Positions 1-64,000 of a stretch of DNA of 64,000 nt are shown here, piece by piece. The notes beneath the pieces are model-generated. The model saw only the letters and a list, made by a program, of their open reading frames with translations, made no database searches and was not told the origin of the DNA. Both the position numbers and the translations under genes were made by a program. Every line of letters begins with the position of its first letter. Positions within the stretch are counted from its first letter, which is position 1. This stretch comes from Plumapathes pennacea (Eukaryota; Cnidaria; Anthozoa; Antipatharia; Myriopathidae): NCBI GenBank assembly GCA_964036295.1, contig OZ038466.1, forward strand, positions 10,566,001 through 10,630,000. Direction: 5' to 3'.

Positions 1-95
1 TTTCACACCTTTCGTTCCATCGTGCACAGAAGCCATTTGTGAGAAGACTCCGACGAAGATGGATGTGTTTGTGAGAAGAGATTTGAAAACCAAAA

Positions 96-314
96 ATGGC
101 GGAGCAAGCGAAAGTCAGGCTTTCTGGTGAGTTTTACTAAGTTGAAACTTGCGACGTACGAACGAACGAACGAAACGAAACGAACTTTCGCTTAGTTGTA
201 TGCCTGTCTTTGAAACATTCCAGGTTATTCAATACATTTATCTCTTTACTCGCAGAGCTTTCACGCCACGCAGCTTTCAAGACAGTGGAAAAGAAGCATG
301 GCACATGGACTTGA
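96..314 (+). CDS. possible two-exon mini ORF / gene start
   Basis: An ATG in an AAAATGGCGG context (a YY1-like context common at housekeeping gene starts) opens a 31-nt reading frame ending at a TCTG|gtgagt donor at 126. A tcgcag acceptor at 255 continues the frame for 19 codons to a TGA at 314. The joined product would be only about 29 residues and I recognise no family. It may be the first exons of a gene whose true downstream splice was missed, or chance. Confidence 0.15.
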
Positions 315-1273
315 CTCAAAGTTTACAAGGAATATTTGGCTGGAGATGGCTTCAAACGGAAGACAATGTAGAAATGTATTGAACAGAAAACCGTAAGCTC
401 TGATATGTTAATGTATTCTACAGTCATGTATGATGCTATCTACTTTGTATTTGAAAGAGGTGTTCCAAACGTTGTCAGTCAGTTCAATTCGCTCCAAGAC
501 TTTCTTTTTGTTTAATTCGTGAACAAGAATGATTTTAAACGCGAGGGCACTTTTGAATTTGTTTTACTGCACTACTTCAGACCAAAACCTGATTTGCTAT
601 CTGTCACATACGTGTTGCAAGAGATGGTCGTTATTTCTTTACTAGATGCCTGCATTTGACCCAAATTTTCAAAATTTCCAAGTCTGGTATCGATATTATG
701 CAGAAAAATTATAAATTATGCAAACAGTACAGATATTGGCTGATAAAAACATGATGTCCAATCAGTTTGGTTTACAAAGAATTCTAGTCTTGCCCGCGTT
801 ATTTTTGTTGTTTTCCTAAAACGTTCAGGATTGGCGCTTGTTTTTGCGCGTAGCATTTTTCTTCGTTTTGGAAACGTTGCAGTTACGCAGGTATCGATTT
901 AACTTTTTATTGTGTCTACTTGTACTAAATTCATCGTTCTCTTTCTCGACGGTATATAAAAAAAACGCTGAACTTCCCTCACAAAACGGTTGTTGTTTCC
1001 GCTTACTTTTATGGTGTTTTACTTACTGTTTCTGCTTACTTTTATGGCATCATTTTCGTCTTCGAAAACTGTTGTTTTTTATTAGTCGCCCTCGCGTTAA
1101 TCTTGGCACAAATTTGTACAATATTTCTCCTGTCGCTCTCAAATTTGGATACGGCTTGATAAAAAAATGTTGGACATGTTAGATTTTCTTCTGTGTACAA
1201 TTTAGTCACTGCCTGGCAGGTTTATTTGGAATACCTCAAGTTATTCTTATTGTTATTTTATTCATTTATTTAA

Positions 1274-1305
<32 letters not shown>

Positions 1306-4300
1306 ATGCTGCTGCTAGTTATATACTCTTCAAAAATCGAAAGTTGCACCCTGTTTTCCCGTACAGGAATTTTGTAAAATTATTTTTTTACATGAACAAA
1401 TCATTATTTTGATCTAGATAATTTTTAGCTTTTCTAAGCAAACGAAGAATATTTTGCGGCAGAAATATTACAGTTGTGGCTGTTTGCACAAATTTACCGC
1501 CATTTGTTTCGTGCTGTTTATATTTTAAGGGTATATCTTTATCTGGTACGACCTGAAAAATTAACTCGCAAAATTCGAATGGACTGACAAATAGGAACAA
1601 TTTTACGCTGAAACTTTGCTCGGAAGCAATCAACAGTTTTGTGTATTCTCTGATTCATTTGCGCCACAATTTTGGTGGCCTGACTAAATTGTCTCCGAGG
1701 TTTGTCCAGTTCGTGGCTTTTTCTTCGAATTTTCAGCTGTACCAGAGTTTAGGTTTGTGCATTTCCTGAGTTGGAACTGTTTAGTTAGTGGTTCTGTCAA
1801 GTCGGGATAGTTGGAAGAGAATTGCGCGCTGTCTTTTGTCTATGGGATTGGGAAGTCGTTTTGATTCCGCATATTTTTTCATCTTGCCCTCGGGTTGTAG
1901 AATGTCGCGATGCTTTAGTTTATGACGCTGTTTGAATTAACTGATGCTTTACGAAGCTGACGCGGTTCAATTTCAAGTGGATGGCTACGTCGCCAAGAGC
2001 TTAATTCCCAGTTCATGTAAGCTTTATCATTTTCAAATCCGCTTGAAATATTTTAAAGGCTTCATCTGTGATATTGTATTCGATTTTTGTTGCAAAAACT
2101 AATTTATTCATTGTCATTTGCGAGCAGTCCGCATTTCTCTTCCTCTATCCTGGTTTATCAGACGATCCCTTCGGCTAAGCAGCAACTTGTAATATTCTTT
2201 CAATTATTTTTACCATGTAACCCTGTTCATTGTGTGCCCAATAAAGACATCTGTGTGTCTGTTTGTGGGTGCATCACATGTAAAAGTCATATCATGCCTC
2301 AAGTTAATTTGTTTTTACTGTCGAGGGAAATAGATTGACTGTTTGCATTTTCGGTAGAGATTGGCGAAATAGAACCGCGGGAATTGAACAGCATTTCCGC
2401 ACGAAATTTTATTGAGGCATGATGTACCTTTACTTGTGATGCATATAATGTACATGAATATGTAATATGCAGTATAACCTGCAAAACTTGTTTTATAATT
2501 AAAGATGACATAAGACCATGATGCTTTTCAAACTTTATTGACGTCACATTCAGAGTGTATATAAGTAAATCTTCCGGTAGGGGAGGTTGGTCGGGGCTAG
2601 CGGATGGCACCAGTTATAGTCAAATTTTTTTGCTTACCTAATGAGGTTAATAGTCGGACTTTGAAACAGCAAGAGTAATAGAGTTGTACTAATTTTGTAG
2701 TAGTACTCTTGTACTACTACACTGTTACAACTACTATTACTATTACTACTTCAAAGCCCATCCGAGATCCTAGTAGTTCAGCAAAGTGAATTGAAGGAGA
2801 GACTCTGAGAAACGGAAAGCTTACAACGCGAAGAAAAAGTAGTCTTCTGCATTGCGTCCGTTTATGAAAAGTTCGGCGCCTGAAGTTGGCATAAGTCTTC
2901 AGCCAAATCAAGAATATGAAGCCAAAATGAAAGACGTTTCTCAGAGCCTTCCATAAATACTTTTCGAAATAAGGAGGGAAAGTATTCCCTTACTTCTACC
3001 AAACACGCACAATATGAGATATGGTTGTTGAATCACTGGAAAATCATAAAGGTAGAATAGAAGTTTTAGCTTCGCACCAAATTGTCCAAATGGCTGTTAT
3101 GTAGCCTGCAAACCCGAAGTCAGAACGTAGAGAAAATCCGCACTCAGCAAAACAACGTTGCAATTGACCATCGCAAAGTTCCATTTGACGTTTGCGACTA
3201 ACCAGTTGAGCAAGATTCCAATTTCGAACGCAAATTTCCATTTGAAATTTGCCGAGATATAAATTGTCCTAGCTTTCTAGTTCCTATTTCAGCGTCGCAA
3301 AGTTCCATTTGAAATTTGCGATTAAATTTTCAGTGATTCGAAAGAAACAACCATATCCCATTACATGCACAGATCAAGCATACTAAAATGACTGCAATGA
3401 CGTGCAATGACGCAATGACGTATCGGAACGATAAAGAAACCGTTTCATATAAGAAAAAAAAAAAGAAAACACTGAGTTCGCTCAGCTTGCATTTAAATAT
3501 GAAATCAGATACCAAGCCCAGTTAAACTCTCTATTTTACACATTCTAGTAAGCGCGCAGCTCCAGTGTACCGTAAATTGTCGGATGGTACATTCAAATTT
3601 CGCGCTCGATATTTGTGATTGCGCGGAACTCGAGATACAAAAAAGACGAATAATTTTTGTCAAAAAACAATAGGTCGAGTATCACGTGTTTGGTCTCCGA
3701 GGAAAACGTTTGCGGCAAAAAACACAGGAGAGAAATCGTGTTCTTCGCTAAATAGAAAGGACAATTTCTGATAAACCACTGAGAGGATAGTTCAGGATAT
3801 TTGTCAAGCCCTGTGACTTGTAAATCGAAACCGAGTTCAAATTCATGCAGGCTTTTCAACCTAAATTCTCCGTCAGAATCTGTAGCACTGAGCTGAAGGT
3901 TTGCTTTGGCCACAAAAATGTGTAACAAATTAAGTTCTTTCGCGATCTATAATGTTTACACATTGTACTAAAGCCGGTTTGTATAGAAAATTTCCGTTTG
4001 GAAGTCTGTTCTTGTCAGTGACGGCTTCTTTGCAGTCATTTATAGCAAGCTTGACTAACAACGAAATGAGGTGTCTCGATAAAACATATATTTGAAGCAC
4101 TGACTTCTCAGCAAATTCTAACGATATATATCAAATAAAGAAATGTTAGTTTAGGCCAAATCAAATCAAATCTTCTGACACGAGAAAAAACGCGAAACCT
4201 GAAAAGTTATCGAAACACCTCGACTTGTGCAATAACGATTATACAAGTCTGACAGATTCCATGCATCATAAAAATATCTGCTCTGGAGATGGGCAATTTG

Positions 4301-4500
4301 TTTAAAGTAAAGAAACGACGCGAAGCTCCGTTTTGAAAATTATAAATCCAATTTATTGACAGAAATATAGTCGGTAGATTTATCAGTACAGAAATGCATG
4401 GTATCGATCAGCCTCAATAATTAAATCTGTATCAAATTAATCATAGTAGTAAGCCCTACTTTGCAGTAGTCTAGCGCTTGTGTCCTTGCAGGAACCATTG
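315..4500. other. AT-rich stretch without a supported gene
   Basis: Both strands carry many stops, and the longest open frames (about 110 codons) show no domain or splice-site context. There is a poly-T run near 1270-1300, a polyadenylation-type AATAAA near 2241, and short inverted motifs. I see nothing I would call a gene here. Confidence 0.5.
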
Positions 4501-4520
4501 CTTGCTACTATCCACGGTAG

Positions 4521-4586
4521 TCCACTGCAATCCATTCCAGTCCACTGCAGTCCATTGCAGTCCATTCCAGTCCACTGCAGTCCATT
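4521..4586. repeat. 10/20-bp tandem repeat
   Basis: A run of about six and a half decamers alternates between tccactgcag and tccattccag forms. It keeps one frame open on the minus strand, giving a spurious Gly/Trp/Asp-rich ORF. Confidence 0.85.
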
Positions 4587-4710
4587 TATGAATTCCGTCC
4601 CGATCGTTACTTGAGTTCTGTGTGCAAAGGAACGCATTCTGTAAGCTAACGATGTCTTTTGGCTTGGTTAAATGTATATGTACTGTACTGACTGAGATGA
4701 AACTCTGAAC

Positions 4711-5090
4711 CTATAATGCAAAGGCAGTAAACTCGAAACTCATCCGGCATAATTCGTCTCGAAGCTTGACAGGAGCAGTTTCGCTCAGTTGCCGTCCATT
4801 CTGCCACTTTATCTTTACCCTGAAGTCAACGAACACGTTTGGTCAGCTAAACCATCTTTTGGGCAAAACAAAAAACAGGAATGAACACGAAACGTACCGA
4901 ATAATTCGACATTCGACAACAACAACGTGGTAATAATGATATACAGAAGAAAAAGGCGTGAAAGGATTCTTGCATGCTTTAATTACGTCACAGTCTAGTG
5001 ACACAGACTCACCAGGGGAGGGGACGGGTGCCGTGATGTTATGGATGCGCTGTCGGAGGACTGGTCGAGTGGCTTCACTGGCGGATGGAC
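4711..5090 (-). CDS. possible terminal exon pair of an unrecognised gene
   Basis: On the minus strand a 78-nt block (5090-5013) is bounded by tttcag and CCCTG|gtgagt. After a 193-nt intron a second block starts after cttcag at 4819. Two frames stay open. In the first exon's frame the join reads into Gly-Lys-Asp-Lys and runs on to a stop near 4650. In another frame the second exon alone reads a protein-like tail with KIKWQNGRQL and RDELCRM, ending at the TAG at 4711, but that frame is not compatible with the first exon. I do not recognise either product. Confidence 0.25.
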
Positions 5091-5099
5091 CTGAAATAA

Positions 5100-6355
5100 A
5101 GATCTGAAAATGTTAACGTTTTTATTCATCCCTTTGTGCTACAGTGTATTTTATCTTGAACAACAAGAGACGACTTTTCGAGTTGACATATTGCAAGCCT
5201 CAAGTATAAAAAAGGGTATAAAAAAGTTTTTTTTTTTTTTTTTTTTTGTATTTTAAAGAGTTGACACTAAAGGCTAGACTAAAGAAAATAGCATTAGCGT
5301 TTTGTATGGTTTCTACAACTCGTGCTCCCTTCGTACAGAGGTCTTCGCCAATATCGTGTTGTCGCGTGCGCGATTTCATTTTTAAAACTTTTTTCTGTTA
5401 AGAGGGGTAGAATTTTTTACTAAACGTATATAAATATAATGGTCAAAATTTCGACCCCAGGAAGGTATTTTAAAAGGCAAGGTTCCCGCCCACCTTCTCT
5501 TACATTGTTCGATTTTAGGGCCAAATAGTTATTAACCAAATCCCGATATACATGTATAGTAATGAAGAATGTAGTTGATTTCCAACAAATTTGTTATAAA
5601 TTATAGGGCTTCTGTCCAATATAACAAACACATTTTACCAGTCTCTTGCAATTTGTTACATTGTACATGTATATCGGGGTTCCATTGTACATGCAGGCTT
5701 TGCAATGTGCCATTTTAAGAGTGACTTTCTGTGAGAATCGATCAAACTCCAGCACAAGTTAAAACATAGATTTTCCTCTAACCGAAATGAAGTACGATTA
5801 GTTTTCGTAAAGAGTTCTTCCTGGATATTATAGGGGAAAACAGGGGTTATTACACGGAAGGATTGTAATACGGTAGAGTATTTTACGAGTCAGTTACATA
5901 TTTTCTCGAGCCTGCCTCAGGTCATTGTACATGTATTTCTTCGACAAATTATTACATACTGTACAGTACATGTAACATCTGGAAACTATTTCATCTGCAG
6001 CACGAGATAATTTTAAATGCCAACGTACTGTACCATTTTCAGATTTTTCTTTTCCTAATTTGACCACAAAAACAAAGGTGTTGGTGTTGTTTTTGTTATA
6101 ATGTCACAACAAAAGTCTGCCAGGCAATTTATTTTAACTACAGTCCCACTGTCAGCCCTAGTATTTTCACCTACAACAACAAGAAAACCTATGCATCAAT
6201 TTGTGCTCTTTTGTTTGAAAAGAGTGAATTGTTAGGTGCTGATTTGCTTTTAATATTTGCAATTTGCTCTATATGTGATAAAAAATTGCATACCGAAACC
6301 TTCACTATACTCCCAGGAACATGTCCTGAAAGTTTCGTGCGATTCTTAGATTAGG
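5100..6355. other. no gene seen
   Basis: AT-rich non-coding sequence with a poly-T tract (5229-5248) and several copies of a gtacatgta motif. No ORF with domain support on either strand. Confidence 0.5.
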
Positions 6356-6780
6356 CTGAGACTATATGGTGTTCCTCAAGGCTCAGTTCTTGGACCACTA
6401 CTTTTTCTGCTATATATAAATGATTTCCAAAACTTTTCAAACATACTTGAATTCCACCTTTTTGCTGATGACTCCAATCTCTTTTATGCTGACAAAAATT
6501 TGCCAAGACTAGAATCTGTTGTTAGTAATGAACTTATGTGTCCATGAATGGCTTTGTGCAAACAAACTTTCACTTAACATTGAAAAATCGAGCTTTGTTA
6601 TACTTCATCCTCCCCAAAAGAAAATAAATTATGATGTTAAACTTACTCTGAGAGACCAATCACTGAAACAAGAACTCAGTATTACTTATCTAGGTGTGAT
6701 AATTGACTGCCATTTAGACTGGAAAGCCCAAGTCTCCTATCTTTCAAAAAAGATCAAATGAAGTATTGGAGTGATATAAA
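6356..6780 (+). pseudogene. truncated LINE reverse transcriptase fragment
   Basis: The translation contains GVPQGSVLGPLLFLLYIND followed by a FADDSN catalytic motif. It then continues after a frameshift near 6515-6540 as a C-terminal RT segment with ANKLSLN and YLGVIID. These are hallmark blocks of non-LTR retrotransposon reverse transcriptases (CR1/L2/Jockey-type; the clade is not resolved). There is no endonuclease domain and no 3' tail. It is a dead, 5'-truncated remnant. Confidence 0.85.
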
Positions 6781-6789
6781 AAATAAAAT

Positions 6790-7180
6790 GCCAGCTTGAT
6801 CTTTTAAAAGTAAGGTTTTCCATTAAAAGTAATGGGTCTCAAAAAGATGCCAGCCTTGACCTTGCAAAAGTAAGGTTTCTGACCAGAAGTAAGGTAAATT
6901 GGGAAAAATGGCAGTCTTGATTTTGCAAAACTTGCTGGCATTCTTTCAAGAGCCCTTAATTTTGGCGGAAAATCTTACTTTTGAAAGATCAAGGCTGGCC
7001 TGTTTTTGAGGCCTATTACTTTTGATAAAAAAAAAATGTTCTTTTAGAAGACTGGAGGAATTTGGAGATGTACCCCTTACTTTTGGTGAAAAACCTTACT
7101 TTAATTTGTAAGGTTTGAGGGGTCTGCAATCAAAAGTAAGGAAAAACCCAAAAGTACAGTAGGCTTACTTTTGGGAGGAC
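6790..7180. repeat. cluster of AAGTAAGG motifs in both orientations
   Basis: About ten copies of aaaagtaagg/cttactttt recur every 30-60 bp, the left half mostly in one orientation and the right half in the other. The segment follows directly on the LINE fragment and may be the body of a foldback-type MITE. No coding potential. Confidence 0.6.
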
Positions 7181-7278
7181 AGATTATCTGGTTCCCTAAA
7201 TCGTGCCTCTGATACTCATTGTGTTTGACATGGACAGAAACAAGAGCTCCTAATTAATGAAAAAATCAACATTTATTA

Positions 7279-7446
7279 CATAAACTCTGGTGTGATATAG
7301 AGATTTCTGCCACTGAGAAATGTCGTATCTGAACACACATAAAAATACAATATTTTTTATGTGTGTTAATATCAGCCAAGCAGTGATCTTGCATGTTTTT
7401 GCATTTCTTAGTGGCGGAAATCTCTGTATCACACCAGAGTTTATGA
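7279..7446. mobile_element. 168-bp TIR MITE (cataaactctgg family), intact copy
   Basis: Starts cataaactctggtgtgata and ends with its near-perfect reverse complement; the whole unit can fold back. A second copy at 59572-61273 is split by another insertion. This copy supplies the empty site. Confidence 0.8.
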
Positions 7447-7455
7447 AAATAAACA

Positions 7456-7583
7456 GAATAATACATGGGCGTGCAGAGATATGAAATTTATCTTCTCGTG
7501 TTCATCTCGATATCTCACTCGTGAGATATCAAAATGAACACTTGAAGAAAAATTTCATATCTCCGCACGCCCATGTATTATTC
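7456..7583. mobile_element. 128-bp foldback MITE
   Basis: gaataatacatgggcgtgc at the left is mirrored at the right end by gcacgcccatgtattattc. Most of the unit is palindromic. The same right end is found at about 62595-62652, so this looks like an internally deleted derivative of a longer family. Confidence 0.75.
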
Positions 7584-7599
7584 TCTATATTCAACACTT

Positions 7600-8560
7600 T
7601 CTCTCTTGTTTGTTGCTTGTCCTTTCTGAATAAGTATCTGAGTTTAACACAAACGGCGTCTGAAGGCTCTCCCAATTTCCTTTCAAGCGCTGTTCCCTTT
7701 GCGGAGCCGTTTCTTCAGCACACTTCCGTTCATGATGCTGTCGGTTGTAACATGTTTGTCGTCTTTTCTCTAGATGTACTTGGCACTGTTCGATCGTTTC
7801 ACAATTCCGCCTTGCCCGTGCCTGTTCCTTTCTCTTTTAAAGACGAGCTTCAGGAGACCGTTCTGTTTCAAGTTTTCCAGTTTTCAAATTCATTTTCATG
7901 AATGCAGTTACGTACAATTGTCAGTAAAACTAACCACTGTCTAAAGCCCTGGCCAAACGAGATGCAAGTCGATGCAAGTTCGACATGACAAAAAAATTTG
8001 CATTGACTTGCAAAAGGTGGCCAAAGGAGACACAAGTCGATGCAAGCTCATGCAAGTTTTGTAAAAACTTTTTCTTTTTTAGACAGTTCTGAGTCAGAAA
8101 CCAAGTAAAAAGTCTCTCTTGAGCTGAAACTTAATGAGGCTTTTACTTTTGATTTACTTGTAGACTTGCCTTTGCTAACACGCTCTTCACTGTTTTAAGT
8201 GAAAAACTTGCATCGACTTGCATGAAAATTTGAACATGTTCAAATTCCATGCAAGTTACTGCAAGTCGATGCAAGTCCGTGCAAGTTGGTGGCCAAACAA
8301 AACGCAAGTCCGCACAAGTTAGAAAACTTGCATCGACTTGCGTTGACTTGCACCTCATTTGGCCAGGGCTTGAGACTCTAATCAATGATTATTACGTCAT
8401 TGGCTTAGGCACCTGGTCTAAAAGGTCGCCCTATGACAGACTGACAAACATTAAATTTCGAGATGGCAACCCGCTTGGAGTCTCCAAACAAGGCGATTTT
8501 GCTGCATTAGCGCCGTGATTATTTCCCTCGCTTCGCTCGGGGATAATAATAATAATATTG
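7600..8560 (-). repeat. interspersed repeat family X, copy 1 (degenerate)
   Basis: Outside a MITE insertion this segment matches 23470-24000. Shared parts are the Arg/Glu-rich coding stretch read on the minus strand and a distal block containing cgagatggc, gcgattttgctgcattag and the ending ccctcgcttcgctcgggg. This copy has more frame breaks than copy 2. The basic coiled-coil ORF remnant resembles Arg-rich N-terminal regions of some Helitron-type proteins, but I cannot confirm a family. Confidence 0.6.
7945..8370. mobile_element. 426-bp TIR MITE (agccctggccaaacgag family), copy 1
   Basis: Ends are agccctggccaaacgag and ctcatttggccagggct, inverted. The interior is built from many tgcaagtcga-type words in both orientations. 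It sits inside repeat family X copy 1, whose other copy (23.8 kb) lacks it. A second copy of this MITE is at 32919-33340. Confidence 0.85.
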
Positions 8561-8570
8561 TTAACAGTAA

Positions 8571-9331
8571 TAATAATTACTGTTCTGAAATCAATCTGCA
8601 GTCTGTGAATGTCACATTCTGTATCTGAAACACTCTCTCAGTTTTTCCAGTAAATGTCAACGGTAATTAGTATAACTACAAAAAAATGTTTTATCCTTTC
8701 GCACATCAACCGCACCAGTTGTCGAAATCACGTTCACGAAGGCCAAAACTCTGTTAGTGTTTTGACCAGTTCGTAGTGTAAAATCAGTACAAAGATGGTC
8801 GTCAAAATATCAGAAAATGCCCGGGATTATCAGCAATTTTTCAGGCTATGCTACGCTAAAGCGTCCAACATATTTTCTCTGGGATTTGAGAATCTAAGCG
8901 GCAAGAAATGTAATACATACTTCCTTTCCTGTGGACTTCGAAAGCAATATTTGGCCTAAAAATTGTTCAGACACAAAACTTCGAGGGAAATCAATGTTGT
9001 AACTCATATGTGCCGGCCGTTTGATCGATTCTGACAGACATTCACTTTTAACCCTTTCACTTCTAAGAGTGATTAACTCTCTCAGGCATATAGAATGGAA
9101 AATATGTCAAGCAAAATCTCACCTTCATTCCTGACCCCTGGGTCCGTCCTCATGCGCGCTCAATGAGCTCATGAGCAACTATTTCCTTTGTTGGAACCAT
9201 TGCCCACAGTGTGACACTTTCACCCAAGTATATTCGAGTCCCTGGCCATGATATTGTCTCTAACAATGCAGATATTAGGGGAAATCTTGGCCTTCAGTTC
9301 AAACCTGAGTATGTCCGCCATTTTGTTGTGG
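8571..9331. other. no gene seen
   Basis: Non-coding. It includes a partial copy (about 9049-9115) of the aaccctttcactcccaag MITE family that also occurs at 16.4, 17.4 and 56.1 kb. Confidence 0.5.
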
Positions 9332-10430
9332 GAAGCAAATTCCCACGTAAGGATGGTTACCCCCTCCCGCAGTCTGATTATATTATGTCAGCGGTCGCCC
9401 CTCAACAGTAATAACTGACAGAAGTGCAGTGATAAATAAACGTCACATCGGAGTGAAATAGCGTGTACGAAGAAAGACGTAAAGTATAAAATATCTAAGT
9501 TCCTAAAGCGTTTTATTTGAAACGTGTATACAATACTCTTTTATAGAAAATTAGCGCTTCGTGTAAATTTAGTAAATGTAACTAAAATCAACGTGAATCA
9601 GAGAAAAATATCCCGGAGGGGGGAGGGGAGGGTCCCATCAATACTGCATGCGCCGCCTCAAAGGCAGTATCGTTTTTTAACATTTTTGAGGCTGCAAAAG
9701 GGGATCAATTTTGCCTTTTTGGTCTGAAATAGTAGTTTTTGCATATTTTGGTATTTGGTTGCAGAAATAGGGTAAAATGTTTTGGTATACAGAGTCTGAA
9801 AAAGGGTCGGAAAATCTCAAATATATATTTTTAAATAGGGTCGAAAAATCGTACAGTCTTAGTTTGAAGTAGGGCAGGGGTTTTGAGAACACTCCGACTC
9901 AAAACTATGAAGGTTTTCACCCCCTCCCCCTCCCCCCGAGAAGAGGTTTTGGGGGACAGAGCCTTTAACGGCTAGCTTGCTAAACCGTCCCATATGAACA
10001 GTTCAACGAGAAATTTTCGAGAACATGTTGACAGTTCTGAGGTTGCTGGTCCCCATTCCCCCAAGGGTCTGAAGTTGCTGGTCCCCATTCCCCCAAGAGT
10101 CTGAGGTTGCTGGTCTCCATTCTCCCAAGGAGCCTGAGGTTGCTGGTCTCCATTCCCCCAAGGGTCTGAGGTTGCTGGTCCCCATTCCCTCAAGGGGCCT
10201 AAGGTTGCTCTGCGGAAAGCTGGTAACGAGTCATTCACAAATCATCCTTTTTTATTTACATTTTGGAGCGATGCTACCTAACACGAACACAGAAAACGGC
10301 AACTAGAAAGAAACCATAACAGCGCGAAAATTACCGCTGCTTCACGTTTGGTTAGTTATTAATACAGTGGGCGACATAATATAATCAGACTGCGGGAGGG
10401 GGTAACCATCCTTACGTGGGAATTCGCTTC
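9332..10430. mobile_element. 1.1-kb element with ~62-bp terminal inverted repeats
   Basis: The arm 9332-9400 (gaagcaaattcccacgtaag onward) is repeated in inverted orientation at 10369-10430. The interior has pyrimidine/purine-rich tracts and a 33-bp minisatellite. No transposase ORF, so it is a non-autonomous DNA-type or foldback element. Confidence 0.75.
10036..10210. repeat. 33-bp minisatellite, about 5.3 units
   Basis: Units of the form tctgaggttgctggtcccca plus ttcccccaagg repeat with a few substitutions. Because 33 is a multiple of three, Pro/Trp/Glu-rich spurious ORFs appear on the minus strand. Confidence 0.9.
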
Positions 10431-11299
10431 TTGTTGTCAACGTTGCCTTGGGTTAGTACTTGGCGTAACCCTACTATAGTGCATCATTGCTGCACAGCAA
10501 CTGAAGCAGAAGTTTATATTCTGGACTTACGATATCATATACGCAGGAAAATATTCAATTCACTTGACTGCACTCGACTCCACGTGTGAGTAACCTCTGC
10601 TTTTTATCCTGTTCATGTTACTTCGTAGTTTAGAATTCGGGTTTGTTTCTTCCTGTGCAAATAAAATCAATATTATTCATTGCCACCGCAATTTCCTCAG
10701 CTCAACATTCCTCTTTTTCCTCACGTCAAGTACACACCACATTTTTCACAATGACCGCACTTAACAAGCGCAGCAATCGCTATCTGTCGATATACTAGTC
10801 ATAGATTATACTTTGTACACGCGTTCTGATTGGCTAAATAACCGTGTACGATTTTAGAAATATATAACGCGTAATTCCCGTGTGATAGTAGCCTCGTTCG
10901 GAAGGTTCCGCTGGTTTGGTTGGTTGCGATGGTTCCGGTGGTTCCGAAGGTTCCGTTCTGAAAGAATCCTTACAGACGCTCTGTAAGAATCCTTTTTTTT
11001 TTCTGTTTGTCTGCACTTTACATAAGGGTTTGTGTCCAGCTAGCGATAATGATCCTAACTGGCAGGGTCTCATGCCAAAATTCCCACTTTCCCGGGTTTG
11101 TTCCTAACCCCATCTTAGTTTTGGCTCGTCTGATTCAATATACAGTCGAAGCTCTTGTAGAGGACAACCTCAGGAATTTGAAAAAAATGGTCGTAACTGG
11201 AGCTTTTCGCTTAGGAGAATGAGCTCTCGTAAGCGACCACACGCTGAAACAAAGGAGAGGCTGGTCGCTTACAAGTTAGAGCTTTTAGCAAATGTGATG

Positions 11300-11349
11300 T
11301 GTCCTTCCCGCTGGTACGATGGAGTTCGATCGTACCAGCGGGAAGGACA
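11300..11349. other. perfect 21-bp stem, 8-nt loop hairpin
   Basis: The left arm tgtccttcccgctggtacga(t) is followed by an 8-nt loop and its exact reverse complement. The size would fit a compact pre-miRNA or a very short foldback element. A related hairpin lies about 200 bp downstream. Confidence 0.7.
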
Positions 11350-11503
11350 GCGGGAATAACCAGACTATCTTTAACTGTATCTTCAGTCGAGGATATACAG
11401 AGTAAAATGTACCATCGGAAACTCAAGTAGAATTGCTTGACTGAATTATATTTGACACAAAATGAGCCTCACAGTGAAGTAGAGTACAGTAAAGTGTGGT
11501 GTC

Positions 11504-11546
11504 CTTTCCGCTGGTACGCTGTCTTTGGATCGTACCAGCTGGAAAG
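11504..11546. other. second, imperfect copy of the same hairpin
   Basis: ctttccgctggtacg is followed by a roughly 12-nt loop and cgtaccagctggaaag. It shares the cgctggtacg core with the hairpin at 11300 but has one bulge. Confidence 0.65.
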
Positions 11547-13459
11547 AAGCATTTTTGTTAGGCAACACGTACAATGTAAAGCATAAATCGCTATTGTTTT
11601 ACGGCTGAAGCTCATCGTAGCTTTGGCTTCCGTTTTCGGCCTGTTATCTTCTCAGAAGTATTTCGTGTCGCCACAGAAAGTTTCGTCGGGACTAAACAAT
11701 TAGCGGCGACAGAGTTATTTGCAATCGCGTAGCGGTATCCATCAAATATCGAATCCATGAAATTTCTGCGGTGAACAAGAACGCAAGCCAAAACCAAACG
11801 GTGTTGAGTTTCGAGCATAATTGCCTCGCTGTGTCAACCTCGATATGCGTTACAGCTGTAGAAGCACCCTCGTTACATTAAAAGAGCGGCACAATGGCTG
11901 CATTTCATGATCACGGCATATTAGCCATGCAGTTTCAGCATCTTCGTTCGACCGAACATTCTCGCTCAATTGCGGTATGCTTCGTAATCACAGTACAGTT
12001 AGTGCCCTACCACTGTAGGAACACTCTGGCTCAATGAACAAACGACAAGCTTCAAATGTTTGACCACCATGATAAATAAATCAGGACAAGTTAACACGTT
12101 CGTCACGCCCAATTTTGGAATGCCCAAATTTGGATAGAACACAAAAGAACACATCTTTATATGGATTTCCACTGTGGACGCGGAGTGAATGGGGGACAAC
12201 TCAATCCCATGAAGGTAGCCTCTCCACTTCGTGGAGTGGGCGACCTTAAAAACAAAAGCAGAATGAAAGATAGAAAAGAGCAACGGAACCGTCGAAACAC
12301 ACCGTATAAAGCACTCGAAAGACAATGTACCATGCTGACAGATATTTGAACATTTATCGGACAGTCTACCAAAGGGAAGCAAAATATTCTCAATGTAATT
12401 CAAGTTGTCTCAAGGCGCCACGAACCGATCTGATGAACATATCATTCGAAGTGTGGGAAACCGATTTGAGTGAAACTGTTCGACAGCCATCTGAGACTGA
12501 TCAAATGATCAGTTTCAGACTGTGTCACAGCTTGCAATATTAGGCAATATATAATTGATTTCTTGTCAAAATGTATAAGGTGCGGTCTTTACCTTGCCCC
12601 AGCCCCTAACCTCCTGCCAGCAAGTACATTTTTATAATCAACGTAACTTCCGATGACAAGCTGCCTTCAAATGATAATTATTATGCCAAGTACGATTTTT
12701 GGTCAGAGTGAACTATTCCTCTTGCATGAAATGGTTGGTTTCCAGGAAGCACTCATCCATCAAATATATCTCCTTTTGCAGTTTTAGTCCGAGTGATATC
12801 TCCCCTTGCATAAGCTGTCTTCAAAATATTACTGTAGCTCTGATCAACAAATGGGTCCAATAAGCCCCTGCAACTTTGTCAACGTTGCTAATTTTAGGAC
12901 ATCAAACAAGATAACAAGACCAACCTTCCTGAAGACTCGCTTGGTCTTTGTTTTTCATGTCCATGTGAAACTGTCCACGCAGTCAGAAGTCTTTTTGTGT
13001 TCTTCCCATGGTCCACACCAGCATCATCACTATGTTGCAGTACATTGTCATGTTTGTCAGATTCCCGCAACAGGGTGTGGGGCCATTTCTTCACCCTAGA
13101 CACAAGCATGGCCATAACTCGCGTATTCAAGTTTTATGACACGTGTGATTTTGCTCCAGAAGTTCCACAGAGCATTGATATTCCTGTATTTATTTGACTG
13201 ATCTATCAAAACAAATGCAGGACCTTTTCTCTGCAGATTGCAATATTTCCAATTGAATTGACATGGCTGTAGTATGTCACATAAACTGGGGTAGAACCCT
13301 ATCTTAGGTACTCAACAAGGCATCGGCTTGACTTGACTTGGCTGGCTTGGCTATGTACTGTATTAATCCCTTTCTTCTTGTCCAATAAGTGTGCGAAACA
13401 GGGTGCAGCTAATGCCTGTTGGAAACAGATGATTATAGTTATTATACGGGCAACATTTT

Positions 13460-13696
13460 CTTGCAGCTCGTCGTGCAACAAAGTTGCGTAGCAAGTTGCG
13501 GCCTCTTGTTGCACGTATTACTACCTTCGCACGCAACTTGCTCTGCAACAAAATTTCGCGGCAACGAGCCGAGTCTACTTTTTGCAACAGGTTGCCGCAA
13601 CTCGGAACACAAAATTTTGTTGCGTGCGTAGGTAGTAATACGTGCAACACAGGACGCAACTTGCTACTCAACTTTGTTGGACGACAAGTTGCAAGA
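13460..13696. mobile_element. 237-bp palindromic MITE
   Basis: The left half (cttgcagctcgtcgtgcaac...) is mirrored by the right half ending ggacgacaagttgcaag. The shared internal block gtattactacctt / aaggtagtaatac (one mismatch) is also inverted. No coding capacity. Confidence 0.85.
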
Positions 13697-16357
13697 AGAT
13701 GGATGACCAAATATAAAACCAAAGATGAAACAGATAAACATTAACACAAAAGACATATCGTTTGTAGCCGGTACCGGCTCGCGAATGTGGCGTGTTGGAG
13801 GTGTTGTTGTTTGGCAGAGTTTTACTTCATTTGACCGACTTGATACACACTTTGAAAGCTGTGATGTGTCCTACTAGCAAATCTGGAAAAATTCATTCAT
13901 AAAAACCGAAACAGCGAACACGACAGTCCCAGAAAGCGACAGCAAAGCAACACCAGATTGGATTACTTGCGCGGGCGAAATGTTCCGACGGTATTATCTT
14001 CATTTTGATTAGTGTTCCGATTTACCCATTGTCAACGTTATCTTAAATTCGGATTCCACACGATGACATAGTGGATACTGGAACTGCGTTGCAGTATCCA
14101 CAAAAAAAATGAGGGGTCGGTTTTCCTGCTCAACGAGTGCTGCATAAGCGGTTGACTTACCGTGCGGTAAAGCGCACAAATGCAACAAACTCACGTAATT
14201 ATATCTCACGTCACTACTATTTCTTCGATTCTGCACTAAAAGGAATCAGTACAAGAGGTCTACAAGATTATTTTAGATATTATATGCTCTGGCTAAATTC
14301 GTATTTAAGCACCAGGACCCCGCCGTTGATGGTAGAGGACTTGCCCAGAACTCACCTAGTACACAGTCAGCTATCAAGATCTCAACAAGCCAAAAATACA
14401 CTGGTGTTCCAAGAAAAAAACATGACTGAACGAGCCATTTCTGAGATGTCGCTTTCTGTTTCAATACAAGGCACAGTGCAAAAATAACACCATTAAAAGC
14501 TAGTACAGAACTAGTTTTGGAATGCATCGGTGTGGAGAAAACGTACGATGAATCGACTATGGATCAATGCATGAAACCTGGATACTGTTATAGATATTGA
14601 GCTGTTGAAGGGTTAACGGTCCAATTAAGCATTAGCTCAAAATTCATAACGGATTCCAGCTTTCAAACATCGACTCCTATAACTGGTTGAACCATCATAC
14701 TTGTAAATTAGAGTTTGATTTGCACAAAACTCGAGTGCATATAAACTATATAAGCTTTCGCACCAGGTCTCGTTTTGAAACAGAGGCAACAGGCATCTCG
14801 GAAATAAATACTGCGTATCCACAGGCTTGGTCAGTTGAACGTTTAATCCCCAGCAACGATCTGAAGGATATTCTCGTTTTAAACTCCAAGTTGCCGTATG
14901 GAGAACTGGGTATTGGTAAAACTTGGTGGCCATTCTATTCTATCTTTACTTTGTTGAGTCTTGAGGGCATCCTCCATTCATCAAAAAATCGATAATAATA
15001 GCAGCTGTGTGATTTCTCTATTGTAACGAGCAGGTTCTTGATAAACGGGGGTTTATCATCTTAATGCAAAGTGTTTGCTTTCAAACGGATCTAAGAAGCT
15101 ACGAAGACTTTAAAAGCCTGTATATTACCATGCATCTAATCTCGTTTTTATCAACATTAAGTCCTATTAAAAGCCACTTTTCCTCCAACAACCTTATTCC
15201 TCTCTCCTCTTTCTTGTTCCCCCTTCAAGCTCGGAAATCACTAACAAATCAAATTCTTGTACCTACCAATCAAATAAAAATTCCTAGCGTAATACAACAG
15301 ATTTTCTGTTCTCCCTGAAAGCCTCTGGTCAGTTGAGCCAGCAACCAAACGACTCGGGAACAGCTATCACGAAATAAGAACACAACAGGATTGAGGTGCG
15401 TGAACACTGTACGTGGACGCCTGTGAGACTAAACTGGGTTGGCGGGCGGTCCTGCTGCCCTTAAGAATTTCCTGTCTTGCGTCAGTAAATAATGCGACAG
15501 GTTAGCTGCCCAATTCAAGTGCTTGTTTGAGCGCTTCTTGTTGTAATTCAGACATCTGCGCGGTGCAGGCGCTCCATACGTCCACCATACTCTGCGGAGA
15601 ACAACACACGAAATTAGATTTGTGTTTAGGTGCGCTCTGTAGTGTTGTGCGCAGTGTGATCTTACAAACATGGTCAAAATTATTGGTACGGTTACAAATT
15701 AACCCCCCTTCGGTTCAATGCTGGGCAGTTGGCCTGCATAAGGAGCCCACAATAAATGGGGGAGGGGGGGAGAGAGAGAGAGAGAAGAGCTAAACCGAGG
15801 AATATGAGCCCCTTATGGGTTGTACGCATGAAAGTTCTGCTCCGTCTGGGCGTATTGATACTCCACACAAAGCATCTCGTCCGAATTTTGACCATAATTG
15901 TAGTGTGACGCAGTGTTCATTTGTTACACGAAGGGGTGTAATATGGTATCGATGTTATGTATGATGAATGTGGTATAAGGTGCTAAGTAATGTGATCTGG
16001 TAAAGTGATTTTGTCCAAGATTGTGCGAGGTAAGGAAATAGAGTTTCAAGCACAAAATGTTTTAGAGAGGGGAGGGAGGGACGAATACGACTCTTCAGAT
16101 GGATGCAAACAAGACACACCTGGATTTGTCGAATAATGGTTATCACGCGCTGTCTAATGTCTTCGTCATCGCTTAGCACATCATGCACGAACAGTTCAGC
16201 AAAAATATGAAGGATCCTGGGAAGGTTGCTGTTGTTGGTTCCCAACACCAGGGGATTGTTCCTAAGAAAACAGAAATAATAATGATAATAGTAATTAAAA
16301 ATACATAATATGTATTTAATAGAAACAAGTCCCTATTGATCAACCAAAGCTTGACTT

Positions 16358-16560
16358 TAACCCTTTTACTCCCAAGCTTAAAATGCAGATTCTCCCAATT
16401 TTGTACGAAGAAAATGTACAAGTGATGTGGTGAGAACTGATAGTTTAATCAGCTTTCGTCTGAGCAAGCTATCACGAGCCAAATTCTCTATACTGTATGA
16501 TATTTTGCTGGTGAAAAACTAAAGGAGAAAACTGAAGTTGATCACTCTTATGAGTACCAA
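16358..16560. mobile_element. degenerate MITE (ttaacccttttactcccaag family)
   Basis: The start matches the inverted end of the better copy at 17370-17579. The interior shares the gatagtttaatcagct and gagcaagctatc words. It lies in an intron of the importin pseudogene. Confidence 0.65.
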
Positions 16561-17369
16561 GATCGATATGCTGCTGAGCAACACATGCTCAGTAAACCAA
16601 CTCATTCACTGTCAACAACGTGAACACTGCTATCAGAATGGAATCACTGAGGGCTGTCAGTCGAGTGGTCACATTTTCGGGTTTCATTTGACAAATCAGA
16701 AACTAAGGTTAATGCTACTGATGATGTGATGTGACATCCCCTCGCCTATCCAAAGTCACACGCTTATAAGGAAGGAAATCATGCTTTATCCACACGGTCA
16801 TGCAAAACTGAGTTAAAAGAATGAAAACGTCCTTCAACTCACCCCTGTATCAAGTCGCACAGGTATCCATACACATGAGGCGCCTCTTCTTTGTCCTCCG
16901 TGATTGGCAGCCAGCTTAACCACGTGGGTATGAGATCATCCACAGCTATGTTGCCATGGTTATATTTACAGATCTTTGTAACGGCTGAGATGGAGTTTTC
17001 TGTGGCATTAACATTGTCACGGTTCGGAGCCTCGCCATTATTTATCACTCGAATGAGGAAAGGAAGGGCCTCTGAAAATGGATAACAAGAGATTAAATGA
17101 TAAAGATTAAAATGGATTAATTCAGATTGAGCGATTAAGAAACATGGATCAAAGGAGACGGAAGAAGATTAAAGGTGATGCAAGTCATAACTTCAGTAGC
17201 GTTTCACGGTATCAATACACAACTAGAAGCGAGTGAAAGACAAATACAGAGAAAACAAAACAAGAGATACAGACAACAGAAAGAATGGCAAGTACGAACA
17301 ACAACAACTAAACAGCGCAGGTTAAATTGGAAATAGGGTAATTAGGAGGGTGGGGGATGGGGTGGGAGG

Positions 17370-17579
17370 TTAATCCTTTCACTCCCAAGAGTGATCAACT
17401 TCGATTTTCTTCTTCAGTTTCTCACCATAAATATATCATATAGTAAGCATAACTTAGCTTTTGATACCTTGCTCAGATGATAGCTGATTAAACTATCAAT
17501 TCTCACTACATCAATCATAAATTTTCCTCTTAAAAGGTTGGGAAAATCTGCATTTTGAACTTGGGAGTGAAAGGGTTAA
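17370..17579. mobile_element. 210-bp MITE with inverted ends
   Basis: Begins ttaatcctttcactcccaag and ends cttgggagtgaaagggttaa. Related fragments at 9.05, 16.36 and 56.07 kb show an interspersed family. Confidence 0.85.
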
Positions 17580-17767
17580 GGGAAAGCAGAAGATGGAGGT
17601 GAAAAAGGCAAAACAGAAACAACGTGGATGGGAGGATAAATCGCCCATAAGTAAAATATAAAGAGAACATTTCTAGTGTAGTGCTAAAATGAAAACATCA
17701 TAGGCTTTTTGCAATGAATTTCCCAGTGATCTTGCATTACATTCCGATACATACAGACAATTACGCT

Positions 17768-17769
<2 letters not shown>

Positions 17770-17801
<32 letters not shown>
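17770..17801. repeat. (CA)n microsatellite
   Basis: About 16 uninterrupted CA dinucleotides in a pseudogene intron. Confidence 0.97.
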
Positions 17802-17803
<2 letters not shown>

Positions 17804-19479
17804 AAGTACATGCATACACGGTACACACATCATTCACACATCCATACTTAAATCATACAGTCATGCTGATACCTATATACATTACATCGACACACATCAA
17901 AACTTTAAAAGACATACGTGCATCTGAGAACTACACTATAACTCTAAAGAAAACCAAACGATACACGTGCAAATTTGTAAAGCAAATGTCCGCCTCACCT
18001 GCCTCACTTCAGGGCTTCTGCTCACCACGTACGTCAACATCGGCTGCAAGAAGTGCTCTCGGTATTTGAACGCAGCCTACGAGAGCAAAGTAATAAGACA
18101 AAGCTGTTGAACTGCTGGACATCTTCATTCGGAGAACTAATAGCCCTGAATATAACACTTTTCTCATCAACGTAGTCAATCGATAGCTGCGCATCTAACG
18201 GGACCGTTTTGCTTAATAACGGTTTATATTCTATTTTTTGAACTTCTAATCTTTAGCGCAACGTACAAAATCAAATTATTACATTTTAAGGACATGTGCA
18301 CATAGAAGGTCAGGCCCTTTGAAGTATAACAATTCCTGCAAAATGGAGTAATTGAATGTTTACTAGCACCAAGGCACCAAACAAACTTTTGTTACCAATC
18401 CAATTTTGTTAGCTCCAGGCGTTGGGCTGGCGGAACTTTCAAACCCTGAGTAGTTTGGATTCTCTTCATTTCAAAACACTTCACAAACATAGCTGGGGAC
18501 TATGTCCGGACCCAACCCTCTCATTTCAAACATTTCTGAAGGCGTGGTGCGAGGGAGTCGTACTTACAGCACAAGTATACTCCAACAAATCATCAAACAC
18601 ACAAAGCGACCACTGTTTGTCTGCATCAGACCGCTGAGGTTCCTGAACAAACAAACAAAATTCATGTTTCTGTATGTTCTGTGGGTGACAACCAGCAACC
18701 TTAACCCTACTTCTTCGTTCTTGTAATACATAAAGTTACAGTATGAGCGACAAAAAGAACATTTATGGTTAATCAAACATCCTAGCTCAAAGTTTATAAA
18801 GAGTTGGTGGGATATCAACTTGCTGGTTTAAATGTCTCTTGGTATGGAGAACAGCACCAGCTACTCACCAGAAGTGAGCGAAAATCAGGCAGCAACTGCT
18901 CGAAGAAAGGGAGAATGCCTTCTTTATGGGTTCCAAACAACACGTGCATAATGTCGGAAACCTGTGAACAGAGGACAGAAGCTTAAAAAGTTACAAAGCA
19001 CACACGCACATGATACTACAATAGCACACACTGCAGCCGGTTATAACACGACTTCAGACCGCATATACGTTTCAGCAGGACAGTCGTGAAGGTAGCTGTC
19101 CGTTATCCACTGCTCTTTCCTACATAAAATATAATGTAGATATAGGCCCAGAAAACAACTAAATGGCGTACAAGCTTAAGAGACAAGTTTGCCCAGTGTT
19201 TTGGTGTATACGACAACATTACTTACCTTTCTAAGAATGTGCACATCTGTCTCATGCTCTGGAAATAAAACATAATTGTGTAACGACTATGAGCTAGACC
19301 ACATAGCCAAAAGCACTGCTCAAGCAACCTTATACCCAAGCTATTATTTCCCCTATTCATTCAAGTTTTCTCTGTTCAAGTTGCATTCATATCAAACGTC
19401 GAGTTCTCCATAAAGTATTGTATAACTCCGAAAGTGAGAAGAGAAAATTGAAAGTGATCACTGTAAAAAAAACTTAGAA

Positions 19480-22400
19480 AATGCAGACTTGACGCAGACG
19501 GAGAAGGCGAAAGTAGAGGAATTACTGGGAGAGTTCAAGGATGTCTTCTGTACGGAACAGAACGACCTTGGACGGACAAGCAAGGTGCAACATCGTATCA
19601 AAACGGGAGACGCTGTACCATTTAAACAAGCTGCGAGGGGAGTGCCCGGACATCAGAAGGAGGAAGTGCACACAACTCAGGCAGATGGAGGAAAACCATA
19701 TATTCCAGCCATCCAGCAGTCCTTGGGCATCACCAATTGCCTTGGTGAAGAAGAAGGACGGTACAACGCGGTTTTGCGTCGATTATCGCAAGTTGACACC
19801 CTCAACTCCATGTGCGGTGCACGGTACTTCTTGGACCTAGCAAGCGGCTAATGGCAAGTGGAACTTCACCCAGAAGACCGTGAGAAGTCTGCTTTCGCCA
19901 CATGCTATGGTCTGTACGAGTTCCGCGTTATGCTGTTTGCAGCAACTTTCCAACGGTTGATGGAGAACGTGCTGAATGGACTGCAGTAGAAGACATGCCT
20001 GGTATACTTAGACGACGTCATCGTGTACTCGAAGATATTTGATGAACACCTGTAAAGCTGAAGCCCAAGAAATGTCAGCTGTTTCAACGAAGCGTGCCGT
20101 ACCTTGGGCATGTAATCTCGGAGGAGGGAGTGAAGACAGATGCAAAAGAAGACCACGACTGTAGCCAAATGGCCGATGCCGATCACCGTAAAGCAAGTAC
20201 GAAGCTTCCTGGGTCTGGCGTCTTACTACAGGCGGTTCATTCAAAGCTTCGCGCAGATCGCAACGCCCCTTTATTGGCTGACTGAGAACGAGGCTGAATT
20301 CAAGTGGACAGACCAGTGTGATGAAGCTCGACTGAAGCGAAGGTTAACCACGGCCCAAGTGCTTGCCTTCCCTTCTTTTGGTGAGGAATTCATTCTGGAC
20401 ACGGACGCCAGCAACTTTCGCATCGGAGCTGTACTGTCCCAAGTGCAGGATAAAACACGAGCGTGTCATCGCTTATGCGAGCCGAACCATGAACAAGGCG
20501 TTGAGGAGGTACAGCACGACAAAGAAAGAGATGCTGGCCTTTGTTCACTTTGTTAAGTACTTCCGCCACTATCTGTATGGAAGACGGTTCGTGGCGCGGA
20601 CCGACCATGGTGCTTTAAAGTGACTCCACAACTTCAAGGAACCAGAACGACAGGTCGCCAGGTGGTTGGAACAGCTAGGAGAGTACGAGTTTACAGTTCA
20701 ACACCGCCCAGGGGTGAAACACAGAAACGCAGGCGCGATGTCGTGGAGCCCATCAGCAGGCGGAGGTGAAGTCCATGGAGTGAATTCGATTGGAACAGCA
20801 TGTTTTCCGAGGTGGACTGGTGAAGAACTGGCTAAAGTACAGAGAGCGGATCCCTACATAAACAGCGTCAATAACTGGCTGGAAGCTGGAGACGGCCGAC
20901 CTTCCCGCTTAGAGGCTCAAGGGATCAGCCAAGATACGAGAAACTTGCTGGCTCAGTGCAACCGGCTGTACAACTGGTTAACGGGGTACTATTTCGCCTG
21001 AGGAAGACGGTAGTTATACTCGGTCACAGTTGGTGGTGCTTCGACGTCTTGTACCCCAGGTCCTAAAGTCACTACACGACGCACCAACGGCAGGTCACCT
21101 GGGCCCGGTTGTTCGAAGCGCGGATAGCGCTATCCACTGGATGAATACTTATCCAGTTGACTGAGTTACGCTTAATGGTTAATACTATCCGCTGGATAGC
21201 GATTCATCAGACGCACAGCGCTATCCACTCTTTGAACAACCAGGCCCAGATAAATTGCTATCCAGATTAAGCCTAATTCAGTCAACAGGATAAAGATTCA
21301 TTCAGTGGATAGCGCTATCCGCGATTTGAACAACCGGGCCCTGGGCATTACAAAAACGACTGCCACAGTACGGGAACGACTGTAATAACCAGGCCTTCAG
21401 ATGGACATGAAAAGTTGGTGCCGACAATACTCCAAGTGCGCAACTAAGAAATCACCCCAAAGGGCTTCAAGGGCACCACTGGTCAGTAGTCACGCAGGAT
21501 ACACCCTGGAGCGCGTTGCCGTGGACATCTTGGGTCCTCTACCAACCTCCGAGACTGGCAACAAATACATCATGGTTGTCAGTGACTACTTCATTAAATG
21601 GACAGAGGCATACGCCATCCCGAACCAGGAAGCACGGACAGTGGCAACTAGACCGCTTGGTGAATTCATCTGCCGCTTTGGAGCGCCTGAAACTCTACAT
21701 TCTGATCAAGGCCGCAAATTTAAATGGAAGTTGGTCCAGGAAATGTGTGCCCTGCTTGGCATACGCAAGATACGCACTACACCATATCACCCACAGTCAG
21801 ATGACCAAGTGGAGCGATTTAATCGGACGCTGACTAGTATGCTGTCCAACTACGTCTCAGAGAACCACAAAGACTGGGATGTACATCTTCCTCTGGTCAA
21901 CCAAATATCCTGAAGTTTAGGCGAGGAGTGCGTTTGCCGGTGGACGCCATGTTTGGGCGTTGCCCAGAAGAGGAAGAAGAAACGACAGAGTATGCGTCCA
22001 ATTTGAGAAGCACGCTGGAAGATGCTCATGAGAGGGTCAGGCAGAACCTAAAAGTAGCGCAGCGCCGACAGAAGGACCATTATGACCAACGGACTCATGG
22101 AGAAGCATATGTTGCTGGAGATAGGGTGTGGTTCCACGTACCAGCTATCAAAAAGGGCCAGACGCCCAAGTTCGCATCGTCCTGGGATGGCCCGTACGAG
22201 GTATTGGAGTCACTCTCCGATGTCACCTACCGCATCCACAACGAGGGATCACGAGGCAAGGTCAAGGTAGAGCCTTTTAACCGCATGAAACCTTGCCAAA
22301 GTCCAAGAGACAGCGTTGCCGAGCAGGAGCAGTTAGACGTTTGGCCTGCTGATGCTCATGCTGCTCCTGATGACGATGCTGATGCTGGAATCATGGAAGC

Positions 22401-22602
22401 TCAACAGCATTACGAGAAAGATGCAACAGACGTGTTGTACGATGAGGATAAGCTGTGGAAGCCCGAGATCGTGCGTGTCCCTATCCGACCTGACAGTGTG
22501 TACCAAGAACCGAGAGTCGTCGAACCTCCAGTCCAGGACAGACCCAGAAGGGCAGTCTGCCAACCGGCCTGGACAAGAGACTTTGTTCTTGAACGATAAT
22601 TT
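19480..22602 (+). mobile_element. Ty3/Gypsy retrotransposon remnant (pol only)
   Basis: Pol segments occur in order. The RT fingers include KKDGTTRFCVDYRKL, and a YLDDVI catalytic motif lies near 20,000. Then come RNase H (LDTDAS, RTDHGALK) and an integrase core with its D-D-E triad in VDILGP, HSDQG and VERFNR. Last is a chromodomain-less tail with the GPY-like WDGPYEV block, ending at a TAA near 22600. The frame is broken repeatedly (stops at 19849 and 19987, several frameshifts), and gag, protease and LTRs are absent. It sits in the gap between the C-terminal and central exons of the importin pseudogene, in opposite orientation. Confidence 0.93.
21111..21341. mobile_element. MITE inserted in the Gypsy pol region
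   Basis: Ends gggcccggttgttcgaag and tttgaacaaccgggccc are inverted, with ggatagcgctatcc words inside each half. It lies between RNase H and integrase. The flanking cctggg duplication brackets it. Confidence 0.85.
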
Positions 22603-23283
22603 TACTGTCAATTGATTATGTGATTTTTACTACTAGAAATACGGTAATCGCAGATCCCCCTCGCTCTGCCATTGTTGGGACTTTTACTTTGGTACTCCCA
22701 AGAAGAGTAGCCTTTGTTTTACCGAAATGTTGACTCAATCTTTTCTTCGAAGTCAAGTGCTACACGCAAAGGAAGGAGAAAAAGAATGGTGTGTGTTATA
22801 CTTTTGCGTTGAAAAAAGAGTCGATTGCGCGATGAAGTACATATTTCCCTCGGTCGGCACGTCAAATTAATTCAAACAGTCTGCCAAGCTCGTTCTCAAA
22901 ATTTAATACTCAAATTATGAAGTTGGTCGGCCGTCGTAGTACAGGAAAAAAGGAACACTGATTTTCCAATTTTAAATTCATATGCAGTATAATTAAATAG
23001 GCTTCCTGTGTAATTTGTTTTTACTCTGGACTGCATGCACCAGACTCAGGCATGCATGTTTAATGAGCTCGAATTGTTTTGTATGTGAACCAGCTCAAAA
23101 CCGCATGATTTCTCCCAGAATCAAAGCAAAACTTGAACGGTTTACTTCAAATTATGCACGGGCTTCAGACCTAGTCATACTTCTAAGGGCTTGTGAACGA
23201 TTCTCGCTGCAATCACCGCATGTCAAATTACAGTATTTGTGACAGTTTTAGTCTTGAAAGAAAAAATAAGATATCTGACTAAA
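22603..23283. other. no gene seen
   Basis: AT-rich spacer after the Gypsy remnant. No missing importin exon is recognisable here on either strand. Confidence 0.5.
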
Positions 23284-24000
23284 TCATTCAAGACTCCAAG
23301 TTCCGATTGCTCTGAGCGAATACGGTAGTCGAAACTGGCGACAGAAGCGTATTAAAACAATACTTCGAGAGAAAATGATCAGTATACAGATTTTAATACA
23401 TTCTTGAAGTGATCGAGTTACAAGATATGGGTAGAATATATTTGTCACGGTGATTGTTCGATTTCCACTGACTAACCTTTGTTGCTTGTCCTTTCTGAAT
23501 AAGTATCTGAGTTTAACACAAAACGGCGTCTGAAGCTCCCGATTTGCGGTGTTCCCTTTGCGGAGCCGTTTCTTTGGCACGCTTCCGTTCATGATGCTGT
23601 CGGTTATAACATGTTTTCGTCTTTTTTCTAGACGTATTTGGCGCTGTTCGATCGTTTCACGACTTCGCCTTGCCCGTGCCTGTTCCCTTCTCTTTTGAAG
23701 ACGAACTTCGCGAGACCGCTGTTTCAAGTTTTCCAGTTTTCAAATTCATTTTCGTGAACGCAGTTACGTACAATTATTGCTTCGTTCAAATCTCTTTTTT
23801 TCCCCAAATGTCAGTAAAACACTGGCGTGGACGCTAATCGATAATTATTACGTCATTGCCTTAGGCACCTGGCCTAAAAAGTCGTACGCCAGACAGACGA
23901 ACATTAAATTTCGAGATGGCGACACGCTTGGAGTCTTCAAATAAGGCGATTTTGCTGCATTAGCGTCGTGATTATTACCCTCGCTTCGCTCGGGGACAAT
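23284..24000 (-). repeat. interspersed repeat family X, copy 2
   Basis: Read on the minus strand, this has an open stretch rich in Arg, Glu and Lys with the register RETIEQRQIRLEKRR, followed by non-coding sequence. Its distal block (23820-24000) matches 8375-8560. There is no ATG in good context for the basic stretch. The function is unknown. It may be a fragment of a larger autonomous element. Confidence 0.55.
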
Positions 24001-24382
24001 ATATTTTGTATCGCTCATACCCAATAGCTATATCTGTTTTTATTATTATTATTATTATTATTAGTAAACACTGGTTTTTTTCCCTTCCCGACATGAGGAC
24101 ATGTCTTTTCAATAGAGGGGAGTAGTGTAACGGAGTTAATGGATAATGTTATAGCTATGCTATAATGCGCTGAAACGAGTAGTTGCAAAATGGCTATTTC
24201 GAAATCATCTATAACTAGAATAAGGTGTAACTTTGGCTCCATTTTTAGCTTCAGCAGTCAGTTTTCAGCTTGTTAATCTATCCCCACCCCCACCCCAAGA
24301 GAGCTCAACTCCCAAACCAAGTGGGCCCCGAGACCAAGTGAGCCCGCCTGAAAGTGTCTCTTGGTTTGGCATCTTTGCTTAC

Positions 24383-24545
24383 CTCTCTTAGCTTGAAAGA
24401 CAGCACTGCCTCTAGTTTAGCTAAGATATTGTCCAAGTATGGTGTCAATATGTTCTTTGGGTAATCATCACAAAAGTTCACCAGGCGTGTGCTTGGACCC
24501 GTGGATTAGCTGCGTTATCAAGCACTTGAACAGAGAAGGCACGAC
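24383..24545 (-). pseudogene. IPO5 pseudogene: central HEAT exon with two frameshifts
   Basis: After ctcag at 24546 the reading starts VVPSLFKCL, shifts frame by one base to a block NPRVQAHA, then loses about seven bases before continuing in a third frame through DDYPKN, PYLDN and KLEAVLSFKL to a GAG|gtaagc donor. Family knowledge of importin-5 places these blocks contiguously in one frame, so both breaks are real lesions. This supports pseudogene status. Confidence 0.85.
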
Positions 24546-24659
24546 CTGAGAATCAGACAAATATATGAGAAATGATGTCACTACTCGTTACACAACCCCA
24601 AAGTTTGCACCTATTCTCGCAAATCTGGAGTTCCAAGCGTTACAGTATGTGTTCTCCAA

Positions 24660-24945
24660 GCTCTGCATATGTGCTCAAAAAAGCTCTAAGCTTTGCATAT
24701 CTGCCCACGTAGTCTGGAGTCCAAGATTTGCATATGTGCTCACAAAGTCTGGAGTCCACGCTTTGCATATCTGCTCACAAAGTCTGGAGTCCACACCTTG
24801 CATATCTGCTCACAAAGTCTGGAGTCCAAGATTTGCATATCTGCTCACAAAGTCTGGAGTCCACACTTTGCATATCTGCTCACAAAGTCTGGAGTCCACG
24901 CTTTGCATATGTGCTCACAAAGTCTGGAGTCCACGCTTTGCATGT
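24660..24945. repeat. 35-bp tandem array, about 8 units
   Basis: The unit contains agtctggagtccacgctt and tgcatatctgctcacaa. Three units equal 105 nt, so no frame ever meets a stop and all three plus frames are open (about 88-141 codons). The array abuts the 3' end of the DIRS-like ORF, which reads into it on the minus strand. Confidence 0.93.
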
Positions 24946-25962
24946 GGATCTGGGTCTGAAAACGGGAGAGGGCATCAGCAATGCCGTTAGAAACCCCCAG
25001 GATATGGCGCGCCCCGACAAAAAAATTGTGCTTCATGGATATTAGTACTAAGAATCTGACCAAGTCTATGATACGGAGGGCCTTTGAATGGCCCTGGTTG
25101 GTGATGGCGACAACACTCTCATTGTCACACCAGAATTGCAAACGTTGAAACCTGAAAACTGGGGAAACCACAGGGCACAGGCGCCTACTACTGGGAAGAG
25201 CTCCTGCCACTCGATACTAATACCACGCTCTTTGCTGGTGCGCATGAATGGGGGCCACCCCCTTGAAACCATTTGCCGTCGAAGTATCCCCCAAACCCGA
25301 CTGAACCAGCTGCATCGGTATACAGTTCCAAGTCCGGGGTCGGTGTGACCGAGGAATCAAGGAAAAATGAATGGCCTTTCCACTGGTTGAGAAAAACCTC
25401 CCACATAGAATGTCCTTAGAACATTCGCGGTTCAAACGGATATGATGAAAGTGGTTGGGAACCTCCTGGTAAGGTTAATTATGCGCTGGAGGAGGGTCCT
25501 ACCGGAAATAACCACCTTACAAGCGAACTGAAGCATACCAATGAGGGATTGAAGCTCGACTAAGCAGGCAGAACGGTGGGACTTAAAAGACTTCATAAGG
25601 TCCTTTAACCTAGCTAGCTTATCCTCTGGTAGTCGGGCCTCCATACGTATGCTGTGTGTACAATACCCATAAACTCAATTACTTGGGAGGGGCCGATGGT
25701 CTTAGAGGCGACTGTGGGAGCCTTAACGGACATGAAGAACTTGAGGAGCTTGTTAAAGCTCAGGAGGCAGTCCAGTCGAGTGGACTCAGCAACGAAGAAA
25801 TCATCTAAAATGTGGATTATGTTGTTCAGGCCATAGTTGTGCTTAAGGATCCATTCAAGGGCGTCAGAAAGTTGATTGAAAATGAAGGGGGCGCTGCGTA
25901 GGCCAAAGGGGAGATAGAGGTGAACATAGTATTGCGTTTGCCAATAAATGCCCATGAGGTTG

Positions 25963-26768
25963 CAGGGGCGGATTTAGGGGGGGGGGGGGGGGGGGGGGGT
26001 GGATTGGGTGGCTAGCCCCCCCCCCCCCCCTCTGAAGTGGCAAAAAAGGAATTTTGGGTATTTTGAAATATAAAATAGAAAAATAATCCATCTGGACATA
26101 TTTGATTTTCTCTTACGTGAGTCGGTCACTTCAGGAGTATGGGTAGCACGGAAGTGGAGATATCGTTTTCTTGTGTTCGGAGGGTTCATACTTTGCTCCG
26201 CAGCACAATGACCACCGGACGACCGTCAGATTTGGCTGTCATCGCCATGCATCCACACAGTTTCCATCAAAAGAAGGCAGGTTTGCGAGAAAATTATGGC
26301 ACCGCACCCCAGAAGGATGTCACTTTCACTTTTGGCAGATTAACGTAACTAAGGCAGTATGAGTCAACTACTTCTTTCTTGTTTTAGACCAAATTGACTT
26401 TATCGTTAAGAGAAATTCAAATGTTTTCTGATACATTAATAACACTGTTTAATCTATAAGCGGGTTTATTCTGCCCAAATCTCGTTTCCCCACGCGATTA
26501 TATAATCTATACTTACTACATACCTATAATTTACGTTGTGTAGTAATCAAATTGTGCTTACCATGCGTAAAATAGAGTAATATCACGTTTGAAAATTAGA
26601 CTCTTAACTGTGCTCCAAAGAGGTCTCAAAGCGCAGGACATGCCATTTCAGAGACTCTAGATTTCAAAATTGCCATAGCGGTCCCCATAGCGGCTCGCGC
26701 CTCCGGCGCTCGAACACCAATACTCGGCCCCCAGCCACCCCTCTTTCAAAATCCTAGATCCGCCCCTG
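25963..26768. mobile_element. hAT-like non-autonomous element inside the DIRS RT
   Basis: It begins caggggcggatttagg and ends cctagatccgcccctg, the inverted-end signature widespread in hAT-type elements. Long G and C homopolymers follow the left end. No transposase ORF. An exact 8-bp target duplication is not evident; only ggtt is shared. Confidence 0.75.
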
Positions 26769-27238
26769 GGTTCCGATCACAAGGGTGAAGGCGAAATGCA
26801 GACTTAAGGCTTTTTTTTTGCCATAAAAGCCCCGGGACTGAGGAATTTTAAGATGCAGATGGCATCGTCTACCTAGACATATTGCAGTGAGTATGGATCC
26901 TTGGGTATATAGTCATTAATGCTATCCCCCTCTGGGTAGGAAAGGTGGTACATGGTGCGCCAATCCGACGAGTGCTTCTTAGGGACCACGTCTACATAGT
27001 GGCACTGAAAGTTAGGGAGGGGTGGAGAATGAAATGGGCCCGCCACCCGACCCAATTTTAACTCTTTCTGTAAGTCAGCAGAGCTTATCTCAGGGTGCTG
27101 ACGGGCAGAAATAAGGTTAGGGGAGGTGCGGGATTGCTGAGGGCCGTCATAGCCGATGCGTGTACCAAATCTAAGGGCGTCAATTAAAGTAGTGACGAAC
27201 GTGCGATCAGGGTGACTAGTTAATTCTAATTCTAAACA

Positions 27239-28075
27239 ATCAATCAATCAATCAATCAATAACTTTGTGTCAAATGTTATAGCTGAGGGAGACCCTCTAC
27301 TCATTAAGAATAAGCTACACTCTAGTACTTAGTCCTAAAATCCTGGTAACATCCTGAAATCATGTAACTAAACTGCACTCTAATACATTAATAATCTAAT
27401 GCTTTTTCCTAAAATCCCTAAATTATGTACATTTAAAATAGACTACGATTAGCTATTACAAAGAAAGCAGCCATTACAGCCATCCTTCATTAATTTACTA
27501 AGATCCTGTTTACGAATACTTGATTTAAAGGTTTTGAGCATGCCAAATGATCTCTCCTTGTTAGAGAGCTTGCTCCATAACTTTGGGCCCGTGTACTTTT
27601 GAGAATGTTTACCGTATGTAACGGTGTTAAAACTTGGTAATGAGAAATCTGATTGCCTTAAATTATACGGGGAGCTGTGGACCTTAAATAAGTTGCATAT
27701 ATTCTTAGGGCACAGTTTATGCTTAACTTTGTACATGAAAATACAGATGTCTTGGAGGTGTCTATTTAACAGGGTGGGCAGGTGGGCTCTTTCCAGCAGT
27801 TGCGTGTAAGTTGAATGTTTGTCATTGTCCTTTCCAACTTGCAAGTGTCGCTTGCTCTACAAGAGTGCCACACTAAGTGACAGTAGGTGAGGTAGGGGAG
27901 GATGGCTGTCTTATAAAGTTGCAGTTTTGCCTCAATAGGTATTAAATTCCTGAGCCTCATGATCACCCTGATCCTCTGGCTGGCCTTCTTACATGCATCA
28001 CTGATGTGACTACTAAAATTGAGCTTATTGTCTATTGTTAAATGAAGAACATTGATAGGTGTAGAGACTAACAGG
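27239..28075 (-). mobile_element. 5'-truncated LINE inserted in the DIRS element
   Basis: Minus-strand reading gives the RT C-terminus (LTIDNKLNFSSHI, AILPYLTYCHLVW), then a frame break near 27840 and the domain with RFNTV-like PSFNTVTYGKHS and GPKLWSKLS. These are typical of CR1/L2-type LINE ORF2 tails. The 3' end carries an (attg)n tail, seen as caatcaatcaat on the plus strand. Truncation plus a short-repeat tail indicates target-primed insertion. Confidence 0.85.
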
Positions 28076-29039
28076 GTCTGATCCTGCTGGTGTTGCTGTA
28101 CCCTAACGTTTGCTGCAGCTACTGGAGGACTTGGAACCGCCAGAGGACTGTTGGCTGCAGGTGGAGGCGGAGTGGCTGCTGGAGTTGCTGGCAACCAGAG
28201 GGCTTGTTAAAGTCGAAGCAGACCAACGAACTGGTTTGTCGACTCCATCTGCTGGGGTCGTCGCTGGGGCAGTAGTCCAGGTGGTGGTAGGGGCTGGCGC
28301 AGATGGGACAGTGGGCCTGAGCCAGGCCAGAGAAGGTGACTGTCCAGAGTTCTAAATCAACCATATCCCACTCCAGACTAAGGTCACATGCAGCTCAGCG
28401 GTGGAATTGTTTGTCATAGGCCAGCCAGGCCAAACACTTGAACTTACACACCGCCTTGCTAATAACCTGCTGATATTTGATCAGCTCGAGCAAACGCCTC
28501 GGGAAAGCTGCTACCAGGACTAACATGTATATGATGTAAGCATCAAGCCACTTGTGGAAAGAATCTATGGCTGCCTTTTTCTGATGTACCATTGTGAGGG
28601 GAGACCCCAAAAGGCCTGGGGATGAGTCTAGCCTCAATTGCAGGTCAGGGGACTGGGGCTGGTAGAGAGAACCAGGCAGGAGGCAAGCAAAATCTACATA
28701 CTCACCACGGAGTATCTTGTCCTCCAAGTTGCAGTCCAGAGGACAGGCCAGGTCAAGCGGGGAAGCGGAGCCAGGTCTCAGTGGAGTGGTAGACTGGAGG
28801 CTGATGTTTTTCTGGCCGCCAGGGGTTCCAAACAAGGCCACCGCGGATTGCATTGCATTGACTGGTTGTTGTAAGGCCGATACCTGGATCAGTGTAAAGA
28901 CAGCGTCCTCGTTCCTCAGATCGGTGGCCAAGCAGTTCGTCCAGCGAAGAACCAGTATCAGAGGCAGAGTCTACTTGATCAACTTCTGGAAGGGAGGCGG
29001 GTTTAGCAATGTCGTCCCTGTGTGCTGAGCTTGTTCTGG

Positions 29040-30200
29040 GTCAATGAGTGTTAGGCCAGCTAGGTGTTTTTGGTTGGTTTGGTTGATCAACTTTTGCAAT
29101 CCACTAGGAACCCTGTTGATACAGTTGAAGAAGATGGTACTAGGTATATAGTTCTACTGGTACACACTTTAACCACATCAACCCAAACCGGTTTAAGTTG
29201 AATGCTTAGTCCCAATAGAACACCAGCTATTTGCTTCCAATATGCAAAAGCAAAATTTGCATTTTGTATCTCTCACCTGCAGTACCACACCAGGAACCAG
29301 ATCAACAAACTATCGCTGCTTTACTTCCTCAACCTGATCGATAATAAAGGCCTCCAAGGTACAAGAAGCCATGAACCGAACCTAAAGGTAATACAGTCGT
29401 GTGAGCTACTATTTTTCTATTTGAAAGTAGTTGTAGCATGGTGTGTATGTGTAATGGTGACACAAGACCATGGAAACAAGGTATGTGGTGTACTGCATTT
29501 AAAAATTTTTTGAAACAAAATACATTTAAGAGACTGTATGTATGAGAAGTGTAGATACATTCTCGTCATAATTTAAGCCTGTTTTTAACAGAACTCACAA
29601 GGTTTCATACTGTAGCTCACTTCTGTGTCACAATGATAAATGTATCTCAGAGGTCATAGCTTCAAATTTTATTGAATCCTCTAAGCTTTATCTGGGCTTT
29701 CTTTGCACAGCACTGCTTGACTGCTTCATCAATGTAAGTGTAAGAATCATTAGCAGTACATGTATGCTGGCTATAGGACAGTATAACTGACAAATCAAAG
29801 AGTCTGTACCAATTGACTTGTCTGGTCGTGTAAACACTGCCACAACATCTGCTTGATAACATCCAAGTAATGATCTTGTTGAGTGCCAAATACCCCCGGA
29901 AAGGAACTGTACACAATCAAAATATAGACAGTTAACTCTTTCAGTCCTACCATACACGGTACAGTAGCTTGCCCACAACACAACTTCTCTTTGCCATTTT
30001 TCATAGAGATTGCATGAGTGACATGGTGAGAATTGATGCTCATAATGTCACTGGTTTTATGTCAGCAAGCTACAGTATGCTGGTTTGTACTACATACAGT
30101 GTGTACATGTTTGTTGGTAGAGTTCCGACTTTCTGCAAGCAGCTCTAGAAAACTGCACCAATACACTGTACTGTACCAGTCAAATGTATTGAAGCCTGGG
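29040..30200 (-). repeat. inverted duplicate of importin-5 introns 4-6
   Basis: The reverse complement of this segment aligns with 58047-59460, including exon 5 (identical over most of its 97 nt) and exon 6 (29381-29277). It differs by scattered substitutions, a 3-nt insertion and the TAG at 29312-29310. It lacks two mobile elements present in the plus copy. Similarity fades beyond about 30.2 kb, the truncation point of the pseudogene. Confidence 0.9.
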
Positions 30201-30707
30201 TGAGTGTCTACGAAGTAGATAGGTATACTAGCTTTTCTCCCTTTGAAATCTAGTTAGCCTTTCCCACACCTTAAATTAATTAGCTGTTTCATTCGTAAAG
30301 GAAAGTATAAACTACCATATCTTAATCCACACACATATATATAGTCTGAAATGAATCACACTATATATATATATATATAGCTATGTTCTTCAAAAGGAAA
30401 GGGAATAGAAGAAAATTCAATATTCTACAACCACATTTCAAGAAACCCAAAATCTCACAACCAAGTTTTATAAAAGTCAAGAATAATTATGGACAAAGTG
30501 AACTAAGTTTCAGAAATGCATAGAGTATATAATCACCACATTCTAATATAGAAGAACTTGCACTAAATTAATAAAATATTCCAGGAAAAACTCTACAGTA
30601 CATGTAAATAGACTCATGGTAGTACTATTTTTTGAAGCAAGTTCATTTGAAACACAAATAATACGGCAAGTTGAATTGTATTTCAGTGGAAACAGCATTT
30701 ATTACCA

Positions 30708-30954
30708 GGGTACGGTGGTTCGAAAGTCAATTTAAGCTAATCTAGGATTAACTAAATTCTTTCTCTCGACCTCTCTGCCAATAAACTGCATTTATTAGTT
30801 TTGTTCGAAGATGGATTAAAAAGCTTGTTCCAGCTTTAAAAACGTATCAAAGAAGTCGTCGTAGACGAAAGCATCACATTTTCAGTCATATAAATGACAA
30901 GAAAGTTTAGACCTAATCCAGGATTAGCCTAAGCGTGCTTTGAAAAACCGGGCC
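30708..30954. mobile_element. MITE with diverged inverted ends
   Basis: The left part tacggtggttcgaaagtc with ctaatctaggattaac is mirrored by taatccaggattagcc with ctttgaaaaaccgggcc. Its ends resemble those of the MITE at 21111. Confidence 0.7.
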
Positions 30955-31105
30955 CAGATGATCACCTGGTAACACAAAATCGTACAGGAAGTACTGCAGT
31001 TCCAGGAATATATTAGAATCAGAACCAAAAAAAGAACTTACCTCCACCAAAATTCCCTGATCAAGTTTTTGTGTTGTGTCTTCCCAGTTCAAATATTGTA
31101 TGTAC

Positions 31106-31255
31106 CTGTAGCTCCAACAGTTTATAGTCTAGTTTGAGTTCGTGTTCAACGGAGATTTGTTCCCGAAGTGGCTCCGGCATACGGCCTTGTAAATGTGGAA
31201 ATTGCGTCTTCAAAATCGCACATGTCCACCTTTTTTCACTGAAGATTGCTCCCAT
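31106..31255 (-). CDS. possible first coding exon, unrecognised
   Basis: On the minus strand an ATG at 31255-31253 opens 50 codons (MGAIFSEKRW...DYKLLELQ) that end exactly at CTACAG|gtacat. The composition (charged, Lys/Glu/Leu-rich) is protein-like and the donor keeps phase 0. I do not recognise the family and cannot find the next exon among the repeats below 31 kb. It could be the orphaned start of a broken gene. Confidence 0.35.
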
Positions 31256-31389
31256 CAAGTATTCATATTCATAAATTTAGATAACAGTCCTTAAATTGAC
31301 TTCACATTCGCAAAATATGTTTACGCGTAGCAAAACACGCTGGCAAAACAAAATGTCTTCCCGTTGCCCACGTGGGCAATGCATGGAAA

Positions 31390-31462
31390 CGAGTCACATG
31401 TCGCTTATTGACCAATCAGAAGCGCTATCTTTTGAGCGCCAAAATGCAAGCGCGGCGCGGAC
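31390..31462 (+). promoter_or_regulatory. possible bidirectional promoter
   Basis: Between the divergent ORFs at 31255 (minus) and 31469 (plus) lie a CCAAT box (gaccaatcag) and gagcgccaaaa, an E2F-like half-site, in locally GC-richer sequence. This is suggestive only. Confidence 0.3.
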
Positions 31463-31468
31463 GCAACG

Positions 31469-31774
31469 ATGTTTCAGTGCAGTTTTTTTTCCAAACCAAG
31501 CCAGGATGGTTTCTTTAATTTCGTCTGTGAGGGAAATCTTAAAGTCTATGGCAATGGCATAGAAAGGAATGAAGCTTTGGCCAAATGTCTGAATCATTCT
31601 TTGGACAACAATTCATACATCAGCACAATCCGAATGAAGCAACTGGACAGAAAATATGCGCGTGGTTCTCATGTCGACAAGTCAGTGTTTGCACGTGCCG
31701 ATTCTTTTGTTTATTATCCAATCAGCGCAACGTCCAGAATCTGGACTGAAGCCCGTCCACATCAATCCGGATAA
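31469..31774 (+). CDS. hypothetical 101-codon ORF
   Basis: An ATG-started ORF (MFQCSFFSKPS...) with balanced composition and no recognisable domain, signal peptide or membrane segment. It starts just after the CCAAT-containing region. An overlapping antisense frame is also open, which lowers confidence. Confidence 0.2.
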   Translation: MFQCSFFSKPSQDGFFNFVCEGNLKVYGNGIERNEALAKCLNHSLDNNSYISTIRMKQLDRKYARGSHVDKSVFARADSFVYYPISATSRIWTEARPHQSG

Positions 31775-31851
31775 ATTGGAAAACGGATATTTATTTATCC
31801 GTTTTGGTCTCTCGACTACACCAATGGGAGCATAAAGAACTAACTCATTAA

Positions 31852-32762
31852 GGTGATTCCCTGGTTTTGCATTGCGCATCTTTACTGCGCATAACACTTT
31901 CGAGACAGTGGACATTGAGGACCACCAAATTTTCAAGAACGAAATTTCCTTTAATTTGTATGCAAATGAGTTTTATTTTTCATCATTTTTTACAACTCAG
32001 ATTGAGTTTGCAGGAGGTTTTAGTTATGGCTCGCGTCAGCAATGTCCGCCATTTTGAAAATCTGGTCGTACGATACAAAACAAGCAATAATCCATAAATT
32101 GTTCACACTGAATGCAGAGAGGAGACATGAAAATACACCTAAGGCTTTCTAGTACATAATCGAACTAGAAAACCTTTTTGAAAACGATAGAAACCCTGTA
32201 TTTGTTGCCATCATATCAATGAGGGGCCTGGGCACTAGTACACCAGTAGAGACTAATCTGCAAGCGCTGCCGTTATAACGAGTGCGGTGACCCCCCTTTT
32301 TTATTTAATATATTTTAAGAAAATAAGACTCTCCATTACATATCCGAATTTAAATAAATTTTCACTGCTCAATTTTGAAATATTCCCATTGAATCACTGT
32401 TACGGTGTGTTGCAAGGTGTTTCACAGGAAGCGTGAAAATGAACAAATTGCTTATTATTTCATTAGCTTGATATATTTTTTTACTTTTTATTTTTCATTT
32501 TTTTGCTACTTTCGGCGCTTCACAGTAATGATCTTGTGTTATCACAATAACAATACTACATTCTCCCTTCTGGCACTTTTTCCATATTTTTTCCATATTG
32601 TTGTCACATAGCAAAGTAGGTCTAAACCACGGCCATGTAGCGCGGAAACAAGTACCGTAACCCCCTTATTTTATTTTATTTTTTGCAAGTACTATAGCTA
32701 ATTAATAATTATGCAAAGTTTCAAAAGAAAATCACTGCAACTTCATTTTCGATGGAATCACC
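31852..32762. mobile_element. 911-bp element at a TTAA target
   Basis: TTAA at 31848-31851 is followed by ggtgattcc. The right end reads ggaatcacc followed by TTAA at 32763-32766. The TTAA duplication with short inverted ends fits piggyBac- or Kolobok-type non-autonomous elements. No transposase ORF is present. Confidence 0.8.
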
Positions 32763-32918
32763 TTAAGCCCCAAACTTTGCTGGTGGGAAATCCATTTGAT
32801 ATAGATTTATTACGCATTGCTGTTAAAAGTGTACCGTGTGCCATTCCTCAACAGAAAATGCTAGATGCCGTTCTCAGGCTGCTTGCGCGCTCGTACTTGT
32901 ACATTTTAAAGTCTCTAA

Positions 32919-33340
32919 AGCCCTGGCCAAACGAGGTGCAAGTCAACGCAAGTCGATGCAAGTTTCAAACTTGCGCGGACTTGCGTTTCGTTTGGCCACC
33001 AACTTGCATCGACTTGCAGTGACTTGCATGGAATTTGAACATGTTCAAATTTTCATGCAAGTCGACGCAAGTTTTTCACCTAAAACAGCGAAGAGCGCGT
33101 TAGCAAAGCCAAGTCTAAATTTAAAAAAATCAAAAGTAAAAGCCTCCTCATTAAGTTCCAGCTCAAGAGAGACTTTTTACTCGGTTTCTGATTCAGAACC
33201 GTCTAAAAAAGAAAAAGTTTTTACAAAACTTGCATTAGCTTGCATCGACTTGCGTCTTGTTTGGCAACCTTTTGTAAATCGATGCAAATATTTTTGTCAT
33301 GTCGAACTTGCATCGACTTGCATCTCGTTTGGTCAGGGCT
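32919..33340. mobile_element. 422-bp TIR MITE (agccctggccaaacgag family), copy 2
   Basis: Same termini and same tgcaagtcga-rich interior as 7945-8370, but here the right end has ctcgtttggtcagggct. Confidence 0.85.
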
Positions 33341-34005
33341 TAACACAAATTGCGAGCAGATTTTGCTTGAAATTGGTAGGGGCAGACACTTATGTCTGTC
33401 AACTCTTTTTGTTTTGACATTTCTATTTGTGTAGAGGTGGTCATGTTTTAGTGTAGATAACTTTTGCATTTTCCATTTTATGTCAAAAATATTTGGGTGC
33501 AAGAGTACAAGGAGCCATGGTTATAAAGTCCTCATTCAGCCCCAAAATGTGGTGGTGGGAAGTCCATTATTTTGATATAGGTTTACTACACATTGTTGTC
33601 AAAGGCAGTGTGCTGTGGCTTTGTTTTTGTCACACTGCCTTCTGCTTCATTATTGCATTAGCAGTTGTGCAGAGGTCAGTACGCAGGACAAGCACCATAT
33701 GTTCATGTTAAACATTATGCATCTAGTACCATGATTTTTATGTCAACGGTTTTGCATATTTTATGTCAAGTAAAATTAGCTGAAACAGTACATGTTTAGG
33801 AGCTATTTAAGTTATAGTCAGTTGCATTGTATGATCATGATCAGTCAATCATACATGATTAGTTATGATTACTGAATCGTATACATACAAGGGGCTTTCA
33901 ATTATTGAGGGTATACATGCCATTCAGGGTTATCACCATATCAAATGAATTTGTAACACTTGAATGGAATAAATACAGTGTTGAAATCTTTGTCCACTTT
34001 TGTTA
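33341..34005. other. no gene seen
   Basis: AT-rich non-coding sequence up to the edge of the nested insertion block. Confidence 0.5.
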
Positions 34006-34052
34006 TATATAGTCCCGGGGGGGGGGTACTCAATAGGAATTTGGGTAGGGGT

Positions 34053-34213
34053 TGTAGCTCCATGGGGAGCCACGTGGGGGCAGCCCAGTCCCTTGGACGC
34101 GTTACTTAGTCTTTTCGCGCCCTTTGCGATCACGTGATAAAAACTGAACCAGCAGCGTGTGTCGCTGTTCTTCGTTGCTTTGATATTTTGGTCCTTGGTG
34201 CGAGTCACCTACT
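34053..34213 (+). repeat. BEL 5' LTR, left fragment
   Basis: Colinear with 52813-52973 at constant offset without indels. It breaks off after gagtcacctact, where the composite segment begins with catgacgagcc. Confidence 0.93.
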
Positions 34214-37200
34214 CATGACGAGCCGCACGCCTTGACAACGGCCTTTCGGTGGGGACAATTTGTCCCCACCGCCTGTGGAGGGCGGTCTGCTTGGCATGGC
34301 CAGAAATAGCGGACACGCATGCGCATTAGGGGCTGCAATTTTTTTGGCTTTCAGTGTAAACTAAACAAGAGACTTTACTATGAAGATGGACACAAAAATC
34401 ATCGTACCTTTGAACTAGAGACTAAGTAGCAAGCTGTTCAACCGGATTCTCTTATAATACAAGGATACCGAAAATATTAACACAAAATCAGTAGCTGTCC
34501 ATATGCACTTCTTGCGTTTTTCCAATGTAAAGATGCATTAGACACGTCTAAGAGACAACAGTATGGCAGACAAGCTGAAAACGGCATACTGGATGAGAGT
34601 AGCTGACCGTAGCTGCCTCGAAGTTGTTGAAATATCGAAGCTGTTCAATCGGTTCTTACTTCGAGAAAGGTCATTCTTCTGAACAAACTTATTGGTAACC
34701 CTCGGCACTTTGTATCTCTTGCGTTTTTGGATTATAAAGATGTGTTTTGTTGAATTTAGCCGCACAATCACTCGATACGCACGCTTAGTGAAGCAAGGTT
34801 CGATGCTACTCGCGATCGGTTCTAGCTCCCTCCGATCGGCCCCGGCGATCGACCAAGTTGTTCAAAACAAACTGTGTAGCCTTGTGAGTAAACCATCCTG
34901 CAAAGTGAGTTCAGGATTTGTTTTGGGAATTTAATGGAGCTTTGAAAGAGACGTCGCGAATCGTGGCGCATAAATACGGTTGTTCAAGAACGGACAAGGA
35001 AACTCTGTCCAGCAAAGCAGGAACTGTTTTAATACCGCTAAATTGTAAGACTTGTTCATCCTTTCTTCTAACTTCAGCATAGAATTTGCAATTATACTAC
35101 AGCACCAAGTTTTACAAAACTGACCGTGCGTGTCACCAGTCGCTTTGAAACATTTCAGCTTTTCCATTTGCGGCATGCTGTTTCCAATAATCACTACGAT
35201 CTTGGAACAATTTTTCAGCAATCGCAGTGATCGTAGCAATCCAGCGGTCTCTGAACACTTTTCTGAGCGATCGCAGTGATTGATCGCAATCCGGCATACT
35301 TCAGCTAATTGAACGGTTGTGACTAAACTCAGGTTTCCGAGAGGAAACTGGGACCGAATCAAAAATTAAATTTTCGTCAGCTCGGACCGTGTTCCGAAAA
35401 CAGTACGACAGTGACGTTGATGTTTTGAAAGTTCTTGGCGTGCATTAGCAAGTCCGTTCGGCTGGCCGCGTCGCGCCGCCTGTGTTCCTTTTACGCGGAC
35501 GTGGAGGTCAACTCCAAATAAACCTGAAGCGGCTCAAGACATGGGTCGAAACTGTAACCAGTCAACAGATATACACAAGAAGCATTGTAGTCGTGAACAT
35601 GAAAAGGACAATATTACTGTTTATTTGTAAAATTTCGGGTCAGCCGGCCATTTGCTCGAGAACACAGTGGTTTTGGATGAAAATAACTTATCTATATAAG
35701 CATCCTAATACAGTAAATACGGATAAATTTAGGATACGTTGGAAATCTGATCCGTCTATAACTGTTGGCTTCTATGGGCTTCATTTTTGTTCCTATTTAC
35801 TTATCATCCCTGTGGTGATTTTTGACATTTCGCACCTTCGAATGCTTAAATCTTAAATGCTTAAATGTCTTATCATAGCATGTCTTATCGTGAATGCGTT
35901 CGTCTTCTGGAGTTAAGACTGATCAAGAAACACAGGATCGTACACAAGCCGTTTCAATCGCTCTCCGGAACAGTTCACGCGGTGGGATTTTTTTATCTTC
36001 GGTGCCAATATTCATCTGTGCCAGATCATCCATAACAAGCCTTTCTTCTTTAGTATTTTCTCCCCGAGCTAATTTTTTCCTTCTAAAACCTTTCCAGTGC
36101 CGAATTTTATTTGACTGTCTTCCGGTGTTAGATGCTTCAGACGAACCGAGGTCGTTTTTTTGTCCACAATGTTCGTAAACGGCTCCGGACGACTTCGCCG
36201 ATAACTCGTTGTTTTGGTCCCAGTCTTCACTCGGAAACCTGATTTTGGAGCCCCAGTTTAGTCACGACCCTAATTGAACGTTTGGTAAACAAACTGCTGC
36301 CCGCGATTTTGGGCGGGAAAAGCTGCCGCGGACGCACATTGTGGCGGGAAATACCCGGCCCGCTGACAATGTTGCAGGCTCAGAATGTCCGCTATTTCTG
36401 GCCATGGTATGAATGACAGAGGTGTAAACTCCAAACCAATTAGCACAGTCGGTGTGCCGATAATCACTTTGTCCTGAATTAGAAATTGTAATTTTAGCCG
36501 GCAATCGTGCTTTGGGGTGCCTTTCTCACTCTATAACAGAAGTCACGCTTATGCGGAGAAAATTATCAGTCGGCATCTAACGAAAGAGCTTGGTGCCCAG
36601 TAAAAAAAATCTTATTAGTTTTCCGCCAGTCATAAACACTGTCATTGATTTGACTTCACTTCCGTGCAATATTTCCTCACAAAGATTCGCGTCGAAACAC
36701 GCACTTCCTGAGAACATTACAGTGGTCAGGTAGTCGCCGAAACATTCAATGAATGGTTTCTATGCACCGCAATCAAAAAGCTATATGTCCGTTCATTCTA
36801 AGCCTGTTAAAGTCAGCGAGCTCTTCCCTGTTATGTCACGTTATCGAGTTTTATGACTGAGTCAGCTGCTAGCAGACAATGTGCCGAATCGAAAATCAAT
36901 TTTTGTAAATCCGAATTTCAAATTGGATAGTGCTGAAACTTTTATCAAAATCTTACAAAAGACTGTTTCAAGTTTAGTTATCAGTGAAAAATGTCCCGCG
37001 GTATTATTCCAATAATAGTCGATTCAATCAGGCTCATCCACATCAGGTAACTCTCAGCTGTCATGAAATCAGCATGATAGCACCCAGTTCCTGTTTTCGG
37101 AATAAAATTACATTCGCGGGACATTACTGTTTTACGCGGGAAGGACAAGAGGCAGGATTGAGAGGGCTAGCAAATCGCTTGTGTAGTGGTATAATCGGTT

Positions 37201-38401
37201 GAGGGTAAGCTATCGCTATTTCAGTTAATCCGCGAGATTTATTCGGGCCGATTTCCCGTGTGTACGTTCTGGCCACATGTTTGGTTTTGTGGCCGGATCT
37301 TGCTCTGTAATTGTTTAGCTGCAAATTTCAGGATGGGTAGATATACTAGTTTAGACTTATGTTTCTTGAAGTATGGCTCATAGCTTTAAAAATTATATGT
37401 TGAAGTGATTGTGGCTCTTTTTGTGTGACGGCCAGATCCGTTCAATCGGTGGTTTTGAGCTAACCATATTACTGCGAGATCACCTAGCGAACGAAGCCCA
37501 GGGTACTTGTCAAAGGTCTAGCCCTCGGCCCGCGTATAGTATTATCTGATCACAACATGGTTACTTGTAAACTCGCGCAGGCCCAAAGGTTTATATAGTC
37601 ATAGCGAAAGATTAAGTTTAATTTTCAAAATTGATCGATGTTTGGACATTGCAGGCAGCATTATGGAATGTATTTTACTCATTGCGGCAAATGGAATGGT
37701 TTAAAGCTAAATTAAGCTTTGTTAGGAGAACACAAGACAAAACTCCGGGCAGACACACAGAAAGTACAAAAGCATTAACTCGTACATCGTCGTTTGGGTC
37801 TTTGATCAATTACAGGGCGAAGTATTTATAGTTTGATTGAAGTTTTTGTCGAGAACTCTACTGGTGTTTTCAGTGGTGTTGGGGGTTTTGAGTTGAACCG
37901 CAAACTTGTTCCCAGGAAGTGGATGTTCCGACACGAATCTTTGGGAGGGAATATTGCACGGAAGTGAAGTCAAAATCAGGTAAAACCGTTTTTGTAGTGA
38001 TTGGCTTTATTCCAAGACTGATATACGCTTCAATCTTGCGTATCAGCTTATTTTGGTAGGATAAAAAGTTGCCAATTTTAATACTCGGCGACGGACGGCT
38101 ACTTTAAATTTGCGCAATAGTTTAGTGTATCAGCCCATTTGTCGAAGAAAAAATGACAAACTTTGAAGAGACTCAAAAAATACAGCAAAACGACCCCAAA
38201 GCTCAGTGAATTCTTGATATCCGGTTTTCACAAAGCAGCTCAGCAGGCTGGCGTTTGCCCCAAGGGAAACATTCTCACCCCAAGGATCGAGGCGCTTGCG
38301 TGCTGTTTTGCTTACACCTTTGTTCGCCGCAGTTAATTGGGATTAAAACAGCTTGGTTAGCAACGGGTACTTACGGCTCAACCCGGCTGCGACTCCTCAT
38401 G
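34214..38401 (+). repeat. 2.4-kb repeat, copy A (interrupted)
   Basis: Excluding 34295-36406 it aligns with copy B from catgacgagccgcacgcc to the ctcctcatg end. It starts with a short perfect palindrome centred on gggacaatttgtccc. An internal inverted repeat pairs 36641-36735 with 37905-37985. It lacks about 360 bp that copy B has near 46260-46630. There is no domain-bearing ORF, so it looks like a non-autonomous element. Its ends catgacgagccg and cgactcctcatg are roughly inverted. Confidence 0.85.
34295..36406. mobile_element. 2.1-kb TIR element nested in copy A
   Basis: It begins CATGGCCAGAAATAGCGGAC and ends with the exact inverse. Copy B keeps the uninterrupted sequence (cttggtatgaatgac at 44796), so this insertion happened only in copy A, with at most 1-3 bp duplicated. 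The interior has a minus-strand ORF of 143 codons (35362-34931) with several Cys residues and no family I recognise, and GC-rich sequence near the right end. Confidence 0.85.
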
Positions 38402-41336
38402 TGACTATGATTGTTTGTGTTACTATGATTGTCACGTGATTATAAATGGGTTTACAGTTATACTTTGTTTCTTGTCACGCAACCAAGCTTGGATTCATTT
38501 TGTATTGTATCAATTATTCTTTGTCCCTTTGATTAGTGTAAAGATTCTATTCTCCTTTGTTTTAGTTGGGTGACACTAAGGAAATGCCTATGATATTTTA
38601 TGGGTTCTGTAATCAATAGATTTTGTCTTCCGAAATTGTTTAGCGTTGTATCGTTTAGTTAGTTGTAGTCTGGACTTCGTAGTAAGCAAATCGTTTTGTT
38701 ATCAAGTTATCCTTGCTCAGAGGTTTCACTGCGTGGATTTGATAAGTAAGTACCCTTGCTTGTATTCTTACCGTTTTTATTGTAGTTTGGTAATCAGCGC
38801 CCAGTAGTGATTTAGCTAAAGGTAAAGTGCTTTATTTAACGTCGGTAGTTCCGTCATTTAAAGGGAGTCAAACGCCGTTGCTCATGTCGGTTGCCAAAAT
38901 ACCGGCAGCTTTAAAAGTGCTACCTGGATGAACTGTCGTATTTTATAAGGTTTCTTAGTTCTAGTGCTCGCTGTCTGCGTATACCTGACATTCTTGTGTA
39001 AGGAAAAATCCAGCAAGTTGTACAGTAGCAATAGAATTTATATACCTCCCACACAATACATTTGTAATTATGTTGATGTTGTTTTTTTGACTCATATTGC
39101 CAATTAGCCTATTCGGAGTTGTGCTAAATGAATCAAAATTAATCAAATTGAAAAAACTAACCCTGACAAGCCAACTTAGTAAGTATTCGAGACTTCAGCA
39201 CGACTCGCCCATGACCAGCCGAATGGCAAACTCTTAAAAAATTGTCAAAATATGAGACGTCGCGTTCCTCACTCAATACTAAAGTCTCTTTATTTTTCTT
39301 TCTTTCTTAGTTTCTTTCTTTCTTTCTTTCTTTCTTTATATTTTCCAATTTTATTCATTTTTATTCTCATTTTGCACAATAGCCGGATTGTCTATTCATA
39401 GTTTTAATTACTAACCCTGGCTTTCTGTGTACTTTTTCCTTGGTATTTTCTTCTTCTAGCCATGATGGGGTCCCAACCTACCTTCTAACTTTTTGAGTGT
39501 TGAAAATTTTAATAGCACAGGAGAAAATATTAGAAGCCTTCCCTCCGGCTTCATATACGACATTTTGGTCTAAATGTTCACATTTCCTACATCAATCTTG
39601 CACTTATTTTGATACTGTAACTTTGAATGAGAATAATCTGATTTATTAGATTTTTTGAGTGGAACGGTCGATTTTTTCCTTCGTTCTGGTTTCTAATTTG
39701 ATTGACAGCTCAGCCAGTCAAGCATTTTAAGTCTTTTTTAGGTCAAGCAAGCTGGGCTAGCGTACTTTTTAGATGAAGTACGTTTAACCACGGCGTCGGT
39801 TTAGCAACAAATTGAAAATATTGCTTTGATTCTAATCTGGGTGCATGATTGACAGTTCAAGACGTTCGCAGTTTGGGTGTTAATTGTTAAGTGACAGCAC
39901 GGTGATATTCAGAAGTTTCGCTTCTGCTTTCTGGCCCTGCATGGTTTCGATTGCGTCCTAGCTGACTATTATCAGTAATCGCTCTCATCAGCGCTCTTCA
40001 GTCCGACTCGAAGGAAACAATCTAACTTCGTCCAGGTAAGAAATACAAGGGAACTTAAGCAAACTAGGACGGCGACGGCAATGCGAGGAACCAGGAAACT
40101 TTCACTCAGCTTTCAGGCGCCGAATTCAGTTCGCAGCCTTTCATCTTGGAGTGTTTTAGAAAATAGAGTATCCAATTTAAGATAAAACTGGTGGGTTTTT
40201 GGTAACGTCCATTTGCTACAGGTTTCTGTTTCTACTCTCAACTGTAACAAAGCCGCTCAGTAGCATTTAATATTGCGCCGGAAAATTTGAATTCATACTG
40301 CCTCCATGTGTTTCTTCGTACCATTAACACCCTGTATATTATCAGATTGTATTGTAATTCTACTCATTGACCCAGCTTTAGCTAGCAAAAGCGAAGCAGA
40401 TGCAAACGAGATAAAGGCTTCTCATTATGCTGGCAACAACAAACAGATTTCACTTTCCTGCTGTGTTATTGTACCGTGTCAAATTTGTTATGCGTCAGGT
40501 TTGATTTTGCCTCTGCCAATACTTCGTTGATTCCTATTCATTTCGTGGTTGGTTTACCTTGCCCTTGAGGATTTGACATTTACCTACAGGCCCGGGTGAG
40601 GTGAGTCGATTTACAAGCTGTACAAAATGACGGAGACAGACGTTTTTCGGCATTCACTCTTCGTCACAAATGGCTATGTGTCGTATTTTGTTTCTCATGC
40701 AATAGCAGAAGGAATAAACAAGCATACAAAGGGGATACTTTTTACGTTATACCCATGGTAAGGCCTGGAGATCGAAATATTCGCAAAGCAGTGAGCACAG
40801 GTGATGCTGATTGCGATTTATAACCGTACAAGTATAATTGTTTCAGACGTTTTGCCCCGATTTAATGGTTTCTTCTCTCCATTTTTTAAATTCTATGCTC
40901 TTTGTGTTCCTTTGACTGAGGAGGGAGTTTTCGATAGTGCTTATAAATTATTAAAAAGAACGGTCGCAGTGGGAAAATATAAGAAGAGGGAATTGGCATT
41001 TTTTGGGAGATGGTTATTCTGAAGGTACATAAAATGAAGTCGCTTAAAATTGAAGTGGATTGTGTGGGTGTTCTGTGAGAAATGTCCTTCGGGCTATTCG
41101 TTCGCACAAAGAGCAAAACGATGGTTCTTTCGTAGTGACTTTGGCGGCAAAATACGCGGGTTCACACTTGAAAAGCTGTAAATGTCAACGTTATTTCTGT
41201 TAAATTGGGACTTTGCATTGACGTTTATGGTCATTTCAGCTCGTGCGTGTATTTGCACCCGTGCGTTAGTCTGGGGTGCATAAAATTAAATAATTTAGTA
41301 ACTACGCCCTATAAAACATGGATGATTTTCTTTCAG
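38402..41336. other. unique region upstream of the GPCR gene
   Basis: No ORF with domain support. It holds a (TTTC)n tract (39296-39338) and presumably the promoter and any 5'-untranslated exon of the receptor gene, because the first coding exon begins directly after a tttctttcag acceptor. I could not locate the transcription start. Confidence 0.5.
39296..39338. repeat. (TTTC)n microsatellite
   Basis: About ten imperfect TTTC units. Confidence 0.9.
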
Positions 41337-43962
41337 ATGAACTGGCGTCTGTTTACTTTTTTCCTCTGCTCAACTGCAGCAGTTTGTGCGCTTGGTTCAA
41401 ATGAATCCTTTTTGTGCGAAGAGTGCGTCACACTCTCCGGTAGTTGCCAGTCGTGTTCAGTGACATGTAATATCAGTGAGTTGCATGGCCCATTCGCATG
41501 TTTCCGTCATCCTCGCGACGTGTTATCATTGTAAGTATTTTTGTGTTGTTCTGGTTATAGTTTTCATAAAGGTGTCTAATTTGACGTTTTGAGCGCTAGC
41601 CCTTTTGGTCAGAGCAAGAGCTAGAAAACTCTAGATTTAGATTTAGAGTCGAACCTCGCTATTTCGAACTCGGTTAATTCGAAGTCCCCGTTATTTCAAA
41701 GTCGAGCCGAATCCCCTTGAATTAGTTTGGCCAGCTTGACTAGCTCGGTTAATTTGAAACCCCACTATATCGAACTTTTTTTCATGTTCCCAGGGACTTC
41801 GAAAAAACGTGGTTCGACTGTATTAAATGAGTGGATGGATTGGTGTTTAGTGTAGATCAGTACTGATTCAATAACAAGACTTGAAGACTAAATTCAAACC
41901 TTTTTCCTTTTTTTTTTTGATACTAGAGATTTGTCGATGAATGGACTGGCGGAAATTCCTGACAGAATCTTTGAGAACTTTACGAATCTTCTGAATTTGT
42001 AAGTGTCGTCTATTAAAAATGTGGTTGTGCGTCTTTGCTCGTTTATGTTCGTTAGAAGTGACCGTATATGCTTACAAGTACGATCTCGTAGAACTAAATT
42101 AGTAGGAAATGGTGTTAATTTATCTTGATTTGCAGGTCTTTGGCAAACAACAAAATCCACACCGTTTCACGAGAGGCCTTCTATGGACTGAATGATCTTC
42201 GTTACCTGTAAATAGCCAATCTTTGAATTCTCATTAGCATAAATCAAATTTAAAGCTAAACAAACAGACTCTTCCTCAAAAGGAAATTCCAACTTTTAAC
42301 AGCTAATTATTGAAAATTTGAAAATTTTGCGTTCATAGTTTTTTTTAGAAAAGACGTGAAAGTTGTATTGTTTTGTTATAGTGATAAAGGATGCCCCCCC
42401 CCCCCCCCCCACCCCGCCCCCCATTCGCACGAGATATATCTATTATCTCGTTTGTAACAAATATGTCGAGCTTTGTGGAACCTACGAGATTACAGAAGTC
42501 TTTATCGTTCCCTTGCAGAAACCTGGCGGGAAATGGCAATCTTTCTTGGGCAGACGAATTTGCGGTGTATCTGCCCTCCCTTACATCACTTGACGTCACG
42601 GGAAACGTAGTGATGCCGCACGGACAGGTTCTGGGATTGACGGCTCTGAAAGAAATAAAAGGGGTCACGTGGAGTGCGGAATGTACCAATTGTGTACTCC
42701 TTAAAAACTACAGTTACCATAGAAACAGGTACCTTGGAGACGTAACAGTTGAGGATCTGAAGGAAGGGGAGTTTGTTAGGGGATTTAAGGGAGATTGCCG
42801 AGGCGACAGATATAACATCAAAAATACTTCGGTGATATTTGCGAAGCACGGCTTCTTTCCAGCCTGCGTTGCACAAGACGAGAAATGTTTCCACTCAGAG
42901 ATTTCTGTGACACCGATACACCGTTGCTGGGAAACGGATAACTACATCTTGAACGTGGAGTTTCTGATCGGGACTTTGGGCCTGTTGCTCAACGCCATAG
43001 TATTTGTGACAACATTCTCAGTGAAATCCCTCAGGAACAATGTGTCCATGCTGCTCATAGGAAACATGGCGATCAGTGATTTCTTAATCAGCGCCTATTC
43101 TGTTGCATTAACAGCTGCGCGCAAACTTACTTATGTGGAATTTTTGACCATCATGACTGATTTCTGTAAATTTTGGGGCCTTCTGTGGCTTTTGGGTCAA
43201 CTCGTTACCGTGACGACATCAGTATTGTTAACGTTAGAGAGATACGGGGCTGTGATAAATTTTGCGAAGCCGAGCAAGAGAATGACTTTCCGGAGAGCAA
43301 CCGCTGGTATTCTCTTTTGCTGGCTCGTGGCTCTTGCACTGGCAGTGTTACCCCTGGTAGGAGTCGGCGTGTATACATCAAACACTTACTGTATTCCGAT
43401 TAGACCAAGGAGAGATATTCCACGTATGTTTGAGTTTAGCATCGCGCTAACTTTGATTGGGATTTTACTGTACTTTGTCATGCTCCCACTTTACTTTAAG
43501 ATGTACTTGGTTGTAAGGAAGTTAAGCCACCGAGTTGGAGTAGGTCGCGAGGGCGCATTGGCCAAACGGATTGCACTTATTGTCATCAGCAACATGATAT
43601 TTTTCATATTTCCTGTCGTGCTTGCTCTTTTGTGGCTGGCTTCTGATGCACTGCAAAAGTTGCCTCCCATATATGAAGAGATCCTTTCCGGGGTGGTTCC
43701 TACAATATGTTTCAGCATCAATAGTTTCATCAATCCTCTGCTTTCGGCTTTCCGCCACGAGCGCTTCAGGCAATCGCTACGCAAACGAGCAACGGACTGC
43801 GGACAAAGTCTGCGGAGCTTCTGCTGTGGCAAACGAAAGAAGGCGAAACAAGCGCGTGTAGCAGTGTACGAGTCGGAAAATCAGGAAACCAACCGTGAGA
43901 ACCAGTTAAGAGTAAGAAAAGACAATCCGTCCATTGTAGAAGAATGCTCAGCGCATCTCTAG
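41337..43962 (+). CDS. LRR-containing rhodopsin-family GPCR (LGR/relaxin-receptor-like), 4 coding exons
   Basis: Exons 41337-41530, 41927-41998, 42136-42207 and 42519-43962 (stop TAG) join to 593 codons with consistent phase. The product is a cell-surface receptor. A signal peptide (MNWRLFTFFLCSTAAVCA) is followed by a Cys-rich N-cap, then two 24-residue LRRs encoded by 72-nt exons, a third LRR with a C-cap, and a 7TM domain. Approximate TM spans are 254-278, 286-312, 329-355, 373-395, 418-442, 462-487 and 500-525. TM3 ends ERY (DRY variant), Cys329/Cys404 can form the usual disulfide, and TM7 has NPLLSAF instead of NPxxY. The 7TM style fits the LGR/relaxin receptor group, but with only about three LRRs the ectodomain is unusually short. 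The ligand is unknown. The gene appears intact, yet lies wholly within the 12.9-kb composite segment. Confidence 0.9.
41646..41820. mobile_element. pogo/Tc1-like MITE in GPCR intron 1
   Basis: Ends gagtcgaacctcg and cgtggttcgactg are inverted and flanked by TA on both sides (41644-41645 and 41821-41822). The interior repeats ttcgaa words. It is 175 bp and non-coding. Confidence 0.85.
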
Positions 43963-44499
43963 ACTTATCTGCTGCTCTTAATGCTCAAGGACTAGTGTAC
44001 GAAATAGGAGCCAAAGTTACTTTCACAGTCATGCGCAGTACGGTGCTGAGTCAGATATTCTGGCAGGCTGGGGTCGCTTGACGATCAAACTGAGTATTTG
44101 CTCAGACGAAGGGCTAGCGCTCGAAACGTCAGCTTTAATTTTTTCACGGCGTCCAGCTTTTACACATCGAACCTTTTGTCGATCCAAGTTTTACGTATTT
44201 CTCCACGCTGACGCAGTCAATCTAGGTCTCTTTATAGAGCTGGTTTTCCATTGAGTAAAGAAATGCTACATAGGTCATAACAGAATTTTCTTGAAACAAA
44301 AACCAAACTCGGTAGAGAGATTACTTCATAGTTTCGTGTGTTGGAGAGGTCTAAAGTACTACTGCGCATGACCGTAAAAGCGGCAAAGCGGCAAAGTGGA
44401 AATTTTGGAAATTTCTGAGGATTCATTGAAGTCAGCATCTGTTAAAGGTGCTCTAGCGATCTCATTTTGTATTACCTCGCCGAGAAAACGAAATAACGA

Positions 44500-44518
44500 A
44501 ATAAAGCAAAAAAATAAA
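44500..44518 (+). terminator. two AATAAA polyadenylation signals after the GPCR gene
   Basis: AATAAA at 44500-44505 and 44513-44518, about 540 bp after the stop codon and 200 bp before repeat copy B. So the gene's 3' end fits inside the composite segment. Confidence 0.5.
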
Positions 44519-44718
44519 GCAAGGCTTAAGCTGATGCTGTGTCTTGTTTCTAGTACTCTTGGCTTAGGTCGTACATGTCTAACATGACCAGAAATGGCAA
44601 ATAGTTATACCTATAAACCTTGTTTTTCGGGGAATTTGTGAGCCTTCCGTTTTTATGGACAGCAGTAAAACAGAGGAAATTACTAGGTTACCAAGCTTTT
44701 TCAACATGGGGGACGTAG

Positions 44719-47130
44719 CATGACGAGCCGCACGCCTTGACAACGGCCTTTCGGTGGGGACAATTTGTCCCCACCGCCCGTGGAGTGCGGTCTGCTTGGT
44801 ATGAATGACAGAGGTGTAAACTCCAAACCATTAGCACAGTCCGTTTGCCGACAATCATTTTGTCCTGAATTAGAAATTGTAATTTTAGCCGGCAATCGTG
44901 CTCTGGGGTGCCTTTCTCACTCTATAACAGAAGTCGCGCTTATGTTTCGAAAATTATCAGTCGGTATCTAACGAAAGAGCTTGATGCCCAGTAAAAAAAA
45001 ATCTTATTAGTTTTCCGCCAATCACAAACAATGTCATTGATTTGACTTCACTTCCGTGCAATATTTCCTCACAAAGATTCGCGTCGAAACACGCACTTCT
45101 TGAGAACATTACAGTGGTCAGGTAGTCGCCAAAACACTCAATGAACGGTTTCTATGCACCGCAATCAAAAAGCTAGTCCGTTCAATCTCTTCCCTGTTAT
45201 GTTACGTTATCGAGTTTTATGACTGAATCAGCTGCTAGCAGACAATGTGCCAAATCGAAAATCAATTTTTGTAAATCCGAATTAGTCAAATTAGATGCTG
45301 AAGCCGTTATCAAAATCTTACAAAAGACTGTTTCAAGTTTAGTTATCAGTGAAAAATATCCCGCGGTATTAATCCAATATCAGGCTCATCCACATCAGGC
45401 AACTCTCAGCTGTCATGAAATCAGCATGATAGCATCCAGTTCCTGTTTTAGGAATAAAAATTACATTCGCGGGGCATTACTATTTTACGCGGAAGGACAA
45501 GAGGCAGGATTGAAAGGGTAAGCGAATCACTTATGTAGTGGTATAATCGGTTGAGGGTAAGCTATCGCTATTTCAGTTAATCCGCGAGATTTATTCGGGC
45601 CGATTTCCCGTGTGTACGTTCTGGCCACATGTTTGGTTTTGTGGCCGGATCTTGCTCTGTAATTGTTTAGCTGCAAATTTCAGGATGGGTAGATATATTA
45701 GTTTAGACTTATGTTTCTTGAAGTATGGCTCATGACTTTAAAAATTATGTGTTGAAGTGATTGTGGCTCTTTTTGTGTGACGGCCAGATCCGTTCAATCG
45801 GTGGTTTTGAGCGAACCATATTACTGTGAGGTCACCTCGCGAACGAAGCCCAGGGTACTTGTCAAAGGTCTAGCCCTCGGCCCGCGTATAGTATTATCTG
45901 ATCACAACATGGTTACTTGTAAACTCGCGCAGGCCCAAAGGTCTATATAGTCATAGCGAAAGATTAAGTTTAATTTTCAAAACTGATCGATGTTTGGACA
46001 TTGCAGGCAGCTTTATGAAATGTATTTTACTCATTGCGGCAAATGGAATGGTTTAAAGCTAAATTAAGCTTTGTTAGGAGAACACAAGACAAAATTCCGG
46101 GCAGACTCACACAGAAAGTACAAGAGCATTAACTCGTATGTGGTCGTTTGAGTCTTTGATCAATTATAGGGCGAAGTATTTATAGTTTGATTGAAGTTTG
46201 TCGAGAACTCTACTGGTTCTTTCAGTGGTGTTTGGGGGTTTTGAGTTGAACCGCAACCTTGTGCGAAAAAAAGAGAACACCTTGGCTTTCAACCGGCTAC
46301 TATTACTGCGAAATACTATAATTTCGGATACATATTTTACGACTTCGGTTATTACCTGACCTGGCAGAATCTTAGTGCAGCAATGTTCTGAGGAAGTGTG
46401 TGTTTCGGCACGAATCTTTGTGAAGGAACATTGTATGGAAGTGAAGTCAAATTCAGGTAAAATAGCTTGTAGCCGTCCAGTTTCAGCAGTCTTCTTGTCG
46501 TTGCGATCATAACTCAAACAAAACAAGTAAGATCTCGCCTGTGGGAAGTAAACATCTCGGCTTTTTTTGGACCAAATTTCAGCCATTTGGGATCTTTCTA
46601 TTACTACCTGACTAGACAGAATCTTAGTTGCTGCAATGTTCCCAGGAAGTGGATGTTCCGACACGAATCTTTGGGAGGGAATATTGCACGGAAGTGAAGT
46701 CAAAATCAGGTAAAACCGTTTTTGTAGTGATTGGCTTTTTTCCAAGACTGATATACGCTTCAATCTTGCTTATCAGCTTATTTTGGTAGGATAAAAAGTT
46801 GTCAATTTTAATACTCGGCGACGGACGGCTACTTTAAATTTGCGCAATAGTTTAGTGTATCAGCCCATTTGTCGAAGAAAAAATGACAAACTTTGAAGAG
46901 ACTCAAAAAATACAGCAAAACAGCCCCAAAGCTCAGTGAATTCTTGATATCCGGTTTTCACAAAGCAGCTCAGCAGGCTGGCGTTTGCCCCACGGGAACA
47001 TTCTCACCCCAAGGATCGAGGCGCTTGCGTGCTGTTTTGCTTACACCTTTGTTCGCCGTAGTTAATTGGGATTAAAACAGCTTGGTTAGCAACGGGTACT
47101 TACGGCTCAACCCGGCTCCGGCTCCTCATG
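44719..47130 (+). repeat. 2.4-kb repeat, copy B (uninterrupted)
   Basis: Same start, palindrome (44753-44775) and end as copy A, in direct orientation. It has an internal near-tandem duplication: the block ending gaagtgaagtcaaattcagg occurs near 46370-46460 and again near 46620-46710. An inverted version lies at 45050-45125. A 199-codon minus-strand ORF (46763-46164) covers that duplicated part, and its repeated sequence argues against a real protein. Its right end abuts the second half of the BEL LTR. Confidence 0.85.
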
Positions 47131-47361
47131 CCTACCCTTAAGAAGCTGGATAAAGGTCAATATTACTTTCATCGCCTTTCCCCTTTGATTGTTTTGTATT
47201 TACAATCATGCTTGTTATTGTGATATTTCGCTCGTTATATTTTCCGTTCAATTGCCTTATTATGTACATTGTATTGTATTCTTTTCCTTAGTTTTACGTC
47301 ATCTCAGTAAATACACAGCCTTTTAACCAAGGTCTCTTCTGTGAATCGACCGGCGGTTACA
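47131..47361 (+). repeat. BEL 5' LTR, right fragment
   Basis: Colinear over 231 bp with 52975-53205, ending ggcggttaca. Confidence 0.93.
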
Positions 47362-47461
47362 GTAAAACTTTTCCTTGCGAGTTTGATGAAACTCGGCGAG
47401 ACACGAGGAATTGTGGAACCTGGAATTTGGTACTCGGACCTCGGATTGTGGAAGACCGGCG

Positions 47462-50400
47462 ATGGCGTCGTCGCCACCATGTTTGGAGAGCCAATCCGAA
47501 AGGGCACCTGAAGAAGCTCACAGCAACATGCCGGATCACGGTGTCAGAACACGAAAACTTACCGAGAAAGGTATGGAGTTTATGCGTTCCCTGAAAGAAA
47601 AAACGTACCACAAGGCCCTAAATGAATTGAAAAATGCAGTTGATCTGATAGACATGCAATGGAATGATATAACAGACACCAACGTTCTGAGAGAGAAAAG
47701 AACACAGCTAGAGCAGTGTCGAAAGGGTCTGCAAGCGGCACGGTCTGAATTTACAGCATTATTGTCAGGAGAAGAAATGAAGGACACGCTCGTAGAGTCT
47801 AATTTCTCTCTCAAACAAGCTCTGGAGCTGAGGCAAAGGATCGGCGAAATGATCTTCGAGTTAGAGAGAGAAGAGCTGCGCTCTATCAGCGGTAAATCGC
47901 ACGTCTCGAGAAGCTCCATGAAGTCAGACACCTCCTCATTAAGAATGAAAGCTGCGGCAGAATTGGCCAAAAAACGGGTAGAGTGCAAGTATGCAAAAAT
48001 GGAAACCCAGAAGAAAATGGAAATCCAGAAGAGAGAGTGCGAAATGGAGGAACTGCAGAAGGCAAAGGACTACGAAAGAGTCAAGGCTGAAGCAGAAGCT
48101 ATCGCGAAGTTAGAGGAAGAAGACATGAGATTTACCCGAGAAATGCTAGGCCAAGAACCCGTTGAAGAAAAGGTGAAGGAAGAACGAGTCAACCAATATT
48201 TGTCCTCTTTGCCTGATTATCCAACTCCACAAGATACAGCCTTTCAGCCTCAACACAACATCTCAGAGGTCATCGCAGAGTGCATGCAAACAGTCAGAAT
48301 GCCTTTACCAAACCTTACAGTCTTCAACGGAAACCCCCTGGATTGGCCTTTGTGGAAAAGCGCCTTTGAGGCAGTGATAGAGAAAAGAGCAGTCACGTCA
48401 AGTGAAAAGATCCTGTATCTACTACAGTATCTTTCTGGAACACCAAAGAAGGTAATTGAAGGTTACCAGTATGTTGAATCACCAGACGCCTATAGAGAGG
48501 CAAAAAACATTTTAGAGAAACGTTTTGGTCACCCTTCGGTTGTCGCGGATGCTTTCCAAAGCAAGCTCGAAAACTGGCAGAGAATCGCCCCGAAGGATGG
48601 AGCTGCCCTGAGAGAATTCGCAGACTTTTTGAAGACCTGTGAGATGGCAATGAAGTCCATTGAAGATCTAGAAACTCTCAACAAGCAGCATGACAACAAG
48701 AAGCTACTTAGGGTCCTTCCTAATTGGGCACATTCTAAGTGGGGAATCAAAGTAAGGAAATATCAGATAAAGAACGGCGACAACAAGTTCCCCCCCTTTG
48801 CAGATTTTGTCCAATTCGTTGATGAGATTGCTGATGTGCAGTGCCTCCCAGTACTCGCTGGCCTGGACTCCACCAGACCAGTAAGGGAGGATAAAGGCAG
48901 GATCAGCAAAGAAAGATTTGGACATCGTAGAAGCCCTGGGGCAAGCTCCTTCTCCACTAGAGCAAGAGAAAAACCTCTAGTTCGCAAGGGGGGAAAGGAC
49001 AAGGCATGCCTTTGGTGTGACGCCTCCCACGATTTGGATTCATGTCAGGAATTCATGTCAAGGCCACTCAAGGAGAGAACGAGGCACATAATAAGAAAGG
49101 GATTGTGTCTTCGATGCTTAGAGCATGGCCACATGCCTAAGGAGAACAAGTGTACCAGTGTAAGGAACTGTGAGAGGTGTAACCAGCAACACCCCAGTTG
49201 CCTCCATAAGGATACATCTGAGAGAGAGGACTATGCAGAGAAGCAGGTAGACAGTGCAGGAACTAACTGTACCAGCGTCTGTAACATCTTGGGGCAACAA
49301 TCTGGACAAGATCAAAGTTTAATTGTCCCTGTCTGGATCTCCAACACCCAAGAACCCCAGAATGAATGCCTAACGTACGCCATCCTCGACAGTCAATCCA
49401 ACGCAACGTTCATCAGTGAAGGGTTAAGACAACGGCTGAATGTTCAAGGCGTAGAAAGTCACCTTCTGCTCTCAACCATGCACAAGGAAAATGAAATGGT
49501 GGAGTGCCGAAGGATGAAGGACCTTCAGGTGAAAGACTTCAAGCGGCAGGTTACCATCCCATTACCAAAGGTGTTCTCAAGACAAGTCATTCCATGCAAG
49601 GCCTCCCAGATCCCTAAATCAGAAGTTGCATTGCAATGGGAACATTTAAAGTGCATAGCTAAGGAACTCATGCCATACAGAGAAGATGTAAAAGTTGGCC
49701 TGTTGATTGGAGCCAACTGTCCCAAGGCCATTAAACCACGAGAAGTAATACCGGGAGCAGATGATGATCCTTACGCCATAAGGACTGATCTCGGTTGGGG
49801 AGTCGTGGGACGAGTGTGCAAGTCGCCCCAAGTAATACACGAAACGGATGGAAGCTGGGCGAACCGAACCGTAGCAAGCGAGCTGGAGCCCAACCCTCTT
49901 GCAGGCACAAACTTCGCCTTTGAATCCCTAGCAAAGGAGGTGTTCAGCCCCGCCAAGGTGAAAGAGATGTTCGAGCTCGACTTTCACGAACGATCCAAGG
50001 ACTCGAATTCACCAACCCTGTCAGTCGAAGACAAAAGATTTCTGAAAATCATGGAGGCTGGAATCCATAAGAGGGAAGACGGGCATTACGAAATGCCACT
50101 TCCATTCAAGTCAGAAGACGTAAGACTACCGAACAATCGATCACAAGCGCTTAGACGACTGCTCCACCTGAGATCACGCTTCCAAAGAGATCCAGGGTAC
50201 CAGAAGGATTATGTGGAATTTATGGAAAAGATGATCGAGAACTGCGCTGAGCCAGTACCTCCTCGAGGCGCGGAAGAAGAAGCAGAGACTGACGGAAGAA
50301 TCAACTATGTTGCTCATCACGGAGTGTATCACCCAAAAAAGCCAAGCAAAATCCGGGTTGTGTTTGACTGCAGTGCACTCTACCAAGATGGGAACAGTGG

Positions 50401-50545
50401 AAGAAAGATCTTCACACCCTCGAAGACCTCAAGATCAGAAGATGTTACAAGCCTGAAGAGTTTGGAGAACTGGCAAGTGCTGAGATGCATCACTTTTCTG
50501 ACGCAAGTCAGAAGGGTTATGGCCAGTGCAGCTATCTACGCCTGA
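47462..50545 (+). pseudogene. BEL/Pao gag-protease ORF, RT truncated
   Basis: From the ATG at 47462, the N-terminal region is coiled-coil and Glu/Lys-rich. It is followed by the Pao gag-like domain around FNGNPLDWPLWKSAF, CCHC-type zinc knuckles (CLWCDASHDLDSC, CLRCLEHGHMPKENKC) and an aspartic protease block with LDSQSNATF. The start of RT ends at RVVFDCSA. Shortly after, near 50375, the sequence jumps directly to the region before RNase H in another frame. The ORF then reads about 55 out-of-frame codons to a stop. The RT palm, including its catalytic Asp motif, is absent. An internal deletion is the likely cause, so the copy could not self-propagate. Confidence 0.88.
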
Positions 50546-52674
50546 AAGACAAGGAGAACAGAGTTCACTGCTCCCTTATCATGGCCAAGGCCAGGGTTAC
50601 GCCACTGAAACCAGTCACTATCCCTCGACTAGAACTGACGGCAGCCGTCGTTTCAGTCAGGATCAGTCAGTGGCTAAGACGGGAACTCCATTATCCAGGG
50701 CTCATCGAACACTTCTGGACAGATAGCCAAGTGGTGCTGGGCTATATCAACAATAATGCCAAGCGATTTCATGTGTACGTAGCCAACCGCATTCAAGAGA
50801 TCCATGACTGCACTAAACCGGATCAATGGCACTACGTTAGAAGTGAGATCAACCCTGCTGACGCTGCCTCACGTGGACTAACAGCTCACCAACTGGTGCA
50901 TGAATTACTTTGGCTGAGGGGCCCTGAATTCCTGTGGGAACCAGTTCTCAGCCCACCAGAACCAAGCCCTGATCTACGAGCAGATCCAAACGACCCAGAA
51001 GTCAAGAAGGTCTCCAGCCTGGCGACGCAAGCCAAAGAGACCAATTCAGACCACTTTGAAACTAGCAGATTGGATGGTTTTTCCGACTGGTTCAAGACCA
51101 AGAGAGCCATTGCAGCCTGCTTACGACTCAAGGAACAGCTAAGAAAAGGAAAACCAAAGTCACAAGACAAGAACGTGTACCACAGAGTCAGTGTAGAAGA
51201 AGTTGGACAAGCGGAATTGGAAATCATCCGCTGTCTTCAACATGAGCATTTTTCGGAAGAGATCGACACCTTGAGCAGGTGTGACGTCAGTGGTGAATAC
51301 TTAGACAGGAAGGACGCCAGGCAGCGCAACAGTGACATGAAGAGGAAGAGCAGCCTGTACCGACTTGACCCTTTCCTTGATGAGAGTCGAATCCTACGCG
51401 TTGGCAGTCGTCTAAGGAGAGCGAACATCTCTGTTGTTTCCAAACACCCGGTGATACTTCCAAGGAAATCACACATCACCAAGCTGATCATACGACACTG
51501 TCACGACGCAATAAAGCACCAAGGCCTTGGAATGACCCACGACGAACTCTGTCAGCGTGGATACTGGGTGATTGGAGGTGTCTCCGCCGTGTCTAACTAC
51601 ATCTCAAAATGCACCACATGCAAGAAACTGCGTGCCCCAGTGCAACAACAGAAAATGGCGGACCTTCCAGTAGACCGAACAGAACCGGCTCCGCCTTTTA
51701 CATATTGCGCAGTCGACTACTTTGGCCCATTCATCATCAAGAATGGACGTAAGGAAGTAAAGAGATATGGAGTCTTGTTCACCTGTATGGCCTCCCGAGC
51801 CATACACATCGAGACGGCGAACTCATTAGAAACAGATTCCTTCATAAATGCACTCCGTCGTTTCCTCGCCGAACGCGGCCCAGTTCGTCAGATTAGATCT
51901 GATTGCGGTACCAATTTTGTGGGAGCAAGACGCGAGCTAAGCGAAGCCTTGGAGGAAATGGACCAGGACAGAATTCACAACCATTTGTTAAAGGAGAGCT
52001 GCGAATGGATTGAATTCAAGATGAACGTCCCTTCAGCCAGTCACATGGGCGGAGTATGGGAGCGCCAAATAAGATCAGTGCGCAATGTCCTGGAGGCCCT
52101 GTTAGAAGAATCAGGAACCCAACTCGACGATGAAGGCTTCAGAACGCTCATGAAGGAAGCACAAAACATCGTCAACTCGCGACCTCTAACTGTCAACGAT
52201 TCGACGTCTCCTGAAACGCCCAACGCACTGACACCGAATCATCTTCTAATGATGAAGACCAAGATACTGATGCCACCCCCTGGTGTCTTCCAAAGAGAAG
52301 ACCTGTACTCACGCAGAAGATGGCGCAGAGTACAACATCTGGCCAACCAATTTTGGAGCCGATGGAAGAAGGAATTTCTCCAGACACTCCAAGCACGCAA
52401 GAAATGGATCCGGCCACAACGGAACTTGCAAATTGACGACATCGTGCTAGTAAAGGACGAGAACCTTCCAAGAAACCAGTGGAGGATGGCCAGAGTTCAG
52501 GAAGCCTTTCAGAGCGATGATGGTTTGGTCAGAACGGTGAAATTGGCAATGGCCACGACTGAGCTTGACAAGAATGGAAAAGGGCATCGCGAGATCCAGT
52601 ACCTGGAGCGCCCTGTTCAGAAGCTGGTCGTGATTCAGCCTAGAGACCGGGAAGTCCCCCCTGAGAAGCCCTAA
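50384..52674 (+). pseudogene. BEL/Pao RNase H and integrase region
   Basis: Open from the deletion junction (first ATG in frame at 50485) to TAA at 52672. RNase H begins near MHHFSDASQKGYG and includes WTDSQVVLGYI and NPADAASRG. An H2C2-type zinc-binding region precedes the integrase catalytic core, whose three acidic residues lie in VDYFGP, RSDCGTNF and GVWERQ. The C-terminal part with WRRVQHLANQFW is the DUF5641-type tail of Pao elements. The open frame is undamaged, fitting a young element. Without upstream RT it lacks its normal polyprotein context. Confidence 0.88.
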
Positions 52675-52812
52675 CACTGACACAGACAAGTGTTAGGGAC
52701 AATGATTTCTGAACTGTTTCAATCCAATTTATGGATAATAGAACTTCTACTAGTTGTCGTTTTTAGATAGTTTCATTTGTTTTGTACAGTGGATTCCCAC
52801 TGTGGGGAGCCA

Positions 52813-53205
52813 TGTAGCTCCATGGGGAGCCACGTGGGGGCAGCCCAGTCCCCTGGACGCGTTACTTAGTCTTTTCGCGCCCTTTGCGATCACGTGATAA
52901 AAACTGAACCAGCAGCGTGTGTCGCTGTTCTTCGTTGCTTTGATATTTTGGTCCTTGGTGCGAGTCACCTACTTCCTACCCTTAAGAAGCTGGATAAAGG
53001 TCAATATTACTTTCATCGCCTTTCCCCTTTGATTGTTTTGTATTTACAATCATGCTTGTTATTGTGATATTTCGCTCGTTATATTTTCCGTTCAATTGCC
53101 TTATTATGTACATTGTATTGTATTCTTTTCCTTAGTTTTACGTCATCTCAGTAAATACACAGCCTTTTAACCAAGGTCTCTTCTGTGAATCGACCGGCGG
53201 TTACA
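52813..53205 (+). repeat. BEL 3' LTR, complete
   Basis: 393 bp, TGTAGCTCC to GGTTACA, preceded by a short purine-rich tract (gtggggagcca) and followed by the GGGGT target duplication. It gives the uninterrupted sequence used to define the composite insertion. Confidence 0.93.
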
Positions 53206-53790
53206 GGGGTGTTCCGCTGACTCTATAAAACCCTGACCCTAGTTCAAGACACAAAAATGGAAATTTTGCTACCCTGTCTAAGACAAAGTGCTCTAATTTG
53301 ATACCCTGTTCAAGACTAAGTTTAGATAAGTTAGCCTGCGTTGCACGCGTTTCCACTGGAACATATGAAGAAATCACGCGAAAATGACGAGAGCAAAAAT
53401 GTGGTTGAGGGGGGAGGGGAAGAGGAGAAAATCTTCAGAAAATAACCCTGTTTAAGATACGAAAATGTAAAACTTGATACCCTGTTTAAGACAGAAGACC
53501 CTGAAAATGATACCCTATCGGGCGAAACACACCTATATAGGAAATATATGGGAGTACCCCCCCCCCCCCCCCCGGGTATATAGTAAGCTAAATAACATAA
53601 AATAGCAACAGGGGAATAGGTCTTAACGAATCTCTATCGACCCATAAAAGTCCAAATAATAATAGTTCGGCTAAACTTTCTTGTCACTGTCCTTTGACCC
53701 GGGCCTTTGACCCAAACAGTTGACCTTTACCTTGGTTCTATGTGCTTCAAAAGTAACCGAGAGGGACTTGAACCAGGTTAAAATTTAGCT

Positions 53791-53866
53791 TTTGGCGCCA
53801 AAAACGGCCGACCGCGACGCATGCGCACCAGCTGTGATTGAGCAATATGGTGGGCAACATGGCGGC
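53791..53866 (+). promoter_or_regulatory. importin-5 core promoter: E2F, NRF1-like and YY1-like sites
   Basis: tttggcgccaaa (53791-53802) is a palindromic E2F site. cgcatgcgca (53818-53827) matches most of the NRF1 consensus. aacatggcggc (53856-53866) is a YY1 site overlapping the start codon. TATA is absent. This trio is typical of housekeeping and proliferation-linked genes. The nested transposon block ends only about 206 bp upstream of the E2F site. Confidence 0.65.
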
Positions 53867-56800
53867 CGAACAACAGCAATTTGAAACTCTGGTAAGCCAG
53901 TTGATGTCGCCGGAGAACGCAGCCAGGAACCACGCAGAGGTACAGTGCCGAATCCTCGTAGGAATAAGTATTGAATCGGATCTTGTTAGGAAAACGAGAC
54001 GCCATGATATTTTTAGCTTTGGTTTCGAGGCCTTGACCATGTGCACTGCGGGTGGATGTCAGTTATCGTGTCAGTTTCTCTTTCACCGATTGTTTCGCTT
54101 TCGAAATCAAGTAACTTACTTTCGTTTACCGACGAGTTCGCTCTGAATGTCAATAGCGGTTTTCCTTGGGGTTTCAAGTGGAGTGTTATTCTCCTGGAAG
54201 TTGTCGTTTTATTAACGGGTCGCTGTCCTCTCGGCATTGTTTGTGAGCGGATTTCTAAGATTTATTTATCAGAAATGTCACTACGGCAGTGTCACATGCT
54301 GATGCACCTCGAATAATGTGCTGAAGGCAAGTGCTTGCAGTGTTGAAAAGTTAATTTTAGTATTTATTAAACAACACGTGCAATGATCGTGTGCAAATTT
54401 TTCGCGAGACGTCGAAACCGTATTTTTCCTTTTTCTTCATCGTCTGTTGATATGAAATTCACTCGAGAAGAGATCGGTGTTAAGGTACAAATACGTCTGT
54501 TTGAAGAAGCCTGCAATGACGTTTCCAGGCTGGTCAGCAGTGCTAGTCATGACATGTCTAGCTACTGTAGCTCTATAGGGCAATAAAGTCCACAAAATCA
54601 TCAGTACCTTGCGAACACTTCAAACCTAGAGTTGTGGAAATGCATAGATTGATTCAACTCACCACAATAAACCACAAAGCATGTTCTTGTGTTGTTATTT
54701 ATGTTTATAGTAGACTGCATGACTAAACTGACTACTCCAAAATCAGGTTTCCATTTAGAGCAATAATAAATTGCAATTAAATTACTGTATGTAAGCAAGC
54801 TTTACTGTAAACCTGCAGTAGCCCCCACCAATCCTAACAAAGAGTTATGAGGGCTTAGGTCAAGTTGCCAAACATGATTTTCTTTTTCCCGTAAAGGTAC
54901 CACTGTGGTTAATTAAATTAATTATCAATTTAGACTGCCATCCTTTTAATTTGGAACTGTGCATAAGCATCTACAGTAATGGAAGAAAAACCTTGTTATA
55001 CAGGGTAACATACTATAACTCATACTGTGTCAATTAGTTGACTGTTCAAGTTTTTATTGGACAAAAAAAATGTTTTATCAGAAGAAAGTCAAGTATCAAA
55101 CTAAGTTCTATTGGCACATATAAAATGCATCTCTTTAGCTGGATCCACCTTGTTTGGCCTTCTGTATTTTTGGCATGTAATACAATAAGCTGAAAATGCT
55201 TTATGTACACAATTTACCTGGTTTACAGCATTCATTTTTCATATTGATTTTCCTTTTAAAGCGGAAGAACTAAAAAATAGAATGACAAAGAATGTTGAGG
55301 AATATCTGACAGGAAAGGAAACTTTAACTAGTTAAACCCTAAATAAATGAATGATGACATAACACATGATAAAAATTAAGTGAATGCTGGTAATAATTCA
55401 ATTTAATGTAATGTTTTTAATTATTAATAGATACAATCACACACATGGGGTTTGATTTTCATCCCTGGTTTTGTAAACATGTTACAAATACATCATGCCA
55501 TGTTTGTAAAATCTGTCAAGATTTAGTCGTCTGATCTCACTGCTGCTTGTATATATTGCAGACCCAATATGCTGGAATATCAGAACCTATCAAAATACAG
55601 TTCTTGTTACAAGCAGCAAGAACATCTGCCATGCCAGAGGTATGAAACAAACAGACTGGAAATTGTGATTCCATAGATCTACAATATGGTATGATACTGT
55701 ACTTGTAAGCAACACCGAACTGTCACTTCACATGACTTAATTCCAGGGGAAAATAATCATCCATTTTATTGTATTGTCTTGTTGAGAAGCTGTATATAAA
55801 CTGGATTTTAAAGCTTTTCTCTTGTGATTGGTTGAACTAATGATGTTATATGTTGGCCAAGTTTCCAAACAACATGACTTTTAAAATATGCTTGTTTTAT
55901 ACAATTTTTTATTGGTTTTAAGCATGTATATATCATGGAAGAGAACTGCATTTTTTTTGCCTGATTCTAGAAGTACATGAAATCATGCTGTGTTGAAGGA
56001 TCAGTAATACAATGTACTGTATGCTGTAGACCAAGGAGATAGTAGTGGAAGTTTACATTATACAGGAGGCATTCAATAACTTGCTCAGATGAAAGCTGAT
56101 TAAACTATCAACTCTCACTACATCAATCATACACATTCTTCTGGAATGTTTAGGAGAATTTGTATTGACTCATTTATGAAGGGGTAAGTGGAGTAGACCT
56201 GACTTCCAAAACACTTGTCGACATTGCTTTACAATATTTTTTGTTGTTGCAGATACGTCAAATGTCAGCAGTATTGTTACGCAGAATATATTCCACTTCA
56301 GTAGACTTTTACCAGAAATTGGAAGTAAACATGCAACAGACAATGAAGGCTGACCTTCTGAAAGGAATAGAAGAAGAGCCAGTTCCAATTGTCAGGAGAA
56401 AGATTTGTGATGCAATAGCAGAACTGGCCAAAAGTTTACTAGGTGAGTCGTACATTCATACTGTAATCCTGGTGCAGTTTTGTACAACAAGGCTTCCTGA
56501 CATAAGATTCATTGAGTACAACATTTACATTTTTGTCCTTGCAGATGAAGAAGGCTACAATCACTGGCAGGAGCTGCTCAAGTGTCTGTTTGAGTGCTGC
56601 AACTCACAGAGGTCTGAACTGAAGGAGAGTGCTCTGCATATTTTGTGGTAAGTATTTTATACTCTGCACATATATATAATTATATATAAATTATATATAT
56701 TATTTAAACACTATTTATTCTTAACATTTGTTCCAAAGGCAAAAGGCTTATCTAGGGAACTTATGTTATATAAAGTGAAATTTTTATGGGACAAATGTAT

Positions 56801-59800
56801 GGCACTAACACACATTAAGTTATAGAAAGGAATGAAAAAAGGAAAACAACAACAACAAGACTATTACATGTGAATATCAGACATTGAAGAAAAGAAAAAA
56901 AATGTAGTAGACAATAGAATGCTAGTACTTGTGAGAACTGCATATTGATTGGGACTGTGTGGAAAATCTGCTTTGAGCTAGGAAAAAGGTATGTGAAGTG
57001 ACAAAAAAAGGCATGATAAAGAGTTAAATAAAAAATCTAGTCTATTTGACGAGTTACTGAGTTACCATCTGTTAGTAAAAGGCTTGCCTCAACTGCTATA
57101 GAGACAGTTAAAAGGGCATGGAAAAGTAGTACTATTGTACAAGACTCAACTCAATATATCAAGTCACTCTACTCTATAGACGAGACTCTCGCCTTGCAAG
57201 AGGGTGGTAACTTACATTTAACTGGCAGTGTTGTATCCAGGATTTCAAAACTGGGGGTCCTTCGGACCCCCTCTTCTAAAATTTAGGGGTCCAAGTAGGA
57301 TTTGGTGGGGTCCAACTAATTAATATTCATTTTTAATATTAATACTTGTGGTGCGTCATTATTCACATTGCTTATTTTCGTACCAAACAAATAACAAGCC
57401 GATTGCACATTTATGATGTTCCTGCCACATTTTGCTCTCTTTCGAGGAGGTTTTGGCTAAAAGTAATTTATTGACGTCCGCCATGCACACAAAACATATT
57501 TATGCAAATCTGAACTCAATTCTTTGGGTTATCAAATTTCACCACGTTACGCGAAAAATTGACAGCTTGATTTTCAGTCGATGTGCAAGACTACAGGTCA
57601 ATGTTTTAAGATTTGTATGCAGACAGATTTCTACCGTTTGAAATATTAAAAGCGGTGTCGTCGTGATCAATAAAAGGTGTGCACATCGCGATAAACTGAG
57701 CCGCTCGAACAGCCAGTGGTTTATAGTAACATTTGATTGAATATTTGTTCAGTCACACTCACATTCCAGGATTTAAAAATTGTACTACTTTTTTCGTGTG
57801 AAAACCAAATCACGGAGTGATTTTTTATTTGTGTCATAAGCGAAAAATCGGGCTTTACCGATGCACTATCAGTGGTGAAGGATCAGTGTCGGCTTTCCAC
57901 TTAGCGGGTCGCGTGTCAATTAATCGTGCTAATTGTCAATTAATTTTTCAAGTGCGTCCAAGGGGATGCACTTGCTTGAGTTTTTTGCGTCCAAATTGAG
58001 ATTTGTGCGTCCCAGGACGCAATGACGCGCTCTGGATACAACACTGAACTGATACAGTACAGGGTATTGGTGCAGTTCTCTGGAGCTGCTTGCAGGCCAA
58101 GTCGAACTCTACCAACAAACATGTATGCACTGTATGTAGTACAAACCAGCATACTGTACCTTGCTGACATAAAACCAGTGACATTATGAGCATCAATTCT
58201 CACCATGTCACTCATGCAATCTCTATGAAAAATGGCAAGGAGAAGTTGTGTTGTGGGCAAGCTACTGTACCGTGTATGGTAGGACTGAAAGAGTTAACTG
58301 TCTATATTTTGATTGTGTACAGTTCCTTTCCGGGGGTATTTGGCACTCAACAAGATCATTACTTGGATGTTATCAAGCAGATGTTGTGGCAGTGTTTACA
58401 CGACCAGACAAGTCAATTGGTACAGACTCTTTGATTTGTCAGTTATACTGTCCTATAGCTAGTATACATGTACCGCTTATGATTCTCACACTTACACTAA
58501 TGAAGCAATCACGCAGTGCTGTTTAAAGAAAGCCCAGATAAAGCTTAGAGGATTCAATAAAATTTGAAGCTATGACCTCTGAGATACATGTGTCATTGTG
58601 ACACAGAAGTGAGCTACAGTATGAAACCTTGTGAGTTCTGTTAAAAACAGGCTTAAATTATGACGAGAATATATCTACACTTCTCATACATACAGTCCCT
58701 TAAATGTATTTCTCCCAGCCCCCTGCGAGAAATAGGTTTACCACCTGTTGCATTCCCCAGCCAGCAGAAAAGAACACTTTGTTTCCAAAAAGATACTGAA
58801 ATGCTGTACACCACATACCTTGTTTCCATGCTCTTGTGTGACCATTAAGGCTGGTTCACACGAGTAAAGCAAGCGCAAATGCAAGCACAAGCAACCAGTT
58901 CACACGATACAAATTGTAAGCAAACGCAAGCACAAGAGAATGGAAAAGTTTTCATTCTCTTGCACTTGCGTTTGCACTTGCTTTACCGTGTGAACCAGCC
59001 TTTAACCATACATGCTAACTACTTTCAAATAGAACAACAGTAACTCAAACGATTTTATTACCTTTAGGTTCGGTTTATGGCTGCTCGTGCCTCAGAGGCC
59101 TTCATTACAGATCAGGTTGAGGAAGTAAAGCAGCGACAGTTTGTTGATCTGGTTCCTGGTGTGGTACAGGTGAGAGATATTGAAAACATAGGTTGTGTTC
59201 TATTGGGACCAACCATTCAACCTAAATTGGTTTTGGTTGAAGTGTACCAATAGAACACATGTCAATTGTTTTCAGCTGAAAGATTTGAACACATGGCCAT
59301 ATACCTAGTACCATCATTTTCAACTGTTTCAACCAGGTTCTGAGTAGGTTGCAAAATTTGATCAACTGAAACCTACCGAAAACGGTTGATTCTCAAAAGA
59401 ACACAAAATACACAACCAACCCAACCAACCAAAAATGGTTGGTCCCAACAGAACATGACCATACCATACAGTGTTTGTTTAGCTGGTTACTGACTACCAA
59501 TATTGGCTGCCATTGCTATTTAGCAAACCAGGCAAGGTGATGATGTTACAGTAGTAGAACAGTTTTTATTACATAAACTCTGATGTGATATAGAGACTTC
59601 CGCCACTGAGAAATGTCATATGGGTCATTCCACAGTATTTGGTAATGTTACGGAGGGGAAAATCAGAGCATTTCAAGGCCTCAAAATTTGACAAATCATA
59701 GAGATTTGGGGATGCTACAACTTGAATATGTTTTAAACTGCAGGGCTTTTATGCTGGCAGCACTAAGGGGTGAAATTTGCCCATTACGGAGGGGAATCAC

Positions 59801-62800
59801 AGAATTGGCATTTTTCACTAGTTTGTTTTTACTCTCAAATTTCTCTGAGTTTGCAGCGTGGATTGAAACAAGAGTATGCTCTGATTATTTGACAGTGCAT
59901 ATGCTATTAATTTATTGCAATAAAAAAAATTAATTGTTTGCCATTATTCAGTAAGTGCATCTTTTTTGTAAGGATGTTCCGTTACGGAGGGGAATGTTTT
60001 GTCCACAGCAAGTTAGCATATATATTTTTATTTAAGAATATGTTTTTAGTTTAGAATGTATATGTACTGGTGGGAGATATTTAGTTTAGCATGTTGTCAG
60101 TTCAGAATACATATCTTCAGTTTAGAATCTATGTTATTAACATGGACAATCTATTTATCATTTATAATAGAAATATGAAGTGTTTGTAATATTGTCCATA
60201 TGGATGCCCCATAACCTTCCCCTCTGTAACAATTTCTCCTCCGTAACAAATTTCAAATTGCAATATTTTGATCAATAAACTTTGTCCAGTTTTACTGGTT
60301 ATCTCATCTGAACACTTCCACTTCAAATTGGAACTTCACAAAGTATGACATGCTAGGCCACACTACACTAGGAATAAAATAAACTTTTCCAACTAAATTT
60401 GTTACGGAGGGGAAAATGGTTGTTACTTGTTGCAAGATCGATTTGTATGACTGGGAACATTTGGGAATTCCTAGGAATGATGATGATGAACTGAAGCAAG
60501 TTCATGAGAGTTCACCAAGAGTTTATGAAAATACTTCATCATGCACATTTGATGAACTCTGATGAACTGAAACAAGTTTGTGTGAATTCACCAAGAGTTC
60601 ATGAAAACACTTCATGCACATTTGATGAACTGAAACAAGTTCGTGAGAATTCACCAAGAGTTCATGAAAATACTTCATGCACATTTGATGAACTCTGATG
60701 AACTGAAACAAGTTCATGAGAGTTCACCAAGAGTTCATGAACTCACTTTGACATGAACAGTTCATGAACTCTGTTCGTGAACTAAACTTCATGAACTCTT
60801 GACGAACTTTAATGGATGTTCATGAACTGTTCATGAACGGTCACCAAAGTTCATGAAGTCATGAACTTCATTTCACTTGGGTTTGAAGTACTTTATGTCT
60901 TTACAACCTTGGTTTCTATTTCTCTTAAAATGCCTCCTTTAGAATATAAAACTTATTTCCCCTCTGTAACGGCATTTTTTTAGTTATGCATATAATTAAT
61001 GATAATTTATGCATGATGTCACATGATAATTAAATTTTTGGGCCCACCTGAACCAAATTTAACTCTTCTACTTTTCAAATATGTCAGTTTTGTCTTCTTG
61101 CTGTTTACTTTTTCCTACTCATATTTTTGTCCAAAATACTGCGGAATGACCCATATCTGAACACATGTAAAAATACAATATTTTTTACGTGTGTTAATAT
61201 CAGCCAAGCAGTGATCTTGCATGTTTTTGCATTTCTTAGTGGCGGAAATCTCTGTATCACACCAGAGTTTATGAAATTTGCTTCGCTCACTCGTGAGATA
61301 TCGAGATTTATTATATGGCTAGTTTCTGAGCGGGCAATATGCGCAAAATGGCGCATTCTGATTGGTTGTCTGAGCGGGCAATATTTTCCTGTATGGCCTG
61401 CTCAGATTCAGTTTGCCACATGTGGATCGCGAATGATTACTGGAGTAGATGCTAAATGTTTGCCATAGAAGGCCCAGAAGTTCAATGGGAGGTTTAAACG
61501 TTTCAGATACTCACTGTTAAGTTGTGATGATCGGGAAAAGCTTACAATCTGGGAAAATTACTGTTACGAAGAAGGAATCAAAACACTTGAGGAAAAATTT
61601 GCTTGCGACCTCAGCCATCATTGACAACAAGTGCTGCAGATCTGTGGAGGGTTGTTTTACCCCTTTGTTGAAATTCGCACACTTGCTGGGAAGAAAATGG
61701 AAAGCGAATAGTCACCGTGAACAGTTATGACTAAAACACTGTGCAAAAATAAAGTTTTGCAGACATATTTGCTCGTCATGGCGCACTGTGAAGCCTGTAA
61801 ATATATTTTTCACGATGCACCAGAACTCTCTATATTTCGAAATCACTGTGGGACAAAGACGCTGTGGTGATTTGAAGATGTTTAGTTTGCTGGGAGAAAA
61901 CCTAAACGCTCCACCAGGAGGCAGGAAAATTAAGCAGTGAGTTTTGAATAATATAACTTTTAACAATGTGTCAGTTGCGGTATGTGATGAAATGATTTTC
62001 CTTTAAGTTAGTGTCATTTTGCCTTCTACATTATTGTGTGTGTAAGAAACTTATTCAAAAGAATAAAATATACTCTGAGTTACAAAGCAGTTTCTTCTGG
62101 AAAAAGATAAGACTGCAGTTTTTTAAAAGCTTTAGTGAGCAAGCAACTGCTCGAGGGCAAGCTCATTTGAAGTGTCGTTGTTTGACACACGCTACCGGCC
62201 ATTCCATTCAGCTCAGAACAATTGGGATTTATTTAGGCAGTTGGTTCGACAGATGCTTTTTTTCTTTCAAGATTTTCAAATTGGTAGAATTGTAAGCTGT
62301 TAACTGAATTTGTTGTGAAAACAAATGTGCGTAATTCATGCCTGATCGCGATTGATGTTGTTGAATGAACGAAACGAGTACTCCTTAGGGCCTTGTTTTA
62401 TGTTTGCCGAAAGATCTAAAGCCATATAATAAATATCTTATTAACCTCATTTGCTTGGTCCGTACCGTAAGTTATGGATCCTGTTTTTTTTGTCGCCTTA
62501 TGGCCCTCGTGCGAAGCGTGCTCGACCCATAAGGCAACAAAGAAAAACTCGGTCCATAACTTACGGTATGGACCGCGCACTTGGTTAATAAGATATATGA
62601 ACACTTGAAGATAAATTTCATAACTCTGCGTGCCCATGTATTATTCTCTATGTAATTTTAACATGCTGTAACCTTAGGCAGGTACAACACTACATGTATC
62701 TGTATGTTCCCCTGAAAGCCATGTTTGTTTTGTTCACTCTTCAGGCTGTGCGAGACAGTGTCCAGACCAATGAAGATGATGCTGTGCTGAAGTGTCTCAT

Positions 62801-64000
62801 TGAATTGGCGGAGAGTTGTCCAAAACTTTTGAGAGGGAATTTAGAGGCAATATTACAGTTGATGATAGAGGTAAGCAGGGATACAACAGAATTATTTTCT
62901 TTAACCAAGAAAGGAACAGTGTCAGCCAACACATGTACTGTACATTGTATGTTCAGCATATTATTCACATCAGCATGAACCTCCTGCTGGTATTTACATG
63001 ACATTGTATTATGCTGACACAATAGATTCTTGCAAGGACTACAGCACTCCTGGGGTACAATCGAGTTTCATTAATCCTGGTACTTTTTTCTCTTCAGATT
63101 GCACGGAATACTAATCTGGCTGACAGCTGGCGGCATCTGTCCTTAGAGTGTATTGTTACACTGGCAGAAGCAGGTACAGTTGCACCATGTTTTAAAATGT
63201 ATAATATTACATTTTATTATATACATACTGAGACATACTCACGAAAAAGCCATATCGTAAAATTTCGTACACAAATGAGTTCTAGCCAATGAGAGGCCGC
63301 GAACGACGCTTTTCACACGTGAAAAAAATCGTTCGTCCAATCACAAGCTGCGAACGACGATTTTTCACTACTTTTAAAGGGTTTCCCGGTCCCATCATAA
63401 ATGTCTCAGTATGTATATAATAAACAGAAAACATCATGGAAAGTGCTTTGTACGGTTTTTATTCACTCGTTGTTTCGTATCATAAAACTCACTCGCTCGC
63501 AAAGACTCGCTCGTTCGTTTTATGATACTTCACAACTCGTGAATAAAAACCGTACGTGCACACTTTCCATGAAGTAATCTCTATTTATTATATAGACACG
63601 AGTGTTTTACTGGAAAATATACCGTGCGTAAAATCCATCCGAAACTACATCCAGGACCTGAGTGGCGTATTTTCCATATCTTCACTAGTGAGGATATTGT
63701 TGGCATCATTTCCCGCTTTTGCATGGTTGTTTGTGCAATTTCTCGTAAAAAAACTAATGTCTAATATAATAAAAAGAAAATTACACGGTGGCTTAAAGAT
63801 ATGGATTTTATTTTCTCGCGGTAAAAACAATATTTTACTCACTAGCGAAGCGCTTGTTCACTCAAAAATAAAATTCATGTCTTCGCGCTGGCGTATAATA
63901 TCCTCTATATAGAGCACTTGACAGTTGACACAGTACAACTTAAGAAATATCTAACATCCTGGCCTCATGGTTTCCCTTTGCTACTCTTGTGTTCTCCCAA
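53859..64000 (+). CDS. IPO5: importin-5 (karyopherin beta-3/RanBP5), 5' part, continues past window
   Basis: Coding exons: 53859-53939 (an upstream in-frame ATG at 53847 is also possible), 55562-55639, 56253-56442, 56545-56647, 58323-58419, 59068-59169, 62745-62870 and 63098-63173. All have GT-AG boundaries and consistent phase. The product is a nuclear import receptor made of HEAT repeats that carries ribosomal proteins, histones and other cargoes through the pore under RanGTP control. Recognised segments are MAAEQQQFETL at the N-terminus, then FLLQAARTS, MSAVLLRRI, RRKICDAIAELAKSL, FPGVFGTQQDHYLDVIK and NEDDAVLKCLIELAE. I chose 53859 because family members start M-A-A-x-EQQQF and its Kozak context is good. 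About 285 of roughly 1,100 residues are in the window, and I see no lesion in any exon. Confidence 0.93.
53940..55561 (+). other. importin-5 intron 1
   Basis: 1.6 kb non-coding. The ORFs within it (for example 54041-54316) lack domain support and are not continued by splice sites. Confidence 0.7.
57226..58046. mobile_element. 821-bp hAT-like element in importin-5 intron 4
   Basis: Begins cagtgttgtatccaggattt and ends ctggatacaacactg; AACTG flanks both sides. The left end is followed by a ggggtccttcggacccc palindrome. The minus-strand pseudogene keeps the empty site (ctgtaccagtcaaatgta near 30180), so the element arrived after the duplication or only on this copy. Confidence 0.85.
58848..59001. 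mobile_element. 154-bp MITE with TTA duplication in importin-5 intron 5
   Basis: aggctggttcacacgagtaa at the left is inverted at the right as gtgtgaaccagcct. TTA flanks both ends. The pseudogene copy has a single TTA at the matching site (near 29445), a clean empty site. Confidence 0.88.
59621..61153. mobile_element. 1.5-kb TA-target element with GTTACGGAGGGGAA motifs
   Basis: Ends TGGGTCATTCCACAGTATTT and AATACTGCGGAATGACCCA are inverted, with TA on both sides and a single TA in the empty site at 7330. That fits a non-autonomous Tc1/mariner-like insertion. The interior has several copies of ttacggaggggaa (both orientations) and a tandem array around 60484-60745. No transposase ORF. Confidence 0.85.
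60484..60745. repeat. tandem repeat, about 3.5 units of 60-75 bp
   Basis: Units contain gatgaactgaaacaagttc, caccaagagttcatgaaa and cttcatgcacattt. Weaker gttcatgaac words extend to about 60870. Confidence 0.85.
62433..62597. mobile_element. 165-bp palindromic MITE in importin-5 intron 6
   Basis: atatcttattaacc and ccgtaccgtaagttatgga are mirrored by tccataacttacggtatgg and ggttaataagatat. The central stem pairs gccttatgg with ccataaggc. Confidence 0.85.
63215..63424. mobile_element. 210-bp MITE with inverted ends in importin-5 intron 8
   Basis: ttatatacatactgagacat is mirrored by atgtctcagtatgtatataa. The interior has repeated cgaacgacg words in opposite orientations. Confidence 0.85.
63435..63571. 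mobile_element. 137-bp foldback MITE in importin-5 intron 8
   Basis: catggaaagtg plus tgtacggtttttattcac is mirrored by gtgaataaaaaccgtacgtg and cactttccatg. Confidence 0.85.

Follow-up and report, generated by a model that had tools for sequence, protein, structure and literature searches.

A receptor gene between two transposon copies inside a BEL LTR of Plumapathes pennacea: a probable natural macrotransposon

In the window, the 64,000 nucleotide stretch of Plumapathes pennacea DNA that was analysed, a 12.9 kb block (34214–47130) has the order A, 6.3 kb core, B, where A and B are transposon copies in the same orientation and the core carries an LRR-GPCR gene. It is likely that this block is a natural composite transposon, or macrotransposon, in which A, the gene, and B moved as a unit from C4 to C5, a reading that rests on one assembly. 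The ends are as originally predicted, with CATGACGAGCC at 34214 and CTCCTCATG at 47130; the left terminus of A is the family majority sequence and the right terminus of B has one change, at the 13th base. The cargo is flanked by two copies of one family with their outer ends intact, and the three transposon-related junctions, LTR to the left end of A, core to the left end of B, and the right end of B to LTR, are all at family termini.

The block interrupts the 5' LTR of a BEL element, as had been predicted, and both halves of this LTR were located:

34053–34213, + strand: first part of the BEL 5' LTR, 160 of 161 bases as in 52813–52973, ending ...CACCTACT at the split
47131–47361, + strand: second part of the BEL 5' LTR, identical to the corresponding stretch of the 3' LTR
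52813–53205, + strand: BEL 3' LTR, with the target site in unbroken form, CACCTACTTCCTACCC

The BEL target duplication GGGGT is present at both flanks (34048–34052 and 53206–53210). The two LTRs, expected to differ at about one site, do so at 1 of 392 compared sites (34093), with one T also missing at the split; one of the comparisons spanned 393 sites, one base past the LTR end as read. Empty BEL LTRs, to which the original prediction had pointed as a check, are indeed present, since the site CTACTTCC is uninterrupted in all six BEL-family LTRs that cover it, the element's own 3' LTR and five elsewhere; two more matches do not extend over the site. Compared with these, the filled site has lost one target base and has no duplication.

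The two transposon copies have the following features:

34214–38401, + strand: left copy A of the transposon, made up of 2075 bp of family sequence and a nested insert, with termini CATGACGAGCCGCA and TGCGACTCCTCATG
34247–34271, no strand assigned: subterminal palindrome with 12 bp arms around a single loop base, CGGTGGGGACAA-T-TTGTCCCCACCG, read from the sequence
34295–36406, no strand assigned: nested 2.1 kb element with inverted ends CATGGCCAGAAATAGCGG, not present in the C4 copy of A
38388–38401, − strand: right terminus of A, with one substitution, CATGAGGAGTCGCA for CATGAGGAGCCGCA
44719–47130, + strand: full-length right copy B of the transposon, 2412 bp with both termini

Two repeats of 2.4 kb had been predicted, which holds for B and not for the left repeat, which is 4.19 kb because the 2.1 kb element, beginning at base 82 of the window copy of A and younger than A, is nested in it. 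Judged by their sequences, A and B are different copies of the family and not duplicates made by the event, with 96.4% identity over 2027 aligned bases and 433 gap columns. This identity, the CATG termini (not TG...CA), the lack of a duplication, and the dispersed solitary copies do not fit an LTR retrotransposon with long repeats. The palindrome is common to A, the C4 copy of A, and B. Among the other copies compared, B is closest to L022 (98.2% over 2408 bp); its 29 private substitutions do not distinguish a B that sat at C4 from one that sat in the LTR, as a copy that moves takes its older changes along. The substitution in the right terminus of A is also found in the C4 copy and in 0 of 22 other compared copies, and could mean that the right end of B was preferred. 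There were no Rfam matches at gathering scores within 28000–60000.

The cargo consists of the following:

38402–44718, + strand: core, host DNA homologous to C4:5911106–5918580
41322–41530, + strand: GPCR coding exon 1, with the start ATG
41927–41998, + strand: GPCR coding exon 2, one leucine-rich repeat, by eye
42136–42207, + strand: GPCR coding exon 3, one leucine-rich repeat, by eye
42519–43962, + strand: GPCR coding exon 4, with the remainder of the ectodomain, the seven-helix domain, and the stop

The prediction of a complete four-exon gene with introns and polyadenylation signals is upheld by four coding exons with GT/AG borders, an open frame of 598 amino acids, and AATAAA at 44500 and 44513. 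Exon 4 matches Pfam 7tm_1 (1.2e-22), which with the LRR ectodomain, its LRR exons recognised by eye only, makes this an LRR-containing rhodopsin-like GPCR. The best solved relatives are the thyrotropin, LH/CG, and FSH receptors, with LGR4 also among the closest chains.

The assembly contains two intact copies of the gene, one at C4 and one on C5, which differ at 18 codons. Homology between the window and C4 begins at 34214 (C4:5909031), the left terminus of A, and stops at 44718 (C4:5918580), where B starts, and so C4:5909031–5918580 is A plus core, a known place beside an element from which the cargo comes. The cores differ by 45 substitutions in 6290 aligned bases (0.72%), and at C4 the transposon is 4.1 kb upstream of the gene. 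The nearest GPCR paralogue (45%) is at C4:5921525–5922892, 3.7 kb beyond the C4 gene, and of 3307 candidates for the 0.76 kb of C4 adjoining the core, the 40 that were scored include no second match, on which grounds C4 is probably the ancestral home of the gene. Movement in the other direction, from C5 to C4, is scarcely credible: pairwise similarity is by itself symmetric, but C4 has this paralogue and flank and no LTR, and the C5 block interrupts an element that is unbroken in six LTRs. A parental locus with the same flanking repeats, proposed in the original prediction, has thus been found, with the left repeat only. B is absent from C4, which there reads GGGGGACGTAG followed directly by TGAAGAGG, and because the assembly lacks a donor locus with both elements the block is described as working like a macrotransposon.

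The window copy of A and C4:5909031–5911105 are the same copy (2057 of 2075 bases identical). They share 66 alignment columns, each found in at most 2 of 23 other compared copies and 63 of them in none, which span element positions 61 to 2403 and comprise 38 substitutions and 28 columns of sequence missing from the others. From these private variants in common, the left edge can be put no more than 60 bp from the terminus of A, an argument against recombination into an element already in place. It is unlikely, therefore, that a solitary B was first in the BEL LTR and that a circle or repair fragment carrying A and the core was later added at B, whether through homologous recombination or in an IS26-like reaction targeted to the left end of B. 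Such a history would give the identical A, core, B order and outer junctions, and would explain the lack of B at C4 without an additional allele. Yet homologous exchange predicts A/B chimeras, and as the left copy has the sequence of A from element position 61 onwards, the exchange could lie only in the first 60 bp of an element of about 2075 bp; the homologous integration of a circle, one of the two mechanisms originally proposed, is accordingly disfavoured. A circle joining the core exactly to the left terminus of A would also require a special excision with one arbitrary end. We know of no eukaryotic precedent for a targeted IS26-like reaction, which counts against this history as well.

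Capture during repair, in which A and the gene were copied from C4 to mend a break at or within a solitary element in the LTR, through the gap filling or fork switching put forward for Pack-TIRs, is highly improbable. For animal Pack-TIRs, Tan et al. 2021 (PMC8277862) attribute most single-copy cases to gap filling and the multicopy ones to fork switching, an inference that gives this route a precedent. However, A and B are both complete with exact termini, and copying would have to begin exactly at the left end of A and halt exactly at the left end of B. Parental copies with transposons in their 100 bp flanks were left out of the survey in PMC8277862, which is therefore silent on an arrangement like this one; its authors also note that cases of end bypass may be missed.

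It is very unlikely that the block is an assembly artefact, with an alternative C4 haplotype joined into the BEL LTR through the repeats. The 0.72% core divergence is of a size that could be allelic, and the evidence comes from assembly sequence. Against this, the false joins would have to lie no more than 60 bp into the element on the left and within B on the right, the core to B junction must be real DNA regardless, as C4 is without it, and the nested 2.1 kb insert in the window copy of A is missing from C4.

Besides the absence of B beside the C4 gene and of an identified transposase, the following observations count against macrotransposition. Of the core substitutions between C4 and C5, 15 fall in the 4098 window bases that precede 42500 and 30 in the 2219 that follow (Fisher p = 2e-5), with differences at 12 of 414 synonymous sites and 27 of 4493 non-coding sites. 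As divergence is uneven and higher at synonymous than at non-coding sites, the two cores are not a simple duplicate of a single age, and in our reading recombining alleles lie behind this. Of the 18 differences between the two copies of A, 16 seem to have arisen at C4 and 2 in the window, a skew with p = 0.0013 if the rates were equal. Finally, 5 of 26 copies have equal bases on both sides (4 bp for A at C4, 3 for L027 and L031, 2 for L025 and L026), where a rough reckoning puts the chance expectation at about 2 copies for 2 bp, 0.4 for 3, and 0.1 for 4.

A and B belong to a dispersed family of DNA transposons whose inverted termini are 14 bp long. The 14-base terminus has 207 exact matches and the reversed control 0, and the repeat matches are not chance. 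Of 365 candidates 40 were scored, and these include 22 further copies that are complete or nearly so; the copy alignment holds 22 of the 29 other copies fetched, without seven that are incomplete (L041, L045–L050). In the few copies that could be tested, the family usually makes no target duplication and loses 1–2 bp of target where an empty site is found: three solitary copies with clean empty sites have losses of 1 (L044), 2 (L032), and 2 bp (L047), and it is on these three that the match to the outer ends of the block, with one base lost and no duplication, rests. A related element nested in L063 has lost 1 target bp. L037 was not counted, as its joined site is spanned at only about 70–74% identity.

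A is apparently non-autonomous, and no family transposase was identified. At E ≤ 0.1 there was no Pfam match for a 201 amino acid frame in B, for three frames from a slice of L066 (a 13.9 kb span), or for one L064 frame. A protein piece from the element nested in L063 has 33 matches. A DDE_1 domain (9.3e-12) is present in one neighbourhood, L065, as a candidate only for the transposon family.

Genome-wide, the 87 exact left ends include two direct neighbour pairs within 20 kb, the block studied here and C4:2625630/2632888, 7.3 kb apart. L064, with 8.0 kb between two termini, was rejected as a second composite, as the sequence matched by its middle is multi-copy and in part found again within other long spans bounded by the same termini; we read it as a longer family member and not as cargo. 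L063, at 7.2 kb, was set aside because it contains the nested related element.

With its introns kept, a C4 source at 0.72%, and the LTR split at transposon termini, the gene moved as DNA after a recent BEL insertion, as predicted, and of the two mechanisms proposed, cargo of two flanking non-autonomous elements is the better fit. Under macrotransposition, A would have been an old TIR DNA transposon copy upstream of the C4 gene, and a younger B of the same family would have inserted just downstream of it, in the same orientation, on a C4 allele outside the assembly. A transposase acting in trans may then have brought the intact left end of A together with that of B on the right, such that A, gene, and B would travel as one 10.8 kb unit (now 12.9 kb with the nested insert) and insert into the 5' LTR of a young BEL on C5, with one base lost and no duplication. 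The structure, the C4 source, the target site with and without the block, the insertion signature of the few testable copies, and the match of the left edge to the terminus of A to within 60 bp are observed, and a donor allele with B, a transposase, and the reaction chemistry are inferred.

Spy elements have inverted termini. The present family resembles them in this and in lacking a target duplication, as PMC4482050 describes for Spy together with a preference for AAATTT; membership was rejected, as the empty sites of BEL, L044, L032, and L047 are without AAATTT and lose 1–2 bp. KolobokP, as described in PMC9587614, likewise has an internal region between two long direct repeats, each with its own inverted termini and mobile alone. 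Its interior encodes a transposase and a nuclease and Kolobok duplicates TTAA, in contrast to the host gene and absent duplication here; with no TTAA at BEL and a GPCR in the core, membership of KolobokP was also rejected. In the Ac/Ds macrotransposons of maize, according to PMC9910405, the termini of two nearby members act as one unit carrying the intervening DNA, as is proposed here, and excision and reinsertion have been reported (citing Huang and Dooner 2008, Wang 2022). Those are plant elements with 8 bp target duplications, whereas this is an animal, unclassified family mostly without duplication, for which the donor pair is deduced. Ising's transposing element of Drosophila melanogaster (PMC6431247) is also animal DNA moved between two DNA transposons, there foldback elements and hundreds of kb, unlike this 12.9 kb natural insertion with source and target sites at base level. 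Pack-TIRs, including Ssk-FB4, share the duplication of animal sequence carried with flanking TIR transposon sequence in the account of PMC8277862, but are for the most part fragments there, with gap filling or fork switching as their explanation. In our case A lies immediately beside the C4 parent.

Macrotransposition itself is already known, from maize and from Ising's element in Drosophila. New animal genes are usually traced to unequal crossing-over or retrotransposition. Here an intron-containing gene changed chromosome with about 2.9 kb of upstream and 0.76 kb of downstream sequence, and the source, target, and carrier are all readable at the level of the base. It is possible, and is put forward tentatively, that a natural animal composite transposon copied an intact receptor gene across chromosomes and that the flanking CATG-ended group, which removes 1–2 target bases, may be undescribed. 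The exact junctions can be used for population testing of the composite class. Given that parents with nearby transposons were dropped from the survey in PMC8277862, composite-borne gene duplications could be undercounted. If the reading is true and such pairs are common, this would be a little-recorded route of whole-gene duplication, one that is filtered out by at least one existing screen.

In the two long frames of the BEL element, Pfam identifies Pao peptidase, DUF1759, DUF5641 and integrase zinc-binding domains, with a match to rve below threshold and no reverse transcriptase domain at E <= 0.001. The features at this site are as follows:

34053-53205, BEL element with target duplication GGGGT, its 5' LTR interrupted by 34214-47130
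34214-38401, transposon copy A, including a nested 2.1-kb element at 34295-36406
38402-44718, core between A and B, with the LRR-GPCR gene
44719-47130, transposon copy B, the right end of the block

As the original prediction held, the block splits the 5' LTR: in this 290-Mb assembly of 24 contigs, with the window at C5:10566001-10630000, the search it proposed for empty BEL LTRs finds the site uninterrupted in all six LTRs that cover it. The LTR pair, said to differ at about one site, does so at 1 of 392 compared sites. Where the block has inserted, one T of the LTR is lost and no duplication is gained. The BEL element and block are surrounded by a long inverted repeat, with arms 28 kb apart at 29066-30180 and 58048-59383 (about 96% identity over 665 bp, lower outside), and a frame downstream of the BEL element (56169-56651) matches IPO5-like TPR repeats (9.9e-18). 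CATG stands at both ends of the element nested in A (CATGGCCAGAAATAGCGG, inverted). This element is one of a large young family (96-98%, itself excluded, in 40 scored of 332 candidates), which may insert in the same way as the family of A and B.

The flanking repeat is a transposon. With B as query, 22 full or nearly full-length copies besides B were found on many contigs among the best 40 of 365 candidates scored. There are 207 exact matches to the 14-base terminus CATGASGAGCCGCA and none to its reversed control, and extended terminus patterns identify 87 left and 80 right ends. Only one frame in B reaches 150 aa (201 aa, minus strand); Pfam matches nothing in it at E <= 0.1, and B is therefore taken as putatively non-autonomous. 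Protein-piece matches and Pfam scans of family and related frames assigned no transposase to the family.

Joined flanks from 26 copies, examined for target duplications, show no direct repeat of 2-4 bp in 21. Short equal flanks are present in five, with 4 bp at the A copy on contig C4, 3 bp at L027 and L031, and 2 bp at L025 and L026 (L numbers denote other genome stretches with family copies or related sequence); those of 3 and 4 bp are commoner than a rough chance reckoning predicts. An unoccupied relative was spanned for four of the 26, of which L037 was dropped, its joined-site relative being too diverged. One bp was lost at L044 (two empty relatives) and 2 bp each at L032 and L047, the latter against an empty relative at 87% identity. 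A related element nested in L063, with ends CATGAGGAGCC, lost 1 bp at insertion. The joined flanks and empty relatives mean that, where testable, the family inserts without duplication and loses 1-2 bp.

The same termini bound spans of 5.5 to 23.9 kb at C2:34406149-34420017, C1:34301676-34307131, C1:19477534-19501421 and C2:16062170-16074248 in the assembly (G000). Since three of the four hold internal L064 sequence, the family may include them as longer or coding members. At G000:C4:2625630-2635307, another two left ends of the family, in direct orientation and separated by 7.3 kb, make a possible further composite, and at G000:C3:22000071-22053923 truncated copies recur about every 10 kb, resembling a tandem array. 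A DDE_1 transposase piece at L065:215-472, presumably pogo/Tigger-like, adjoins a protein fragment also present in the element nested in L063.

A parental GPCR locus with the same flanking repeats had been proposed as something to look for; the locus and A are on C4, but B is not there. The core has one other full match, C4:5911106-5918580 (best 40 of 3002 candidates scored), in two pieces split by a 1.1-kb insertion absent from the window core; of the 43 matches to the core query among the candidates scored, the remaining 40 cover parts of a 400-bp repeat within the core. To its left C4 has A in full, without the nested element (5909031-5911105, 2075 bp). Homology between the window and C4 starts at the exact left terminus of A and stops at the exact start of B, where C4 reads GGGGGACGTAG and then, directly after the core end, TGAAGAGG.

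The two A copies are identical at 2057 of 2075 positions. In the alignment, 66 columns common to both turn up in no more than two of the other 23 copies (B and the 22 fetched), and 63 turn up in none of these. Of the 66, 38 are substitutions and the other 28 fall in sequence missing from the other copies. The first from the left is element position 61, and A and B do not differ in the first 60 bases. Thus A is the same copy at both loci, practically to its left end. B, whose best match among the copies compared is L022 (98.2%), is a copy separate from A.

These limits bear on two other explanations. Homologous integration into a solitary element in the LTR is disfavoured, as it requires exchange within the leftmost 60 bp of A, about 3% of this copy, although an exchange there would leave no trace. 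Misassembly through the repeats, which we regard as very improbable, likewise requires a switch within these 60 bp and leaves the core-B junction still needing explanation. Most likely, A, gene and B moved like a macrotransposon, from a B-bearing C4 allele that we infer. B would have inserted beside the gene on this allele, so that the junction of the core with the left end of B is the original B insertion. Acting through their outer ends, A and B would then have moved as one unit into the LTR, giving the LTR-A and B-LTR junctions with the family signature; all junctions would follow. A substitution in the right terminus of A, common to the C4 copy and in none of 22 other copies, may have favoured use of the end of B. 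The right terminus of B is also changed, at its 13th base.

The receptor gene was correctly predicted as complete and intron-keeping: it has four coding exons with GT/AG borders and encodes 598 aa on C4 and on C5, the contig with the block. Both copies look intact; their 18 codon differences comprise 12 synonymous and 6 nonsynonymous (rough ratio 0.15). The seven-helix part matches 7tm_1, and its nearest solved structures are the thyrotropin, LH/CG and FSH receptors and LGR4. The nearest paralogue (C4:5921525-5922892, opposite strand, 45% over 451 residues) is 3.7 kb from the C4 gene, as judged from 86 matches from 88 of 740 candidates scored. To the right of the core, about 0.76 kb of C4 precedes the first repeats; this flank matched nowhere else in the 40 candidates scored of 3307. 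From this neighbourhood, C4 is the likely original home and the C5 copy derived.

Substitutions in the core are uneven, with 15 in 4098 window bases before 42500 and 30 in 2219 after (p = 2e-5; leaving out a cluster of four bases next to an indel, p = 2e-4). Synonymous sites differ at 12/414 and non-coding sites at 27/4493; exon 4, part of the half with more substitutions, holds most synonymous changes. Both patterns are read as recombining alleles or later conversion. Between 34214-38401 and C4:5909031-5911105, 16 of 18 differences look like changes on the C4 side and 2 on the window side, a greater imbalance than equal rates would give.

Composite movement between foldback elements is reported for the Drosophila Ising element (PMC6431247). 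A survey of 100 animal genomes reports 370 Pack-TIRs, the single-copy ones mostly explained by gap filling (PMC8277862). Among the open-access papers listed, judged by title and start of abstract, none presents an animal case of an intact multi-exon gene carried between two complete non-autonomous elements with both source and target. Macrotransposons are reported in maize (PMC9910405), and the block works like one, with an unusual carrier family.
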